Positions 1 to 64,000 of a stretch of 64,000 bases of DNA are shown piece after piece. Both the position numbers and the translations under genes were made by a program. The notes under the pieces are model-generated. The model was not told where the DNA came from, ran no database searches, and saw nothing but the letters and a program-made list of their open reading frames with translations. Source of the stretch: Arcticibacter eurypsychrophilus (GTDB lineage: Bacteria; Bacteroidota; Bacteroidia; Sphingobacteriales; Sphingobacteriaceae). The first letter of the stretch is position 1; each line of letters starts with the position of its first letter. The DNA lies in the NCBI RefSeq assembly GCF_001730525.1, contig NZ_MDFN01000009.1, positions 62,001 through 126,000 on the forward strand, written 5' to 3'.

Positions 1-498
1 ATTGGTATTAGGTTCAAAGAGCATCCAGGTAGGATCATTGAAACCAGCTTGTTCAAAAGTACCGTTAATAACTGCGGAGTTACCGTATTCGTCAACCTTC
101 CCTACAAGCGTTCCAACCGAGATCTTTGACACATACGTAAAACCTTCACTGAATATATGCTCAGCAACAGGCGCTCCATCATCGCCATTGATCACTACCT
201 TTACCTCACCCGAACCAGTCTGTTTCGGGACAATGCAATAGATTTTGTCTCCGGAGACTCCTATAATCCTCAATTCCCTATCTCCTATTGAAACCTTGAT
301 CTTTGAAATGTCATCACCCAGATTGGTTCCGTAAATGTAGAGCCTTGTGCGGACAGCTCCTGCTTTAGGAGAAAAATCGCTGATCACAACCGGCTGACTA
401 GGATCACGGCCGTTGTTCTTACCTTCATCTTTTTTACATCCAAATAAGGCTAATTGGCAGATGAATAAGAAAATTAAATATTTAGTAAAATCTCTCAT
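1..498 (-). CDS. IPT/TIG-domain lipoprotein with NHL-like segment (partial, C-terminus beyond left edge)
   Basis: The minus strand is open from an ATG at 498 to the window edge (166 codons seen). The first 21 residues form a lipoprotein signal with lipobox LFGC (Cys21) followed by KKDEG, so the product is probably anchored to the outer membrane. Residues about 37-115 read as an IPT/TIG immunoglobulin-like domain (ISDFSPKAGAVRTRLYIYG and GEVKVVINGDDGA). From residue about 127 the VGTLVGK...FEQAGFNDPTWMLFEP pattern resembles the start of NHL repeats. Lipoproteins with this layout commonly accompany SusC/SusD systems as surface glycan binders. The partner genes would lie left of the window, so the role is inference. 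Confidence 0.75.
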   Translation of the reverse strand, partial: MRDFTKYLIFLFICQLALFGCKKDEGKNNGRDPSQPVVISDFSPKAGAVRTRLYIYGTNLGDDISKIKVSIGDRELRIIGVSGDKIYCIVPKQTGSGEVKVVINGDDGAPVAEHIFSEGFTYVSKISVGTLVGKVDEYGNSAVINGTFEQAGFNDPTWMLFEPNTN

Positions 499-1364
499 AT
501 ATTGAATTTATAATGTTAGTATCCAAAGTTATATACATAGTTCTCTCTTCATATTGATTCATTGTGGTTAACATTAAAAATCTAAATAAAAAAAACCACA
601 ATTCAATAATTATCAAGTAGTTACATTTGCAAGATATCGCTAGAATCTAACCTTTTTCTTTATAAAAGCATCTGGAAACGAAACTTTGATTAATAGGTTA
701 GCTTAATTTGATTCGCTATTGAATCAGGTTGATTATGTTTATACTTACCACCCGTGCTAAAGTGCAACGAAATAGTTACGAACTTATAAACGCAGACTAA
801 AATAATGTTCGTATTTCTCGTAGAGTTAGGAAGTAGCGTATAGGCTTACTATTGTCATTAATATGAGATAGAAAATTTCTTTTGGTTTAACTTTTAGGAA
901 TAAAAGCTGTTTTTGTTAAATAAAAAGTAAAAATGCATTAAAAAATAATCTTAAAGCAAATCCCTTTAAACCTTATATATGTTGAACGCGTGCTCAAAAA
1001 AATCAAACAGAACCATGGTCCCGCCCTTTAATGCTCGGTTGAAAGAAAAAAATCGCGATAAGTTGGAGCCTCTTAACAACCGCACAGAACATATTATACC
1101 CAGCAGTTTAAGGGGCTCTCTTATTCTTTTTCAATGATGACCAATTAATTAAAAAATCAAATTGAAATCACATGTTTAAAAACTAAGCTATGTTTGTTTT
1201 TTTTACCCATAAAAATGCCCCCAATAAGTATCTAACTTTTTGGGGGCAGTGCATATTGATACAGCCTCTTTTTATGTCTTAGTTTGATTATTAATATACT
1301 AAATGAGCTCGATCATTTGTAAATAAAACAAAGATCAAGCTAGCTTAATACAATGAATCTACTT
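499..1364. other. 866-bp intergenic stretch between the IPT/TIG lipoprotein and katG
   Basis: No coding frame of convincing composition was found. It holds the katG terminator (described separately) and, at 1066-1118, an imperfect hairpin: GAGCCTCTTAA pairs with TTAAGGGGCTC through one wobble, with a loop of about 31 nt and U-rich sequence after it on the plus strand. No plus-strand gene precedes that hairpin, so its function is unclear. The rest is AT-rich, and it presumably includes the promoter of the lipoprotein gene near 500-560, although no clear TAnnTTTG element was identified. Confidence 0.5.
1211..1248 (-). terminator. Rho-independent terminator downstream of katG
   Basis: TGCCCCCAA (1216-1224) and TTGGGGGCA (1240-1248) form a perfect 9-bp GC-rich stem with a 15-nt loop. 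Read on the minus strand the stem is followed directly by TTTTT (complement of 1211-1215). It lies about 115 bp beyond the katG stop, so it fits termination of katG transcription. Confidence 0.8.
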
Positions 1365-4055
<2,691 letters not shown>

Positions 4056-4823
4056 ATGAAGATATTACCTGTTGAAGATGAGCCGGGTTTGATTTCAGTA
4101 ATAGTACGGGGCTTAACAGAAGCTGGCATGGAAGTAAGTGTAGCTGCCGGTGGCAATACAGGACTTGAAATGGCTCTCGGGCATAATTTCGACCTCATCA
4201 TTCTGGACATTATGCTGCCAGGGATGAACGGGATCCAAGTATGTAAAGAGCTTCGTAAAACAAAACAGCACATTGCTATCCTCATGCTTACAGCTCTTTC
4301 CAGCACCGAAAATATCGTAACAGGATTGAACAGTGGTGCTGACGATTACCTGGGGAAACCTTTTAAGTTTGCCGAACTTGAAGCTCGTATACGTACCCTG
4401 GTACGCCGTAGCGCAAGTGGAGGGCATGTAGCAAGCAAAAGCATCGTCATCAATGACCTTGAAGTAAATACCATAAGCGACTTATTGAGTCTATCCAAAC
4501 GGAATCGTGAATATGAACTGATAAGCGATGAATTTTATCAGCGATGCGATCAATTAAAGAAAGAGCATCCGGAGATAAAAAATTTAAAAATTGAATTTTT
4601 ATACGGTAGTACACTTAACCTGTTCTGTAATTTTTTAGAGGCTAATGAGGTAAGTCATATACTTGATGTATCCGATCATGCTGTAAATAAACTAAATAAA
4701 TCGAGCATCGATCCATCAATATTAATAAAAAGAAGTGGACTGCCGGTTATCGCCGTAGGTACCGATGCAGAATCCGGACAAGTTACCGAATCAAAAATGG
4801 TATTAGAAATGAGCGAAATTTAA
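4056..4823 (+). CDS. Chimeric response regulator: OmpR-type receiver joined to a Usp-like C-terminus, DNA-binding domain missing
   Basis: Residues 1-118 are a complete receiver domain: acidic pair Glu7/Asp8, phospho-acceptor Asp51 in LIILDIMLPG, Thr79 and Lys101 in LGKPFKF. Residues about 127-140 (IVINDLEVNTIS) are the usual opening strands of an OmpR/CopR winged-helix domain, but the sequence then departs. Residues about 148-255 (SKRNREYELISDEFYQRC onward) have no winged helix. They resemble the tail of Sphingobacteriaceae universal-stress-like proteins; that resemblance is from memory and not certain. The join near nucleotide 4476 looks like a deletion fusion of two genes. The product can probably be phosphorylated but cannot bind DNA the normal way. 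No sensor kinase is adjacent. The bestrophin remnant begins 22 bp downstream, probably in the same transcript. Confidence 0.7.
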   Translation: MKILPVEDEPGLISVIVRGLTEAGMEVSVAAGGNTGLEMALGHNFDLIILDIMLPGMNGIQVCKELRKTKQHIAILMLTALSSTENIVTGLNSGADDYLGKPFKFAELEARIRTLVRRSASGGHVASKSIVINDLEVNTISDLLSLSKRNREYELISDEFYQRCDQLKKEHPEIKNLKIEFLYGSTLNLFCNFLEANEVSHILDVSDHAVNKLNKSSIDPSILIKRSGLPVIAVGTDAESGQVTESKMVLEMSEI

Positions 4824-4845
4824 TTGAACCATAAAAAATAAAAAT

Positions 4846-5782
4846 ATGTTGCTTAGAGAAAATATACCCGCTACATACATATTCGGGAATATAAAGGTCG
4901 AGATTATAATGGTTACTTTGTATGCAACGCTTATTGCCGTTTTATACAACAATTTTCATATCACCCGAATATCTATCCCCATTGCGGTACCTACTATCCT
5001 AGGCACTGTTTATATCAATATTATTGGCCTTTAAGTCAAACCAGGCGTACGACAGATGGTGGGAAGCACGTACTTCGTGGGGTGCTATCGTCAACAATTC
5101 ACGTACGCTTACCCGGCAACTTTTTACCTTTATTGATACACATTATGGAACCGCGGAAGAAAAAGCTTTTTGTGAGCGTATGGCAAAAAGGCAGATAGCA
5201 TGGTGCCATAGTTTAAGCCACCACTTACGTGGAGAGAATTCTATGAAAGGACTTGAAAAATGGCTATGTCAAGATGATCTTGAACAAATTAAGCATTACC
5301 ATAATGTACCACTAGCCTTACTGGAATTACAAGGTACAGACCTGAGGAATGCCTTTAAATTAGGTTGGATAAACAAACACCAGCAAGTAGAACTTGATAA
5401 CACCCTAACCCGCTTTTCAAACGAAATGGGTGGTTGCGAACGGATCAAAAACACTATTTTCCCTGCCACTTATGGTGTCTATATCCATTTTGCCTTGATA
5501 TTGTTCATCATACTGTTGCCATTTGGGTTGATAGAGTTTTTTGGTGTGATAGAAGTACCGGTAGTAATAGCTATTGCCAGTTCCTTCTTCCTGATAGAAA
5601 AAATGGCCATACATCTTCAGGATCCATTTGAGAACAAACCAACTGATACACCTACCACTACTATATCCCGTACTATTGAACGCGATTTTATGCAAATGCT
5701 GAAGCAAAATTATGAACATGAAGAACCGGCTACAGTTTCAGGCGGCCATCTATCAAAGTCAAAAGTGTATTACATACTTTAA
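4846..5782 (+). pseudogene. Bestrophin-family anion channel gene interrupted by a +1 frameshift
   Basis: The frame from 4846 encodes a bestrophin N-terminus (MLLRENIPATYIFGNIK, then a membrane helix and ISIPIAVPTILGTV) and then stops at 5034. The continuation, including AFKSNQAYDRWWEARTSWG, is in another frame that runs to 5782. Removing one T from the TTT run at 5009-5011 joins them as ...PTILGTVISILLAFKSNQAYDRWWEAR and gives a normal protein of about 311 residues. The family forms pentameric chloride/anion channels in the inner membrane, with an RWWEAR signature after the first helices. An intact paralogue lies at 20819-21706. A sequencing error in the T run is the main alternative to a real mutation. 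The downstream part could start internally at TTG 5024, but it would lack the first helix. Confidence 0.85.
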
Positions 5783-5924
5783 TACGGTGCATTCACATTT
5801 ATTATTTTTTATCTTATTCATGTAAGTATTAAGAAACGCTTTCTTAAGGCGGATCTCACACTCTCAAGACCAGACAATTAAATATTTGTGGTTAATAAAT
5901 TCTGCATTCATATTGAAACCATTA

Positions 5925-5962
5925 TCTGTTATAATACCCATTTGCCGGAGTATTATAACAGA
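5925..5962. terminator. Bidirectional-looking hairpin between convergent bestrophin and SPFH genes
   Basis: TCTGTTATAATAC (5925-5937) and GTATTATAACAGA (5950-5962) form a perfect 13-bp stem with a 12-nt loop. It lies 5 bp past the stop of the minus-strand SPFH gene and about 140 bp past the plus-strand bestrophin remnant. The flank is only moderately T-rich, so terminator activity is inferred from position and symmetry. Confidence 0.55.
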
Positions 5963-5966
5963 ACTT

Positions 5967-6869
5967 TTAGTTTCCTCCTAATATTACCGGATTCTTTGAG
6001 TTCCCCATTATAATTACCTTCGTGTTAGGCGAAAGAGCAATTTCTTTTTGGGCGATAATTGACTCATATTGTAGCTGTTTATCACTCAATCCGGTAGATA
6101 AAATACGCTGATAGTCAGCAATACCCTGAGCTTCTACACGCTTCCGTTCTGCTTCCTGTCTTTCTTTCTGTAAAACGAATTGCATTTTCTGAGCATCCTG
6201 CTCTGCATTGATCTTTGACTCAATAGTTTTGCGGACCGATTCAGGCAGAGTGACATTTCTAATCAGTAACTGTTCCAACTTTAAGCCACGGGTAGCAAAG
6301 CTCTTATTAATTGCATTAAAAATCTTATCCTGAAACTCCTGACGTTTGGTTGAATATAAAGCTACGGCCTCATAAGATACCGCATTGTCACGAATGGCAG
6401 TGCGTGCTACAGGGCGCACAATCTTATCCACATAATCATCCCCTATTTCTTTGAGGATGTTGGGTGCATCATTAGGACGCACACTAAATAAAACAGAAAG
6501 ATCAATTGTAACCTCCAAACCATCTGATGTTAAGATCCGAATCGCATCGTCGCCCGATTTGTTACCTTCATCATGAGTGCCGGACATGGTATAATTCTGC
6601 GTTTTAACATCGAACATTGTTACCTCAACAAGTGGATTTATAAAATTCAACCCACTGTATAATACATCATTATCTACCCTTCCATATAGCGTTTTAACAC
6701 CAACATGACCAGCATCTACAACTTTGAACATTGAAAGAGAAGCTCCAAGAAGTGCCAAAACAATTCCTACAATTCGGATCGCTCCACTGAATCGGGCAGC
6801 CTGACTATCTCCTCTGGCTATAAAAAAACTTGCTGTTATAACGAGCAAACCTAAAATGATAAAAAACAT
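5967..6869 (-). CDS. SPFH/Band 7 (prohibitin-like) membrane protein
   Basis: The 300-residue protein has two N-terminal hydrophobic segments (about 2-19 and 30-49). An SPFH/prohibitin domain follows from about residue 50 to 230, with VVDAGHVGVKTLYGRV, DGLEVTIDLSVLFSV and RPVARTAIRDNAVSYEAV as typical stretches. A charged coiled coil (INAEQDAQKMQFVLQKERQEAERKR) leads to a short hydrophobic tail. Prohibitin-type proteins build ring-shaped membrane scaffolds that organise lipids or control membrane proteases. No NfeD or FtsH partner is nearby, so the specific role is open. It is a single gene, convergent with the bestrophin remnant. Confidence 0.9.
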   Translation of the reverse strand: MFFIILGLLVITASFFIARGDSQAARFSGAIRIVGIVLALLGASLSMFKVVDAGHVGVKTLYGRVDNDVLYSGLNFINPLVEVTMFDVKTQNYTMSGTHDEGNKSGDDAIRILTSDGLEVTIDLSVLFSVRPNDAPNILKEIGDDYVDKIVRPVARTAIRDNAVSYEAVALYSTKRQEFQDKIFNAINKSFATRGLKLEQLLIRNVTLPESVRKTIESKINAEQDAQKMQFVLQKERQEAERKRVEAQGIADYQRILSTGLSDKQLQYESIIAQKEIALSPNTKVIIMGNSKNPVILGGN

Positions 6870-6997
6870 AATATGCGCTTTAAATATGAGTAAACATATA
6901 TATATTTTCCCTCAAAATCATAAATAAATAGTTTATTAAGCCAAGAAGAGACAGGGTTACGTATTATATTAAATCATGTTAATTTTCAAACAGCAAT

Positions 6998-8668
6998 TTA
7001 TTGTTTAAGGAATAATTTATTTGCAGGAATAATTTGTTTAGTCAGCCCTGGACCCTTATAAAATGTTTCCAGCCAAAAGCCTCCATCTGCATTGAAATAA
7101 GCCACTTTTATAGCATGTTTTCCAGGCTTCAATGTGATGGATCCCATACTTTCAATCACTCCGTGATCACCATCATTGTCCACAACTTGTTCACCATCAA
7201 TATACAATTTACTACCATCATCTGATTGGGTATAAAATGAATATTTACCAGCTTTGTCAATTTGAAGATATCCTTCATAAACTAATCCGAAACAAGAATT
7301 ATCAGCTGGAATTAAATCCAGAAGCTGTTGTCTGCATATACTGAACTCTAGACTTCTCCATTGTTTCTGCGACTTCAGCTGATTAAAGGAGGGCAACTCT
7401 TCCCAATGATCGCCACTAAAGAACTTTGTATTTAAGCCCGTCGTTTCATTCGGTTTCACAATCCTAAAATAAGCAGTCGATGATTGACTTTCATGGCCGT
7501 CCTGACCCACAGCTTTAGCTTTTACTACCGTGGTTTGTTTAACCATGAATGGTTCTTTATAAATCGCCGAATTAGCTCCAGGCTCTGTTCCATCCAAGGT
7601 ATAATATATAGAAACATGCTGCTCAGTAGAACTCATTCTAACCTCAGCACTTTTATTTACATACAGGCCACCCGGCAGTCTATACAATTCCCGTTCAGGA
7701 TAAATAACCGGAGCTGTTAAACGTAATGTTCCCTGCCAAAGATTTGCAGGTTCTTCATATCCCTCAAAGGCGGCTTTAACAGGCCGGCCTATCCATGCAT
7801 ATGGAGGAACTACTTTCAGTGCAAACGCAACCGTAGCAGCTACATCATATTGGTATACCTGTTGCTTTATGGTATATCCCTTTTTGACTCCTTTACCATA
7901 AAAAACAAGAGGCACAACCGTTTCTTCAGGTGTATTACCCCCATGACCATAACCAATACCTCCATGATCAGATGTAATGATTACAAGTGTATTTGAATCT
8001 ATACCTGCTTCTTTAATTGAATTAAGGACGTTGCCTATAAGCGAATCAGCTTTGCTGATCGCTTTAAAATAGGCTTCAGTACCATGCCCCGATTCATGCC
8101 CTGCTCCATCAACCAAATCAAGGTGCATAAAAGCAAACAAAGGCTTTTTCTTCAAGATGTAGTCTTGAAATTCAGTAGCTGTAGAGTCGGGAGTTGAAAA
8201 ATGATGATCATAACTGACGGCCGACTGCTGATATAGTCTGCCAAAACCTTCCCATTCGTATACTGACCCGGTTTCAGCGTTCGGAATTTGCTCACGGATG
8301 ATACTAAAAATTGATGGAAACCTGTTGTTCGAATCAAAAACAACAGGTTCAAGAAGATGATCATCAATCTTCCAGTCATTATTTGTGACACCGTGTTGTT
8401 CAGGACCTGCTCCAAGCAATATGGATGCCCAATTCGGACTGCTTACCGAGGGCAAGACAGTCCGAACTTTTAATACCATACTACCCTGACTTATCATACG
8501 GTCCATTACTGGTGTCTTAGCCTTTTGAAGACCAGAAACACTCATGCCGTCAATACCAATAATAATGACATGTTTGATTCCTTCCGGCGAACCTTCATCG
8601 TGTGTAAAAGTAAACGATACACAGCTGATTGCAAGCAAAATAAGAATATTAGAAAAAAGTACTTTCAT
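6998..8668 (-). CDS. Secreted type I phosphodiesterase with chitobiase-C-like and PA14 modules
   Basis: A signal sequence (about 1-22, possibly a lipoprotein signal with LAISC) is followed by an alkaline-phosphatase-superfamily phosphodiesterase/ENPP domain (about 30-290). Metal ligand Asp40 sits in IIIGIDGM, and VSSPNW places Ser76 where the family has its Thr/Ser nucleophile. TSDHGGIGYGHGG carries further metal ligands. Residues about 340-405 resemble the chitobiase C-terminal module (SIYYTLDGTEPG). Residues about 412-550 are a PA14 domain (GKYSFYTQSDDGSKLYIDG), often sugar-binding. It is the last gene of the susC-susD unit, 41 bp behind susD, so it probably cleaves a phosphate or phosphonate ester on an imported or surface glycan or lipid. 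The substrate is inference; both modules argue for a sugar-bearing target. Confidence 0.85.
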   Translation of the reverse strand: MKVLFSNILILLAISCVSFTFTHDEGSPEGIKHVIIIGIDGMSVSGLQKAKTPVMDRMISQGSMVLKVRTVLPSVSSPNWASILLGAGPEQHGVTNNDWKIDDHLLEPVVFDSNNRFPSIFSIIREQIPNAETGSVYEWEGFGRLYQQSAVSYDHHFSTPDSTATEFQDYILKKKPLFAFMHLDLVDGAGHESGHGTEAYFKAISKADSLIGNVLNSIKEAGIDSNTLVIITSDHGGIGYGHGGNTPEETVVPLVFYGKGVKKGYTIKQQVYQYDVAATVAFALKVVPPYAWIGRPVKAAFEGYEEPANLWQGTLRLTAPVIYPERELYRLPGGLYVNKSAEVRMSSTEQHVSIYYTLDGTEPGANSAIYKEPFMVKQTTVVKAKAVGQDGHESQSSTAYFRIVKPNETTGLNTKFFSGDHWEELPSFNQLKSQKQWRSLEFSICRQQLLDLIPADNSCFGLVYEGYLQIDKAGKYSFYTQSDDGSKLYIDGEQVVDNDGDHGVIESMGSITLKPGKHAIKVAYFNADGGFWLETFYKGPGLTKQIIPANKLFLKQ

Positions 8669-8709
8669 TATTTTTTAATTTTATATTGAAAAGGATAGGC
8701 ATTCCAAAT

Positions 8710-10206
8710 CTAATTAGCGTCCCACCATACTTTACTTTTCATATCATCCGCACCAAGCCAACTCACAGCTTCCTGATAATTAGCTTCATTGATACGCTGC
8801 TCATCGGCAGGATATAAACATCTTACAGGAACGTATCCTGAACTTACAGGTCCGACTTGAATATTGGGAAAACCAGTTCTTCTCCATTCAGACCAAGCCT
8901 CAAATCCATTTAAAAACAATGAAATCCACTTTTGAAGATAGATCTTTCGCAATTTTTGATCTGTAGTACCCGTATAAACCACTCCCGTTTGTGCATAATA
9001 ATCAGCTCCTGCAACAATATCAGCTGGTTTAGGAAAACTGTAATTAGCAGGAATCCTGCTGGCATAGTAGCTGAACTGATCGCTTATTCCATTATGATAA
9101 TAGGTGGCTGCTGAAGTTGATCCACCAGAAATAAATCCTTTTTCTGCCGCTTCTGCCAAAATAAACTGTTCTTCCGAATAGCTATAAAATACACTTTGGG
9201 CTGCAGTGGGTGATGCAAGTTCATCATTATATTGCCGGGGAGCCCACAGCATACCAGGTGCAGAGTATTTTGCAGGATCATCCCAGTCGCCAGTTCCATT
9301 CACAGCACCATGATATTTATTGTCAACCGATGCAGGTATAGCAAGTACAAACAAGCGGCTATCATTCAAAGTGGACAAGTAATTGTTCAGATTGGCAGAT
9401 ATCCGGGTGCTAATTCCATAATCACTGTTGCTTCCCCTATAAAAGGGCATTTCGTTTTCTAAACGATCACCCAGATATTGCAGTGCGGCTTGATCTTCAT
9501 GCGATTGAAAAAGAGGATATTTAGACGGATTGGCTAAAATAGCCGTCATCTTGCTTGTAGGATTTACTTTTCCTGATTGACGCATTAATAGGCGAAGGGT
9601 CATTCCTGTAGCGAATTTTTTCCAGCGAATCTGATCGCCAGCAAACATAATATCACCGATTACCGTTTCTTTACTGGTACCCATTAGAGTTACCGCTTCT
9701 TCCAGATCATTCAGTAATCCTGCGTAAACCACTTCCTGTTGTTCATATTTAGGTTTGTTTATACCTGTAGTTTTAGAACTGGCAGCTTCACGAAAAGGTA
9801 TCGGACCATAAAGATCGGTCAGATTCTGAAACATCCAGGAACGGAGAACTAATGCAATGCCTTTGTAGTTATTCAATTTTTGTGCATCAGCTACAGTAAT
9901 AATTTCATTCAAGTCGCGGATGTAATTGTAATAATTCCAGCAAAAGTAACTATTGGCATCATTTCTTGTCCAGTTGATAAAGTTACTGGCATAGGGAGAA
10001 GCAAGCTGATCTGCGGCAACGCTTCCTCTGTCAAAGGAATTGCTTAAATTATTATTTGCAACAGACCGAATAATATTGGTCAGCAATAAGCCGGGATTCG
10101 TAATCTGATCCGGTGAATTTGGATTCGTATTAATTTGTTCAAAATTCTTAGTGCAGGCACTAAGTAGTATGATAAGGGTACATAGAATTATATGTTTGCG
10201 CTTCAT
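8710..10206 (-). CDS. SusD/RagB-family outer-membrane lipoprotein
   Basis: The 498-residue protein begins with a lipoprotein signal (lipobox LLSAC, Cys18) and ...NTNPNSPDQITNPGLLLTNIIR, the typical opening of the SusD-like superfamily. Helical TPR-like segments include LRSWMFQNLTDLYGPIPFREA and EEQFILAEAAEKGFISGGSTSAATYYHNGI. The C-terminus KIYLQKWISLFLNGFEAWSEWRRTG is characteristic. It should sit as the lid on the SusC channel encoded 27 bp upstream and bind the incoming ligand. Within this locus the ligand may be a phosphonate- or phosphodiester-bearing molecule, inferred from the flanking catabolic genes. Confidence 0.95.
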   Translation of the reverse strand: MKRKHIILCTLIILLSACTKNFEQINTNPNSPDQITNPGLLLTNIIRSVANNNLSNSFDRGSVAADQLASPYASNFINWTRNDANSYFCWNYYNYIRDLNEIITVADAQKLNNYKGIALVLRSWMFQNLTDLYGPIPFREAASSKTTGINKPKYEQQEVVYAGLLNDLEEAVTLMGTSKETVIGDIMFAGDQIRWKKFATGMTLRLLMRQSGKVNPTSKMTAILANPSKYPLFQSHEDQAALQYLGDRLENEMPFYRGSNSDYGISTRISANLNNYLSTLNDSRLFVLAIPASVDNKYHGAVNGTGDWDDPAKYSAPGMLWAPRQYNDELASPTAAQSVFYSYSEEQFILAEAAEKGFISGGSTSAATYYHNGISDQFSYYASRIPANYSFPKPADIVAGADYYAQTGVVYTGTTDQKLRKIYLQKWISLFLNGFEAWSEWRRTGFPNIQVGPVSSGYVPVRCLYPADEQRINEANYQEAVSWLGADDMKSKVWWDAN

Positions 10207-10233
10207 CTTAGTTCGTTTTAAATGATAAAAAGA

Positions 10234-13200
10234 TTAAAAATTGAGGTTTAAGCTGATGCCAAATTCCTTCATGGATGGTAGACTCATATCCTCAAACCCA
10301 GGAACAAGCCCATTTCCCTGAGTAGCCACGGCTACTTCCGGGTCAAAATGCTTGTTGCTCGATGGAGTCCATAAAAACAAATTCCTACCAGTTAAAGCCA
10401 CTTTAGCGTTGGACAGAAAAGATCTTTGCAACCATTTAGCTGGCAAATTATACCCTAAAGAAAGTTCTCTCAATTTAAAATAAGTGGTACTGAAAAGCTG
10501 AGCCTCTGTAATATGGTCCATTCGTCCTTTAAAAAATCCTCTAATATCAGTTCCATAGATTCCCTGACTGAAGGTACCATCTGTACTACTGCTATTCGGC
10601 TGATAACTACCATCAGCCATGATCGCTGCTCCTGATATATAGTAAGGGGTATCATATTCTTTTCCCACTTCACGAGCTGAACGCCCTTCTGCACTTTCTA
10701 TAAGCTGACCCGCACCTACTGCTTTATTGTAAAAACGAGAAACAAATTTTCCACCAACCTGACCAGCTATCAGCATATTCAAGGAGATGTTTTTATATTT
10801 CATTTGACTTGAAAAGCTACCTGTCCAATCCGGATTGATATTACCAAGATATATATCTGCACCAGTAGCACGTGCACGTCCATTTTCGTAAATAATAACA
10901 TCACCCTTCATTGCTCCATCAGGCACACGCATATAACCGGGTCCCCATATTGCACCCATCCGTTCGCCAACTCTGGCCTGAATAGAGGCCTCCTCTCCTG
11001 GAGCACTCTGCACTACCTTATCCACTTCATCTGTAAGAGAAATCACTTTACCTATATTCTTTGCCCAATTGACAGACATATCCCAGCGCAATGAACCTGG
11101 TTTATTGATTGGGGTAGCCGACAACATAATTTCTACACCATTATTCTTAATCTCTCCTGCATTGATTGCCCTGGAGGTATAACCCGAACTCGTTACCTGA
11201 GGCAGGCTCATGATCTGATTTTTAGACCTGATATCGTAGTAAGTTAAATCAACTGAAAACCTATCAAAAAAGCCCCATACCGTTCCAATCTCGTAAGTAG
11301 AAGTAAGTTCAGGTTTCAAAGCGGCATTTGCTAAGCCCGATTGACCCGCCAGAGCAGCATTATTTCCCCAGGGAGCACTATAGTTATAGGTATTGTACAA
11401 TTGGTACGGACCTGCATCATTACCTACCTGAGCCCAGCTAGCTCTTAATTGACCTTGGCTAAATGCGTCAGGAAGACTTAAAATCTTCTTCAAATCTGTA
11501 TTTAGTCCTACTGAAGGATAGAAGTAGCTGTTATTCCCCTGTGGCAGTGTACTTGACCAATCATTTCGGCCTGTTATATCCATAAATATAACATCTTTGA
11601 AGCTGAGATTTGTGGTTGCATACATACTATTAATCCGCTTTTGATATCTGCTGGACGATGCTGAAAGTTGAGCACCAGTATTACCAAGATTATAGATTCC
11701 TGGAATAAGTAAGGAAGGTGCTGTTGTGGAGCCGCTGTTGCCTGAAAGATCAAAGCGGTTTCCACCTAAAGAAACCTGATATTTAAAATCCCCTTCTGAT
11801 GCCGTGTTATGATAACTTAACAAGAAATCAGAGTTCCTTTCCATAAATTCTATTTTCACCTCTTCATACTTACCTTCAGCATTATCAAGATCACTTACAG
11901 CCCAACGCATTGGCCTGAAATCGTTATAATAATCCAGTGCAGTGCGTAATTTCAAACTCAGGTTTTTTGAAATCTCATAGTTTAGATCAATATTGCCATA
12001 AACTTGATTCTTATCCTGCCCCTTTGTATCTTCATACATCAGGAAAAAAGGGTTATTATGATTTTCTCCGTAGTTATACTGAAATTGTCTAAGGCCTTCC
12101 AGACCCGTTTGCCAATAATCCTTTAAGCTGTTCATATTGATATTCCGGTTCATCCAGGTAAAAAAGTACATGGCAGTATTTCGACCGTAACCATTATCTG
12201 GTCGGTTAGTACTCTCGGTTTTAGCATAATTCATATGAATTCCGGTGGTCAACTTATTGGTTAACCTATAGCTGCTATTCAAAGATACCTGGTAACGGTC
12301 AAGGTCATTATTAGGTACAATCCCTTTTTCGTTTAGGGATGTAAGCGAAAGTCTATATTTACTTTTTTCGTTACTTCCTGAAAAAGCGATATTATTATAC
12401 GCTTTTCCTCCTGTTTCGAAGAAATCACGAATATTATCAGGCTGCGAAACCCATGGTGTAGCGATGATATCACCACGGTTACTCAATGCAACATCGGCCC
12501 CGCGAAAACCATTACTTGTTGGAGAATCAAACTGCGCTTCGTTGGTACCAACATCTAAACGAGGTCCCCAGCTCTCATCAAAGCCATCCTGAACACCGTC
12601 TGGATAAGCTGACCAGCTTGCTCCAAAATTAGAACCGCTGTATTTACCACCCCTGCCTGCGCCAAACTCATTTTGAAACTGAGGTAACCGCCCAACATCA
12701 TTTATGAAATAATAGGAATTGAAACTTATACCGCTTCCCTTGCCCGAGCTACCTTGTTTGGTTGTAATCACTATTGCTCCATTGGCAGCCCTTGACCCAT
12801 AGAGAGCCGCTGCTGCCGGTCCTTTCAGCACATTTACACTGGCAACATCTGCGGGATTTATGGCCGCTGTACTGCTGCCATAATCAGCATTTCCCGAGGT
12901 ATTATTTACCCCGTCATTTGCAACTGGTGCACCATCAATAATAAATAAAGGTTGGTTATTTTGCATCGACAAAGATGATTCGCCACGTAATGTAATCCTT
13001 GCGCTTGAACCAACTGCGCCACCTGAAACAATGTTAGCTCCAGCAATCTTACCTGCCAGATTGTTGATAAAATTACTGGAAGGGGCCTCATTAAGCGACT
13101 TTCCCTCTATTTGCTGAGTAGAATATCCTAGCGACTTCTTCTCCCGACTTATACCGAGTGCGGTAACTACCACTTCTTTCAGTCCTAAAATATCTTCTTC

Positions 13201-13566
13201 AAGTGTAACATCGATTTGGTTACGACTCCCAACATTAATTTCCTGTGTAACTAAACCTACCATGGAAAATACCAATACACTAGTCTGGTCTGTAAGTTTT
13301 AACTTATAATGTCCATTGCTATCAGTAGCGACCGCTATCTGAGTACCTTTTATTTTCACCGATACTTTCGCTATTCCATTCCCATTATTATCGGTTACTC
13401 TTCCCTCTACTTCCTTAGTCTGGTAAGCCGGTTGGCTTCCTTTTACACTATTATTAGCCAATGCCCTAGCAGGCACAAATACGGTAAAAAGCCCAAGTGC
13501 AGCAATAAGAAGCCCGACACACCAGGATTTAAAAACTTCAGTTCGTGTTTTAATATAAATAATCAT
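10234..13566 (-). CDS. SusC/RagA-family TonB-dependent outer-membrane transporter
   Basis: At 1110 residues this has the normal SusC size. A signal-anchor region (to about residue 38) is followed by a carboxypeptidase-regulatory-like domain (about 52-125, EVEGRVTDNNGNGIAKVSVKIKGTQ). The TonB plug domain follows (LNNLAGKIAGANIV..., SLSMQNNQPLFIIDGAPV, VLKGPAAAALYGSRAANGAIVITTK), then a long beta-barrel ending in aromatic SLNLNF. With the SusD lid it imports a bulky substrate in a TonB-driven step. The gene starts 335 bp downstream of an operator-like pair shared with the catabolic operon at 14015-19227, which links its expression to phosphonate breakdown. Confidence 0.97.
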   Translation of the reverse strand: MIIYIKTRTEVFKSWCVGLLIAALGLFTVFVPARALANNSVKGSQPAYQTKEVEGRVTDNNGNGIAKVSVKIKGTQIAVATDSNGHYKLKLTDQTSVLVFSMVGLVTQEINVGSRNQIDVTLEEDILGLKEVVVTALGISREKKSLGYSTQQIEGKSLNEAPSSNFINNLAGKIAGANIVSGGAVGSSARITLRGESSLSMQNNQPLFIIDGAPVANDGVNNTSGNADYGSSTAAINPADVASVNVLKGPAAAALYGSRAANGAIVITTKQGSSGKGSGISFNSYYFINDVGRLPQFQNEFGAGRGGKYSGSNFGASWSAYPDGVQDGFDESWGPRLDVGTNEAQFDSPTSNGFRGADVALSNRGDIIATPWVSQPDNIRDFFETGGKAYNNIAFSGSNEKSKYRLSLTSLNEKGIVPNNDLDRYQVSLNSSYRLTNKLTTGIHMNYAKTESTNRPDNGYGRNTAMYFFTWMNRNINMNSLKDYWQTGLEGLRQFQYNYGENHNNPFFLMYEDTKGQDKNQVYGNIDLNYEISKNLSLKLRTALDYYNDFRPMRWAVSDLDNAEGKYEEVKIEFMERNSDFLLSYHNTASEGDFKYQVSLGGNRFDLSGNSGSTTAPSLLIPGIYNLGNTGAQLSASSSRYQKRINSMYATTNLSFKDVIFMDITGRNDWSSTLPQGNNSYFYPSVGLNTDLKKILSLPDAFSQGQLRASWAQVGNDAGPYQLYNTYNYSAPWGNNAALAGQSGLANAALKPELTSTYEIGTVWGFFDRFSVDLTYYDIRSKNQIMSLPQVTSSGYTSRAINAGEIKNNGVEIMLSATPINKPGSLRWDMSVNWAKNIGKVISLTDEVDKVVQSAPGEEASIQARVGERMGAIWGPGYMRVPDGAMKGDVIIYENGRARATGADIYLGNINPDWTGSFSSQMKYKNISLNMLIAGQVGGKFVSRFYNKAVGAGQLIESAEGRSAREVGKEYDTPYYISGAAIMADGSYQPNSSSTDGTFSQGIYGTDIRGFFKGRMDHITEAQLFSTTYFKLRELSLGYNLPAKWLQRSFLSNAKVALTGRNLFLWTPSSNKHFDPEVAVATQGNGLVPGFEDMSLPSMKEFGISLNLNF

Positions 13567-14014
13567 AATATTACTGGTAAATAGTTCTTTTATAGTGCAG
13601 TATTTCGGGCTGGATCTTCAGTTCAGTGCCCGGAATCTGCCTGTTCTTTTCATTTTAAGCATAGATTTCCTTATGCTAATAAATCTAATGACAAGGCCTC
13701 CTTTCTATTATTTTCATATCAGTTTGCGTAGATTATATCCATTTATAAGGTTTATTCATGGAAAATTTGAAAATGCACACTCCTTCCTAAAGCATTTCTT
13801 TAGCGGATGCGTTAAATGACAGGCTCCTAAAACAAAGGATTGAATAATGGAGAATATCTCTCGTTGTTATGCGTTTTTAACCATTCTATTGCTTGTTAAA
13901 TGTTAAGCAATATTAAACAGTTATTATTAATTTATGCAGCATAACATGTTAAACTATTATTAATTATGGAAATAAGAAATAGTTAACAACATGAAGTTTA
14001 CTAATATTAAACAA
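13567..14014. other. 448-bp leader/regulatory region upstream of susC
   Basis: This lies between the stop of the XRE-cupin regulator and the susC start. The distal part (13890-13965) holds two operator-like words repeated upstream of the phosphonate operon. A related half-like word, CTAATATTAAACA, sits at 14001-14013. The proximal 250 bp would be a long untranslated leader. It contains no convincing reading frame and no recognised riboswitch. No exact TAnnTTTG was found on the minus strand. Confidence 0.5.
13901..13964. promoter_or_regulatory. Operator-like pair upstream of the phosphonate-locus susC
   Basis: TGTTAAGCAATATTAAACA at 13901-13919 and TGTTAAACTATTATTAAT at 13947-13964 start 46 bp apart. 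Both words recur letter for letter, again 46 bp apart, at 19245 and 19291 upstream of the pbfA-like operon. The first is an imperfect palindrome with TGTT/AACA ends. The neighbouring XRE-cupin regulator is the likely binder (inference). Confidence 0.75.
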
Positions 14015-14593
14015 TTAAAGATTATTTTCAAAAAAGTAAATCACAATCATAGTAGCATTGGAATCTCCGGTATTACGGGGAGTATGAGATATCCGGCCAT
14101 CAAAAAGTATAGAATCTCCAGCTTGCAACCGGATCAATTCATCTTCAAATCTATATTCGATTTCACCTGATAGTATATACTTATACTCAAAAGCTTGTGT
14201 TTCTACCATTGGCCTGGTAGCATTAGGTTCAAGTTCAAGCAGTACAATATCGACTACAGACTTCTCTATATTTCTAGTAAAAACACGATGATAAATAAAG
14301 CCCTGTGCCTGCTCCTTCTCAAAAGAACTATACTCGTTCCGACGTTTGACTAAAATTGTCTTTCCGTTCTTTTCCATGCTGATATTTCTAAAAAAAACAT
14401 TCAGATCCAGATCCAATGCCTTAATAATTTCTATCAACACCATTAATGAGGGGACAACCCGGCTGTTCTCTATCTGCGAAATAAGACCCTTACTCACTGA
14501 AGCTTTATCTGCCAGTTCCTGGACGGTTATTCCTTTTTTCTTTCTCAGGGCCCTGATCTGATCCGCTATTTGAATCAGAATTTCTTCTTTCAT
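14015..14593 (-). CDS. XRE-family transcriptional regulator with C-terminal cupin sensor
   Basis: Residues about 6-62 are a Cro/CI helix-turn-helix (ALRKKKGITVQELADKASVSKGLISQIENSRVVPSLMVLIEIIKALDLDLNVFF). Residues about 110-185 are a cupin (RPMVETQAFEYKYILSGEIEYRFEDE...LQAGDSILFDGRISHTPRN). At 192 residues it has the usual size for this regulator class, whose cupin senses a small ligand. It is the last gene of the pbfA-like operon, 36 bp behind the FAD oxidoreductase, and lies directly upstream of the operator pair of susC. It is therefore the best candidate to bind the repeated TGTTAA-type sites and to respond to a phosphonate or pathway intermediate. Activation versus repression cannot be told from sequence. 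Confidence 0.9.
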   Translation of the reverse strand: MKEEILIQIADQIRALRKKKGITVQELADKASVSKGLISQIENSRVVPSLMVLIEIIKALDLDLNVFFRNISMEKNGKTILVKRRNEYSSFEKEQAQGFIYHRVFTRNIEKSVVDIVLLELEPNATRPMVETQAFEYKYILSGEIEYRFEDELIRLQAGDSILFDGRISHTPRNTGDSNATMIVIYFFENNL

Positions 14594-14629
14594 AATTAAT
14601 CTATCTACCGGGTAAATATAGTCTGTAAT

Positions 14630-15766
14630 TTATAATTGCTGAATCATCCTTTCTGCCAGTCCAAACGACAGTGTCATTCCCGCCCCACCAGTAGCATTAA
14701 AAATAAGAACACCTTCTTCCGGACTATGCTGAAAACAGGTATCTCCATTTGTCATTTTTGCATAAACCCCATTCCATGATTGAAGCAACTTCCAGTCTTT
14801 AAACCGGGCGAAAGTTTTTAGATAATTCAATATAAGTGCATTGATATGCTCACGGTCAAATGGATCAGGATTCAAGCCATATTCATGAGAATCGCCAATC
14901 GTCAATTCGCCATTTCCATTCTGAGATACCATGACGTGAATTCCTAATTTACCATATTCCGGCAGATACTCATCAGCTAATTGACGCAATGAAGACAATG
15001 ATGGTGCAACTTGAAACGCGGCATAATGCAAAGCTGACAAACTTCCACATAAAGATGAGCCTATCGACCAATCGCCCGGTTGTGCAGCCAGTCGCATCAT
15101 CTGGAGCTTGCATTTCGTAATCGGAATCTCACTGTAAATCCTTGGGTAAAGCGTTTCAAAATCAGCACCACTGCATACTACCACCATGTCTGCCTGATAT
15201 TTTTTCCGATCTCCAGTATATATTGTCGTTTTTTCGATATGAGTCACAAGTGTATTCCACTTGAATTCCACCTGTAGTTTCTCTTCCAGGTAACTTGCGA
15301 GTCGCGAGATCGCTAATCGCGGATCAACAATAAGTTCGTCAGCGTTCCATAGTGCCCCAATCAATCCATCCGGATTCACTGCTTCCGACTTTGCCAGTGT
15401 TTCAGCTGCTGTTAATACTGAACAAGGTCTATCTGCAGCATATGCTGCAGCATATTCCTCCATAACTGCCAATTCCGTAGCATTATAGGCAAGATGGAGA
15501 GAACCAGATTGCCGATACCAAATTCCTGCATCTTCACAAATTGACTTCCATATATCCCTTGATTGTATAGCCGTATTATACGGATCGCCGGCAGCCTGCC
15601 CGACTGGCCATATCATACCAAAGTTCCGGATCGAAGCACCAATAGCTTGTGAATATCGTTCAAAAACAGTTACTTTATACCCTTTCAAAGCAAAAGCCCT
15701 AGCACTGGCTAATCCTACTATACCTGCCCCAATAATCAGGACTGTTTGCTGTGGTTTTATATGCAT
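14630..15766 (-). CDS. FAD-dependent amine oxidoreductase, TIGR03364/PbfD-like (aminophosphonate pathway)
   Basis: A DAO-type flavoprotein of 378 residues. The N-terminal Rossmann motif GAGIVG (about 13-18) and VTVFERYSQAIGASIRNFGMIWPVGQ are hallmarks of the TIGR03364 group. The C-terminal NATGGAGMTLSFGLAERM is the second FAD contact. Members occur beside phosphonatase-like genes. Characterised PbfD enzymes oxidise aminoethylphosphonate derivatives (for example N-methylated or 1-hydroxylated forms) towards phosphonoacetaldehyde, releasing the amine. The ATG at 15766 was preferred over the TTG at 15775. The start lies 11 bp behind the transporter stop, inside the same operon. The exact substrate here is inference. 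Confidence 0.85.
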   Translation of the reverse strand: MHIKPQQTVLIIGAGIVGLASARAFALKGYKVTVFERYSQAIGASIRNFGMIWPVGQAAGDPYNTAIQSRDIWKSICEDAGIWYRQSGSLHLAYNATELAVMEEYAAAYAADRPCSVLTAAETLAKSEAVNPDGLIGALWNADELIVDPRLAISRLASYLEEKLQVEFKWNTLVTHIEKTTIYTGDRKKYQADMVVVCSGADFETLYPRIYSEIPITKCKLQMMRLAAQPGDWSIGSSLCGSLSALHYAAFQVAPSLSSLRQLADEYLPEYGKLGIHVMVSQNGNGELTIGDSHEYGLNPDPFDREHINALILNYLKTFARFKDWKLLQSWNGVYAKMTNGDTCFQHSPEEGVLIFNATGGAGMTLSFGLAERMIQQL

Positions 15767-15777
15767 AGTTATCAAAT

Positions 15778-17121
15778 TTAAATGTTAGAACTTTGTGTTG
15801 AATTGCTTGTCAGAACATAAGCATCATCCACTTCTTTCGTAATAGCATACTTCTTATATTTATTTCTGAAGTAAAATAGAGACAAACAGGCTAAAACTCC
15901 CGCCAACAATGCCGTATTCCATATCGCATTTATAAAAAAATGCCCCCAGCTTAATTGCACAAAGCTTAATTCCCTTACTAAAAGGACTGCCACACTGCCC
16001 AGATACCCACAAGCATCAGCTACATACATGATAAAACCGATATTTCCACCACAACGGAAAGTAGCCAATAAACGTTCAAAAAAGATGGCATTATACGGAA
16101 TATAAACCATGTAGATACTTAATCCTGTTACGCTCATCCATGTTACATTGCTAATCAAAGATTTTTCCATAAGCCAGGTAGCTAAAACCGCCATTAGGCA
16201 GCCACTTATAATCATGCCATGAATGAGGGTGAACGCTGCCAAATTATTTTTAACAACAATCAGCAAACTCACCATAACAAGTACTACCAAAGCTATAATT
16301 GAATTAGTTTGAGCGTAAATCCGATTATCGGTAATACCAATATCTGCCCAAATCTCCACTTCAAAATTATCCCTGACATCGCGCAGCACTGTAAACAGAA
16401 CATAGATAATCACCGTTACTGCCAGTCCCGGTAAATAGTTCATCAAAAAGTTTTTCCGATCAGCACCATTCATGGTTGTCCGCACTGTCCGGAGCGCCAG
16501 ATCCTTAACATCCGGAGGGGGCATCACTTCAAGCAAGAAAGTACAGATTAATAAAGGAACAACGAACAATAATCCCGTAAAAAAGGGCATCCAATATACA
16601 GAAACGTGTGCATTCAGGATCAGTAAAGAGCCGATAGTTTTCACTAATCCGGAGGCAAAAACCAACGAGACACTCATCACAGCACCCAACAATTCAGTAG
16701 TTCTTCTTCCTTCCAGATAAGAAAAGACCAATCCCCAGATCAAACCTAAAGGAAGACCATTTATAAACAGGAAAACAATGTTGAAAGGTGCAGGAACCAG
16801 GGCAAAACCAAACAAGGCAAACCAGGAAATACCAATCAAAAGAAGAATTTTCGGTGCACGTAGATTATACCCCTGTTCAGCAATAAAACGGATACCATAA
16901 AACTTACTGAGCATATACCCGAAAACCTGTGCGATCACCAACCATACTTTATAGTTAATCCCCAAAAGATCTCCTTCATCAAAAGTACCCGCAGTGAACG
17001 CCTTTCTAAAAGCATACATACTGGTATAACAACCAAATGCTGCCAGCGCAGTAACTACCGTAATTAAAGGAAAGGACAGCTTTGCTGCCTGTTTTCGTCC
17101 ATATTTAAGTAGTTTATTCAT
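15778..17121 (-). CDS. MFS-like 12-TM membrane protein (DUF5690-like), probable phosphonate carrier
   Basis: The 447-residue protein is strongly hydrophobic, with about 12 membrane helices spread along its length (for example FPLITVVTALAAFGCYTSMYAF and LLLIGISWFALFGFALVPAPF) and a charged C-terminal tail. The pattern fits the DUF5690 family, a major-facilitator-like group often seen beside TIGR03364 and phosphonatase-like genes in Bacteroidota (from memory). It sits between the hydrolase and the FAD enzyme with gaps of 3 and 11 bp, so it is co-transcribed with them. It is the obvious candidate for moving the SusCD-imported compound across the inner membrane. Direction and substrate are inferred. 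Confidence 0.75.
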   Translation of the reverse strand: MNKLLKYGRKQAAKLSFPLITVVTALAAFGCYTSMYAFRKAFTAGTFDEGDLLGINYKVWLVIAQVFGYMLSKFYGIRFIAEQGYNLRAPKILLLIGISWFALFGFALVPAPFNIVFLFINGLPLGLIWGLVFSYLEGRRTTELLGAVMSVSLVFASGLVKTIGSLLILNAHVSVYWMPFFTGLLFVVPLLICTFLLEVMPPPDVKDLALRTVRTTMNGADRKNFLMNYLPGLAVTVIIYVLFTVLRDVRDNFEVEIWADIGITDNRIYAQTNSIIALVVLVMVSLLIVVKNNLAAFTLIHGMIISGCLMAVLATWLMEKSLISNVTWMSVTGLSIYMVYIPYNAIFFERLLATFRCGGNIGFIMYVADACGYLGSVAVLLVRELSFVQLSWGHFFINAIWNTALLAGVLACLSLFYFRNKYKKYAITKEVDDAYVLTSNSTQSSNI

Positions 17122-17124
17122 AAT

Positions 17125-17808
17125 CTAATCCTTTATTATATCCAGCACCTCACTTATATTATCAATAATATGAGTCGGGTTATGCACCCGCAACTCACTG
17201 CGGGTATAACTTCCCGTAGTGATCCCGATACAATAACTACATCCAGCGTTTCTACCTTCGTTAATATCCACTTCTGTATCCCCTACTTTCGCCACTTCCT
17301 TTGGATCAGTTATTCCTGCCTGATTCATGAGGGAGAGGATCATATCCGGAAACGGCCTCCCATTTTTTACTTCATCCGAAGCAATCAGAAAATCGATCAG
17401 GCCACTTTCCCACAATTGAAACTTGTTAACGATCACGTCAGCTATTCCTCTTGAAAAACCAGTGTTAATAGCTATCTTTTTACCCGAATCATGCAAGGCT
17501 GTCAGCGTTTCTTCGACATGAGGAAGTAGTTCAAGCTCATCCGATGCCTCATAGTATTGAATCATCTGTTTTGTAAAATCATCATAGATCCTCACGATGA
17601 CTGCATCATCAATAATCTCTTTATCGTGGAATTTTTTAAGTATGTCCCTGATTGCCCGCTTCTTTTCATATCCCATAAAAGGAGCAGTTCCATCAACTGG
17701 CACATAGAATCCATGTTTCCCCAGGGCTTCCTGAAAAGCTTCACCCACTTTGTTAGCATCTTTTACCGTTGTTCCTGCAATATCAAATACGACTAGTTTT
17801 ATACTCAT
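17125..17808 (-). CDS. Phosphonatase-like HAD hydrolase (TIGR03351/PhnX-like)
   Basis: The 227-residue HAD protein carries nucleophile Asp9 in VVFDIAGTTV. Ala11 sits at the +2 position where most HAD phosphatases have Asp, as in true phosphonatases (DxAGTT). Cap-domain motif FMGYEKKRAI has Met45-Gly46-x-x-Lys49, which lines up with the Schiff-base lysine of PhnX (MGxxK). KVGDTEVDINEGRNAGC supplies the acidic metal loop. Such enzymes break the C-P bond of phosphonoacetaldehyde, giving acetaldehyde and phosphate. ATG 17808 is preferred to the GTG one codon upstream. The gene lies 36 bp behind the PbfA-like gene and 3 bp ahead of the carrier. It could instead act on a related 2-oxo-phosphonate. 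Confidence 0.88.
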   Translation of the reverse strand: MSIKLVVFDIAGTTVKDANKVGEAFQEALGKHGFYVPVDGTAPFMGYEKKRAIRDILKKFHDKEIIDDAVIVRIYDDFTKQMIQYYEASDELELLPHVEETLTALHDSGKKIAINTGFSRGIADVIVNKFQLWESGLIDFLIASDEVKNGRPFPDMILSLMNQAGITDPKEVAKVGDTEVDINEGRNAGCSYCIGITTGSYTRSELRVHNPTHIIDNISEVLDIIKD

Positions 17809-17844
17809 CACCGCTGTTTTAAATCACTACTATCAAAGCCCATT

Positions 17845-19227
17845 CTAAATTTTTTTTATACCCATAGCATCCCTTATCGCTTCTTCCAAGATCATCATGG
17901 CATTGGAAAGCTCAGTTTCAGTAATGATAAGTGGCGGGTATAAGGACAGCACATTCCCATCAGAAACTTTTATACTTAATCCATTTTTCAGACAACGATA
18001 CAAGACCCTTTCTGCCAGTTGAATATCTTTTTCTTTGGTCTCACGACTCTTAACCAATTCGATCCCCCAAAGCAGACCTATCCCCCTCACCTGACCTATT
18101 GCCTCGAATTGTTTTTGTAAGCCCTCAAGCCGGCTACGCATCCATAATTCCAATATATGCACATGCTCCAGCACGTTATACTCTTTCATATAATCGAGTG
18201 CTGCCAAAGCTGCTGTAGCTCCCAGTGGATTCTTTTCATGGGTAAAATGCCCTAGTGCAACATGACCGGCAACATTCAACTCTTCCCGGCATAACATAGC
18301 GGCCATAGGAACTATACCAGCACCCAGCCCTTTACCTAAAACAAGCATGTCCGGAACAATTCCATAATACTGATAGGCAAACATGGATCCCGTGCGACCC
18401 ATGCCAATGGGTATTTCGTCCATTATAAGCAACACCTGATGTTTATCACAAATTTCTCTTATCCGCTTCCAGTATCCATGCGAAGGGATATGCACTGTGG
18501 TACTACGAATAGTCTCTGCTATAACAGCTCCAATGTCCCCCTCTTTTTCTATGATATATTCCACATAATCTGCATAGGCCAGATCACCTTCCGGCAGATT
18601 ATCATTATACCAGATGCCCCGGTAACTGTCAGGAGGAGGTACCAATATATTTCCTGGCAACAATGGTCCCAGTTGCTGCCTGAACATGTACTCCCCACCA
18701 ACTGAAATGCTGTCCATAGAAGCACCATGAAAAGCACCGTACATTGAAATAGTTTTGTATTTACCCGTAGCTACACGGGCCAATTTAAGAGCCATACTCA
18801 TCGCTGAGGCACCTCCGGGAGAAAATAATACCCTACTTAGCTTTCCGCTCGTTAGCCTGATAAGTTCTTCAGCAAGGTTTACAGCTGGAAGATTAGTAAA
18901 ACGCCTGGGGGAAAAAGGGAGAAGATCCAATTGCGCTTTTACACGCTCCAATATATACGAGTTTTGATATCCAAGATGGTGGACATTATTGCCATGAAAA
19001 TCAATGTATATTTTACCCTCTAAATTGATTATATCAATGCCATTACTGGAATCTATCACATCCAAACAAGGAGTAGACAAAGATTGGTGCAAGAAGTATT
19101 TCGCATCCTTTTCTAAAATATCATTGGTTAGGGCACCTTTAATACCTGCATTCCAATTTTTTCGCTCTTCAGTAAGATTTACATCTCCTTCTGTCTGACT
19201 GTGATTGCGCCCTGTATTATCAATCAT
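17845..19227 (-). CDS. PLP-dependent class III aminotransferase-fold lyase, PbfA-like
   Basis: The 460-residue class III (ornithine-aminotransferase fold) enzyme has PLP-lysine Lys299 in LVLGKGLGAG and the PLP-nitrogen aspartate Asp270 in LLIMDEIPIGMGRTG. The stretches IDFHGNNVHHLGY (75-87), SPRRFTN (106-112) and the DEIP variant of the usual DEVQ motif match the PbfA group as I know it. PbfA is a lyase rather than a transaminase: it removes ammonia from (R)-1-hydroxy-2-aminoethylphosphonate to give phosphonoacetaldehyde, the substrate of the phosphonatase encoded next. First gene of the operon, downstream of three operator-like sites. A true aminoethylphosphonate transaminase is the alternative; the neighbours support a phosphonate either way. 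Confidence 0.85.
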   Translation of the reverse strand: MIDNTGRNHSQTEGDVNLTEERKNWNAGIKGALTNDILEKDAKYFLHQSLSTPCLDVIDSSNGIDIINLEGKIYIDFHGNNVHHLGYQNSYILERVKAQLDLLPFSPRRFTNLPAVNLAEELIRLTSGKLSRVLFSPGGASAMSMALKLARVATGKYKTISMYGAFHGASMDSISVGGEYMFRQQLGPLLPGNILVPPPDSYRGIWYNDNLPEGDLAYADYVEYIIEKEGDIGAVIAETIRSTTVHIPSHGYWKRIREICDKHQVLLIMDEIPIGMGRTGSMFAYQYYGIVPDMLVLGKGLGAGIVPMAAMLCREELNVAGHVALGHFTHEKNPLGATAALAALDYMKEYNVLEHVHILELWMRSRLEGLQKQFEAIGQVRGIGLLWGIELVKSRETKEKDIQLAERVLYRCLKNGLSIKVSDGNVLSLYPPLIITETELSNAMMILEEAIRDAMGIKKI

Positions 19228-19244
19228 TAATATTGCTTATAAAA

Positions 19245-19308
19245 TGTTAAGCAATATTAAACACACACTGTTAATATAAACTTTTTTTTGTGTTAAACTA
19301 TTATTAAT
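19245..19308. promoter_or_regulatory. Operator-like pair upstream of the pbfA-like operon
   Basis: TGTTAAGCAATATTAAACA (19245-19263) and TGTTAAACTATTATTAAT (19291-19308) are identical to the pair at 13901 and 13947, with the same 46-bp offset. They lie 18-81 bp upstream of the ATG at 19227. Exact recurrence of two long AT-rich words with fixed spacing is strong evidence for a shared regulator site. Confidence 0.78.
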
Positions 19309-19339
19309 GTAAGAAGTAAGAATTATCAGAGAATGATAG

Positions 19340-19358
19340 TGTTTAGCATTAATAAACA
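19340..19358. promoter_or_regulatory. Third copy of the TGTTAA-type operator
   Basis: TGTTTAGCATTAATAAACA matches the 19-bp word at 19245 at 16 of 19 positions and is itself a near palindrome (TGTTTA...TAAACA). A TATGTTTG on the minus strand (complement of 19371-19378) fits the -7 consensus just upstream, which would place the site at the transcription start. No matching -33 element was found. Confidence 0.55.
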
Positions 19359-19386
19359 CCGTTAAACTGCCAAACATAAAAATCGC

Positions 19387-20763
19387 CTATCCCATAGTAC
19401 TATTTAATGCGATGATAGCCATCTTAAAATGCTCAGGAGCCACTAAAAATTGAATATTTACATTCCTCATCGCAAAACCTGCACTTTTAATATTAATACC
19501 CTGTTCAGTAAGCGAATATGCACTTTTAGCTAATAAGCCCGGCTCATCCATATTCGATCCCAAAAGGCATACCATGGCTACTTTTTCAACAGTAACTTTT
19601 TCAAAATGATCCTCCAGTTCGCTGATCAGCTTTTTATCAAAATCACGTGCCCATATCACAATAGAGATACTGTTGGCACTCGTGGCTTTAAAAGTATAAC
19701 TCACGTTATGATTAAAAAACATTTGCATAATCTGAAGATCACTGCCCACATTGCCAACCATTAAAGGATCGTAAACATCAATCATCAGCAATTTGTCGGT
19801 GCCCGTAATAATCTCCACGCGCTTTTGTTCCGATACAAACTCCCGGGTAAACAGCGTACCTGGATGTGAAGGCTCAAATGTGTTTTTTATACGCAAATGG
19901 ATCCCATTAATCTCTAATGGTTTAGAAGCCCTTGGATGGATAGCCTCCATACCCACATCGGCCAGTTGATCAGCAATGTCATAATTGGTATAACCTACAG
20001 GCTTGCAATTCTCTATTCCCACCAATGCAGGATCTGCAGTTGAAAGGTGATATTCTTTGTGGATAATGGCTTCCTGTGGTTTCAAAATTTCCGCTATCTT
20101 ACTGAAAGTAATTTCTGAATACCCCCTGTCAAACTCTCGCATGATTCCTTCTTTACCTTTCGCATAACCCGTAACAATACAGATCGTACGCTCAAAATCA
20201 ATGTCTTTAAAAGCATGTTTAATCCGCTGATCTATCGTGTAAGCCCGATGATCTCCAAATCCACTCAAATCAATCAGCTGGGTATTGATGCTCATATTCA
20301 CTAAAATATTACTAAGAACAAATGCCGAATGCGTCTCCCCTATTGAAGCCAGAATCTCCCTTGCCGCTTGTAAAATCCCTACTTTACTTACATAACCTGA
20401 TGCCAGTATATTGGCCAGATTATCTAAATATTTTTGTGCTTCCGTAATATGATTTTCAATAAACAGATCTGCAACCGGAAGGTCAAGACCCAATTTAGCA
20501 TATTTTTTATTGATCAATTTTAACTTGACGATCAGATTTTTTAACGGACGGTGAAAATCCTGGTATTTAGCAATACGATGGTACACGCCCGGCTCTCCGT
20601 TCTTTTTATTCTCAAGCAATAGATCGGTTACACCCGAAAATGCAGACACGACGAAAATTCTATTATATAACTGATCACCTGTACGCTCAAATAAAATAAT
20701 ATTTTTGATAACATCCTGCAAAGCACTCATGGAGGTGCCGCCTATCTTCTCTACTGTAAACAT
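19387..20763 (-). CDS. Aspartate kinase of the ectoine (Ask_Ect) type
   Basis: The 458-residue amino-acid kinase starts with VEKIGGTSMS, where standard aspartokinases have KFGGTS. It contains IVTGYAKGKEGIMREFDRGYSEITFSKIA for ATP and aspartate binding. Two ACT-like regulatory segments lie at the C-terminus (about 315-385 and 395-458, AMVCLLGSNMDEPGLLAKSAYSLTEQGINIKSAGFAM). The KIGGTSMS and RGYSEITF variants are typical of the aspartokinase group found with ectoine genes. No ectA, ectB or ectC is present in the window, so the physiological pathway is unclear. It is followed directly by the phosphonate operators, and preceded by a bestrophin gene 55 bp upstream with which it may be co-transcribed. 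Confidence 0.85.
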   Translation of the reverse strand: MFTVEKIGGTSMSALQDVIKNIILFERTGDQLYNRIFVVSAFSGVTDLLLENKKNGEPGVYHRIAKYQDFHRPLKNLIVKLKLINKKYAKLGLDLPVADLFIENHITEAQKYLDNLANILASGYVSKVGILQAAREILASIGETHSAFVLSNILVNMSINTQLIDLSGFGDHRAYTIDQRIKHAFKDIDFERTICIVTGYAKGKEGIMREFDRGYSEITFSKIAEILKPQEAIIHKEYHLSTADPALVGIENCKPVGYTNYDIADQLADVGMEAIHPRASKPLEINGIHLRIKNTFEPSHPGTLFTREFVSEQKRVEIITGTDKLLMIDVYDPLMVGNVGSDLQIMQMFFNHNVSYTFKATSANSISIVIWARDFDKKLISELEDHFEKVTVEKVAMVCLLGSNMDEPGLLAKSAYSLTEQGINIKSAGFAMRNVNIQFLVAPEHFKMAIIALNSTMG

Positions 20764-20818
20764 GGTTTTTTTTAAATAATATTCTTCCCTTTTTTAAAAA
20801 GAGCGTGCTAATAAAAAT

Positions 20819-21706
20819 TCACATCAGCACACCAGTCTTCGGTGTAATCTGAATAGGCAAATTCTCTTCCCCGAGCATCTCTCTTAAATTGATCTCAATA
20901 CTTTTACTTATGGTAGTCATGGGCGTATCATTATCTTTTGATGCAAATGGATCCTGTATTTCAACAGCGATTTGCTCAATTACCAAAAAGATGAAGGTCA
21001 CGATCAGGCTGATAGGAATCGTCAGATACCCTAGCTCCTTAACCATGCCAAAAGGGAAAAAGCAGGCAAAAATGTGAACAAGAATAAAAGAAAAATAGGA
21101 ATAAGGAACAGGAAACGGAGTATTCTTAATCCTTTCAGTTTGTCCTAAGTTGTTAGGTAGTTCAGTAAAGATAGTTTCCAACTGAACAAAAACAAAGTCT
21201 CTAATCTGCTTCTTTTCATACAGTTCCTTTATCTGTTGCATATGAAGCGGCAATAAGGCATTGGGTAAATGCTGCTTTTTCTCCAGAATACTATATTCTT
21301 TATTTGACACCAGTGTTCGAAGGCAAATTGCTCCCTGCTGTCTACGTAATTGACGGGTAGTTGACTGAACAAAAGCAATCTGCCGATGAATCAGTTGTTG
21401 CGCAGCTGGAAATGCATGCTCCCCAAAACTTGTAAAACCAATTACTTCTCTTGCTAAACTTCTTGAATTATTAACGATGGAGCCCCATATCCGAGCCTCC
21501 CACCATCTTTCGTATGCCGAATTCACCCTAAAACCCATCAGTATTGACAATGCCGTGCCAATCATACCAACCTCTCCATTTGGGAAAGACACATTTATCC
21601 CAAACTCGTAATAACAAATACTAATCGATAGTATTAAATAAAAAACAAGCCATAGCCAGGTGGAAAGAAATATTTTTGCTACTCTATAACTATTTTCTAG
21701 AACCAT
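20819..21706 (-). CDS. Bestrophin-family anion channel
   Basis: A complete 295-residue bestrophin. N-terminal membrane helices (STWLWLVFYLILSISICYY; GMIGTALSILMGFRVNSAYERWWEARIWGSIVNNSR) carry the RWWEAR signature. A soluble helical part follows, then a second hydrophobic pair (SYFSFILVHIFACFFPFGMVKEL; LTIPISLIVTFIFLVIEQIAVEIQDPF). The DPFASKDNDTPMTTISKSIE segment is the conserved calcium-clasp-like loop of bacterial homologues. These form pentameric anion channels. It resembles the broken copy at 4846-5782 in arrangement but is clearly diverged, so it is a paralogue and not a recent duplicate. It precedes the aspartokinase on the same strand. Confidence 0.93.
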   Translation of the reverse strand: MVLENSYRVAKIFLSTWLWLVFYLILSISICYYEFGINVSFPNGEVGMIGTALSILMGFRVNSAYERWWEARIWGSIVNNSRSLAREVIGFTSFGEHAFPAAQQLIHRQIAFVQSTTRQLRRQQGAICLRTLVSNKEYSILEKKQHLPNALLPLHMQQIKELYEKKQIRDFVFVQLETIFTELPNNLGQTERIKNTPFPVPYSYFSFILVHIFACFFPFGMVKELGYLTIPISLIVTFIFLVIEQIAVEIQDPFASKDNDTPMTTISKSIEINLREMLGEENLPIQITPKTGVLM

Positions 21707-21932
21707 TCATCACGAAATTACAAATCATTATTTATATCCGGATAGGTATACCCAAAAATTTCCTTTTAATACCTTAAATTTGAAAACTGATATGCTCGTG
21801 TCAAACCAATACACTACAATTAGAGCCATATATATGCCCTTTTTAATATATTACTACCTGAAAACACCCTAATAGCACCTATTAGTGCCTTTTAATGCTC
21901 TTTATAGTGAAAATTATTAAATCATAAACCTT

Positions 21933-21959
21933 TTGCATAATAAAGAATATATTATGCAA
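21933..21959 (-). terminator. Hairpin downstream of the GH31 gene
   Basis: TTGCATAATA (21933-21942) pairs perfectly with TATTATGCAA (21950-21959) around a 7-nt loop, 19 bp beyond the GH31 stop. The stem is AT-rich and lacks a clean U-tract, so it is only a candidate terminator or 3-prime stabiliser. Confidence 0.4.
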
Positions 21960-21978
21960 TTAAACAATTGATAAAAGT

Positions 21979-23586
21979 CTAGTCCTTAACCAATTCATAT
22001 ATGGGTAGCCTATCCAAAGGCACTATCTGCTCCATTATTTTTGGACCTTTTATAATTCCCCCCTTGTCACTCCTCCATTTCCCTTTCGGAAAGTAAATTA
22101 ATTTCTTACTGTTTTTAGTGACTACTGGTGCAACTAAGAATTTTTTTCCCAGCATAAACTGTCCTTTCACCTCAGCAAATCCTTGATTCGGAAATTCATA
22201 TTCCATACTTCGCACAATAGGCTGCCCATTTTTAGCAGACTCCTTTACCATTTGTAAAATGTAGGCGGTATACCGGTTTCTGATTTTCACAGCACTTTTC
22301 ACTAATCCAAGATTTTCCTTGCTGAGCACCCGCCATGGCGCAACCGAAAATTGCATCATAGGCATTAAAGCAGAACACTGAGCAGAACGAACAACAAGTT
22401 CCTCATCTAACTTATCTTTACCGATGAAGGAACCATATTCCCCTCCACCTATCATATCCGGACAAGTGAAATTATAACCAAGCAAACCAGCCACAGTGAG
22501 GTGAGGAATAAGCTTTTGCAAATCAACCCAGGTATGCTGCTTATCGCGCAAACGTTGAACAAGTGGTTCTCCAGCCATTTTCCACATCGCGCGATATTCA
22601 TTTAACGGATAATTCAAACCAATCTCTCCCCATAATCGACTATGTTCATTTGGCGTAGCCTTCCGGAATGAAATTGCATCAGAGGGATAAAAATCAGCAT
22701 CACCAGCATCAAACTTAAAACCATCAATGTGGTAAGTTTTAACCATATAATCTAATCTTCCTTCAAACCAATCTTTAGCTTGCGGATTTGTGAAATCTAA
22801 AACAGCACTATGACCATTCCACCAACTAATAATAGCAGGATCCGTAGCCTCTTTCCAGGCACTTCCTCCTTTTTGATTTCCACTGAATAAAAGCAACTTT
22901 TTATTTAACAGATCCCTAAAAATCTCTGTGTCTGGAGATATAAAAGGACTAACCCACAACATCACCTTAAAATCCAGTTTATGCAAACTATCAACCATTA
23001 CAGTCGCATTTTCAAACCTGTCCTTTCTAAAATCAAACCGTCCATAGTAATCAGCCCAATTATCATCAATCATTAATACACCAGTAGGAAACCCGTTAGA
23101 AATAATGTCACTAGCATACTTAATAATATCAGTTTGATTCTGGTTATAAACCAATTCAATCCATGTGTTATATTGAGGTCTGGAAAATAAAAGTGTATCC
23201 GGTAATTTCCCTTTTGAAGGAAAATGCTTTTTATTAGCGTTAACAAAAGCTTCTTTTAATGTACGTCCCATCGAGTCTACAAAGACAGGCTCAGTTGCAT
23301 TAGAAAGCAGTAACTGATCTCCTTTCACAGAAAATTCGAAAGGAGCATCACTCCATATATACCTTCCCTTGGTTGAAAGCAGTAATGGAGCAGCTTGGTT
23401 TGTGCCTGTATCTCCAAAAAGATTAAATGAGTACCCATCCTTCAAAGGCATCCTATGCCCTTCATTTACAACTCCTCCATACCAATTCTCGCCACTTTTA
23501 ATTTTTATTACAGTGGTTTGAGCATGGGAAGATCCCCAGGTTGAACAGATTAATATAAAGAAGATACAATATTGCTTTAGCCTCAT
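21979..23586 (-). CDS. Glycoside hydrolase family 31, MYORG-like
   Basis: Signal peptide to about residue 22 (SSHAQ). The TIM-barrel has GVLMIDDNWADYYG (170-182), MLWVSPFISPD (209-219) and the nucleophile segment GFKFDAGD, with Asp293 as catalytic nucleophile. The length (535) and the FKFDAG(D/E) form resemble the MYORG branch of GH31, whose characterised member is an alpha-galactosidase. GH31 also includes alpha-glucosidases and alpha-N-acetylgalactosaminidases, so the sugar is uncertain. The protein is exported, probably to the periplasm. A tandem LacI-type operator 148 bp upstream matches the one upstream of the 55-kb susC, tying this gene to the GalNAc-type locus. It is a single gene. Confidence 0.9.
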   Translation of the reverse strand: MRLKQYCIFFILICSTWGSSHAQTTVIKIKSGENWYGGVVNEGHRMPLKDGYSFNLFGDTGTNQAAPLLLSTKGRYIWSDAPFEFSVKGDQLLLSNATEPVFVDSMGRTLKEAFVNANKKHFPSKGKLPDTLLFSRPQYNTWIELVYNQNQTDIIKYASDIISNGFPTGVLMIDDNWADYYGRFDFRKDRFENATVMVDSLHKLDFKVMLWVSPFISPDTEIFRDLLNKKLLLFSGNQKGGSAWKEATDPAIISWWNGHSAVLDFTNPQAKDWFEGRLDYMVKTYHIDGFKFDAGDADFYPSDAISFRKATPNEHSRLWGEIGLNYPLNEYRAMWKMAGEPLVQRLRDKQHTWVDLQKLIPHLTVAGLLGYNFTCPDMIGGGEYGSFIGKDKLDEELVVRSAQCSALMPMMQFSVAPWRVLSKENLGLVKSAVKIRNRYTAYILQMVKESAKNGQPIVRSMEYEFPNQGFAEVKGQFMLGKKFLVAPVVTKNSKKLIYFPKGKWRSDKGGIIKGPKIMEQIVPLDRLPIYELVKD

Positions 23587-23733
23587 GGTCTGAAATCAGT
23601 TGATATAAAAGTATAGTTTAGCCTGTTGCAACACGAACATCAGTTAATACCATGATTCTTTTACATCACAATATAGTAAAGTTGAAATAAAGAAATGGCA
23701 ACCATTGATTGAAAAAAGAAAACGATACCAGCG

Positions 23734-23764
23734 CAATCGGTTGTTTCAACCATGCAAACGATTG
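23734..23764. promoter_or_regulatory. Tandem LacI-type operator upstream of the GH31 gene
   Basis: CAATCGGTTG (23734-23743) and CAAACGATTG (23755-23764) are two 10-bp near palindromes with starts 21 bp apart, about two helical turns. The same arrangement occurs at 55173-55203. Distance from the near edge to the start codon is 148 bp here and 149 bp there. Confidence 0.7.
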
Positions 23765-23797
23765 TCCTACTTTGCCGCCTAAATAACATTCGGCAAA

Positions 23798-24270
23798 TCA
23801 ACAGTCAAATTCCGCTTTATGCATTATAATAAAATCGACCCACTTCACCGGCTGTTTGCCTGTAATCTCAGAAAAGTTATCAAATGTATCATCCGCACCA
23901 GGAATAGTCCCTCCAGCATAACGTTTCCAATGATCATATACACAGCCCATATAAGCCATTTCCGCACCTGCATCTTCCATAGCATGCAGAAACACCTCAA
24001 GTGCTGACCACCATGCACTCAAACACGCACCTTCAACATAATGCTAAATTACCCCTTCATTGATCCCTCTTTTACCACCATAACTTAACACATTTTGCAT
24101 AAAAGTTTCAGGACGCAAATGCGTAAAAATAAAACCAGACCATTCAATATATTTTTCTACTAGCTGGTGCCATGCCCAATGCGCAACGGTCGTATCGTCA
24201 CGGCCACATGCTCCTAAATGTACCACATTTTTCACCCTTGCTTCCCTGGCGTAATATGGAAGGGCTTCTT
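23798..24270 (-). pseudogene. Decayed NmrA-like NAD(P)-binding protein gene
   Basis: On the minus strand one frame reads ...EALPYYAREARVKNVVHLGACGRDDTTVAHWAWHQLVEKYIEWSG...LRPETFMQNVLSYGG, typical of the middle of an NmrA-family protein. It then meets an in-frame TAG at 24041-24043 (GVI-stop-HYVEGACLSAWW). The same frame resumes with ...DDTFDNFSEITGKQPVKWVDFIIMHKAEF, the usual family C-terminus, to the stop at 23798. An in-frame TAA also sits just before EALPYY, and the N-terminal GxxGxxG dinucleotide-binding region is absent. The stretch between the halves seems shorter than in intact proteins. This is a dead fragment with a nonsense codon and probable deletions. Confidence 0.75.
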
Positions 24271-24414
24271 AAATGTCATCCATTATGGAGTTTAATGCTA
24301 CTAAAGTTTTAAAAAACAAGACTCTAAACAATACAGAAAGTGGATTTGAGCAATCCAATTCTTATTAGTTAAAACAATATTTCAATCTAACTGTAACTAA
24401 ATGTAGATATAAAC

Positions 24415-24828
24415 ATGAAAAGACTGGCAATTTTAAGTATGGCAAGTTTTTACCTGATGCTTACTACAGGTATGTTTGTTTGCATCTTAAGTTGCAGTAG
24501 CCAATGGTTCTTTACTAATTTGATTAATCAATCTAGTGAGCCAGCCGCTCATGAATATGCTTCTAAGCAAAAAAGCAAAAACCATTGTAAGGGGAAAAAA
24601 GATTGTTCCTGTTGTAAAAAACATGGCAACTATGCAGTTAAAGAAAATATTAAGCCTTCCTTTGAATATTCTTCTTTGAGTATTCCAACTTTAACAGCCG
24701 GTCACTTCTTTACTCTTTTCCTGGTTATTCGCAAAAATCTCATAAGTCCCCGTTGGCATGAAATCAATGCACCACCAGGCAGTATTGGTCCTGATATCCA
24801 TATTCGTATCTGCTCTTATTTAATCTGA
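24415..24828 (+). CDS. Small Cys/His-rich exported or membrane protein at the head of the copper cluster
   Basis: 137 residues. An N-terminal hydrophobic segment (about 4-30) acts as signal or anchor. A charged part holds a Cys/His cluster NHCKGKKDCSCCKKHGNY (about 56-73). A second hydrophobic stretch (about 92-108) and a conserved-looking end INAPPGSIGPDIHIRIC follow. The combination of a His-Cys pair, a CC pair and a late PP recalls the uncharacterised Bacteroidota family named HYC_CC_PP, but I am not certain. The cysteine/histidine cluster and the position ahead of copper genes suggest metal binding or sensing in the envelope. A short hairpin (24830-24850) follows. Confidence 0.65.
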   Translation: MKRLAILSMASFYLMLTTGMFVCILSCSSQWFFTNLINQSSEPAAHEYASKQKSKNHCKGKKDCSCCKKHGNYAVKENIKPSFEYSSLSIPTLTAGHFFTLFLVIRKNLISPRWHEINAPPGSIGPDIHIRICSYLI

Positions 24829-24829
24829 T

Positions 24830-24850
24830 CCTAAGTTTCTCATACTTAGG
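24830..24850 (+). terminator. Short hairpin after the Cys/His-rich gene
   Basis: CCTAAGT (24830-24836) pairs with ACTTAGG (24844-24850) around TTCTCAT, directly behind the stop codon. The stem is only 7 bp and the U-tract is poor, so it may be a weak or partial terminator. Confidence 0.35.
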
Positions 24851-25048
24851 TTATCTCCATTTGAGATGGTTTCCCTTTCTATATGTAGAAGAATTACATC
24901 CATAGGGATGCCCCAATTTATTTATTAATTCTTACATGTATACCTGCCCTATATGCAATAAATAACGCTTATAGGATAAAAGGATTTTAAGTCCGTCAGC
25001 ACCCAATTCTAGCCGTGCCATTAAATCACATTTACAAACAACAAACCT

Positions 25049-25741
25049 ATGAAAATTACACATTTTTTGATCCTGTCTACTACCCTTTCTATTAGTATGA
25101 CTTCCTGTAGCAATCCATCAACCAAACAGAATGATGTGCATTCTGAGATGAATCACGATTCCATGTCATCCAATGTTATGGATACATCTTCCTCGCACGG
25201 CTCTGGGACAAGCGGCGCCATGAATAAGATGATGAGTGATATGCATCAAATTCAAATGACAGGAAATGTAGATGTTGATTTTGCTATGATGATGAAAGCT
25301 CATCATCAGGGAGCTGTAGATATGGCAAAGGAAGAACTTCGTTCCGGAACAGCCGATCAAGTGAAATCAATGGCTGGGAAAATTGTTGATGCTCAGGAAA
25401 AAGAGATTGATGAGTTGAATAATTTTATTGAAAGCCATAAAAGACCGCAAAAGGACTATGACCCTATGAATAAAGAGGTAGGCTTTGGAAAGGTCATGAA
25501 TAGGAACATGACGATGATGATGGATATGCCTAAGGCTGAAGATGGATCTACTGATCAACAATTTGCCAGGATGATGTTACCTCATCATCGAAGTGCTGTA
25601 TTTATGGCAGAAGGGTTTGTTCAATCCGGGAAGGACCCCAAGCTTTTGGCAATGTCTAAAAAAATGATAGCAGACCAAAAAGCAGAAATAAAAGAGCTTC
25701 AGGATTGGCTCTCAAGCATAGGGCCAAACCCAAACCGTTAA
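25049..25741 (+). CDS. DUF305 lipoprotein with two ferritin-like halves (CopM-like metal binding)
   Basis: A lipoprotein signal (lipobox MTSC, Cys20) leads a His/Met-rich linker (SEMNHDSMSSNVMDTSSSHG). Two DUF305 repeats follow: about 75-135 (DVDFAMMMKAHHQGAVDMAKEEL...MAGKIVDAQEKEIDELNNFI) and about 165-225 (DQQFARMMLPHHRSAVFMAEGF...KKMIADQKAEIKELQDWL). Each repeat keeps the paired histidines and methionines of the family. DUF305 proteins such as cyanobacterial CopM bind copper or silver in the periplasm. The neighbours (multicopper oxidase, Cu-ATPase) support a copper-scavenging role. It stands between two non-coding gaps and may have its own promoter. Confidence 0.9.
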   Translation: MKITHFLILSTTLSISMTSCSNPSTKQNDVHSEMNHDSMSSNVMDTSSSHGSGTSGAMNKMMSDMHQIQMTGNVDVDFAMMMKAHHQGAVDMAKEELRSGTADQVKSMAGKIVDAQEKEIDELNNFIESHKRPQKDYDPMNKEVGFGKVMNRNMTMMMDMPKAEDGSTDQQFARMMLPHHRSAVFMAEGFVQSGKDPKLLAMSKKMIADQKAEIKELQDWLSSIGPNPNR

Positions 25742-26064
25742 TTTTTAAACAATTGGCAAGCAGTTTAGATTTCAACAATAATAATTAAAACAATGCGCTG
25801 TAGCTTGGTAAATGTTCACTACTATTTAAATTTTAAGCAGTCCTGTTTTGTTGCAGATAACAGGACTGTAGTTAAAAACCCCTATTACGGAGCTTCTATG
25901 CTTACTTGTGGTATAGTAGTTGGAGCCTTATAGCTACAAACTCCTTCCGCTATTAACTCTTTCTTAATTAAAAATTGATTTATGCAGCAAAATCTTCTTG
26001 AAGGCATTTAGACCTTTACTGATAACAAAGTGCTGTCGGTAATTTAACCTTTAACAACAAATTT
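25742..26064. other. 323-bp spacer within the copper cluster
   Basis: No gene was found. It contains a 10-bp perfect hairpin at 25838-25868 (CAGTCCTGTT pairing with AACAGGACTG, 11-nt loop), which may terminate or attenuate the DUF305 transcript. The promoter of the downstream DUF3347-to-ATPase run probably lies in the last 150 bp, though no clear element was recognised. Confidence 0.5.
25838..25868 (+). terminator. Hairpin downstream of the DUF305 gene
   Basis: CAGTCCTGTT (25838-25847) and AACAGGACTG (25859-25868) form a perfect 10-bp stem about 100 bp past the DUF305 stop. There is no poly-U directly after it on the plus strand, so it is only a candidate terminator. Confidence 0.4.
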
Positions 26065-26637
26065 ATGAAAACTCTAATATTAAGTGCAATTATCCTTTTA
26101 TTTGGAATTACCTCCTGCAATACAGGAACCAAACAAAATTCAACTTCATCTGTCACTGGAAACGGAACGGAACAAATAACGGCCAAAGCACCATCTGCCA
26201 CTGCCAGCTCAACTGAGGGAATAATTGATTCTTATATCAAATTAAAGAATGCATTAACACAGGATGATGATCAGGATGCGGCTATTGCAGGAAAAGAATT
26301 AATTGCATCATTAGACAGCTTTGACAAAAGCAGTTTAAATGAAGCTCAGGCTAAAGAATATACCGATATCTATGAAGATGCCAGGGAACATGCAGCACAC
26401 ATAGGGGCAAATGCTGGTAATATTAAACATCAAAGGGAGCATTTTGAAACCTTAAGTAAAGATGTATATGACCTCGTTAAAGCTGTAGGTGGGACTCAAA
26501 AGCTTTATTACGTCAATTGCCCGATGTATAATGATAATAAGGGAGCTAATTGGCTGAGCGAAATTAAAGAAATTCAGAACCCTTATTTAGGTAAGCAAAT
26601 GCCTGAATGTGGAACGGTGAAAGAAGAACTTAACTAA
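26065..26637 (+). CDS. DUF3347 lipoprotein (copper-cluster periplasmic protein)
   Basis: Lipoprotein signal with ITSC (Cys18), a Ser/Thr-rich linker, then a helical DUF3347 domain (about 52-185) starting IIDSYIKLKNALTQDDDQDAAIAGKEL. The family-typical end is KLYYVNCPMYNDNKGANWLSEIKEIQNPYLGKQMPECGTVKEEL, with the conserved CPM and EC residues likely to touch metal. DUF3347 domains also occur fused to CusB-type efflux adaptors, and in Bacteroidota stand-alone copies accompany copper resistance genes. The next gene starts 6 bp after its stop, so both are in one operon with the multicopper oxidase and ATPase. Confidence 0.9.
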   Translation: MKTLILSAIILLFGITSCNTGTKQNSTSSVTGNGTEQITAKAPSATASSTEGIIDSYIKLKNALTQDDDQDAAIAGKELIASLDSFDKSSLNEAQAKEYTDIYEDAREHAAHIGANAGNIKHQREHFETLSKDVYDLVKAVGGTQKLYYVNCPMYNDNKGANWLSEIKEIQNPYLGKQMPECGTVKEELN

Positions 26638-26643
26638 TTTTCG

Positions 26644-27102
26644 ATGAGCATCAGGAAAAAAGTACTGCTAAGTGTATTGGCAGTACTCCTTCTCATCCAA
26701 TTTTTTCAGCCAAAGCGAAATGTTAACACAAAAGCTTCAAAATCGGATATTAACAACGTTTATCAGGTACCCGATAAAGTAAAAGCCGTTTTGCAGCGCT
26801 CCTGCTATGATTGCCATAGCAATTCAACTAATTATCCCTGGTATAGTAGTATTCAACCGTTCGGATGGGTTATGGCTTCACATATTCGTAAAGGTAAATC
26901 AGAGCTAGACTTTAACAGGTTTGGTGAGTATTCTCCAAGAAGGCAAAAAAGCAAATTGAAATCAATCAGAGAAAGTATAAAAGATAATTCAATGCCTCTC
27001 CCCTCTTACACTTTGATCCATCAATCAGCAAAACTTTCAAATGAGCAAAAAAACAGCATTTACAAATGGTTAGATAATGTGCAAAGCACCTCTCTTCAGT
27101 AA
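26644..27102 (+). CDS. Haem-binding domain protein (single CxxCH cytochrome-like)
   Basis: 152 residues with one N-terminal hydrophobic helix (about 7-21) that anchors or exports it. The haem_bd domain (PF14376-type) follows: the CxxCH site is CYDCH in LQRSCYDCHSNSTNYPWYSSIQPFGWVMASHIRKGKSELDFNRF, with YPWYS and the HI-GK pattern typical. It would bind covalent haem in the periplasm and could pass electrons. It sits 6 bp behind the DUF3347 gene. Its stop (27102) is 10 bp ahead of the preferred ATG of the multicopper oxidase, so a respiratory or oxidase-linked role in copper handling is plausible. Confidence 0.9.
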   Translation: MSIRKKVLLSVLAVLLLIQFFQPKRNVNTKASKSDINNVYQVPDKVKAVLQRSCYDCHSNSTNYPWYSSIQPFGWVMASHIRKGKSELDFNRFGEYSPRRQKSKLKSIRESIKDNSMPLPSYTLIHQSAKLSNEQKNSIYKWLDNVQSTSLQ

Positions 27103-27112
27103 AATTAAAATC

Positions 27113-29683
27113 ATGAAACGAATACTTTTATATGTATTTTTCCTGGGCTTTTATACTATTGCTTCCGGACAGCCCCAGGTCTATGTTTGTCCAATGCATC
27201 CGGAGGTTATGAGTAACAAGCCGGGCAAATGTCCCAAGTGCGGTATGGAATTAGTTGAAAAGCGAGTTAAAAGTCCTGCCAAATCTGCCCCTGCACAGAA
27301 ACATGATCCTGTAAAAAGCGCTGCTCCTGTTGGTATAAAAATAAAGTCAGCGAGTAAAACAAAAGCTGATCATACAACTCCAGCTCCTGTATTAAACGAA
27401 GAAAGAAACGCGGAAAAAGCAGGCCATAAAGTAAAGACTGCAGAAGTAACCTACAGCCCCAAAATGGTTCGTTATGACCTATATGTAAATGATACTACAG
27501 TTAATTTCACAGGAAAGAAGAAAAAGGCAGTAGCTATAAATGGAAGCATACCCGCTCCAACTTTAACATTTACAGAAGGTGATACGGCTGAAATATATGT
27601 TCATAATAAAATGGATGTAGAGACATCTGTTCATTGGCATGGTGTATTTTTACCAAACCGTTTTGATGGCGTTCCCAACCTGACTCAAATGCCTATCAAA
27701 CCGCATTCAACCTATGTATATAAATTTCCCGTGATACAAAACGGAACTTATTGGTATCATAGCCATACTAAATTGCAGGAACAAAGCGGCATGTACGGAG
27801 CTTTGATTTTCAACAAGAAGAATGAACCGAAAATCCCAACAATACCGATTGTTTTAAGCGACTGGACTGATATGAACCCTAGGGAGGTTGACCGCTCACT
27901 TCATAACGCTACGGATTGGTTTGCAATTAAAAAGGGAACATCCCAAAGTTACGCCGAGGCTATTCAAAAAGGATACTTCAAGACAAAGTTGAATAATGAG
28001 TGGAAGCGGATGAGTGCGATGGACGTTAGCGATGTATATTATGATAAATTCCTGGCTAATGGCAAGCCTTCAATCAAATATTCAAGATTTAAGGCAGGTG
28101 ATAAAGTACGGTTGAGAATTATTAATGGCGGAGCATCAACTTATTTCTGGCTGACTTATTCAGGTGGCAAAATTACAGTTGTCGGAAACGATGGAAATGA
28201 TGTAGTACCTGTAGATGTTGACCGTTTATTAATTGCCGTCTCCGAAACGTATGATGTCATCATCACTATTCCGCAAGATATGAGTTATGAGTTTTTAGCA
28301 ACAGCTGAGGACCGTACCAAATCTACTTCAATATGGTTGGGTGAGGGAATGAAAATGCCAGCTAAGCCACTTGGGAAGTTGAAATATTTTGAAGGAATGG
28401 AAATGATGAATGGCATGATGAAGATGAACGGAGACATGGCATCTACGGGCATGGAAATGAGCAATCAGCAAATGGACATGAATACGGTGATGTATCCTGA
28501 AACTACCGGAGAGCAATATGGCAGGTTAAAATCGAAGCCTGATGAGATTGTTGACCTGGATAGTATAGTTGCTAAACCTGAACCAATAAAAGAGGATATC
28601 ACAAAAGCAGATCCACAAATGAAAGGGCATGACATGCATACTAAGAGTAGCATGAATATGGAAATGAGTGAGGATTTGGTTACCCTTAATTATGCCATGT
28701 TAAAATCTCCGGAAAAATCAACCTTAAGACCGGGTCCGCTAAGGACTTTAAATTTCGAGTTGACCGGAAATATGAACCGCTATGTATGGACGATTGACAA
28801 TAAGACCGTTTCAGAGTCTGATAAGATTCTTATTAAAAAAGGAGAAAATATCCGCATTATTATCTACAACAATTCCATGATGCGGCACCCTATGCACCTG
28901 CATGGTCATGACTTTCGGGTATTAAACGGACAAGGAGAATATGCCCCTTTAAAAAACGTACTCGATATTATGCCAATGGAGAGAGATACGATAGAATTTG
29001 CCGCAACAGAAAGTGGCGACTGGTTTTTCCATTGCCATATCTTATATCATATGATGAGCGGAATGGGAAGAGTATTCAGCTACGTCGGATCTGCTCCAAA
29101 TCCGGATATTCCAAATCCAAAACTGGCGCAGCGTAAGCTATTTGCCGATGACCGAATGCCTCACTTCATGGCCAATGCAGGATTTGAAAGTAACGGAAGT
29201 GATGGAGAAGCTATGCTTTGTAATACCCGCTACCGCTTGTCTACTGAATGGCGGATAGGGTTAAAGTCAGAAGACGGCAACGAAAGCGAAACGTATTTCG
29301 GTCGCTATTTAGGTAAAATGCAATGGATTTTCCCATTTATAGGATTTGACTATCACTATAATCCCAGGAGAAATATAAGCGAGAAGAACCTTTTCGGGCA
29401 AACCAGTAACCAAAGCAATAGAAAGGCTTTGGTGGCGGGTATTCAGTATGTCTTACCGATGTTAGTTAACGCAGAAGCGAGACTAGACAGTAAAGGAAAA
29501 TTCCGCTTTCAACTAGTCCGAAAGGATATTCCAGTTACAGCCAGATTAAGTGCTACGATTATGGGTAATACAGATAAAGAATACATGGGAGGCTTAAGGT
29601 ATACTGTTACCAAGTACTTTTCTCTTTCTACCCACTATGATAGTGATATTGGTTACGGGGCAGGGGTTACATTAACGTATTAA
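27113..29683 (+). CDS. Multicopper oxidase (CopA-like) fused to a heavy-metal-binding module and a CopB-like outer-membrane barrel
   Basis: 856 residues from ATG 27113 (MKRILLYVFFLGFYTIASGQ signal). An in-frame ATG at 27077 would add 12 residues inside the previous gene and destroy the signal peptide. Domains: MHP/GMELV heavy-metal-binding module (23-47, CPMHP...CPKCGMEL); cupredoxin domains about 110-660 with copper ligands HWH (174-176), HSH (216-218), HPMHLH (from 592) and HCH (640-642); a Met-rich insert of the CopA kind (about 424-460); and a C-terminal beta-strand-rich part (about 680-856, IFPFIGFDYHYNPRRN...YGAGVTLTY) like CopB outer-membrane barrels. It should oxidise Cu(I) in the periplasm. 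One chain covering CopA and CopB functions is unusual. Confidence 0.9.
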   Translation: MKRILLYVFFLGFYTIASGQPQVYVCPMHPEVMSNKPGKCPKCGMELVEKRVKSPAKSAPAQKHDPVKSAAPVGIKIKSASKTKADHTTPAPVLNEERNAEKAGHKVKTAEVTYSPKMVRYDLYVNDTTVNFTGKKKKAVAINGSIPAPTLTFTEGDTAEIYVHNKMDVETSVHWHGVFLPNRFDGVPNLTQMPIKPHSTYVYKFPVIQNGTYWYHSHTKLQEQSGMYGALIFNKKNEPKIPTIPIVLSDWTDMNPREVDRSLHNATDWFAIKKGTSQSYAEAIQKGYFKTKLNNEWKRMSAMDVSDVYYDKFLANGKPSIKYSRFKAGDKVRLRIINGGASTYFWLTYSGGKITVVGNDGNDVVPVDVDRLLIAVSETYDVIITIPQDMSYEFLATAEDRTKSTSIWLGEGMKMPAKPLGKLKYFEGMEMMNGMMKMNGDMASTGMEMSNQQMDMNTVMYPETTGEQYGRLKSKPDEIVDLDSIVAKPEPIKEDITKADPQMKGHDMHTKSSMNMEMSEDLVTLNYAMLKSPEKSTLRPGPLRTLNFELTGNMNRYVWTIDNKTVSESDKILIKKGENIRIIIYNNSMMRHPMHLHGHDFRVLNGQGEYAPLKNVLDIMPMERDTIEFAATESGDWFFHCHILYHMMSGMGRVFSYVGSAPNPDIPNPKLAQRKLFADDRMPHFMANAGFESNGSDGEAMLCNTRYRLSTEWRIGLKSEDGNESETYFGRYLGKMQWIFPFIGFDYHYNPRRNISEKNLFGQTSNQSNRKALVAGIQYVLPMLVNAEARLDSKGKFRFQLVRKDIPVTARLSATIMGNTDKEYMGGLRYTVTKYFSLSTHYDSDIGYGAGVTLTY

Positions 29684-29695
29684 ATAAAGAGCATC

Positions 29696-32098
29696 ATGAA
29701 ACATACTTATAAAATAAGCGGAATGAGCTGTGAAGGCTGCCGCGAAAAAGTGGAACAGGCACTGAATAAAATAAAAGGTATTTCTTCGGTGGTTAGCTTA
29801 AAACCGCCTGAAGCTACTATTACAATGGAAAAGCATGTGCCAATAGAAAAATTACGGGAAACCTTATCTGCAGCAGGAAATTATACAATAGAAATGGCAG
29901 GCCATCAAGTTGCAGAATCGAATACTCATGCTACTATATTGCCAGATGTCAAATCTAATTCTACGCTAAAGTATTCATGTCCCATGCACCCGGAAATTAT
30001 ACGAGACAAGCCTGGTGCCTGTCCAATCTGCGGAATGGATCTGGTACCAATATCTGGAACAGGCACAAAAGAAGAAGATGAAGAAGATCAAACATACGAT
30101 ACATTACTGCGCAAGTTCAAAATAGCTGCGCTGCTTACAGCTCCTATCTTCCTTATTTCCATGTCAGAAATGATCCCTGGTAATCCCTTGCTTACACTTA
30201 TGGATCTTAAGTACTGGAACTGGGTACAATTTGCCCTGTCAATTCCAGTAGTATTTTACGCAACCTGGATGTTCTTTGAGCGTGCATGGCAGTCAGTTAT
30301 CACCTGGAACTTAAATATGTTTACTTTAATTGGCATTGGTGCAGGGGTTGCCTGGCTTTTTAGCATCATCTCCCTATTGTTCCCAGGTATTTTTCCAGAT
30401 CAGTTCAAGACCCATGCAGGTACTGTTTATGTGTACTTTGAGGCGGCAAGCGTCATTCTTACGCTAGTATTACTTGGGCAGCTTTTGGAGGCACGTGCAC
30501 ATGGCAAGACCAACAGTGCTATTAAAGAACTGCTGAAACTGGCACCTAATGAGGCCACAAAAATTGATGAAAAAAAAGAAACGAAAGTTGCCATTGATGA
30601 CATCCAGAAAGGAGATTTACTACGCGTAAAACCAGGCGAAAAGGTACCCGTTGATGGAAGTATCCAATCAGGAGAAGTAACTATCGATGAATCGATGATA
30701 TCCGGAGAACCTATTCCTGTTGATAAGAAACCAGGAGACAAGGTCAGTTCTGGCACCATAAACGGAAACAAAACCTTTACAATGCTGGCAGAAAAAGTAG
30801 GGTCAGAAACCTTGCTTTCTCAGATTATTGAAATGGTTAATTCGGCAAGCCGCTCGAAAGCTCCTATACAGAAACTGGCAGATAAAATATCGGGTTATTT
30901 CGTCCCTATTGTGGTTCTCATCTCGGTGATAACTTTTATTGTTTGGGCAATTTATGGCCCTGAGCCTTCCTACGTCTACGCATTTGTAAATGCAATAGCG
31001 GTGCTGATCATTGCCTGCCCCTGTGCGCTTGGCCTTGCCACACCGATGTCGGTGATGGTTGGTGTTGGAAAAGGTGCAAAATCTGGCATACTTATCAAAA
31101 ATGCAGAGTCTTTGGAAAAGATGAATGCAATAGATATAGTCGTTATAGATAAAACAGGAACCGTTACCGAAGGAAAACCATCCGTTGAAAAAGTGGTTAG
31201 CACAAACCATGATTTCACAGAAGACGATATTCTTCAAAAAATCATATCCTTGAACAGCAGCAGTGAGCATCCTTTGGCACAAGCCACGCTTCGCTATGGA
31301 GAAGAAAAGAATATCAAAATTGAACCTATAACACATTTTGAAGCGATTACCGGAAAAGGGGTTATTGGTGTACTCGGAAAAGAAAAACTGTCCCTGGGCA
31401 ACGAAAAGCTAATGGAACAGGTAAGTGCAAAAATTACTTCGGAATTAAGTGAGCAAGTTAAAGCGGAGCAAAAACAGGGCAAAACAGTCTCTTATTTATC
31501 GGTTGGAAATGTTGCTGTTGGTTTTGTGGTAATCTATGATAAGATTAAGGAATCAAGCAAAGAAGCAATCAATAAACTACAGCAAGAAGGTCTGCAGGTT
31601 TGGATGTTTACCGGCGACAATGAAGATACAGCAAAAGCCGTAAGTAAAACCTTGAAACTTGATGGATATAAAGCTCAAATGCTGCCAGAGGATAAACTTC
31701 AAGAGATAAAACGGCTACAGGCTGAGGGGAAAAAAGTAGCCATGGCAGGCGATGGCATCAATGATGCCCCTGCATTGTCGCAGGCAGATATTGGCATAGC
31801 CATGGGTACCGGTACTGATGTCGCCATTCAAAGCGCAGCCATTACTTTGGTTAAAGGTGACCTTAACGGAATTGCTAAAGCCCGGTTATTAAGCCATAAA
31901 GTAATGCGCAATATTAAGGGAAACCTCTTCTTTGCTTTAGGCTACAATATCCTTGGAATCCCTATTGCAGCGGGAGTCTTGTATCCTTTTTTTGGTATTC
32001 TTCTGTCGCCAATGATTGCTGCTCTGGCCATGAGCTTGAGTTCGGTTTCCGTTATCCTGAACTCCTTACGACTAAGGGGCACAAAGCTGCAGGAATAA
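29696..32098 (+). CDS. copA: Copper-translocating P1B-type ATPase
   Basis: 800 residues. N-terminal HMA domain with GMSCEGC (Cys12, Cys15), then a heavy-metal-binding module CPMHPEII...CPICGMDLVP (95-117). Membrane helices lie at about 142-265. The actuator loop contains ISGEP. The ion-binding CPC is at 441-443 (IIACPCALGLATP), phosphorylated Asp485 is in VIDKTGT, the HP motif is in SSEHPLA (about 522-528) and GDGINDAP is present. The CPC and HP motifs identify a soft-metal exporter, most likely Cu(I). The gene begins 12 bp after the multicopper oxidase stop, so it is the efflux pump of the same operon. Silver could also be a substrate. Confidence 0.96.
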   Translation: MKHTYKISGMSCEGCREKVEQALNKIKGISSVVSLKPPEATITMEKHVPIEKLRETLSAAGNYTIEMAGHQVAESNTHATILPDVKSNSTLKYSCPMHPEIIRDKPGACPICGMDLVPISGTGTKEEDEEDQTYDTLLRKFKIAALLTAPIFLISMSEMIPGNPLLTLMDLKYWNWVQFALSIPVVFYATWMFFERAWQSVITWNLNMFTLIGIGAGVAWLFSIISLLFPGIFPDQFKTHAGTVYVYFEAASVILTLVLLGQLLEARAHGKTNSAIKELLKLAPNEATKIDEKKETKVAIDDIQKGDLLRVKPGEKVPVDGSIQSGEVTIDESMISGEPIPVDKKPGDKVSSGTINGNKTFTMLAEKVGSETLLSQIIEMVNSASRSKAPIQKLADKISGYFVPIVVLISVITFIVWAIYGPEPSYVYAFVNAIAVLIIACPCALGLATPMSVMVGVGKGAKSGILIKNAESLEKMNAIDIVVIDKTGTVTEGKPSVEKVVSTNHDFTEDDILQKIISLNSSSEHPLAQATLRYGEEKNIKIEPITHFEAITGKGVIGVLGKEKLSLGNEKLMEQVSAKITSELSEQVKAEQKQGKTVSYLSVGNVAVGFVVIYDKIKESSKEAINKLQQEGLQVWMFTGDNEDTAKAVSKTLKLDGYKAQMLPEDKLQEIKRLQAEGKKVAMAGDGINDAPALSQADIGIAMGTGTDVAIQSAAITLVKGDLNGIAKARLLSHKVMRNIKGNLFFALGYNILGIPIAAGVLYPFFGILLSPMIAALAMSLSSVSVILNSLRLRGTKLQE

Positions 32099-32215
32099 AT
32101 AGAAAAACCAAACAGTCAACCTGCATTAAATATGATCAGTATCATTTCACAAACTATTGATTGTTAATATCATACTCTTTTAATTACACTATATTCGGAT
32201 AAATAAATTCACATC

Positions 32216-32668
32216 ATGAAAAAGCTTAAAACAATCTTCGTACTGCTTATTATCTTCCTTGCAGGAACAGTAAGTAACTCACATGCACAAGGGGTATCTC
32301 CACAATCGAAAAAAATCGCTATAGATGCTAAAGGCGGTATCCATAATCATCTGGGAACTAAATTAGGGTATATTGATAAGGACAATATCGTAAGAAATAA
32401 CAAAGGCCAGAAAATCTATTTTATTGATAAAAGCGGAAACGTTATTGATGCTAATGGGAAAAGACTTGGAAAAGCAGAGAAGAATGGTAATTTCTACAAT
32501 ACTCAAGGAACTAGTGTAATAACTGTTAGAGATAAAGATGCCGCAATGTGCGAAATATTAGATCCTGAAGGACATACCATGGGTACAGTGCATAAAAACT
32601 ATAAACTGCATGCATGTGCCGCTCACTGCTTAATGCTAAAAGAAAAGAAGGACAAGGCCAAGATTTAA
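32216..32668 (+). CDS. Secreted short-repeat protein (possible 5-fold beta-flower type)
   Basis: 150 residues with a clear signal peptide (cleavage near SHAQG, residue 24-25). The mature part is made of short repeats of the form G-x-x-I/V-x-x-x-x-G-x-x-I/L-G (GGIHNHLGTKLGYIDKDNIVRNNKGQKIYFIDKSGNVIDANGKRLGKAEKNGN). This resembles the Bacteroidota 5-fold beta-flower proteins, a match made from memory. A C-terminal tail carries CEI, CAAHC and several histidines, which may bind metal. It follows the copper ATPase by 117 bp and ends just before a strong terminator, so it may close the copper transcript. Confidence 0.7.
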   Translation: MKKLKTIFVLLIIFLAGTVSNSHAQGVSPQSKKIAIDAKGGIHNHLGTKLGYIDKDNIVRNNKGQKIYFIDKSGNVIDANGKRLGKAEKNGNFYNTQGTSVITVRDKDAAMCEILDPEGHTMGTVHKNYKLHACAAHCLMLKEKKDKAKI

Positions 32669-33162
32669 CCTGAAATCTTGTCTAATAAGCTTCCAAAAAG
32701 CCTTGGTTAATATGCATGACCAGGACTTTTTGAAAGTAATATTGGTCAAGTACAATATAAGCACTCATAACATTAGCTTAGAAAAAGGCTTGATAGATGA
32801 TAAAAGGCATAAGATTGAAAGTGTTTATATTAGTGACACCAGATAAAGCATATATTTTCTTTCTTTAAATAAATGACTGCACTTTAAAATTCCGGGATCT
32901 TTTTTCATTTGCAAATAGAAGCACTTTTTGCAGTAGTTACTTAAGTAGATTACTACTGTCTATTAGCGGGTTAAATTTAAACCCTCCCTATTATTCTATA
33001 ACCCATATTCTCCATTTTCTAAAATTATTATAAACCCATTTCACCAATCAAACCAATTTCAACATTTTTGATCATCAGTTTTTGATAAAAAAATCGAAAC
33101 CAACTTCTACCCCCTTTCTATTTATTCCTAAACAAAATCCTTAAAACTTCTCTTTATCAATT
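32669..33162. other. 494-bp intergenic stretch after the copper cluster
   Basis: It begins with a terminator-like hairpin (see 32694-32732). Beyond that the sequence is AT-rich. A 44-codon frame at 32712-32846 starts inside the hairpin loop and is not supported as a gene. The promoter of the metallophosphoesterase gene must lie in the last part, but no clear element was found. Confidence 0.5.
32694..32732 (+). terminator. Terminator at the end of the copper cluster
   Basis: CAAAAAGCCTTGGT (32694-32707) pairs with ACCAGGACTTTTTG (32719-32732) over 14 positions with one mismatch and one G-U pair. The 3-prime arm contains a run of five Ts. It sits 25 bp past the stop of the secreted repeat protein. 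Confidence 0.6.
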
Positions 33163-34263
33163 ATGCGTGCGTTTTTACAAAAAATTCTTACCCAACCAGT
33201 AATCACACTGGCAAATAAACTCTCCTCCAGACCCGATCAAACACACGTACACAAAGCACTAACCACCCTTTTTAATAAAATTCAAACCAAACCAGGCAAA
33301 AATGGATTAATCCTCGATTTCGATAACACCTCCAAACTGATCATCTTCTCCGATCAACATAAAGGTTCCCGGAATTTCAATGACGACTTTGCACGATCTG
33401 AAAAGAACTACCTCGCTGCCCTCAGTTATTATAACACCGAAAACTACTTGTATTGCAATTTAGGCGACAGCGAAGAACTCTGGAAAAACACCCTTAACGG
33501 AGTACTCAAAAGCAATACCGCCACCTTTGATCAAGAGCACCTGTTTTCACAGCGAAATGCTTTTATAAAAGTCTTCGGAAATCACGATTTATACTGGGAC
33601 AATGACCCACTCGCTCCTTTAACCCTTGAAAAGGTATACGGCCAGAAAATAAAAATATACGAAGGAGTAATCTTAAGATTGGTCCTAAAAAATACCCCTC
33701 TTTCTATATTTCTAACCCATGGACATCAGGGTGACCTCCAAAGCGATGGCAACTGGTTCAGTAAATGGTTTGTTTCTACTATCTGGGCACCGTTCCAATC
33801 CTACCTGCGCATCAATCCAAATACACCGGCCTATAACAGTCAGCTTAAATCAGAGCACAATATGATGATGTACAACTGGACGGCTAAACAGTCAAATCTG
33901 GTTCTAATAACAGGTCATACACACCAGCCCGTCTTCAATTCCCTTACACATTTGGAGCGCATGTATATGCGATTAGAAACCGCCAGACAAAACAATAACC
34001 AACGAGAAATTCAACAAATAGAAGTCGAACTACTAGCCGGAAAATTCAGCGGAGAAACTTCTCCACGTCTCGCATATTCCAAAAATACTTATTTCAATAC
34101 CGGCTGCTGCTGTTTTAGTGATGGAGATATTACAGGTATAGAAATAGAAGGTGGTAAAATTCGACTCATTAAATGGAAGTCTGAAGGCACCGATCACACT
34201 AAACGTATCATACTGGAAGAAAGCAAATTAGAAGAACTTCTTGATGCAACAAAAATTAATTAA
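33163..34263 (+). CDS. Calcineurin-like metallophosphoesterase
   Basis: 366 residues without signal peptide. The binuclear-metal motifs appear in order: FSDQHKGSRNF, LYCNLGDSEELW, KVFGNHDLYWD, LTHGHQGD and ITGHTHQPVF, matching the D-x-H / GD / GNHD / H / GHTH signature. Asp-Gln-His instead of Asp-x-His keeps the first motif. The C-terminal part holds CCCFSDGDITGIEIEGGKIRLIKW, like other stand-alone bacterial members. Substrates of this subgroup are unknown; phosphoesters of nucleotides or lipids are possible. It stands alone, 118 bp before a choice-of-anchor lipoprotein gene. Confidence 0.9.
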   Translation: MRAFLQKILTQPVITLANKLSSRPDQTHVHKALTTLFNKIQTKPGKNGLILDFDNTSKLIIFSDQHKGSRNFNDDFARSEKNYLAALSYYNTENYLYCNLGDSEELWKNTLNGVLKSNTATFDQEHLFSQRNAFIKVFGNHDLYWDNDPLAPLTLEKVYGQKIKIYEGVILRLVLKNTPLSIFLTHGHQGDLQSDGNWFSKWFVSTIWAPFQSYLRINPNTPAYNSQLKSEHNMMMYNWTAKQSNLVLITGHTHQPVFNSLTHLERMYMRLETARQNNNQREIQQIEVELLAGKFSGETSPRLAYSKNTYFNTGCCCFSDGDITGIEIEGGKIRLIKWKSEGTDHTKRIILEESKLEELLDATKIN

Positions 34264-34381
34264 ATCTCAAAGAAGCAATAGTACAAGCACGGAGCTTAGG
34301 TTAGTGTTAACAATAATATAACCTTAAATTTAAATATCGGTAATCTTGTAGGGATAGATTCGTGGTCATAATCTACAAATA

Positions 34382-35911
34382 ATGAAGAAAATCTTACTAT
34401 CCTGCTTCCTGCTAACCGCACTGATTGGTTGCAAAAAAGACAAACAGACAGACCCTATTATCAATGAAGATGCGTCAACATTTACTGAAAGCGGATCTTT
34501 TGATGTTGGAGAAACCGGAGCAGCAGAAATCAGTGCCTTCGACCCCACAACAAATAGACTATTTGTAGTTAGGAATGAGAAAGAAGGTCTGGCAAGTCAA
34601 CTGAATCAAATTGAAGTGATTGATTTCACAAATCCTTCAGCCATGAAATCCATCGGCTCAATTGCCATGCTTCCTTTTGGTGGAGCGGTGAATAGCCTTT
34701 CCGTTTCTGATGGAAAACTTGCTGCAGCCATCCAATCAACAGACAAACAGGCAAATGGTAAAATAGTCGTATTTAAAACCAGTGATTACAGTGTGATTGC
34801 TCAAATTACAGTAGGTGCATTGCCTGATATGGTTACTTTTTCCAGCGATGGCAAGTATATTATATCTGCCAATGAAGGGGAACCTAATACCACTTATACA
34901 AATGATCCTTTAGGTACGGTATCCATAATTTCTGTAAATGATAATTATGCAGTCACCACGCTTGACTTCTCTTCTATGGCCTCACAGCTTCCCGCTTTAA
35001 AGCTCAAAGGTTTCCGCATATTCGGACCCGGTCTTAATTTCGTAAAAGACATCGAGCCGGAATACATTACCATCTCCGCAGATTCTAAAACGGCGTGGGT
35101 AACGCTTCAGGAAAATAACGCCATTGCTAAAATAGATATCGTCTCGAAAACCATTACAAACATCTTTCCCTTAGGATTTAAGAATTACAATACTGATGGT
35201 AATGAAATAGACCCTAGTGATTTGGATGGCGGCTATAAACCTGCCAAATGGAACGTAAAAGGCATGTATCTTCCCGATGGAATAGCCGTGATTGAAAATA
35301 ACGGTACACCATATTTATTTACAGCAAATGAAGGTGATTCAAGAGAATATGATGGCTTCACAGAGATGTTACGCGTAAAAAACAAGGATATAAAACTAGA
35401 TCCTACTGCTTTTCCTGATGCAGCCACATTGAAAATGGATGCGAATTTAGGCAGACTAAATGTGACCACCACATTAGGCGATACAGACAAAGATGGAGAC
35501 ATGGACGAATTATATTCTCTAGGATCCCGTTCGTTTAGCATTTGGAATGGTAATGATGGGACCCAGGTGTTTGACAGCAAAAATGAGCTGGATGCCAAAT
35601 GTGTTGCTGCCTCAGTATATGATGATGGCAGAAGTGACGATAAAAGTGTAGAGCCTGAGGGCATCACTATCGGAACCGTAGGAAGTAAAAAAATAGCTTT
35701 TGTAGGAATGGAACGCGCTGATGCTGTAGCGGTATACGATCTAACAACACCCACTAAACCTGTGTTTTTACAATTACTTAAATGCGGAGATGCCCCCGAA
35801 GGTGTTCTATTTATTCCTGCTAAAGATAGCCCAACAAAAAAGAGCTTATTAGTGGTTAGTAGCGAAGGCGATGGTGTAATTAAAATATATACCCCGAATA
35901 CCATATTGTAA
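34382..35911 (+). CDS. Choice-of-anchor I family lipoprotein (beta-propeller, alkaline-phosphatase-like annotation)
   Basis: 509 residues: lipoprotein signal with LIGC (Cys17), then a YVTN/beta-propeller-like body. Typical pieces are GETGAAEISAFDPTTNRLFVV, ALPDMVTFSSDGKYIISANEGEPNTTYTNDPLGTVSII, EPEYITISADSKTAWVTLQENNAIAKIDI, IENNGTPYLFTANEGDSREYDGF, VEPEGITIG and GDAPEGVLFIP. This set defines the choice-of-anchor I family, often called mesenchyme-specific or alkaline-phosphatase-like without proof of activity. It would face the cell surface or periplasm. No partner genes are linked, and function is unknown. Confidence 0.88.
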   Translation: MKKILLSCFLLTALIGCKKDKQTDPIINEDASTFTESGSFDVGETGAAEISAFDPTTNRLFVVRNEKEGLASQLNQIEVIDFTNPSAMKSIGSIAMLPFGGAVNSLSVSDGKLAAAIQSTDKQANGKIVVFKTSDYSVIAQITVGALPDMVTFSSDGKYIISANEGEPNTTYTNDPLGTVSIISVNDNYAVTTLDFSSMASQLPALKLKGFRIFGPGLNFVKDIEPEYITISADSKTAWVTLQENNAIAKIDIVSKTITNIFPLGFKNYNTDGNEIDPSDLDGGYKPAKWNVKGMYLPDGIAVIENNGTPYLFTANEGDSREYDGFTEMLRVKNKDIKLDPTAFPDAATLKMDANLGRLNVTTTLGDTDKDGDMDELYSLGSRSFSIWNGNDGTQVFDSKNELDAKCVAASVYDDGRSDDKSVEPEGITIGTVGSKKIAFVGMERADAVAVYDLTTPTKPVFLQLLKCGDAPEGVLFIPAKDSPTKKSLLVVSSEGDGVIKIYTPNTIL

Positions 35912-36007
35912 CATGTAATCGATGTGAAAATATCTGAACACAAAGATCCCCCCTCCCAAACTGCTTTTAGTTGATCTAAAATAAGAAATACACTTGATTT
36001 ATGTCAA

Positions 36008-36166
36008 TCACGTAGTTTGTGGGATGCAGTATGATTTAATGCGATTTAAGGTTTCAGGAGTGATACCCAGGTAGGATGCAATTAAATTCTGAAGAATTCT
36101 TTGAAAAATGGTTGGATTACTTTCGGCCAGTCGCACATATTTCCCATCCGCAGAGTGTGGTGGAGC
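36008..36166 (-). pseudogene. C-terminal fragment of a Crp/Fnr-family regulator
   Basis: Read on the minus strand, about 50 codons give ADGKYVRLAESNPTIF followed by QRILQNLIASYLGITPETLNR and a stop at 36008. The ASYLGITPETLNRI stretch is the recognition region of the Crp-type helix-turn-helix, and KYVRLAESNP is the usual lead-in. A stop codon lies immediately upstream in the same frame, and no cyclic-nucleotide-binding domain is present, so this is a dead remnant. The surrounding 35912-36298 region has no other gene. Confidence 0.7.
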
Positions 36167-36257
36167 TTACTAAGCTACGCTTGATGTCACCAATATTAAT
36201 CATATTAAATGAACCATGTACAATCCCGGAGCAAAGTCAAACTCAACAGAAATCTTA

Positions 36258-36288
36258 GAAGATACCTTTTCACCATAAAAGTATCTTC
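36258..36288 (-). terminator. Terminator-like hairpin after the asparagine/aspartate operon
   Basis: GAAGATACCTTTT (36258-36270) pairs with AAAAGTATCTTC (36277-36288) with a single bulged C and a 6-nt loop. It is 10 bp beyond the porin stop, at the end of the four-gene minus-strand unit. Confidence 0.5.
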
Positions 36289-36298
36289 CAGGATTGAA

Positions 36299-37498
36299 TT
36301 AGAAGTTATACAAAAAGCCAAAGTTTACACGAGAAGCAGGCAAACTTTTATTAGGATCTTGAGCATATTCTAATGTCTTTTTACCCCAAAGAAATTCGGC
36401 TCCTACGGTAAAACTTGGTACAACATCATACATAATGTTTCCACCTGCATACTGGTTTAGCATGGATTCCCATCCTAAAGAGCCATCCTTACCGTTAAAT
36501 TTATTGTACGAAGCAATAAATAAAGTATGTATTTGATTGCTCCAGTAATGCTGATAAGAGGCATAACCTGCATTTACAGGAAGTAATGAAAGTTTTGATG
36601 CATCAAACCGGTCAACTGAACCGTCCAAACCACTTCCACCAACGGAAAGGAAGTAATCAGTTATTCCTTTTCCAAGATTAAACTGGAACTGAAAGTTATT
36701 TCTTTTATCAGCACCGGCAAACAGATTTACCATTGCACTTACGCCATAACCATCAGACGAATTAAAGCTATCATTAGCACCGTAGCCTATGCTACGATAA
36801 ATACCGGCAACTTTAATAAAACCTGGTTTTAAATTATATTTTAATGTGGCAATAAAATCAGGTAAGCGGCGCGGTTCATAATAAATACTGCTATTTTCAG
36901 GAACGGTATAATCATATAAGCGTCTTGGCTCCATAACCTCTAAAGCAAGTTCTGTTTGCAATTTAGAAGTTAAATTGCCTGTATATCTGATCATTGGACG
37001 ACGGGATTCTACCATACCCGTTGGGCCATCCCAATCAAACAGACTTGAAGGCCACATGTCTGCATCACCAAAAGTACTCCAGGTTTGACCTAATAAAAAA
37101 TTATCGTACTGTACAAATGCATGACGGATACGGAAAGTAGATTTATTATCGGGTCCGCCTTCAAAATCACCTTCTATACGTGCGAATACTTCTTTCCCAT
37201 CTTTGAAACGGCGAGTACCGTCAAATCTGATCTGTGTCTGACGCATATCTACCCATATTCCTGGACGGTCTTTTCCATCAACATCATTATTATGAATTCC
37301 AAATGTGCTGTTTCCATGCAAATTTCCTTTGATATCATAAATGCCATTAAACTTTAATCTTCCTTTTAAAACAGCCTCAAACTCTGGTTTACCGTTAATT
37401 GAGTCTTTGGATGAATAATTTAATAATTGCGCATTAGCCCCAGAAGTAAAAATCATAAAAGAAACGATTACCAAGGCTTTGAAAATATTTATTCTCAT
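36299..37498 (-). CDS. DcaP-like trimeric outer-membrane porin
   Basis: 399 residues with a signal peptide (cleavage near ANAQ, about 22-24). The mature protein is a run of amphipathic strands ending in aromatic NFGFLYNF, as in outer-membrane beta-barrels. The segment GIWVDMRQTQIRFDGTRRFKDGKEVFARIEGDFEG...FRIRHAFVQYDNFLLGQTWSTFGDADMWPSSLFDWDGPTG is characteristic of the DcaP porin family, whose members pass dicarboxylates and similar anions. It is encoded 15 bp behind the asparaginase gene, so it most likely supplies asparagine or dicarboxylates to the periplasm. Confidence 0.87.
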   Translation of the reverse strand: MRINIFKALVIVSFMIFTSGANAQLLNYSSKDSINGKPEFEAVLKGRLKFNGIYDIKGNLHGNSTFGIHNNDVDGKDRPGIWVDMRQTQIRFDGTRRFKDGKEVFARIEGDFEGGPDNKSTFRIRHAFVQYDNFLLGQTWSTFGDADMWPSSLFDWDGPTGMVESRRPMIRYTGNLTSKLQTELALEVMEPRRLYDYTVPENSSIYYEPRRLPDFIATLKYNLKPGFIKVAGIYRSIGYGANDSFNSSDGYGVSAMVNLFAGADKRNNFQFQFNLGKGITDYFLSVGGSGLDGSVDRFDASKLSLLPVNAGYASYQHYWSNQIHTLFIASYNKFNGKDGSLGWESMLNQYAGGNIMYDVVPSFTVGAEFLWGKKTLEYAQDPNKSLPASRVNFGFLYNF

Positions 37499-37513
37499 GA
37501 TTAGTGTATAAAA

Positions 37514-38581
37514 CTAGTATTCGAAAAAGTATTGTTGAATTTTATCACGATTGGTGGTTTTCAACAAAGCCAACTGCAATAAGACGCGAGCTTTTTGAGG
37601 ATTCAAATCTTCAGAAGCAATAAAACCTAAAGCTTTGTCATCCACTTCAGAATCAATAGTTGTCCGGCCGCTAAATACACGGGAAGAACGAACTACTACA
37701 ACCCCTTTAGCCACTGCTCTTTTCAAAGCTTCTTCTGCTTCAGGATACAAGTTGCCATTTCCCACACCAGCCATAACTATACCTTTTGAACCTGAACTTA
37801 CAAAGGCGTCGATAGCAGTTGCGGTCATATTAGCATAGCCATATACAATATCAACCTTAGGTAATTTAGTAAATCTTTCATTGCTGAATTCACTTCTAAG
37901 CGTGTGCTTGCGTGTAGAAGAATAATAATAATCTGGTTTGCCATTAAAAATAAAACCTACCGGTCCAAAGTTTGAAGAACCAAAAGCCTCCAATCCTGTA
38001 GTGTTTGTTTTAGTTACATCACGTGCCGCATATATTTTTTCATTCATAGCTTGCAATACACCCATCCCGTTTGATTTAGGATCAGCCGCAATCGCAACTG
38101 CATCATATAGGTTTTTAGGGCCATCCGCAGAAAGTGCTGTTGCCGATCTCATCGCTCCAACCAGCACTACCGGCTTATTGCTTTTTACCGTTAAGGTAAG
38201 AAAGTAAGCGGTTTCTTCTTGTGTATCAGTTCCATGAGTGACAACAATACCATCCACATCTTTCCTGCCAAGCAGTTCATTAATCCTCGACACAAGCTTT
38301 ATCCAGACTTCATCATTCATGGCCTGGCTGCCAATCTGTGCCACCTGCTCTCCTTTAACATTCGCAAGCTTATGGATATCAGGCACTGCATTTAACAGTT
38401 GATCAATTGGTAATTTCCCGGCAGTGTAACGAGTGTCTGTACTACCAGCCTGGCCAACCCCGGCAATAGTTCCTCCTGTAGCCAAAATCATAATATTATG
38501 CTTTTGAGCCAGTGTAATAGTGAAGATTGCAAGGTTGAAGATGATAGTAATCATCAACTTCTTAATTTCTAAAGATTTCAT
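37514..38581 (-). CDS. ansB: Type II (periplasmic) L-asparaginase
   Basis: 355 residues. The signal peptide ends near LAQK (about 25). Catalytic motif 1 is ILATGGTIAGVGQAG with the nucleophilic Thr, motif 2 is VVTHGTDTQEETAYFL, supplying Thr-Asp, and a C-terminal VVRSSRVFSGRT segment is present. The enzyme hydrolyses asparagine to aspartate and ammonia. An exported form followed by aspartase and a dicarboxylate antiporter in one operon indicates use of asparagine as nitrogen and electron-acceptor source. It follows the aspartase gene by 12 bp. Confidence 0.95.
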   Translation of the reverse strand: MKSLEIKKLMITIIFNLAIFTITLAQKHNIMILATGGTIAGVGQAGSTDTRYTAGKLPIDQLLNAVPDIHKLANVKGEQVAQIGSQAMNDEVWIKLVSRINELLGRKDVDGIVVTHGTDTQEETAYFLTLTVKSNKPVVLVGAMRSATALSADGPKNLYDAVAIAADPKSNGMGVLQAMNEKIYAARDVTKTNTTGLEAFGSSNFGPVGFIFNGKPDYYYSSTRKHTLRSEFSNERFTKLPKVDIVYGYANMTATAIDAFVSSGSKGIVMAGVGNGNLYPEAEEALKRAVAKGVVVVRSSRVFSGRTTIDSEVDDKALGFIASEDLNPQKARVLLQLALLKTTNRDKIQQYFFEY

Positions 38582-38593
38582 ATTTATTATTGT

Positions 38594-40006
38594 TTAGCTA
38601 TTAATGAATACAGGGTGAATCATATTTTCGATGGAATATATTTCTTCCCATTTTTCCTGGGTGATGTAGTGATACTCTAACACCGCAATATCATGTACAG
38701 ACTTACCTGTTGCAAGCGCTTCCTTAGCGATCAGTGCACATGTTTCGTATCCTAGAATAGGGTTAAGCGCTGTAACTATTCCGATGCTGTTCATTACAGC
38801 TCGAAGACACACATCTTCATTGGCTGTAATACCATCTACACATTTGGATTGTAATGTGTAGCACGCGTTTTCCATGTACGTCAGCATGGTAAATAAGCTA
38901 AAGCCGATTACCGGTTCCATCACATTTAATTGTAATTGTCCGGCTTCAGCTGCCATCGTAATTGTCATGTCAGCACCAATAACATAATAAGCTGTTTGAT
39001 TGACTACTTCAGGTATTACCGGGTTTACTTTCCCTGGCATAATAGATGATCCCGGCTGCATTTTAGGCAAATTGATTTCATTCAGACCAGTACGCGGGCC
39101 GGAAGACAATAGCCTCAAGTCATTACATATCTTGGAGATTTTAACAGCACATCTCTTAATTGTTCCAGATAGCTGAACATAAGCTCCTGTATCTGAGGTT
39201 GCTTCTATTAAATCTTCAGAAAGAGATAAGGGCATTCCAGTAATTTCTTTTAAATACCGGGTCACTATTTCAGGATAACCTTTAGGCGTATTTATAGCAG
39301 TACCTATAGCTGTAGCACCCATGTTAATCTCTGTGATCAGATTTTGTGCCTCCCTCATTCTTAAAATATCTTCCTTTATCGTAGTTGACCAGCCATTAAA
39401 TTCAGCACCCAGAGTCATTGGTACTGCATCCTGAAGCTGGGTGCGTCCCATTTTTAAGACTCTGCTAAACTCTTTACCTTTGCGTTCAAAAGATTCGCTC
39501 AAAGCTTCCATCGACTTGGTAAACCTATTTATCTTATTGTAAAGTGCTATTCTGAAAGCAGTAGGATAGGCATCATTGGTGCTTTGCGAAAAGTTAACAT
39601 GGTTATTGGGATGAAGAAATTCATATTGACCTTTTTCTTTCCCCAGGTATTCCAGTCCGATATTTGCGATCACCTCATTGGCGTTCATATTAACCGATGT
39701 TCCTGCTCCCCCTTGGATCATATCTGAAGGAAATTGATCTAAGTATTTTAAAGCAATGAGTTTATCACTGCCAAAACAGATTGCTTCAGCAATTTTAGAA
39801 TCGATTGCACCGCAATCTTTATTGGCCATTGCTGCGGCCTTTTTAACATAACCCAAAGCCTGGATTAATAGCGGTTCCTGCGAAATAGGAATTCCAGTAA
39901 TATGGAAATTCTCAATTGCCCTCAACGTCTGGATTCCGTAAAACATAGTATTATCAATTTCTTTTTCTCCAAGAGAGTCATGCTCTATTCTTGTTTTTTT
40001 TTCCAT
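38594..40006 (-). CDS. aspA: Aspartate ammonia-lyase
   Basis: 470-residue aspartase/fumarase superfamily protein. The N-terminal EHDSLGEKEIDNTMFYGIQTLRAIENFHITG is of the aspartase form, and GSSIMPGKVNPVIPEV is the superfamily signature with the catalytic serine loop. NHVNFSQSTNDAYPTAFR supplies further active-site residues. It converts aspartate to fumarate and ammonia. Its neighbours are an asparaginase that makes aspartate and a C4-dicarboxylate antiporter that can exchange aspartate for succinate. The gene lies 70 bp after the antiporter stop. Confidence 0.95.
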   Translation of the reverse strand: MEKKTRIEHDSLGEKEIDNTMFYGIQTLRAIENFHITGIPISQEPLLIQALGYVKKAAAMANKDCGAIDSKIAEAICFGSDKLIALKYLDQFPSDMIQGGAGTSVNMNANEVIANIGLEYLGKEKGQYEFLHPNNHVNFSQSTNDAYPTAFRIALYNKINRFTKSMEALSESFERKGKEFSRVLKMGRTQLQDAVPMTLGAEFNGWSTTIKEDILRMREAQNLITEINMGATAIGTAINTPKGYPEIVTRYLKEITGMPLSLSEDLIEATSDTGAYVQLSGTIKRCAVKISKICNDLRLLSSGPRTGLNEINLPKMQPGSSIMPGKVNPVIPEVVNQTAYYVIGADMTITMAAEAGQLQLNVMEPVIGFSLFTMLTYMENACYTLQSKCVDGITANEDVCLRAVMNSIGIVTALNPILGYETCALIAKEALATGKSVHDIAVLEYHYITQEKWEEIYSIENMIHPVFINS

Positions 40007-40076
40007 GATGAACTAAATAAAAATTATTGTTTAACTTTTTGTTGACTGTATAAGAGTAGCGGACTTGAATATGGCC

Positions 40077-41411
40077 TTAAATACCAAATAAGAATACCAT
40101 TAAAAATCCTATAGCCACTGCTGTAACTGTTGATATAATGCCTGGTAGCATAAAACTATGATTAAGCACATACTTACCTATACGGGTAGTGCCGGTTTTG
40201 TCAAAACCTATTGCGGCAATAATGGTAGGGTAGTTGGGAATAAAAAAATACCCGTTTACTGATGGGAACATGGCGATAAGGAAACCTGCCGGGATACCTA
40301 ATGCGACACCCAATGGCATCATCGCCCTTATAGTTGCTGCCTGACTAAAAAGTAAAATAGACATCACAAATAGTGCAATGGCAAAAGTCCAGGGCGCTTC
40401 AAGAACCATCTCCTTAATTCCACTTTCAATAAAAATATAATTTCCCTTAATAAAGGTATCACCCATCCAGGCCACACCGAAAATGGCAATTACCGCTTCA
40501 TTTCCAGCCTTAAAAATATTTCCAGATGATACAGTCGATACTTTGACTTTTGAAATTAAAAGAATGAGGGCAGCTGCGCTCATCATGACCATTTCTATAA
40601 TGGTTACCATCGAAATGGAGGCCATTACTCCATTTTCACCTTCCCATGAGGGTCTTAACGAAGGTATAGCACCAAAGAGAACGATTACAAAAACGGCTGT
40701 AAGAAAAACTAAAACAGAAATCTTAGCTGTTCCCGGAATCTCAGACGTGTTTACGGATTTAGCGTCCTCATTAATCATCTTTACAAAATCAGGGTCTTTC
40801 AGCTTTTCATTGAATATAGGATCATCTTTAAGCTCAACTCCAATCTTGTTAATTATGAAAGCGGAAATTAATACCCCTATCAGTGTTGCAGGAATGCTAA
40901 TCTTTAAAATATCAAAAATTTCTATTCCCTGAGGGGCTAATAAAGCAGCAAGTGCCACTGTTGCCGCAGTAATTGGACTTGCCGTGATGGCCTGCTGGGA
41001 AGCAATTACAGAAACGCTTAACGGACGTTCTGGGCGAATACCTGTTTTAGTGGCCAGTTCAGAAATGATTGGTAATATAGAATAAGCAATATGACCTGTA
41101 CCCGCTACAAAGGTAAAAATATAGCACACCAGAGGGGCTACAAAAGTTATGCGCTTGGGATTTTTCCTGAGCATCTTTTCAGCCAGCGCTACCATGTATG
41201 CTAACCCTTGAGATGCTTGTAATGCCGCTGAAGCAGAAATCACAGCAATGATGATCAACATAACATCTATGGGAGGAGTGGTGGGCTCAAGATTAAAGCC
41301 AAAAGTTAAAATCACTAAGCCTACAGCTCCCATAACGCCTAATCCTATACCCCCGATCCTGGCTCCAACAAATATGGCCGCCAATACAACTAAAAGCTCG
41401 AAATAAAACAT
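40077..41411 (-). CDS. Anaerobic C4-dicarboxylate antiporter (DcuA/DcuB family)
   Basis: 444 residues with roughly ten to twelve membrane helices. MFYFELLVVLAAIFVGARIGGIGLGVMGAVGLVILTF at the N-terminus and HIAYSILPIISELATKTGIRPERPLSVSVIASQQAITASPITAATVAL in the middle are typical of DcuA/DcuB. Family members exchange aspartate or fumarate for succinate across the inner membrane. First gene of the dcu-aspA-ansB-porin unit. A TAnnTTTG-like -7 element lies about 90 bp upstream. DcuA versus DcuB cannot be decided from sequence alone. Confidence 0.93.
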   Translation of the reverse strand: MFYFELLVVLAAIFVGARIGGIGLGVMGAVGLVILTFGFNLEPTTPPIDVMLIIIAVISASAALQASQGLAYMVALAEKMLRKNPKRITFVAPLVCYIFTFVAGTGHIAYSILPIISELATKTGIRPERPLSVSVIASQQAITASPITAATVALAALLAPQGIEIFDILKISIPATLIGVLISAFIINKIGVELKDDPIFNEKLKDPDFVKMINEDAKSVNTSEIPGTAKISVLVFLTAVFVIVLFGAIPSLRPSWEGENGVMASISMVTIIEMVMMSAAALILLISKVKVSTVSSGNIFKAGNEAVIAIFGVAWMGDTFIKGNYIFIESGIKEMVLEAPWTFAIALFVMSILLFSQAATIRAMMPLGVALGIPAGFLIAMFPSVNGYFFIPNYPTIIAAIGFDKTGTTRIGKYVLNHSFMLPGIISTVTAVAIGFLMVFLFGI

Positions 41412-41736
41412 ATATAATATTAGGTTTAAAGAATAAATTTTTGGACTTGTTGAATTGCTAACACAAGCAACATGTTATTTATCTTTCAATGTTGGGGACA
41501 AAGCTATTTAATAAATAAGGAAAGAAATATGACAACAATCATTATAAAAATTAATTAAATACTATTAATTTATTTTATTAATTAAACACATAAGGCCTTA
41601 ATAATAACTTACTGCTTTAAAGCGAGAAGATTTTAGAGTCTTCAGACGGTGCCGAATTTCATGAAAGACATAAGGCCTAATCACGAAAACATAAATACCA
41701 GAATCAGTGTTATTTAACTACCTATGAATAACACTT
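41412..41736. other. 325-bp divergent intergenic region upstream of the dicarboxylate antiporter
   Basis: AT-rich, with no gene. It has a minus-strand -7 element, TAGCTTTG (complement of 41499-41506), fitting TAnnTTTG. The nearest CAA that could be the -33 TTG on the minus strand is at 41533, a longer spacing than usual. The word ATAAGGCCTTA recurs in part (41590 and 41670), without clear meaning. The promoter of the small plus-strand gene must also lie here. Confidence 0.45.
41499..41506 (-). promoter_or_regulatory. Probable -7 promoter element of the dcu-aspA-ansB-porin operon
   Basis: The minus strand reads TAGCTTTG, an exact fit to the Bacteroidota consensus TAnnTTTG, 88 bp upstream of the antiporter ATG. 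The -33 element is not convincing, so this is tentative. Confidence 0.35.
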
Positions 41737-41973
41737 ATGAAAGCAACAACAGCCGTAATTATAGCAACGCTATATCTAATTGTCTACGTGATTCTGTTTC
41801 AAACAGAAATGTCGACCACTATCCTCTCCTATCTATTTTTAACCTCCCCATTTCTCATGATCTGGCTCGTATACACCGTACTAAAAGATGATCACGAACA
41901 GTATCCTGAATTAGGGGAAGATCAAGAATGGGGCTATCGTGATAAACCCAAAGATAAACTGGATCGATTTTAA
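41737..41973 (+). CDS. Small two-helix membrane protein of unknown function
   Basis: 78 residues with two hydrophobic segments (about 4-22 and 27-46) and an acidic tail DDHEQYPELGEDQEWGYRDKPKDKLDRF. I do not recognise a named family, but the composition and clean length look genuine. Its stop codon shares the palindrome TTAA (41970-41973) with the stop of the convergent TspO gene. Confidence 0.65.
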   Translation: MKATTAVIIATLYLIVYVILFQTEMSTTILSYLFLTSPFLMIWLVYTVLKDDHEQYPELGEDQEWGYRDKPKDKLDRF

Positions 41974-42440
41974 TTCAAATGGAAAATGGCTGCGTTTAAT
42001 GCCATCGCAAAAGTCACCCACAGAAAATAAGGAATCTGAATCAGACCAATCCAGGGTTTCAATCCATAAGAAACGCGAATCCAGATAATTAGGCTTAACC
42101 ACAAAAGCACAATATCGACTAAAGCGGTTGCCGGACTCTGCATGTAAAAGAAAAAGAAACTCCAGCAAAAATTTAGAATCAGTTGGATGACGAAGTATTG
42201 CTTAGCCTGATGGTTTGTCTGGCTCTTTAACTTCCAGATCGCATATCCGCTTACCCCCATTATGATATATAAAATAATCCATACCGGAGCAAAAACACCA
42301 TTAGGTGGATTGAAAAATGGTTTATTTAAAGTAGGATACCATGACTGGATACTGCTTTGAGTAAAAAAAGAGGCCGCCAGGCCCGTAAATAATGGCGCAA
42401 TACTCGCCAGCAGTAATGCACCAAAACGTTTAGCCTTCAT
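41970..42440 (-). CDS. tspO: TspO/MBR family tryptophan-rich sensory protein
   Basis: 156 residues with five predicted membrane helices. The family signature WYPTLNKPFFNPPNGVFAPVWIILYIIMGVSGYAIWKLK is complete, and several tryptophans lie in the helices (NFCWSFFFFYMQSP; SLIIWIRVSYGL). TspO proteins bind porphyrins and cholesterol-like ligands in the membrane and influence tetrapyrrole or stress responses. It starts 6 bp after the Na+/H+ antiporter stop, so the two are co-transcribed. The 3-prime end overlaps the convergent small gene by four bases. Confidence 0.95.
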   Translation of the reverse strand: MKAKRFGALLLASIAPLFTGLAASFFTQSSIQSWYPTLNKPFFNPPNGVFAPVWIILYIIMGVSGYAIWKLKSQTNHQAKQYFVIQLILNFCWSFFFFYMQSPATALVDIVLLWLSLIIWIRVSYGLKPWIGLIQIPYFLWVTFAMALNAAIFHLN

Positions 42441-42446
42441 ATTAAT

Positions 42447-44027
42447 TTAATGAAATATAGTTTTAATTTTTTCTTCCTCCAGATCTAGTAACCCCTGATA
42501 TTTTTTTACCATTTCTTCATCTGTTTCCAAACTCTTATTTAATTCCAAAAGTGTAGCCCTTTGCTTTTTTAATATGTACAAATAGATTTTTCGATACTCT
42601 TTTTGCTCCGCTGTCCCATCAAATTCCACCAGTAACATATCACTTTCCAATCTTTCCTTTAATTGTTGCAAGTGCGTGTTGCTGCTCATAATCCCGGCAT
42701 GTTCATCTTGCAAGTATTTCAAACTTACTTCAGCTAGTTTCTTCCTGATCATTAACTCCTGTTCTTCCGGGGGCATATAATGATCGGGGTCGTCCATGTT
42801 TACCCATTTGATCACTAAAGGAAGGGTTAATCCATGTAAAACTAGTGTGAGTAAGATTACTGTAAACGTAATGAAAAGGATTAGATTTCTTTGCGGAAAA
42901 GTAGTGCCATTACTCAACATTAGTGGAATAGATAATGCTGCCGCTAAAGATACCACACCGCGCATTCCTGCCCAGCCAATAATTATCGGCCCTTTCCAGC
43001 CCGGCCTGTTGTCTTCAGTCTTAATAAAGCGACTGATAAACATGGTAAAAGCGGATACACCAAGGGAACAAATGATTCGGGTTACAATCAGCACAGCTGT
43101 AATCAGACATCCATAATAAATAGCCTGACCCAAACTAACAGAACCTAATTGTGAAACAATTACAGGCAGCTCGAGTCCTATTAGTAAAAAAACCACCCCG
43201 TTTAACAGAAATCCAAAAGCTGCCCATACATTAGTTGCCCGAGTACGGCTACTATGACTCAAAAAATTATGACTTCGTTCCGATAAAAACAGTGCTCCGC
43301 TTACAACCGCAATCACCCCTGATACATGAAAGTTTTCGGCTACCAGATACATCACATAAGGCGTTGTCAGCGTAAGGACGATATCAATATTTGAATCTGT
43401 GGGAAGCCATCTATGTGCCGCGAAATAAAGCATTCCAACTGCAACCCCAATAAGGACACCCATTACAATCACCCAAACGAAACTTAGTGCTGCTTCATAA
43501 TATATAAAAGTACCTGAACTCACAGCGACTAACGCAAAGCGATACACGATCAAACTGGAAGCATCATTGAGCAGACTCTCCCCTTCCAATACCACACTAA
43601 TCCGCCTCGGAACCTTCACATGCTTTAAAATAGAGGTAGCTGATACAGCGTCCGGTGGCGAAATAATTCCCCCTAATAAAAACCCAAGGGCCAGCGTAAA
43701 TCCTGGAATGAGGGTACTTGATACCAGTGCAATAACAAACGAAGTAATAAGTACTATTGGAAACGCGAAACCACTGATCACCCTTCTCCAGCGCCATAGA
43801 TTCTTCCAGGAAGCATACCATGCCGCATCATAAAGGAGCGGAGGAAGGAAGATTATAAACATCAGCTCTGGATTTACTTTCATTTCCGGCAAACCGGGAA
43901 GAAAACTAAGCGCCAGACCGCCCAATACCAGTATCACCGGATAGGTAACTTTGAGCCAATCTGATAACATAACTAGAAGTAAGAGCGCTAAAATCAGGGA
44001 TATATATAAAATGGATGTATCTACCAT
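42447..44027 (-). CDS. CPA1-family Na+/H+ antiporter
   Basis: 526 residues: about 12 membrane helices (to about residue 410) and a cytosolic helical tail. FPGLPEMKVNPELMFIIFLPPLLYDAAW and the cation-site motif VVLEGESLLNDASSLIVY (with the Asn-Asp pair) are hallmarks of the NhaP/YjcE-type CPA1 exchangers. WAGMRGVVSLAAALSIP is the conserved later motif. It exchanges cytoplasmic Na+ (or K+) for protons for pH and salt homeostasis. It is transcribed ahead of tspO. The upstream region carries a perfect 35-bp hairpin that belongs more likely to the preceding operon. Confidence 0.93.
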   Translation of the reverse strand: MVDTSILYISLILALLLLVMLSDWLKVTYPVILVLGGLALSFLPGLPEMKVNPELMFIIFLPPLLYDAAWYASWKNLWRWRRVISGFAFPIVLITSFVIALVSSTLIPGFTLALGFLLGGIISPPDAVSATSILKHVKVPRRISVVLEGESLLNDASSLIVYRFALVAVSSGTFIYYEAALSFVWVIVMGVLIGVAVGMLYFAAHRWLPTDSNIDIVLTLTTPYVMYLVAENFHVSGVIAVVSGALFLSERSHNFLSHSSRTRATNVWAAFGFLLNGVVFLLIGLELPVIVSQLGSVSLGQAIYYGCLITAVLIVTRIICSLGVSAFTMFISRFIKTEDNRPGWKGPIIIGWAGMRGVVSLAAALSIPLMLSNGTTFPQRNLILFITFTVILLTLVLHGLTLPLVIKWVNMDDPDHYMPPEEQELMIRKKLAEVSLKYLQDEHAGIMSSNTHLQQLKERLESDMLLVEFDGTAEQKEYRKIYLYILKKQRATLLELNKSLETDEEMVKKYQGLLDLEEEKIKTIFH

Positions 44028-44356
44028 TGTCCAAAATCTACTAGCTGAAACGCAGCTTTTGACTATAGGTTTTCACTAAATGAACGGAAATGAATGCTCT
44101 CTTTCCTATTTGATTCTGTGTTGACTGAAGATTTAATCTGTTCTGATTAAAGACTTTAGATATATTAATTGGAAGAAAACAATAGCCAAGTTATGGTCTG
44201 ATAACTAATGATACTACAATGAATCTGGATTAAGTCCGACTTGAGTCCATGTTTTGCACTTAAACATGGACTCAAGTCGGACTTAATCCAGATTCAACCT
44301 TGAGTCAATAATAATCAAACCTTAATCTGGTATCCACTTATGCTAAGTATGGCATC
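44028..44356. other. 329-bp spacer between the GH109-like gene and the Na+/H+ antiporter
   Basis: It contains the 35-bp hairpin (44220-44296) and nothing else recognisable. A degenerate copy of part of the arm (TTGAGTCAATAATAATCAAACCTTAATCTGG, split by substitutions) follows at about 44302-44330. The antiporter promoter should lie in 44030-44200. Confidence 0.5.
44220..44296. repeat. Perfect 35-bp inverted repeat (hairpin) at the end of the GalNAc-type locus
   Basis: Positions 44220-44254 are exactly complementary to 44262-44296 with a 7-nt loop (TGCACTT). This is the longest perfect palindrome seen in the window. It lies 61 bp after the stop of the last gene of the minus-strand sus operon and about 190 bp upstream of the antiporter start. 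There is no U-tract on either side. It could be an RNA-stabilising terminator structure, a recent mobile palindrome, or a dimeric regulator site; within it the words AAGTCCGACTT and GACTTGAGTC partly repeat each other. Confidence 0.9.
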
Positions 44357-45709
44357 TTAAAATCCACTATCATCCAGCGCAAATGTATTCTTCCGATCCT
44401 TCCATTTACCTCTGGTAAAATCAGGGAACTTTTGTGGTGTATTGCCTTCTTCTATTGATTTTTCTGAAAGTGGGGTGATTACGCTCATGGTCAGCGAATC
44501 ATAGATGTCAATCGGCGTTTGTTTCCGCTGTTTTACAGACTCCACAAAAGCGTTAAACACAAACCAATCCATTCCCCCATGTCCTGCCCCATCCGCTTTA
44601 CTTGCATATTTTTTCCATAAAGGATGGTCGTACTTTTCCGTCCAGATGCTGGCTTTATCCCATTCATCATAGTTTTTTGCCTGATCTTCAATATATATCG
44701 ATTCATTAATGTCCATCCAGATGCCTTTTGTTCCTTGCACCCTGAAACCTAGTGAATAAGGCCTTGGCAAATGCGTGTCATGCGATAAAGTAACCGTTTC
44801 ACCATTGGCACAATTCAACATCGTGGTCACAATATCTCCGTTTTTAAACTTGATGGAAGCATTTTTATTTCCGGGAGCGACCTTCGATATGTAGGCATTT
44901 AGTCCCGGTGATTTAGAAGCAAAGGACACCAGGTTGGTAAACCGGTTTCCCCGGTTGATGTCAATATAGTTCATCACCGGACCTGCACCATGTGTCGGAT
45001 AGATATCACCATTCCGATCAATATTAAACTGTGTTCGCCATTGCGCTTCCCCTACGGTTTTCGGTCCGAATTCGGCTCCTTTTCCATCAAAGTTTTTGCC
45101 GTCATTGAATAATATACCACGAAGATCATGCTGATAACCGCCTTCGAGATGTACCAGTTCACCAAACAGGTCTTTCCTCACCATATTTAAAACTGCGAGT
45201 ACGTCTCTTCGGTAACATACATTTTCGAGGGTCATGTATGGTACCTTCGTTTCTTCGTATACCTTCAGGATGTCCCAGTGATCATCTTCAGAGAGTCCGG
45301 CAATTACCTCACAACCCACATATTTCCCGGCCCTCATGGCATCAATGGACTGTTCTTTATGAAATTGCCATGGTGTGGCTATAATTACGCCGTCAATATC
45401 TTTTCTTTCCAGAAGCTTTTTATAGGCCTCGAGCGATCCGGTATATTCTGCAGGAAGTTTTTTCTTCGCCTTCACGAATTGTTCCCGACAATATTTCAAG
45501 GAGCTTTCCTGAGTATCACAAATAGCTACTATTTCCACGTCGGAACGCAGTAAGCCCTCTCCGATGTGGTTACGCCCACGTAATCCTACTCCGATATAGC
45601 CTAATCTTATTTTATCGGCATTTTTGCCGAAGAGTAATCCTGAAGGTAAAATTGTAAAACCTGCAAGTGCTATTGCACTGCTTTTGACAAAGTGTCTGCG
45701 ATCCATCAT
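44357..45709 (-). CDS. GH109-like Gfo/Idh/MocA oxidoreductase (probable alpha-N-acetylgalactosaminidase)
   Basis: 450 residues. Tat-type signal with twin arginine at 4-5 (MMDRRHFVKSSAIALAGF). NAD-binding Rossmann fold starting IRLGYIGVGLRGRNHIGEGLL. The GH109 pattern is followed closely: GKYVGCEVIAGLSEDDHWDIL, ENVCYRRDVLAVLNMVRKDLFGELVHLEGGYQHDLRG, YPTHGAGPV and INRGNRFTNLVSFASKSPGLNAY. GH109 enzymes use NAD+ transiently to cleave alpha-GalNAc. Last gene of the sus operon, 12 bp behind a NahK-like kinase, which would take the released N-acetylhexosamine. An unrelated sugar dehydrogenase is less likely given the motif match. Confidence 0.85.
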   Translation of the reverse strand: MMDRRHFVKSSAIALAGFTILPSGLLFGKNADKIRLGYIGVGLRGRNHIGEGLLRSDVEIVAICDTQESSLKYCREQFVKAKKKLPAEYTGSLEAYKKLLERKDIDGVIIATPWQFHKEQSIDAMRAGKYVGCEVIAGLSEDDHWDILKVYEETKVPYMTLENVCYRRDVLAVLNMVRKDLFGELVHLEGGYQHDLRGILFNDGKNFDGKGAEFGPKTVGEAQWRTQFNIDRNGDIYPTHGAGPVMNYIDINRGNRFTNLVSFASKSPGLNAYISKVAPGNKNASIKFKNGDIVTTMLNCANGETVTLSHDTHLPRPYSLGFRVQGTKGIWMDINESIYIEDQAKNYDEWDKASIWTEKYDHPLWKKYASKADGAGHGGMDWFVFNAFVESVKQRKQTPIDIYDSLTMSVITPLSEKSIEEGNTPQKFPDFTRGKWKDRKNTFALDDSGF

Positions 45710-45721
45710 TGTATAATTTGG

Positions 45722-46840
45722 TTAATTCTTTTTATATGCTTTCCTCTCGTTCTGGATGGTACTTTTCAGTACTTCCACATGGGTATTCAGCATTTTAAAC
45801 AATTGAAGCTGTGCTCTTGTACGTTGCAAATTATGGGTATCAAATTTGACCTTAAAATACTGATCGCCGTTGATATAATCTTCAAGGAAACGCACAGCCT
45901 GCATATAAGGAAGCAGCAGAACGCCCATAATCAGTGAATTTACCTCGCTTTCGGTCAGGAAACTATTGGCCTCTTTTAAATACCCCTTGGTATAGGCATC
46001 GAACAAATGAAAGTTAAGCTTTATTTTGCTCAGATCCTCCTCATCCTCTGCCTCGGTATTGATAATCGTACGGATGGCATCACCGAAATCAAAAGCCACA
46101 TATCCGTCCATTACCGTATCCAGATCAATCACGCATTGAGCCTCGTCATTCAGGTCAAGCAACACGTTATTAAATTTGGTATCGTTATGGATCACCCGCC
46201 TGGGGAGTACCTTTTGCTGTTCCGGCTTTTGAAAGTATAACATGGATCCAGCGTGTTCATTAATAAATTGAAGCTCTGTTTTTACGTGTTCAGCGCGACC
46301 GGATAGGTTATTATGTACAGCCGTTTTCAGGTTGGCCAGTCTGAATTCAATATTATGAAAATTAGGAATCACCTCATACATTAAACCGGCGGGCAAGTCG
46401 GAAAGCATCTTTTGGAACTTGCCAAACGCTTTACCTCCCTCATAAGCTTGTTTTTCTGTTTCGACCACATCATAACTTTTTGTATTCTTCAGGAAGTAGC
46501 ACATGCGCCAGTAGTCACCATGCTCATCTTTATAATAATACTTTTTATTCCGGCATGGTATCAGCGTCATGACTTCTTTATCGGGATCACCTTCGTTTGT
46601 TTTTTTGATCTTATCCTTGAGATGTTCAATGACAAGGCACATGTTATCCGTCAGCTTTTCCACGTTTTTAAAAACATGATGATTAATGCGCTGCAATAAA
46701 AAATCACTATCCGACGTGTCCAGATTCTTCAGAAAATACGTATCGTTTATATGGCCAGAGCCAAATATTTTCAAAGAATCGGCATCTACGTGACAATTGA
46801 AATTGGATACTAATGCGGGTATATTATCTAGAATTTGCAC
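45722..46840 (-). CDS. NahK-like N-acetylhexosamine 1-kinase (APH fold)
   Basis: 372 residues starting at GTG (46840); a stop lies just upstream in frame and no nearby ATG fits better. The kinase fold shows GSGHINDTY (27-35), a NahK-like ATP loop, then the catalytic RRVIHNDTKFNNVLLD (Asp220) and CVIDLDTVMDGYVAFDFGDA for metal binding. NahK of bifidobacteria phosphorylates GalNAc and GlcNAc at C1. Placed between the DUF4832 lipoprotein and the GH109-like gene, it fits a path in which liberated GalNAc becomes GalNAc-1-phosphate. Related APH-fold kinases act on other sugars or amines, so the substrate is inferred. Confidence 0.8.
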   Translation of the reverse strand: MQILDNIPALVSNFNCHVDADSLKIFGSGHINDTYFLKNLDTSDSDFLLQRINHHVFKNVEKLTDNMCLVIEHLKDKIKKTNEGDPDKEVMTLIPCRNKKYYYKDEHGDYWRMCYFLKNTKSYDVVETEKQAYEGGKAFGKFQKMLSDLPAGLMYEVIPNFHNIEFRLANLKTAVHNNLSGRAEHVKTELQFINEHAGSMLYFQKPEQQKVLPRRVIHNDTKFNNVLLDLNDEAQCVIDLDTVMDGYVAFDFGDAIRTIINTEAEDEEDLSKIKLNFHLFDAYTKGYLKEANSFLTESEVNSLIMGVLLLPYMQAVRFLEDYINGDQYFKVKFDTHNLQRTRAQLQLFKMLNTHVEVLKSTIQNERKAYKKN

Positions 46841-46912
46841 GCTTTACTAATTTAGAATTTGTAAAATTTCATTTGGATAAATGATTCCCTGATCTGAAAA
46901 TCGAATAAGTGG

Positions 46913-48466
46913 TCAGATCACTTTCAGGGTATGATTTAACCTATTAAAACCAGTCTGTTCTTCCCAAACCCCATCATTAGCCAGACGGATGCTATATTCA
47001 GGCCGGGTAGAGATACTGGCATACTGATCGGGCAGGTTGAGCAAAAGCTCGTAATCTCCCGAGGCAAGATCCATAGGCACTGCGATGCTTTCTTCTAAGC
47101 TGAACATCCCGGAATACCACGTTCTCACATCCGTACTGAGATCAAAAGACCGCTCTTCACCAGTGTTTACATTTCGCAGGATTAATTTCGCCGTCCTTTT
47201 ATTAAAGGGGGATGCATAACCTGCATTTTTAAAATTAAGTTTAATAGAAAAAGGACTTCCCTTGACCACTTGATCGGGCAATACCGCAGTTTGAAGCACA
47301 AAGCGATAACCCATATTCTTTTTGATGTTATCCATACAGCCACCACTTTGCCAATCATTGTTGACGGCAGTATTGTAATGCGCATTGATAAAACTGTAAT
47401 GCAGGGAAGCAAATTCTTCCTGCGCTTTACCGGCTGGCTCACAATCATTTTGCGGACTGTAATCATCCGAACAGGTTTCTCCACCAACTACGACGAATTT
47501 ACTGTCACTCTTCATGTAATCACGCAGCGTATTGACTACGGAGGCATCTGAAGTTCGTGGACTTAAGCTATTCCCATAATCTTCATACGTCCCAAAATCA
47601 TTGGCACTGGCTAAAAAGCAGTCATTATGAAACCCGATACGGGCATTGTCTGCTCCAGTAAAGGCAGCCTTTTCGGTTAAAGCGGCCGAAGTCAGTAATG
47701 AATTGACTCCATACAGGTAACGCTGTTTAATTTGCGGGTAACGCACCTGCACCATCCGATCGGCAGGTACAGCATCCAGCATGGCTTTAATCACCTGGAT
47801 CCGATCCAACCAATTGGCATCGGTCAACTTATTTCCCTGACCACCGTTTGTAGATGCATCTCCAAAAAAGTCACTGTAGTATTGTTCACCCCAAACGCCT
47901 ATAAAACCAAGCTGCACACAGGCAATCACATCTGCATTCTCCTGGAGTACGGGTTTTAATTGGGCGATGTGATTGAGGATGGTACTTTTTGGCGCATCGC
48001 CATATGGGGGACAGATAAACCCTTCGGGACAGTTGCCCGCTTTAGACGTTACCGTGTATACAAACCGGGGAATTAACTTGACACCAGCTGTCCGTGCAGC
48101 CTGCATGTCCTTTTGCATATTGCTTAAAAAGGCAGAAGCGATAGCGCTATTGGTCAGGTTATCTAAAATATAATAGCGAAAAACCAGGGTACTGGCTACC
48201 TGATAGCTTGCAGTAGGAATAGTTTGCGGCGTACGGTAACCCTTCAGTTCATCCGCATTGAGGACAGTAAAGTTACTGGCATAGGTTTCGGAATAACGGT
48301 AAAAACCTCGTTCAGGATTTGGAAAATCTTCCTGACTTTCCTGATAGGTAACGGTCTTTTTCGTAATAAGCAACAGTTCGTTTTTAGCTTCAGTACAGGC
48401 GCAAAACAGCAGCAAAAGCAGCATTGCAGGTATACGTTTTATAAGAGAATGGTCGTGGTTTTTCAT
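46913..48466 (-). CDS. DUF4874/DUF4832 lipoprotein, candidate glycan-active enzyme
   Basis: 517 residues with a lipoprotein-like signal (LLLLLFCACTEA, an imperfect lipobox). Residues about 38-215 match DUF4874 (FPNPERGFYRYSE, AARTAGVKLIPRFVYT, VIACVQLGFIGVWGEQYYSDF), with a TIM-barrel look and conserved acidic residues. Residues about 225-400 match DUF4832 (VRYPQIKQRYLYG, ARIGFHNDCFLAS, VVGGETCSDDY). A C-terminal immunoglobulin-like part follows (about 405-517). No activity is established for this pair to my knowledge. In the operon it lies between the DUF5009 protein and the NahK-like kinase, so a surface or periplasmic enzyme acting on the same amino-sugar glycan is the natural guess. Confidence 0.75.
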   Translation of the reverse strand: MKNHDHSLIKRIPAMLLLLLFCACTEAKNELLLITKKTVTYQESQEDFPNPERGFYRYSETYASNFTVLNADELKGYRTPQTIPTASYQVASTLVFRYYILDNLTNSAIASAFLSNMQKDMQAARTAGVKLIPRFVYTVTSKAGNCPEGFICPPYGDAPKSTILNHIAQLKPVLQENADVIACVQLGFIGVWGEQYYSDFFGDASTNGGQGNKLTDANWLDRIQVIKAMLDAVPADRMVQVRYPQIKQRYLYGVNSLLTSAALTEKAAFTGADNARIGFHNDCFLASANDFGTYEDYGNSLSPRTSDASVVNTLRDYMKSDSKFVVVGGETCSDDYSPQNDCEPAGKAQEEFASLHYSFINAHYNTAVNNDWQSGGCMDNIKKNMGYRFVLQTAVLPDQVVKGSPFSIKLNFKNAGYASPFNKRTAKLILRNVNTGEERSFDLSTDVRTWYSGMFSLEESIAVPMDLASGDYELLLNLPDQYASISTRPEYSIRLANDGVWEEQTGFNRLNHTLKVI

Positions 48467-48500
48467 ACATAAATATTTTAAACGTGATTATTAGCCTTTA

Positions 48501-49601
48501 TCAGATTTTGAAAAATAGTTTGTTTCGGTATAACCAGATGCATAGCAACCATTCCAACACCAATACTGTAAATGCAGAAACAACTGCAATGAAGGAGGAT
48601 GATAAACCGGCAAAAGACAGAAAACCGTCAATGAAAATAAATACAGTTGGGTTAAGCCATTGCATACCGACCGTTTCAAAAAACAGATAGATGAACAAGG
48701 CATTCATTCCTGCGGCAGAAAAGAGATGGGCGAACTTTTGCTGCCGGCATAGATCTACCAACCAGTAAAACGCGGCTAGGATGAGTAAAACCCAACCACC
48801 GGAAGCGAATACGAAGGAAGAAGTACTGATCCTTTTGATGATCGGGGTCAGCGAACTTAGATCCAGCGCCATTCCAGCAAACAATAAAACAATTCCTGCA
48901 AATACTAGTCCCTGTAACTTATTTTTTTTTGATCTTTCCGAGTAAAGCCATTTTCCTGCAAGTACACCCCAAATGGTATGGGCAGCAGTGGGGATGATGT
49001 TGATGGCCACCCAGCCGTCCTCGTTAATCTTGCCCATAAGCAACATATCGGTGTAGGATCCAAAATTATGACCTTCCGTAAAAGGCTGATTGAACCCGGG
49101 GATATTGATAAAACGGTACAGCAGCTCGGTGGTCAGCAATAACAGGATGGAAAAAAGAAATTGCCTAAAAAAAGACTGCTGGATAATCAGATAGGCAATC
49201 AGTGTGGTGAAGGCTAACTGCGTAAGTACATTCCAGAGTTCAAACACCAGCTTACCGGCATAGACACAATGTAAGGCGATACCAAGAACAAACAAGCGTA
49301 AACAACGCAGAAGGATATGTTTGAGATTAGCGTTCCAGCTGATTCCTTTCATTTCCTTGCGCTGATAGGAAATAAATAATGCTGTTCCGGCCATGGTCAT
49401 AAAGGCAGGCTGCACTAGATCCCAAAAGCGCAGACCATGCCATCGATGGTGAAAAAACTGATTGATTAATCCACCTGTTACTCCCGTTAGGTGTAAGTTT
49501 TGAAGTGATACGTACAGCTGACAGCTTTCGGCTGCCAGCAATAACATAATGATTCCCCGCATCACATCAAGTGACACCATACGGTCCTGTTGGTTCTTCA
49601 T
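48501..49601 (-). CDS. DUF5009/NagX-type membrane acyltransferase-like protein
   Basis: 366 residues from ATG 49601, chosen because it lies 4 bp after the previous stop; a longer frame would overlap the PKD gene. The opening QQDRMVSLDVMRGIIMLLLAAESCQLY and HHRWHGLRFWDLVQPAFMTMAGTALFISYQRK is typical of DUF5009, related to heparan-alpha-glucosaminide N-acetyltransferase (HGSNAT/NagX). About ten membrane helices follow, with the HHRWHG and HTIWGVLAGK segments conserved. HGSNAT carries acetyl groups across a membrane onto terminal glucosamine. In this operon it may N-acetylate a free amino sugar before GH109-like cleavage (inference). Confidence 0.82.
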   Translation of the reverse strand: MKNQQDRMVSLDVMRGIIMLLLAAESCQLYVSLQNLHLTGVTGGLINQFFHHRWHGLRFWDLVQPAFMTMAGTALFISYQRKEMKGISWNANLKHILLRCLRLFVLGIALHCVYAGKLVFELWNVLTQLAFTTLIAYLIIQQSFFRQFLFSILLLLTTELLYRFINIPGFNQPFTEGHNFGSYTDMLLMGKINEDGWVAINIIPTAAHTIWGVLAGKWLYSERSKKNKLQGLVFAGIVLLFAGMALDLSSLTPIIKRISTSSFVFASGGWVLLILAAFYWLVDLCRQQKFAHLFSAAGMNALFIYLFFETVGMQWLNPTVFIFIDGFLSFAGLSSSFIAVVSAFTVLVLEWLLCIWLYRNKLFFKI

Positions 49602-49605
49602 ATGC

Positions 49606-50475
49606 TTAATCAGCCATGGGTATAAGGTATCCTGAGGCACCTGCATCCGGAGCACTTCCTAAGGTAACGGACCAGTCACTTTTAGTTGCAGTCATTCCAA
49701 TACGGAGCGCCTGTCCCATCAATCCTTTTAGCTTGCCTCTTGCCAAACGAAACTCAAACCTTAATAAACCATTGGCCGATTCGGTTACCGTTCCTATTTG
49801 CAGGAAGTCGGAGATCGATTGCTGGTCGAATGAAAAATCAGTTTGTGCACCTTTATGATAAAAAACATCCAGTCCGGCTGCGAGTAATTGACCTTCCAAT
49901 AACACGTCGTATCCTCCATCGGGAAATGCGGAGGTCAGTAATCCTGTACCGGCGCTATTATCCGTATCCATATAGAGGTCGAAAATATCTCCATTGGCAC
50001 GTTTGGAAACCATTTCTACATAGACATATACATAGTTGCCGTCATAATCATATTTCACCGTTCTAAATGTGCCGCCCCCTGTACCGGAGGTGATCACATT
50101 TGCGGTTACCGTATTCCAGTCATCCAAACTGTTATCATTCAGTTTTACAGGTGACGATTTAGAGATCCGGATCACGGTAGAACCTTCTGCTGTAGCACCA
50201 CCTGTTACTGTAGCCACCAGGGTAGCTACATATTTTCCTTTTCCGGGATATACGTGAACGGGACTCTCCTCTGTTGAGGTGGTTCCGTCGCCGAAGTCCC
50301 AGGTATAGGAAGCGGCATTGGTTTTATTCGTAAAGGTGACTTGGTTTCCATCAACCGCCAGGTCATAGATCACATCTGTAACCGGCAATACCTGATCATC
50401 GTCCTTGCAGGATCCCAGCAACAGAGTTACGGTGAAAAGTGTAAGGAGAACCGTATTTTTATATATCTTTTTCAT
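49606..50475 (-). CDS. PKD-domain lipoprotein in SusE/F position
   Basis: 289 residues with lipoprotein signal (LLGSC, Cys23) followed by KDDD, an export signal for surface lipoproteins. Residues about 35-108 form a PKD domain (TNKTNAASYTWDFGDGTTSTEESPVHVYPGKGKYVATLVATV). Residues about 115-289 form a beta-rich domain with the acidic DLYMDTDNSAGTGLL segment, resembling SusE/SusF-type or carbohydrate-binding folds. It is 23 bp behind susD, where Bacteroidota loci put their glycan-binding surface lipoproteins. No enzyme motif was seen. Confidence 0.85.
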   Translation of the reverse strand: MKKIYKNTVLLTLFTVTLLLGSCKDDDQVLPVTDVIYDLAVDGNQVTFTNKTNAASYTWDFGDGTTSTEESPVHVYPGKGKYVATLVATVTGGATAEGSTVIRISKSSPVKLNDNSLDDWNTVTANVITSGTGGGTFRTVKYDYDGNYVYVYVEMVSKRANGDIFDLYMDTDNSAGTGLLTSAFPDGGYDVLLEGQLLAAGLDVFYHKGAQTDFSFDQQSISDFLQIGTVTESANGLLRFEFRLARGKLKGLMGQALRIGMTATKSDWSVTLGSAPDAGASGYLIPMAD

Positions 50476-50498
50476 TATGTTCCTGTTTTAGGGTGATT

Positions 50499-52013
50499 CT
50501 AGGGATTTTGAGTAACCAGTTTATTGGATAAGACCTCATCAATAGGGAGATAATAAATGATCCGCGGACTTTCCCAGCTTACCACCATGTTGTTGTATCC
50601 TGAAGGTGCTTTAGAGAGGTCGATATCGGTTTCTTTTAATCCAGGTAAGTGGTAACCCCAATAGGTACGGTTCATATTCCGTTTATTCCGGTACACATCG
50701 AAATTACGGTGTCCTTCGAAAGCCAGCTCAATTCTTCTTTCGTTTAACACAACATCCAGCACGGATAATCCTGAAGGAGCGCTCCCATTATAGAGAGAAG
50801 CCTGGAGTCCCCTATTCTTCCTGATCATATCCACATCATTCAGAGCGGCAGGGTTGGCTCCTGATTTGGCTTCTGCTTCAGCTTTATTCAGGTACATCTC
50901 AGAAAGACGGAACATAATGGGTGAGCTGAGGTTGGGAGATCCACCCTGAAAAGAAAACTTGGTTATATAATAGGCTTCCATCCCATTTAACTTTTTTATG
51001 TTATTGCTTGCGTCTTTTCCTGGAACAATATAAGACCATCTTATATCTTCAGGATGCGCAGCCATCAGGTTACGTAAGGATTGTGATACAAACTCTTCGC
51101 CCCATCCGGAGTTACCATCAGAATAAATCATGGAAGCGATAGAACCGAATTTGCCGTAGTCATCACTTTCGGTAAAGGCCACACAAAAGATGGTCTCGGA
51201 ACCAGTGGCTGCGTTTGCAAACAGGGATGGGTAAGTGGCAGCAGTTGTCAGTGTGAAGCGACCTGAATTAATTACCATGTTAGAGTACTCAATGCATTTT
51301 GCGTAATCGTTCATATAGAGGTAAACCCTGGATAGCAATGCCCATGCGGCCTCTTTGGATGCATATTGAACTCCGCGGGGTTGAGTCATGAGACTGGCAG
51401 CATTTTCCGCATCTGCAATAACGGAGGCATACACTTCGGCTACTGTAGCTCGTGGTTTTTGTGCATCATCCGTCAGGGATGTGCGCAGTACAATACCGGG
51501 AGCTGAGGGATTATGTGTATAAGGTTTTGCAAATAAGCGTACTAAGTTGAAATGATTAAAGGCACGTAAAAAATAGCACTCGCCCAGTAACTGCTGTTTA
51601 GTGGCATCCTGAGTACCGGCACTTTCTACTGCTGAAATGACGGTATTTACTCCATTGATGATTTTGTAGGAGGCATACCAGAAATAACGGGTATTTGATT
51701 GTGATGCAGTATGTGTTAAGGAGAAACTGTAATACAAGGGATCTGTGGTCACTTGTCCGGATGCGATATCATCACTGGCAAAGTCGGATAGCTGGAAATA
51801 CTGCCGCAGATACATGTTGTTCTGGTCTTCAACACCATTGAAGACAATATGATCTTTAAACAAGGCATACGCTCCATTTAAGGCATTGGTCAAACCATCA
51901 GAAGTGGTGGTTAACGTATTGGTGGAGATGGCATCACTGGGTTCTACGTCCAGTTTACAACCGGAGAATAGTAAGGAGACCACCGTGAACAGCGTTATGA
52001 TCGATTTTTTCAT
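50499..52013 (-). CDS. SusD/RagB-family nutrient-binding lipoprotein
   Basis: 504 residues from ATG 52013 (MKKSIITLFTVVSLLFSGC, Cys19 acylated); a longer frame to 52037 would overlap susC. Typical SusD content: LTTTSDGLTNALNGAYALFKDH, LLGECYFLRAFNHFNLVRLFAKPYTH with the TPR helices, and the C-terminal RfxSusD signature VLNERRIELAFEGHRNFDVYRNKRNMNRTYWGYH. It caps the SusC transporter encoded 11 bp upstream and binds the target glycan. It belongs to the canonical SusD group, unlike the SusD of the phosphonate locus, which is of the SusD_2-like type. Confidence 0.96.
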   Translation of the reverse strand: MKKSIITLFTVVSLLFSGCKLDVEPSDAISTNTLTTTSDGLTNALNGAYALFKDHIVFNGVEDQNNMYLRQYFQLSDFASDDIASGQVTTDPLYYSFSLTHTASQSNTRYFWYASYKIINGVNTVISAVESAGTQDATKQQLLGECYFLRAFNHFNLVRLFAKPYTHNPSAPGIVLRTSLTDDAQKPRATVAEVYASVIADAENAASLMTQPRGVQYASKEAAWALLSRVYLYMNDYAKCIEYSNMVINSGRFTLTTAATYPSLFANAATGSETIFCVAFTESDDYGKFGSIASMIYSDGNSGWGEEFVSQSLRNLMAAHPEDIRWSYIVPGKDASNNIKKLNGMEAYYITKFSFQGGSPNLSSPIMFRLSEMYLNKAEAEAKSGANPAALNDVDMIRKNRGLQASLYNGSAPSGLSVLDVVLNERRIELAFEGHRNFDVYRNKRNMNRTYWGYHLPGLKETDIDLSKAPSGYNNMVVSWESPRIIYYLPIDEVLSNKLVTQNP

Positions 52014-52024
52014 GGTATTTCGTT

Positions 52025-55024
52025 TTAGAACCTGCAATTAATATTGAAAAGAAACTGTCTGTTATTGGGGTATTTAAAATCGGATACCCCCGGTGTGGTA
52101 TAGCTACCCAGTACAATGGTGGTTTGTGGATCCTGACCCAGGAAGTTAGAGAACGTAGCCACATTGTCGGCAGATAAGGAAAATGTTAGTCCCTGTAGAT
52201 TCAACTTATTGATCCATGGTTTCGGGAAGTCAAAAGAAAGAGCGATATTCCTGATGGTGAAGAAACCGCCGTCTTTGAGGTAACGGGTAGAGGTTTCAGT
52301 GGAGTTGGCTGAATTTTGGGGACTAGGTTCCGTTGCTATATCTCCTGGTTTAGTCCAGACGACTGCGTCATCAGGCATTTTTAGCTGGTTATAGTAAGGT
52401 TCATGTCCGTCATTCATCACGAAACGCAGGTTATTACTAAACACTTTGTTGCCGTAATTGAAATAGGTATTAACTTGTAGACCAATGTTTTTATATCGGA
52501 ACGAGTTGTTAAACCCGCCTTGGTATTTCGCTAAAGCAGAACCCACTTCCTGCATGGTTGCTTTCTCGTAATCAGTGGTTGCTTCTTTGGATACCGCTTT
52601 GCCATTCTCATCTTTTATGACAACTGCCCAGGTTGGTGCTCCGGTTTCGGCATCTACACCCAGCCATTCGGGCATGTAAAACTCATATAGATTACCGCCG
52701 TCACGATAGATCTGCGAAATGCTCCAGGAAGCACCTGTTTTTATGATATCGGAGGGAAAGTCCTTTAACTTGTTGGAGTTAAAGTTGACGGTAAAGTTGG
52801 TATTCCAGTCGAAGTCTCTTGTTTTGATATTAGCCGTGTTCAGACTAAATTCAATACCATCGTTTACTACTGTACCTGAGTTTTCCCATCGTTGTTCGAA
52901 GCCAACAGAAAGCGGTTGTGAAACCTGAAGCAGGAGATCTTTAGTTACGTTATGGTACGCGTCAATTGACAGATCAACCCTTTTAAATAAGCCGATATCA
53001 ATCCCTCCATTGGTTTGATGTTTACTTTCCCAAGTCAGATTTGGACTTGCCAGCTGATAAGGGATCGCTCCGGAGAGTGCATTATATTGGGTGTTCAGTG
53101 CAAACAAACCGAGGTAACGGGATGCTCCGATATCCTGTGTACCAGTTATTCCGTAACTTAAGCGTAGTTTAAGATTGCTTAGTACAGGGCTTTGTTTAAG
53201 GAAATCTTCATTACTGATCAGCCATGCTGCAGATGCCGCTGGAAAAGATGCTCTACGATTTGCCTCAGGAAAGGCTGAGGATTCATCTATACGATAGGAT
53301 CCTGTTAAAAAATATCTATTCTTAAAGCTATAATTCAACTGGGAGATGAAGGACTGCAGTGCAGAACGGTTATTGTAACCATTTACCAGCTGACTGTTAG
53401 AAACGACATTAAGTACCCTTAAGCCTTCGGGAAGACCCTTACCCGATCCTCCGGAATATTCGGATTTGCTTCCTTCAAAAGCAAGGCCCGCCAGTCCGTT
53501 TAAGGCATGGTCGCCAAACTGGAAATTAAACTTGAAGAGATTATTGGAGATGCCTCCGTAATTTAGCGTATTCAGTTCATCAAGGTAACCGTTATTGTGA
53601 TAAGTTCCTGCTACTGTACGTGAAAAGTAATTGGTACCCTTATTGAAAGAGGCGGCTACACGACTGGAGCTGGTAAAGGTCAGCCATTTGGTTAAGGTAT
53701 AGTTTAAGGTAAAATCGTAGTTCAAATCAAAACCTTTATAAGGGTGATCTGAATTGGCTACGGTATGTACCGGATTGATCTTGTCGCGAGACCACCACTT
53801 GAAGGTTGAATTACCATCCACATAAATAGGATTGCCTGATTCATCGTAAGGATTATCCCAAGGCATGTTTAGAAAGGAATAGTATACATCCATATAGTCG
53901 TAACTCTTTCCTGTATTTCCACTTAGATTGATGTTATTCGAGACACTAATCTTATCAGAAAAACGATAAGTAGAGTTGGCACGGAGGTTTACGCGTTGAT
54001 AGTCGGTGTTCATGAAGGTACCCTTCTCCTTGTAATAGGATAGACCGGCATAATAATCCGCTTTGTCTGTTTTTCCAGCCGCAGATAGATAGAAATTATA
54101 CATCGGCTCAGACGTAAAGGATTTCTTGCCCCAGTTGTAATTCTGATCTCTCAGCTCGAGGGGACGTTCACTATAGAACTTAATCAGGTCTATTTTATAA
54201 GAATTATCCGTTGCTCCAGGAATATAATCATGGTAAAATTCTTTCTGGTGTTCATACAATTCGCTGCCATTCATCATCTTCATCTTGCCAAAGTCCGCAG
54301 TACGGATCCCTGAAACTAAGCGTGCTTCAAATTGGGTCTTGCCGGCTTTAGCGGTTTTAGTGGTGACAATGATAACACCGGCGTTGGCTTGTGAACCATA
54401 CATGGCTGTAGCGCCAGCATCTTTCAACACCGTTACGCTCTCCACATCATTGGGATCGTAGTTGCCACCAATTATACCATCTACAACAACTAATGGACTC
54501 TGAGAGGCGTTAATAGAGGAAACACCTCTTAAACGAATTTCGGCAGCTGCCCCGGGAGCACCAGAACTGTTTACGACTTGTAAGCCGGCTACCTTTCCCT
54601 GGAGCATGGTACCGATCGTGTTAGCCGTTACATCCTTCAGATCATCAGCCGAGACGACAGCAACAGCAGAGGTTAGCTCACTTTTCTTTTTGTTGCTATA
54701 ACCAACGACAATGACTTCGCCTAGTTGCCGGTTATCTTCATTCAGGACAATGTTCATGAGTCGGCCCTCTACGGCCCTGATATCCCGGGACACATAGCCA
54801 ATGGAACTAATTGTCAAAATAACACTTGTTGGGAGGCCAAGAATGGAAAAAAGGCCATTCTGATCGGATAACACACGATTTGTAGTACCTTTAATGGTAA
54901 TTGTCGCGCTTGGAACCGCTACACCACTAACAGCAGACACAACTTTGCCTTTAAATGTCACTGTTTGAGCTAAAACGTTTAGGCAAACACCTAAAATACA
55001 TAGCAGAAGTAGTATTTTCTTCAT
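52025..55024 (-). CDS. SusC/RagA-family TonB-dependent outer-membrane transporter
   Basis: 999 residues: signal peptide (cleaved near LAQT, about 20), carboxypeptidase-regulatory-like domain (about 22-95, FKGKVVSAVSGVAVPSATITIKGTT), and plug domain with the hallmarks VVSADDLKDVTANTIGTMLQGKVAGLQVVNSSG, SQSPLVVVDGIIGG and VLKDAGATAMYGSQANAGVIIVTTK. The beta-barrel ends in FLFNINCRF. With the adjacent SusD it imports oligosaccharides. First gene of a seven-gene minus-strand operon. A tandem LacI-type operator lies 149-179 bp upstream. Confidence 0.97.
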   Translation of the reverse strand: MKKILLLLCILGVCLNVLAQTVTFKGKVVSAVSGVAVPSATITIKGTTNRVLSDQNGLFSILGLPTSVILTISSIGYVSRDIRAVEGRLMNIVLNEDNRQLGEVIVVGYSNKKKSELTSAVAVVSADDLKDVTANTIGTMLQGKVAGLQVVNSSGAPGAAAEIRLRGVSSINASQSPLVVVDGIIGGNYDPNDVESVTVLKDAGATAMYGSQANAGVIIVTTKTAKAGKTQFEARLVSGIRTADFGKMKMMNGSELYEHQKEFYHDYIPGATDNSYKIDLIKFYSERPLELRDQNYNWGKKSFTSEPMYNFYLSAAGKTDKADYYAGLSYYKEKGTFMNTDYQRVNLRANSTYRFSDKISVSNNINLSGNTGKSYDYMDVYYSFLNMPWDNPYDESGNPIYVDGNSTFKWWSRDKINPVHTVANSDHPYKGFDLNYDFTLNYTLTKWLTFTSSSRVAASFNKGTNYFSRTVAGTYHNNGYLDELNTLNYGGISNNLFKFNFQFGDHALNGLAGLAFEGSKSEYSGGSGKGLPEGLRVLNVVSNSQLVNGYNNRSALQSFISQLNYSFKNRYFLTGSYRIDESSAFPEANRRASFPAASAAWLISNEDFLKQSPVLSNLKLRLSYGITGTQDIGASRYLGLFALNTQYNALSGAIPYQLASPNLTWESKHQTNGGIDIGLFKRVDLSIDAYHNVTKDLLLQVSQPLSVGFEQRWENSGTVVNDGIEFSLNTANIKTRDFDWNTNFTVNFNSNKLKDFPSDIIKTGASWSISQIYRDGGNLYEFYMPEWLGVDAETGAPTWAVVIKDENGKAVSKEATTDYEKATMQEVGSALAKYQGGFNNSFRYKNIGLQVNTYFNYGNKVFSNNLRFVMNDGHEPYYNQLKMPDDAVVWTKPGDIATEPSPQNSANSTETSTRYLKDGGFFTIRNIALSFDFPKPWINKLNLQGLTFSLSADNVATFSNFLGQDPQTTIVLGSYTTPGVSDFKYPNNRQFLFNINCRF

Positions 55025-55351
55025 ATTAAACAGTTTTGGGAGGTAAACAAATGGACTATCATGGCTAAAAGGATTAAAAATGGTGAGTTTTTTGATTTGT
55101 TATCTCTAAAATCGTCAAATTAACTTTCAATAACTACTACATGAAGCCTAAATAACACATAAGGAAGTTGCGCAATCGATTGACTTGATTACGCAATCGT
55201 TTGACTGAATTTAATCTGTTGGATTAAAAAATAGATTTGATGGGAAAGGGAGGGGATATGAGATAAGATTTAGCTGTTTCTGGAAGAGAAAAAAGAATCC
55301 GGTATTTAAAAAAGCTTTTTTAAAAGGAGACTCGCTTTTTTGTTTATTCCC
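55025..55351. other. 327-bp regulatory region between the LacI gene and susC
   Basis: It holds the tandem operator at 55173-55203 and, at 55305-55324, a fully palindromic AT block (TTTAAAAAAGCTTTTTTAAA) close to the end of the regulator gene, which may act in its termination. No exact TAnnTTTG was found; TTAATTTG on the minus strand (complement of CAAATTAA near 55116) is one base off. Confidence 0.5.
55173..55203. promoter_or_regulatory. Tandem LacI-type operator upstream of susC
   Basis: CAATCGATTG (55173-55182), a perfect palindrome, and CAATCGTTTG (55194-55203) start 21 bp apart, so both face the same side of the helix. The centre-CG palindrome form fits LacI-family sites. The LacI gene at 55352 is adjacent. 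The arrangement recurs at 23734-23764. Confidence 0.72.
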
Positions 55352-56368
55352 CTAAGGGCAATAGGTGATCATCTGCGAATCAATAATCACCTGGTTATAT
55401 AGCGTTTCAGGTTCATTAGAGCGCATGAGCTGAAAAAGGATTTCAGTGGCCTTCTCTCCTTGTTTGTATGGAAATTGTTCAATGGATGCCAGGGGAAGAG
55501 TATCCATGTACTGCCAAAGCGGTAAATTTGCAAAACTAATGAAGCTCACATCTTTATTCATAATCAGTCCGGCTCGTTTAACCATAGACATGCAATCAAG
55601 CAGAACATAGTCATTGAAGACGATGATGGCGGTAGGTTGCTGCTTTAAGGATAAGAGTTGATGAAGGGCATTGGTGTTGCCATCCCTTGTAAGATCCGTC
55701 GAGACAATCAGATCGGATTCAAAGGAGATCCCTGCTGCACGAAGGCCTTTGGCATAGATTTCCAGTCTTTGTCTGCTGGCAAATAGTTTATGGGGACCGT
55801 TAATCAGACCGATGAGCGAGTGCCCGCTTTCCGTGAGCTTTTGAATAGCCTGAAACATGCCGGACTCCAGATTGCAGGCCACACAATGAATCTCCTTTTT
55901 ATCGGGAACGCGGTCAAAGAAAACAATAGGAATATTATACTTGCTTAACTGATTAAAATGATCATAATTTGAAGTTTCCTTCGTAATGGAGACCAGCATA
56001 CCATCAACCCTGTGGGTTTTCATATTTTCAAGGATGCGCTTTTCGCGTTCAAAATCATCCAGAGATTGTCCCATAATGACATTATAGTCATTAGCAGCAG
56101 CAAAATCCTCAATCCCACTAATTGCTGCAGAAAAGAAGGGCTCTGATAAGCTGGGCAGAATTACCCCGATGGTATAGGTTTTACGTTCTTTAAAGAAAAT
56201 AGCAGACTGATTCCTTTCGTAACTTAATTCTTTTGCAAGTTCGTGCACCCGGGTAGTAGTGGTAAGCCCGATACTCGGATGATTATGAAGGGCACGGGAA
56301 ACTGTGGAAACCGAGACCTTCAAAATCTTAGCAATTTCTTTAAGGGTAGAAGGAGTTTTGTTGATCAT
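55352..56368 (-). CDS. LacI-family transcriptional regulator
   Basis: 338 residues. The N-terminal helix-turn-helix is in STLKEIAKILKVSVSTVSRALHNHPSIG (about 7-34), followed by the hinge-like LAKELSYERNQSA. A periplasmic-binding-like sensor domain fills residues about 65-335 (TIGVILPSLSEPFFSAAISGIEDFA, VDGMLVSITKET, PIVFFDRVP, FNDYVLLDCMSMVKRAG). It should bind the CAATCG-type operators 150 bp downstream, ahead of susC, and respond to a sugar derived from the glycan. By site similarity it may also control the GH31 gene at 21979. Confidence 0.95.
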   Translation of the reverse strand: MINKTPSTLKEIAKILKVSVSTVSRALHNHPSIGLTTTTRVHELAKELSYERNQSAIFFKERKTYTIGVILPSLSEPFFSAAISGIEDFAAANDYNVIMGQSLDDFEREKRILENMKTHRVDGMLVSITKETSNYDHFNQLSKYNIPIVFFDRVPDKKEIHCVACNLESGMFQAIQKLTESGHSLIGLINGPHKLFASRQRLEIYAKGLRAAGISFESDLIVSTDLTRDGNTNALHQLLSLKQQPTAIIVFNDYVLLDCMSMVKRAGLIMNKDVSFISFANLPLWQYMDTLPLASIEQFPYKQGEKATEILFQLMRSNEPETLYNQVIIDSQMITYCP

Positions 56369-56809
56369 GCACGCTTAAGGGTTACGGGTTTATACAAATT
56401 TAATTAAAAATTAACGCTATTGTCATTTTCATTCCTTATTGCTTGTTATTGAAAAATTGTAAGACGAGAACTTTACACTCTTTCACAAAATACGGATTTC
56501 TAAGGGCATATTAGATTTGGGCATTACTTAAGATTATAGGGATTATGTAGATTTTGATTGGAAATGCATGAGAAAAACAGAATTAAATTGTAACATTTAT
56601 CTAAAAAACATTTAATTATTAAATTTACTGCAAAGAGCCCATTGATTCGTAAAATATAATTACTTACCTTTAATACAAGGGATAACGCCCTGATAATTAC
56701 TCTTTACTTAGATCATTCCGGTTAAATAAAACGGCAGATTCTAAGCTTTTAACTTGAGTCTGTTATGAAGCAGATTGTTTTTGAGAACTAAACATTTAAA
56801 TTAAAAAAC
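56369..56809. other. 441-bp intergenic region upstream of the LacI gene
   Basis: AT-rich, no gene found. A minus-strand TAAATTTG (complement of 56395-56402) fits the -7 consensus TAnnTTTG and lies 27 bp upstream of the lacI ATG, but no -33 element was recognised. The promoter of the small lysine-rich gene should be near 56750-56800. Confidence 0.45.
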
Positions 56810-56923
56810 ATGAGTAGAGACAAGAAAAAAGAGCCTAAGTCGGCTGAGAAAAAGGAACAGTCTGATTACCAGTCTGGGAAATCTGCTAAGATCGAAACAT
56901 CTCCCAGCAAGAAGAAGAAGTAA
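56810..56923 (+). CDS. Very small lysine-rich protein
   Basis: A 37-residue frame starting at ATG 56810: MSRDKKKEPKSAEKKEQSDY, then QSGKSAKIETSPSKKKK. It is extremely basic and Lys/Glu/Ser-rich, with no hydrophobic segment. A bidirectional terminator about 165 bp downstream and clean AT-rich flanks make it look like a real small gene, comparable to short basic proteins common in Sphingobacteriaceae. Function unknown; nucleic-acid binding is possible from charge alone. Confidence 0.5.
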   Translation: MSRDKKKEPKSAEKKEQSDYQSGKSAKIETSPSKKKK

Positions 56924-57087
56924 TTTAATTCATTCATTTTAAACCCATTCACATTATTTAGAAATTCTTTTGATTAGCTGACAATTTTAATTGTATCAAT
57001 GATCAAAAGGGCTAAAATCTTTATCCTATTAGACCTCGTTGATACAATTTGTAAGGATGGCAAGGTACATTTTATATGAGTAAACGC

Positions 57088-57125
57088 AAAAAAGGCCGTC
57101 CTGAATTAATTAGGACGGCCTTTTT
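57088..57125. terminator. Bidirectional rho-independent terminator
   Basis: GGCCGTCCT (57094-57102) and AGGACGGCC (57112-57120) form a 9-bp GC-rich stem, flanked by an A-run (57088-57093) and a T-run (57121-57125). It can therefore stop transcription from both the small plus-strand gene and the small minus-strand gene at 57158-57346. Confidence 0.9.
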
Positions 57126-57157
57126 ATAATACATCGGGCGTGTATTTTCGATAGGTA

Positions 57158-57346
57158 CTATTTCTTAGTTGGAGCTTTAACAGCAGTAGTTGCAGCAGCA
57201 TTCTTTTTTGCTTCAACTTTCTTTGCATGTTTCTTGTGCGCTACAGTTTTTTCAGTTGCGGGTTTTGTAGTAGTAGTACCCGGTAATTTAGCAAATGCTC
57301 TCATTGTTGTTGCAAATAATGCCAATGCTAAAATTGTTCTTTTCAT
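57158..57346 (-). CDS. Small secreted Lys/Ala/Thr-rich protein
   Basis: 62 residues: signal peptide MKRTILALALFATTMRAFAK (cleavage near AFA), then a low-complexity basic tail rich in Lys, Ala and Thr (HKKHAKKVEAKKNAAATTAVKAPTKK). Similar tiny exported proteins are common in Pedobacter-like genomes, but no function is known. Its 3-prime end is 33 bp from the bidirectional terminator. Confidence 0.65.
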   Translation of the reverse strand: MKRTILALALFATTMRAFAKLPGTTTTKPATEKTVAHKKHAKKVEAKKNAAATTAVKAPTKK

Positions 57347-57361
57347 GATTATTTATATTTG
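57334..57361 (+). promoter_or_regulatory. Promoter candidate for the DinB-family gene
   Basis: TTG at 57334-57336 and TATATTTG at 57354-57361 (exact TAnnTTTG) are separated by 17 bp on the plus strand, 81 bp ahead of the ATG at 57442. The element overlaps the start of the divergent small gene. Confidence 0.4.
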
Positions 57362-57441
57362 CAATTTGTTGATTCAAAGGTGCGATTGGAGTGTGAATAT
57401 TAGATGAAGATGAATACATTTACACCTTTAGTAATTAGTTC

Positions 57442-57903
57442 ATGGAAAAAACATTTTATACGATTAAAGCGATCAGGGAAAACTTCTTAAAACTCATTTC
57501 AGATTTAAGTATTGAATCACTTAATGAAATCCCTGAAGGGTTTAACAATAACATCATCTGGAATTTAGGCCATATAATTGCAAGTCAACAAATTATCTGC
57601 TATGAACTTACGGATAATATACCGCTCATTGAGAGTCAGTATATATCCGATTATAGAAATGGGACTAAGCCTGAACGTTTTATAAATAACACTGAGCTGG
57701 AGGTAATGAAGAGCAACCTCCTCAGCACGATTGATCGTACAGAGATTGATTTACTCAATAACCTTTTTGAAAACTTCAAAGTTAAACAACTACAATTAGG
57801 ATTGAAGCTGGAACGAATTCAAGATAGTTTAAATTATGTGCCTGTTCACGATGCTACCCATTTAGGCTATTCACTTGCTCTTAAAAGAATCATCAAACAT
57901 TAA
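57442..57903 (+). CDS. DinB-superfamily protein
   Basis: 153 residues folding as a four-helix DinB-like bundle. FNNNIIWNLGHIIASQQIICY supplies the first metal histidine (NLGHI), and VPVHDATHLGYSLALKRI near the C-terminus supplies the HDATH pair, giving the usual three-His metal site. Members of this superfamily are metal-dependent thiol transferases or have unknown roles. The stop overlaps the convergent coiled-coil gene through a shared TTAA. Confidence 0.88.
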   Translation: MEKTFYTIKAIRENFLKLISDLSIESLNEIPEGFNNNIIWNLGHIIASQQIICYELTDNIPLIESQYISDYRNGTKPERFINNTELEVMKSNLLSTIDRTEIDLLNNLFENFKVKQLQLGLKLERIQDSLNYVPVHDATHLGYSLALKRIIKH

Positions 57904-58391
57904 TTAGACGAATCGACGGATGCACTTGTTGAAGGATTACTTTTAAGACTGGCTTTTTGTTCTTCAAGTTCCTGGAGTCTTTTGTATTTTTTATCCATAT
58001 TTTTTGTGAGTTGCTCCACTTTATCTCTTAAATCATTTGCTTCTTCCCGACTATCCCGTGCATCCTCTGTCGCATCTTCAGCCCTATCAGCTAGTTTTTC
58101 AGCCTTCCTTGCCTGTTTGAGTTTTCCAGAAGTCGCTTTAGAAGCTTGATCGCTACTTTTTTCTAAAGTTACTTTTGATTTCGCTTCTGCTTGTTCGGCT
58201 TTAGCCTCAAGCAATGGAATTTTATTTTTAGCATCTTCAAGTTTATTACGTAAGCTTGCAATATCAGCAGATACTTTGCGGTACTCTTTACCAAGTTTAA
58301 TCGTATCCGTACTTGAATCCATACGGTCCTTTGCAAAGGATGTAGTTATAAAAAAAGCCATAAAAGGCAAAATAAGATAGATGTTTTTCAT
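57900..58391 (-). CDS. Secreted coiled-coil protein of unknown function
   Basis: 163 residues from the ATG at 58391 (MKNIYLILPFMAFFITTSFAK signal peptide); an upstream in-frame ATG (58451) would add 20 residues ahead of the signal and is less likely. The mature part is almost wholly helical and charged, with heptad-like Leu/Ala spacing (SADIASLRNKLEDAKNKIPLLEAKAEQAEAKSK and DAREEANDLRDKVEQLTKNMDKKYKRLQELEEQK regions), and ends in a Ser/Asn-rich tail. It probably forms a periplasmic coiled coil. No family is recognised. Confidence 0.7.
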   Translation of the reverse strand: MKNIYLILPFMAFFITTSFAKDRMDSSTDTIKLGKEYRKVSADIASLRNKLEDAKNKIPLLEAKAEQAEAKSKVTLEKSSDQASKATSGKLKQARKAEKLADRAEDATEDARDSREEANDLRDKVEQLTKNMDKKYKRLQELEEQKASLKSNPSTSASVDSSN

Positions 58392-58495
58392 AAGGCGTAC
58401 AATATCAATAAGTATGCCTGAAAATAAATTTAAGGTGTAAACAATTGTCATAAAACCCTGTTGCTGCTTTAGTTATAATTAACGGACTGAAATTA

Positions 58496-59587
58496 ATGGA
58501 TCTCAATCAAACAAAAAATCTTCCCTTTTATATTAAATTAGCCTGTGTTCTTTTCAGCCTGATTGCTTTATTTTATATTATCATTATTGCTAAAGAGATT
58601 TTATCTCCGCTGATATTTTCATGTCTATTTTCTATCTTATTACTGCCATTAGCTTCTTTTTTTGAGTATAAATTACGCCTTCACAGGAGTGCTGCATCTA
58701 TGCTTTCTGTTTTGATCTTATTAACTTCTTTAAGCCTCATCTTATATATTATAGGTTCGCAGATTTCTAATCTGGCTGATGATTGGCCTCTTTTTCAGCA
58801 ACAGTTAAATTCATCTATAAACATTATTCAGAATTGGATCTCTACCACTTTTCATATAAACTCAACTAAGCAGTTGACCTATTTGCATACTGCTACCACC
58901 AAAGTAATGGCCTCAGGAACAGTAGTTATCGGAGCGACACTCTTGTCGTTATCTTCCATGATGCTATTTTTTGTCTTTACTTTTATTTACACTTTTTTCT
59001 TTTTATTATACCGCAGGCTGATTAAAAAATTTCTGACCTCTGTTTTTCTGGATGAGAATACAGCACTCGTACACGATATTATTGAACAGGTTCAGTATAT
59101 TATCAGGAAATACATTGTCGGTTTACTGATAGAAATGGCTATAGTTGCGGCTGTTGTATGTCTGGCTTTCTGGGCATTAGGAATAAAATATGCTATTCTG
59201 TTGGGCCTCATCACCGGATTATTTAACATCATCCCTTACATTGGAATCTTTACAGCACTTGTACTGAGTACGCTGATTACCTTTGCAACCGCGGCGGTGC
59301 TGAGTAAAGTGATTGTAGTGGTTGTTATCCTGGTGGTTGTTCACCTGATAGACAGCAATATATTATTACCCCTGGTGGTTGGTTCCAAGGTTCGAATCAA
59401 CGCTCTAATTACCGTTTTAGGGGTAATTATCGGCGAAATGATCTGGGGAATACCTGGTATGTTCTTATCCATACCGGTGATCGCTGTTCTGAAAATCATC
59501 TTTGACCGGGTGGAAAGTCTAAAGTCATGGGGTATTATTCTCGGCGATGAGGATCATAAAGAATCTTCAAAAGACCTTGAACTTTAA
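58496..59587 (+). CDS. AI-2E/PerM-family transporter
   Basis: 363 residues with about eight membrane helices. The family pattern is clear: LACVLFSLIALFYIIIIAKEILSPLIFSCLFSILLLPLASFFE at the start, a soluble insert (LADDWPLFQQQLNSSINIIQNW), then ALGIKYAILLGLITGLFNIIPYIGIFTALVL and VVGSKVRINALITVLGVIIGEMIWGIPGMFLSIPVIAVLKIIFD. The family has been linked to autoinducer-2 or ion export, but substrates are mostly unknown. It is a single gene. Its stop shares TTAA with the stop of the convergent GH115 gene. Confidence 0.93.
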   Translation: MDLNQTKNLPFYIKLACVLFSLIALFYIIIIAKEILSPLIFSCLFSILLLPLASFFEYKLRLHRSAASMLSVLILLTSLSLILYIIGSQISNLADDWPLFQQQLNSSINIIQNWISTTFHINSTKQLTYLHTATTKVMASGTVVIGATLLSLSSMMLFFVFTFIYTFFFLLYRRLIKKFLTSVFLDENTALVHDIIEQVQYIIRKYIVGLLIEMAIVAAVVCLAFWALGIKYAILLGLITGLFNIIPYIGIFTALVLSTLITFATAAVLSKVIVVVVILVVVHLIDSNILLPLVVGSKVRINALITVLGVIIGEMIWGIPGMFLSIPVIAVLKIIFDRVESLKSWGIILGDEDHKESSKDLEL

Positions 59588-62505
59588 AGTTTTTTAGTTT
59601 CAGGGATGATGCTATAAGCTTTTTTAAGTCCGCCCAGGTCTATAGTGACCCGTTGAAGAATAACTCCGGGATCAACCATATAAACCTTCAGGGTATGTTT
59701 GCCCTTGTTTAGTAAAGGCCCTTTAACATGCGAGATGGCACTGTTTCGCAACACATTCTGCTTCCATTCTTCAGATCTTCCTATCGTTTTATGATCAATC
59801 AGGGTAGTCGGACCACCATCAATAGAGATGGCAAATCGCATGCTGAATTTATTGTTTAGTGGATGGGTAGGCAAGGTATATAGGTCTAATTCAGCAGCAG
59901 ATTTCTGAAATGTGATAAAATCATATTCCAGGACTGGAGCATTTTTTATAAGATCAGATACAGGCTGGGTCAGAGAAACAGGATGGTCTAAGGGCATAGC
60001 AATTAGAGATGTTTCCACCTCTCCTAAACCCTGTATGGTTTCCCATTGGGATTGCGTGCCCACAATTTTACGTGTAAAGTTTTTGGCAAGCATAGATACA
60101 TAGCCGTTATCTTCTACAAATCCGGTATAATTAGCAGGAAGAACAGTTGGATTGTTAAAAACAGGAACTTGTACGCTGATTGTTTTACCTGCGGCACTAA
60201 ACTTAATTTCACCTTTTTGAGGTGCTTTAGGCGAAATTTTAGTCCAGTCAATACTCACCCATATTCTGGTTTCTTCTTTTCCTCCCTCGGATTTCAGGGT
60301 ACCGGCTTGCTGGTCTATACGAATCCATTTATTATTTGTTTTAGCAGTCCAGTTCAGCTCTTTTTCATCACTTAAATACAAATCGATAAAATACTTTTTA
60401 TCTGTTAGCTGATTAAATTCCGGAAGAGTAAATATGTTGTTTTTTGCCTTGTTTAGCGAAGAATCGCTCTTGATATATCCTTCAGGGGATAGATTCCACA
60501 CCGCAGATTTGTTTATCGATACAGGGGGAAATTCAGGTTTTAAATAAACAGGAAGATTGCGTGGCTGCATAGACATCATATTGTTCCATTTTCCACTGGA
60601 TAATTGATGGTTATAGTAGGCTGTCTCTTTTACTATACCAGTGTATGCTTCTTGAGACAATCGCTCATAATATACTGAACTTAAGCGATTTTGCTTCGCA
60701 TATAAAACACTTTTATCCTTATAAAGGAACTTTTTATTTATTAGGGAAGCGCCAACGACAGGGTAATAAACAAGCTGGTAGTATGCATCAGAATCAGCTG
60801 AACTTATTTGCGGACGTAGCTTTTTTACTACTGTTTCAATCTTTTGATAGCTGTCTATACGACGTTGAGCTTCGTCGCCATAATAAAAATGATTGTAACC
60901 GGTATTAGACGTTTTAGTGGTAGGCTCCGTTTGACTCCATCCTATAAATTCAGGTTTACGTTCAAACGCGAGGTCGTAATACTGCCAAAGAGTACTGCTG
61001 ATCTCCTTTGAATGTTCTTTTCCAAAGATTCCTTCTACCCAATTGTTGAGATGCCTCCGGCTATAATCACTGTCTTTAAAAGGTTCGGCCTGATAAGCCA
61101 TATCGAGAAAAAACTGGATATTGTATTCCAGTGGTTTAATATCGCCTACATTCAGTACCCATAAACGGTCAGATCCAGTCATGTAAGCCTTCATCATTTC
61201 CTCTCTAATTAATCCAGGATGTGTACTGCTAAGCCACAAATAATCATGTGGCCTACCCCAATAAGAGGCATGGTAATAGATTCCTGAGCCTCCGGAACGA
61301 TTTTCTTCTTTTTCACTGTTGAGCCGCTGGATATAACCATAGTTGTCATCCGGCCAAACCAGGGTAACATCTCCAGGTAACTGAAGGTTAGCATCATATA
61401 TTTCAAGCACTTCCTTATAGGCGGTAAAAACCTGGGGGATTTCCTTGATGTCTTTATGCAGGTTTTTAGTCAGCATTCCCCGCTGATCTTTAAAGATTTG
61501 ATGCAACAGGGGAACAGCATCTTGAACACTTTTTATTCCTTCCATACCACTATCATGAACGCCACGCATTCCCAGCGTATATACAGCTTCATTGGCACTA
61601 CTTTCTTTAACCCGCTGCTCCCAATAATTATACACGTTTTCTTTGTTGGTGATATAGTTAAATGCACCATGATTTTTATCCCACTCGTCTACATTATTTC
61701 TTAACATCGGCTCTGCATGTGACGAACCGATAAGAAGGCTGTAATCTGCAGCCATTTTTTGATTGCCTGGGTAGTGATAAAAGGCTTTGGTACTGGGATG
61801 CATGGCTGGCCAGATCAGGTTTGCTTTTAACCGGAGTAAAAGTTCAAAGATTTTAGCATACGTTTTGGGACCAATGTCACCTGTTTCGGGTTCAAAGGTT
61901 TTTGCCGCCCAAGGTTGTAGTCCCCAATCTTCATCATTTAGAAAGATCCCCCGATATTTAACGGAGGGAGTTGCTGATAAAAAATCAGCGGTATGTACAA
62001 TAAGGTCTGTTTGAGGCTTTACAGCTACATCTGCCCACCAATACCAGGGAGAAATGCCTATCTTTTCTGATATGCTGAATACGCCATAAGCCGTTCCCCG
62101 GGCATCACTTCCTGCAACGATCAATGCTTTCGGTATATTTTTAAGCGGATTAGTTAAAATAGTTAATCCATAACACTCCCATTTATCTTTTAGTCCTTGA
62201 ATTAAAGTTGACGCTGCCGGCAACAGCTTGCGGATAAGGGATGAATGAACATCGCCTATTACAATTACATTGCCGTTTACTTTAGAAAGATCGGTAAGAA
62301 CTTGAGTTTGAAATCCGGTAACACGTTTAATATCCTGTTGCAATAGGGTCGCGGTAATGGAATCGAGCTTCGGACCTTTTGAGTCGTACACAATACTGGC
62401 TATTGTATTTTTATCCAGAATAGTAAAATCCTGAGCAAAAACAGAGGAGCAACAGGTAAACAGTACAAAAACAAAAACGAGTTGCTTGAGGTACAGGTTA
62501 ATCAT
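59584..62505 (-). CDS. GH115 alpha-glucuronidase
   Basis: 973 residues, the usual GH115 length. Signal peptide to about residue 25 (SVFAQ). The N-terminal domain and TIM-barrel carry family stretches GTAYGVFSISEKIGISPWYWWADV, VKYRGIFLNDEDWGLQPWA, LLLRLKANLIWPAMHPSTKAF, HAEPMLRNN, YTLGMRGVHDSGMEG and VTLVWPDDNYGYIQRLN. C-terminal Ig-like segments follow to residue 973. GH115 enzymes remove (4-O-methyl)glucuronic acid from xylan or arabinogalactan side chains. No other xylan gene is present, so it probably works with a remote locus. Confidence 0.95.
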   Translation of the reverse strand: MINLYLKQLVFVFVLFTCCSSVFAQDFTILDKNTIASIVYDSKGPKLDSITATLLQQDIKRVTGFQTQVLTDLSKVNGNVIVIGDVHSSLIRKLLPAASTLIQGLKDKWECYGLTILTNPLKNIPKALIVAGSDARGTAYGVFSISEKIGISPWYWWADVAVKPQTDLIVHTADFLSATPSVKYRGIFLNDEDWGLQPWAAKTFEPETGDIGPKTYAKIFELLLRLKANLIWPAMHPSTKAFYHYPGNQKMAADYSLLIGSSHAEPMLRNNVDEWDKNHGAFNYITNKENVYNYWEQRVKESSANEAVYTLGMRGVHDSGMEGIKSVQDAVPLLHQIFKDQRGMLTKNLHKDIKEIPQVFTAYKEVLEIYDANLQLPGDVTLVWPDDNYGYIQRLNSEKEENRSGGSGIYYHASYWGRPHDYLWLSSTHPGLIREEMMKAYMTGSDRLWVLNVGDIKPLEYNIQFFLDMAYQAEPFKDSDYSRRHLNNWVEGIFGKEHSKEISSTLWQYYDLAFERKPEFIGWSQTEPTTKTSNTGYNHFYYGDEAQRRIDSYQKIETVVKKLRPQISSADSDAYYQLVYYPVVGASLINKKFLYKDKSVLYAKQNRLSSVYYERLSQEAYTGIVKETAYYNHQLSSGKWNNMMSMQPRNLPVYLKPEFPPVSINKSAVWNLSPEGYIKSDSSLNKAKNNIFTLPEFNQLTDKKYFIDLYLSDEKELNWTAKTNNKWIRIDQQAGTLKSEGGKEETRIWVSIDWTKISPKAPQKGEIKFSAAGKTISVQVPVFNNPTVLPANYTGFVEDNGYVSMLAKNFTRKIVGTQSQWETIQGLGEVETSLIAMPLDHPVSLTQPVSDLIKNAPVLEYDFITFQKSAAELDLYTLPTHPLNNKFSMRFAISIDGGPTTLIDHKTIGRSEEWKQNVLRNSAISHVKGPLLNKGKHTLKVYMVDPGVILQRVTIDLGGLKKAYSIIPETKKL

Positions 62506-62676
62506 GAGGACTAAATTAGGATTATTATCATGTATTTATAATAGAATGGCTGGTTTATCCTAAATAACCCTCAATTATGTCGTAATCAACCCGTCTGGGT
62601 TTCCTATTAGAACTCGATATTTGGGTTATGTTTTAAAACACAAACCATCAATTCAGTAAATCTAATATTTAAAGTC

Positions 62677-63126
62677 ATGGAAAGACAAGCGTTTAAAATC
62701 TCCATTAATTCATCACCTGAAAAAATAAGGAATATTCTATGGAGTGATGTAACTTATCCTTTGTGGACCGCTCCTTTTGCCGAGGGCTCAAAGGCTAAAA
62801 CAGATTGGAAAAAGGGAAGCATAGTGTTGTTTTTAGATGGAAATGATAATGGCATGATTTCCACCATTGAGGAAAATATACCTAATAAATTCATGTCCAT
62901 TAAACATTTAGGATCTGTCAAGAATGGGGTTGAGGACTTAAATAACCCTGACAATGAGACTTGGGTGGGTGCTCTGGAAAACTATACCCTCAACACTGAA
63001 AATGAAAGGACCGAATTGCTGATTGACATGGATATCACAGATGATTTTAAGGAATATATGCAATTGACATGGCCTAAAGCACTAGACAAAGTGAAGGAAT
63101 TAGCAGAAAGCAGCAGTTATAGTTAA
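62677..63126 (+). CDS. SRPBCC/AHSA1-family protein
   Basis: 149 residues with the START/Bet v 1-like pattern of AHSA1 proteins: ERQAFKISINSSPEKIRNILWSDVTYPLWTAPFAEGSKAKTDWKKGSIVLFLDGNDNGMISTIEENIPNKFMSIKHLG, then ELLIDMDITDDFKEYMQLTWPKALDKVKELAES. The fold binds hydrophobic ligands in a deep pocket. The biological role of these stand-alone bacterial members is generally unknown. It is a single gene, 195 bp before an ABC transporter gene. Confidence 0.88.
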   Translation: MERQAFKISINSSPEKIRNILWSDVTYPLWTAPFAEGSKAKTDWKKGSIVLFLDGNDNGMISTIEENIPNKFMSIKHLGSVKNGVEDLNNPDNETWVGALENYTLNTENERTELLIDMDITDDFKEYMQLTWPKALDKVKELAESSSYS

Positions 63127-63321
63127 GGTTCGTAGATGCCTCCGTGTGAAGGATTCATTTGATAAGTACACTCAAAGAGTCTATTCGGAGCATACATTTG
63201 ATGCAATCATATGATATAGCCGTTTGATGCAGCAGGAGCTTTATGATGTTGCTTATAATTACTTCTTCAGATCATTCCAACATTAATCACTACTTTAGGT
63301 TATACGTTGAAAGCGATTGAG

Positions 63322-64000
63322 ATGATCAGAGTAGAAAAGCTTACTAAACTTTACAATAAGATTCCTGCTGTATCGGATATTTCTTTCGCCATAGAAAAAG
63401 GACAAAACATGGTCCTATTGGGCACCAGTGGTTGTGGCAAGACCACTACACTCAAAATGATCAACGATCTGATTCATCCGGATAGTGGTGAGGTATGGTT
63501 GGATGAGGTCAATACCCACAAGATGAAACCTGAGGTTTACAGAAAGAAAACAGGTTATGTCTTGCAGAATATTGCCCTATTCCCTCATTTCACTGTAGCG
63601 GAGAATATTGCCGTAGTCCCTCGTTTGCTGGGTTGGGATAAGGATAAAATCAGGCACAGATGTATGGAGTTGTTGGAAAAACTTCATCTTTCGCCGGACA
63701 AACATTACTCCATTTATCCGCATCAGCTGAGTGGCGGTCAGCAACAACGAGTAGGACTGGCCAGAGCTTTGGCTGCAGAACCGTCTATTCTATTAATGGA
63801 CGAACCTTTCGGGGCACTTGATCCCATAACCCGTGCAAGTATCAAAAAGGATATCGCCCAACTGGATGAGTTTAAAGACAAAACAATTGTTCTCGTTACC
63901 CATGATGTGCAGGAGGCTTTTGAGTTAGCTGATAAGATTTGTCTGATGGATAGAGGACAGATTGTACAACAAGGGAGTCCTGATGAATTATTATTTAAAC
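63322..64000 (+). CDS. ABC transporter ATP-binding protein, betaine/choline (OpuBA/OpuCA) type (partial at right edge)
   Basis: Open from ATG 63322 to the window end (226 codons seen). It starts MIRVEKLTKLYNKIPAVSDISFAIEKG. Walker A is LLGTSGCGKTTTLKM, Q-loop GYVLQNIALFPHFTVAENI, signature LSGGQQQRVGLARALA, Walker B LLMDEPFGALDP, and switch His VLVTHDVQEAF. The LGTSGCGKTT and INDLIHPDSGEV forms match ATPases of osmoprotectant (glycine betaine/carnitine/choline) importers. A permease gene should follow beyond the window. The substrate class is inferred from the ATPase alone. Confidence 0.88.
   Translation, partial: MIRVEKLTKLYNKIPAVSDISFAIEKGQNMVLLGTSGCGKTTTLKMINDLIHPDSGEVWLDEVNTHKMKPEVYRKKTGYVLQNIALFPHFTVAENIAVVPRLLGWDKDKIRHRCMELLEKLHLSPDKHYSIYPHQLSGGQQQRVGLARALAAEPSILLMDEPFGALDPITRASIKKDIAQLDEFKDKTIVLVTHDVQEAFELADKICLMDRGQIVQQGSPDELLFK

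Follow-up and report, generated by a model that had tools for sequence, protein, structure and literature searches.

We identify a seven-gene operon, probably a polysaccharide-utilisation locus whose targets are alpha-linked galactosaminans such as galactosaminogalactan and Pel that have lost part of their N-acetyl groups, with a predicted transmembrane re-N-acetylation step. The locus lies in a 64,000-nucleotide stretch of Arcticibacter eurypsychrophilus DNA, analysed as a whole and here called the window, and we computed gene content, family placement, folds, conserved residues and conserved neighbourhoods. In the proposed mechanism, a DUF4874/DUF4832 lipoprotein would cut the polymer, and a PKD-domain protein, SusD and SusC would capture and import the oligosaccharides. 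An HGSNAT/NagX-like membrane protein would then re-acetylate galactosamine (GalN) on the periplasmic side with acetyl-CoA from the cytosol, acting on the terminal GalN of an oligosaccharide or on free GalN, after which a Tat-exported GH109 enzyme would free alpha-GalNAc. Passage of GalNAc through the inner membrane would fall to an MFS carrier coded elsewhere, with a NagP-like protein, encoded on contig C88 next to a NagB-type gene, as the candidate, and a NahK-like kinase would trap GalNAc as GalNAc-1-phosphate for conversion to fructose-6-phosphate. Within this scheme we infer the substrate, the order of steps, the acetyl acceptor, the localisation of the proteins and the route beyond GalNAc-1-phosphate. 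The role of the DUF4874/DUF4832 protein and the logic of re-acetylation are the main proposals that we add to the original prediction, a reading of this DNA that preceded the analysis.

A seven-gene SusCD operon

Profile searches and coordinates confirm the gene set that the original prediction had listed, from SusC to GH109. Seven nearly contiguous minus-strand genes between 44357 and 55024 form one apparent operon, with a regulator-type gene upstream on the same strand:

52025..55024, minus strand: SusC/RagA-type TonB-dependent outer-membrane transporter, 999 aa (TIGR04056, 717 bits, cut-off 368)
50499..52037, minus strand: SusD-type lipoprotein (SusD-like_3, 91.6 bits; SusD_RagB, 80.6 bits)
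49606..50475, minus strand: PKD-domain lipoprotein, LGSC-KDDD (PKD_4, 49 bits; gene order kept in relatives)
48501..49655, minus strand: predicted HGSNAT/NagX-like transmembrane N-acetyltransferase of a separate subfamily (NF046061, 123.7 bits; fold; residues)
46913..48466, minus strand: DUF4874/DUF4832 lipoprotein, predicted TIM-barrel glycoside hydrolase with a C-terminal beta domain (Pfam, model, invariant Glu)
45722..46840, minus strand: NahK-like N-acetylhexosamine 1-kinase, APH fold, no signal seen (APH, 52 bits, cut-off 23; PDB 4wh1, phmmer E 7e-59)
44357..45709, minus strand: predicted GH109 alpha-N-acetylgalactosaminidase with a Tat-type signal (GH109_C, 284 bits, cut-off 27; PDB 2ixa, E 2.8e-144)
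55352..56368, minus strand: LacI-family regulator, upstream of the operon (LacI and Peripla_BP domains)

The profiles thus find adjacent susC and susD homologues together with glycan-active enzymes, the arrangement by which a SusCD polysaccharide-utilisation locus is recognised. Internal codons probably mark the true starts of two of the listed reading frames, an ATG (MKKSII) in the SusD-type lipoprotein and MKNQQD in the membrane protein. The PKD-domain protein is likely a surface glycan-binding protein; we take LGSC-KDDD, judged by eye, to mark a lipoprotein with a surface signal. The LacI-family gene is the presumed local regulator of the operon, and LacI-type genes scoring at least 300 bits occur in 14 of 79 related loci (the best 79 of 572 confirmed). 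Downstream of the operon lie Na+/H+ antiporter and TspO genes, unrelated by appearance.

GH109 and kinase placement supports a GalNAc orientation

The placement of the GH109 protein and of the NahK-type kinase bears out the GalNAc orientation of the locus claimed by the original prediction, an assignment that is strongly supported. Compared with PDB chains, the GH109 protein scores 484 bits with 2ixa, 249 bits with 6t2b, a second GH109 chain, and at most 47.8 bits with any other chain listed. Its best solved relative, 2ixa, is annotated as an alpha-N-acetylgalactosaminidase and shares 52.6% identity with it over 426 aligned residues. Residues E149, Y179, H228 and Y307 of 2ixa, which we take to be functional residues of GH109, an NAD-dependent family, are all identical in the window protein, and an N-terminal RRHF is presumably a twin-arginine motif. 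Counting against this placement, the top NCBIfam model is a glycoside 3-dehydrogenase, which matches residues 3-134 at 53 of 750 bits, far under its cut-off. Judged on scores, the protein does not group with ordinary dehydrogenases, the outcome that would have told against the GH109-like enzyme of the original prediction, and scores and residues together support its assignment as a true GH109.

The NahK-like kinase predicted for the operon likewise holds up at the level of homology, which extends across nearly the full length of 4wh1, an N-acetylhexosamine 1-kinase (residues 11-353 of 372), with 36.4% identity over 330 residues. Residues D208, D228, R306 and Y317 of 4wh1 are kept; we assume that Asp208 of NahK is catalytic and that the other three are functional. 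By way of comparison, the GalNAc-preferring kinase BT4240 is reported to share 39% identity with the Bifidobacterium longum enzyme (PMC11992087).

An HGSNAT-type membrane protein with a remodelled acceptor site

The original prediction had named the membrane protein DUF5009/HGSNAT-like, and of these labels DUF5009 is not supported by Pfam, a search of which gives no match at E 0.001. The nearest NCBIfam model is NagX NF046061, with a score well below its cut-off of 480 that places the protein outside the NagX equivalog, and a 31-sequence profile reaches human HGSNAT at E 1e-15. An AlphaFold model of the protein (mean pLDDT 85.9) matches in Foldseek with a best E of 3e-11, and all 15 rows at E 0.001 or below are HGSNAT entries. 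VIA with the same model gives HGSNAT at Z 33.5 (rmsd 2.9, 333 residues) and GWT1 at Z 21.9, the rest scoring Z 7.3 or less. The model thus has the HGSNAT-type transmembrane fold of the TmAT superfamily.

In HGSNAT, H297 and D307 form the catalytic dyad, R275 and R345 contact CoA, N286 contacts the acetyl carbonyl and R372 the sugar (PMC11199644). An ungapped alignment pairs H69, D79 and R117 of the window protein with H297, D307 and R345, and these three residues, like D30 and R33, are invariant in all 31 rows of an alignment of the window protein with 30 of 36 full-length relatives; R33 is equated with R275 through its DxxR motif alone. The places of N286 and R372, where HMMER itself gaps, were matched by motif and by hand, the first by counting onward from DxxR and the second through the VL motif after it. 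The first lacks Asn and reads E43-S44 in the window protein (E43 in 31/31, S44 in 28/31), and among wider homologues only six or seven carry Asn near it (L169-L172, L175, L176). At the second stands E139, a Glu in 30/31 rows, where most wider homologues carry Arg; those that do not include L173_0 and L174_0. The low NagX score and these two changes weigh against the proposed role. By fold and residues the protein is an HGSNAT-type machine, probably of the same chemistry, in a distinct subfamily with a remodelled acceptor site. The acetyl-transfer step of the original prediction is upheld to this extent, by a modelled HGSNAT fold and a His-Asp dyad, and the acceptor would be GalN, free or at the end of an oligosaccharide. 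NagX itself is reported to take part in the use of glucosamine by five bacteria and, Caulobacter possibly excepted, not in that of GlcNAc; it has been proposed to acetylate periplasmic sugar (PMC9007349).

The DUF4874/DUF4832 protein as candidate depolymerase

The original prediction had given the DUF4874/DUF4832 lipoprotein no role; we propose that it is the depolymerase of the locus. Both Pfam domains score over their cut-offs (DUF4874 142 bits, cut-off 30; DUF4832 204 bits, cut-off 29). With a structure model of pLDDT 94.4, VIA places GH14 beta-amylases best at Z 14.0 and GH5 enzymes at Z 13.6, a tie by the rule of the tool, and Foldseek also puts beta-amylases first, at TM-scores of about 0.3 that are low and so indicate a distant relation. 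E194 (GFIGxWGE) and E330 (GGETC, just past a late barrel strand) are invariant in all 57 rows of an alignment of the window protein with 56 of 65 ORFs, and D157 and D282 are likewise invariant. The modelled protein therefore shows a glycoside hydrolase pattern and is probably the depolymerase of the locus. Counting against a more specific claim, the DUF4832 barrel resembles GH14 about as much as GH5, a likeness that by itself says nothing on alpha-galactosaminides. The window protein has no Pfam match to GH114, GH135, GH166 or GH191, and their absence among the 50 best fold matches listed is not evidence against kinship.

Published work links the DUF4832 domain to this class of polymer. SIR_1591, encoded in the pel operon of Streptococcus intermedius and combining a TIM barrel with DUF4832, is reported to disrupt Pel-dependent aggregates comparably to PelA-h, and its deletion is described as giving no phenotype (PMC12345266). 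The same source describes the S. intermedius polymer as GalNAc-rich, cut by PelA and Sph3 and not by the galactosaminidase Ega3 (PMC12345266), so that the support from SIR_1591 covers a GalNAc-rich and not a GalN-rich polymer. In streptococci and clostridia, DUF4832 genes are also reported to adjoin pel clusters (PMC7112168). The Pel polymer made by P. aeruginosa is described as mainly an alpha-1,4 repeat of GalN and GalNAc (PMC9135694), and galactosaminogalactan as composed of Gal, GalNAc and GalN (PMC12054363).

Conserved neighbourhoods in the family and the phylum

DUF4832 matches occur in 25 of 151 family genomes and exceed the cut-off in 17. All 15 DUF4832 places above 200 bits, a line chosen after the list was seen, have a window-type membrane protein close by, the gap between the two matches measuring 96 to 871 bases. 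Three of the next five places, a shorter type at 181-192 bits, lie in such a locus (L033, L034, L044), and the other two (L046, L047) have no window-type membrane protein within the 20 kb taken. The gene order of DUF4832 and membrane protein is far above chance. Counted from the membrane protein, the family genomes hold 23 places (at least 269 bits, the next match being at 143), 15 of them beside DUF4832. Among the others, one locus (L177) reads SusCD-PKD-acetyltransferase-NahK-CBM9-GH109 without DUF4832, two (L178, L180) lie beside SusC/SusD-like genes without DUF4832 and one (L184) is cut by a contig end; in four (L179, L181, L182, L183) the gene is solitary, which counts against the reading.

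We also scored genes by phmmer in the 79 DUF4832 loci most similar to the window protein, the best 79 of 572 confirmed, a set that leans to close relatives and in which 64 loci span at least 15 kb. This set (L052-L130) partly overlaps the family set (L032-L051; L043 and L055 are an example), and counts are drawn from one set at a time. Among these best 79 of 572, the window-type acetyltransferase occurs in 37 loci, GH109 in 19 at 500 bits or more and in 23 at 200 or more, a NahK-like kinase of at least 150 bits in 23, GH31 of at least 500 bits in 21, a NagB-type deaminase in 13, a CBM9-like protein in 15, an MFS gene in 10 and GalE in 5. The GH109 count leaves out matches in L082 and L101 (44 and 48 bits), taken as ordinary dehydrogenases. 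By a rough hand estimate that ignores shared descent and uses 50 GH109 places in 296 phylum genomes of some 4 to 5 Mb each, chance would put GH109 in well under one of 79 loci. Against the association, 33 of these best 79 of 572 loci hold none of five markers (membrane protein, GH109, NahK, GH31, NagB). Across the phylum, DUF4832 is present in 15 and GH109 in 48 of 296 genomes, both occur in 5 of the 15 and they lie near each other in 2 of these 5; this phylum-wide tie is numerically weak, with too few genomes to decide, and counts against the reading.

Neighbouring genes point to two GalNAc/GalN routes

The window belongs to a 4.69 Mb assembly of a soil-type Bacteroidota. In this genome a GH31 gene lies away from the operon, and its counterpart in relatives sits inside the locus:

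21979..23586, minus strand: unlinked predicted GH31 alpha-galactosidase, 70% identical to the GH31 inside locus L043 (PDB 8j50, E 3.8e-194)

The L043 enzyme itself matches 8j50, a 'GH31 alpha-galactosidase', at E 1.4e-191. One related locus (L032) carries a deaminase of the glucosamine-6-phosphate type (1039 bits to PRK02122, cut-off 384) and an MFS neighbour that scores 385 bits to NagP, under the cut-off of 625. In the window genome, contig C88 carries a NagB-type deaminase gene next to a NagP-like one, and loci L053 and L055 hold both a window-type membrane protein and a NagP-like MFS protein. The locus of Paraglaciecola marina (L129), a gammaproteobacterium, encodes AgaZ (643 bits, cut-off 569), NagA (343 bits, cut-off 226) and an AgaS-family isomerase (496 bits, cut-off 529) alongside a pair of DUF4874/DUF4832 proteins, GH109, an MFS protein like NagP and two sugar kinases. 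In an Alkaliflexus locus (L105), AgaR (268 bits, cut-off 260) accompanies GH31 and four proteins of the DUF4832 type, and two Pricia loci (L082, L084) contain AgaS-family genes at 362 and 356 bits, under the cut-off. The genome of the window yielded no AgaS-family gene, which restricts the Aga route to relatives. Two different GalNAc/GalN routes, one by a 1-kinase and one by Aga genes, thus travel with DUF4832 proteins. Candidates for handling alpha-Gal, alpha-GalNAc and GalN co-occur, which matches the composition of galactosaminogalactan. The CBM9-like and beta-helix proteins of relatives have roles that the galactosaminan reading leaves unexplained, and searches of Pfam, NCBIfam and PDB at the thresholds applied gave nothing for a 661-aa neighbour in L036 (p660).

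Alternative substrates and functions

The original prediction had named galactosaminogalactan-like polymers or mucin-type glycans as targets, and the evidence separates the two: SIR_1591 (PMC12345266) and the GH31, GalE and Aga genes of related loci favour the former, and the lack of an M60-like peptidase and a GH2 enzyme weakens the latter. If the targets were mucin-type glycans or other glycoconjugates bearing alpha-GalNAc (Tn, core 1, blood group A), the locus would resemble BT4240-50, whose core joins GH109 (BT4243), a GalNAc kinase and SusCD and whose kinase BT4240 is reported to prefer GalNAc about 275-fold (PMC11992087). However, profiles of the window operon reveal neither the M60-like peptidase nor the GH2 beta-galactosidase of BT4240-50, and we have lowered the mucin and blood-group reading for this reason; fully acetylated mucin GalNAc, moreover, would need no acetylation, and the main text of the BT4240-50 paper has no occurrence of 'acetyltransferase' or 'DUF4874' (PMC11992087). 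We consider such a target quite improbable. Some other glycan of GalN or GalNAc, bacterial or fungal (an O-antigen, a teichoic or capsular polymer, or a glycolipid) and distinct from Pel and galactosaminogalactan, is unlikely but less so: the enzymes define the sugar more closely than the polymer, any alpha-GalNAc/alpha-Gal glycan would suit the exo-acting GH109 and the GH31 alpha-galactosidase, and the unexplained CBM9-like and beta-helix proteins fit here as well. Weighing against it, the one DUF4832 hydrolase found with a test is reported to act on Pel-dependent aggregates (PMC12345266), and galactosaminogalactan needs just the handling of alpha-Gal, alpha-GalNAc and alpha-GalN, for which related loci hold candidates together. 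A galactosaminogalactan/Pel target is in our judgement the best of several. A heparan-like reading that follows the logic of HGSNAT was rejected, as profile searches found no GH89 or sulfatase in the operon.

A further alternative concerns the membrane protein, which could be an inner-membrane sugar carrier or could acylate another target, so that the locus would have no re-acetylation step. A distant kinship of NagX with a putative MurNAc transporter is described (PMC9007349), the Arg of the acceptor site has become Glu in 30/31 sequences, and an MFS gene is labelled in just 10 of the best 79 of 572 loci and in no ORF of the window. Yet the only folds matched well are those of the acyltransferases HGSNAT and GWT1, the His-Asp dyad and R117 are invariant in 31/31, and L053 and L055 pair the window-type protein with a NagP-like MFS protein. 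We regard a carrier or a different acyl target as unlikely and retain re-N-acetylation of galactosamine as the preferred function.

Significance

Pel and galactosaminogalactan are described as cationic polymers of the matrix in biofilms of bacteria and fungi (PMC12345266, PMC12054363). In the literature searched, mostly outside subscription journals, we found no description of a dedicated utilisation locus for such galactosaminans; where galactosaminogalactan stands beside 'polysaccharide utilization loc', the polymer is named in a table with GH135 (PMC11653725). It is possible, and we put it forward only tentatively, that the locus is the first system to be recognised as serving nutrition on the cationic galactosamine polymers of biofilms, that DUF4874/DUF4832 proteins form a new depolymerase glycoside hydrolase family with a two-Glu, beta-amylase-like centre, and that the membrane protein represents a galactosamine-specific HGSNAT branch that undoes de-N-acetylation. 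If so, the de-N-acetylation that makes these matrices cationic would be reversed, allowing the ordinary GalNAc pathway to eat the polymer. Environmental Bacteroidota would then hold a toolset for such matrices consisting of a new depolymerase family, a re-acetylating membrane enzyme, an exo-enzyme and a kinase; DUF4874/DUF4832 would gain a function, and Sanfilippo-type acetylation would gain a bacterial counterpart in galacto-amino sugar catabolism.

Comparison with known systems

Among the known systems nearest to it is BT4240-50 of Bacteroides thetaiotaomicron, with which the window operon shares a SusC/D pair, a surface binding protein, GH109 and a cytoplasmic GalNAc 1-kinase of the APH/NahK kind (PMC11992087). 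The window operon lacks the M60-like peptidase, the GH2 enzyme and the MFS protein of that system, and instead carries a predicted transmembrane acetyltransferase and a predicted DUF4874/DUF4832 hydrolase. With the NagX route the locus has in common a transmembrane HGSNAT-type protein with a conserved His and the proposed acetylation of a periplasmic amino sugar by cytosolic acetyl-CoA before uptake and phosphorylation (PMC9007349). The window protein differs in forming a separate subfamily that keeps company with GH109, NahK and DUF4832, whereas NagX is often found in chitin operons (PMC9007349). Lysosomal HGSNAT, the enzyme of Sanfilippo C, shares the fold, the dyad and the logic by which acetylation of a terminal alpha-amino sugar opens it to an exo-glycosidase (PMC11199644); in the window the sugar is predicted to be galacto- and not gluco-configured, and the partner is GH109.

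On the side of the depolymerase, SIR_1591 shares a TIM barrel, DUF4832 and a beta-amylase-like fold, one of two likenesses reported for it, and the aggregates on which it acts are held together by a polymer rich in alpha-1,4-GalNAc (PMC12345266). It is encoded in a biosynthetic operon, in contrast to the nutrient-uptake operon of the window, whose protein also carries DUF4874; the likeness is one of shared DUF4832 and fold. The endo-galactosaminidases of GH114, GH135, GH166 and GH191 have the proposed substrate class and a barrel fold in common with the window protein and use an Asp/Glu pair (PMC12054363), whereas in the window protein two Glu are invariant and the fold matches are to GH14 and GH5.

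Additional genes in the window and in related loci

Three further minus-strand features accompany the operon in the window:

6998-19227, minus strand, SusC-like receptor cluster
21979-23586, minus strand, solitary GH31 alpha-galactosidase, assigned by sequence comparison
59584-62505, minus strand, GH115 protein (429 bits)

The GH31 alpha-galactosidase lies away from the operon and shares 70% identity with its counterpart in L043, a DUF4832-gene stretch from another genome, where the gene sits within this locus. GH115 is an alpha-glucuronidase family. The receptor cluster encodes a SusC-like receptor, a type I phosphodiesterase/sulfatase-fold PA14 protein, an FAD oxidoreductase, a DUF5690 membrane protein, a HAD hydrolase and a class-III aminotransferase, a gene content from which our guess at a pathway is aminophosphonate use.

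Beta-helix proteins repeatedly adjoin DUF4832 genes, as at L034:9867-11453, L035:11926-13482 and L047:7695-9251, and are possible additional depolymerases; among the 79 loci most similar to the window DUF4832 protein (best 79 of 572 confirmed), 8 have one. Another recurrent neighbor of the locus, found in 4 of the 79, is 660 aa long and bears a DDGW motif (L036:10625-12610; also L064, L085, L087 and L104); it matched nothing in Pfam, NCBIfam or the PDB at the thresholds applied.

Some genomes of the family carry a more divergent membrane acetyltransferase copy (L181, L182 and L184) with no PUL nearby, and the surrounding genes, judged by eye, resemble those for taking up and sensing potassium (kdp). 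In three Rufibacter/Sabulibacter loci, a nucleotidyltransferase-like gene (L089:15218-16135, a weak match below cut-off) adjoins NahK and NagB, and its product could convert GalNAc-1-phosphate to UDP-GalNAc.
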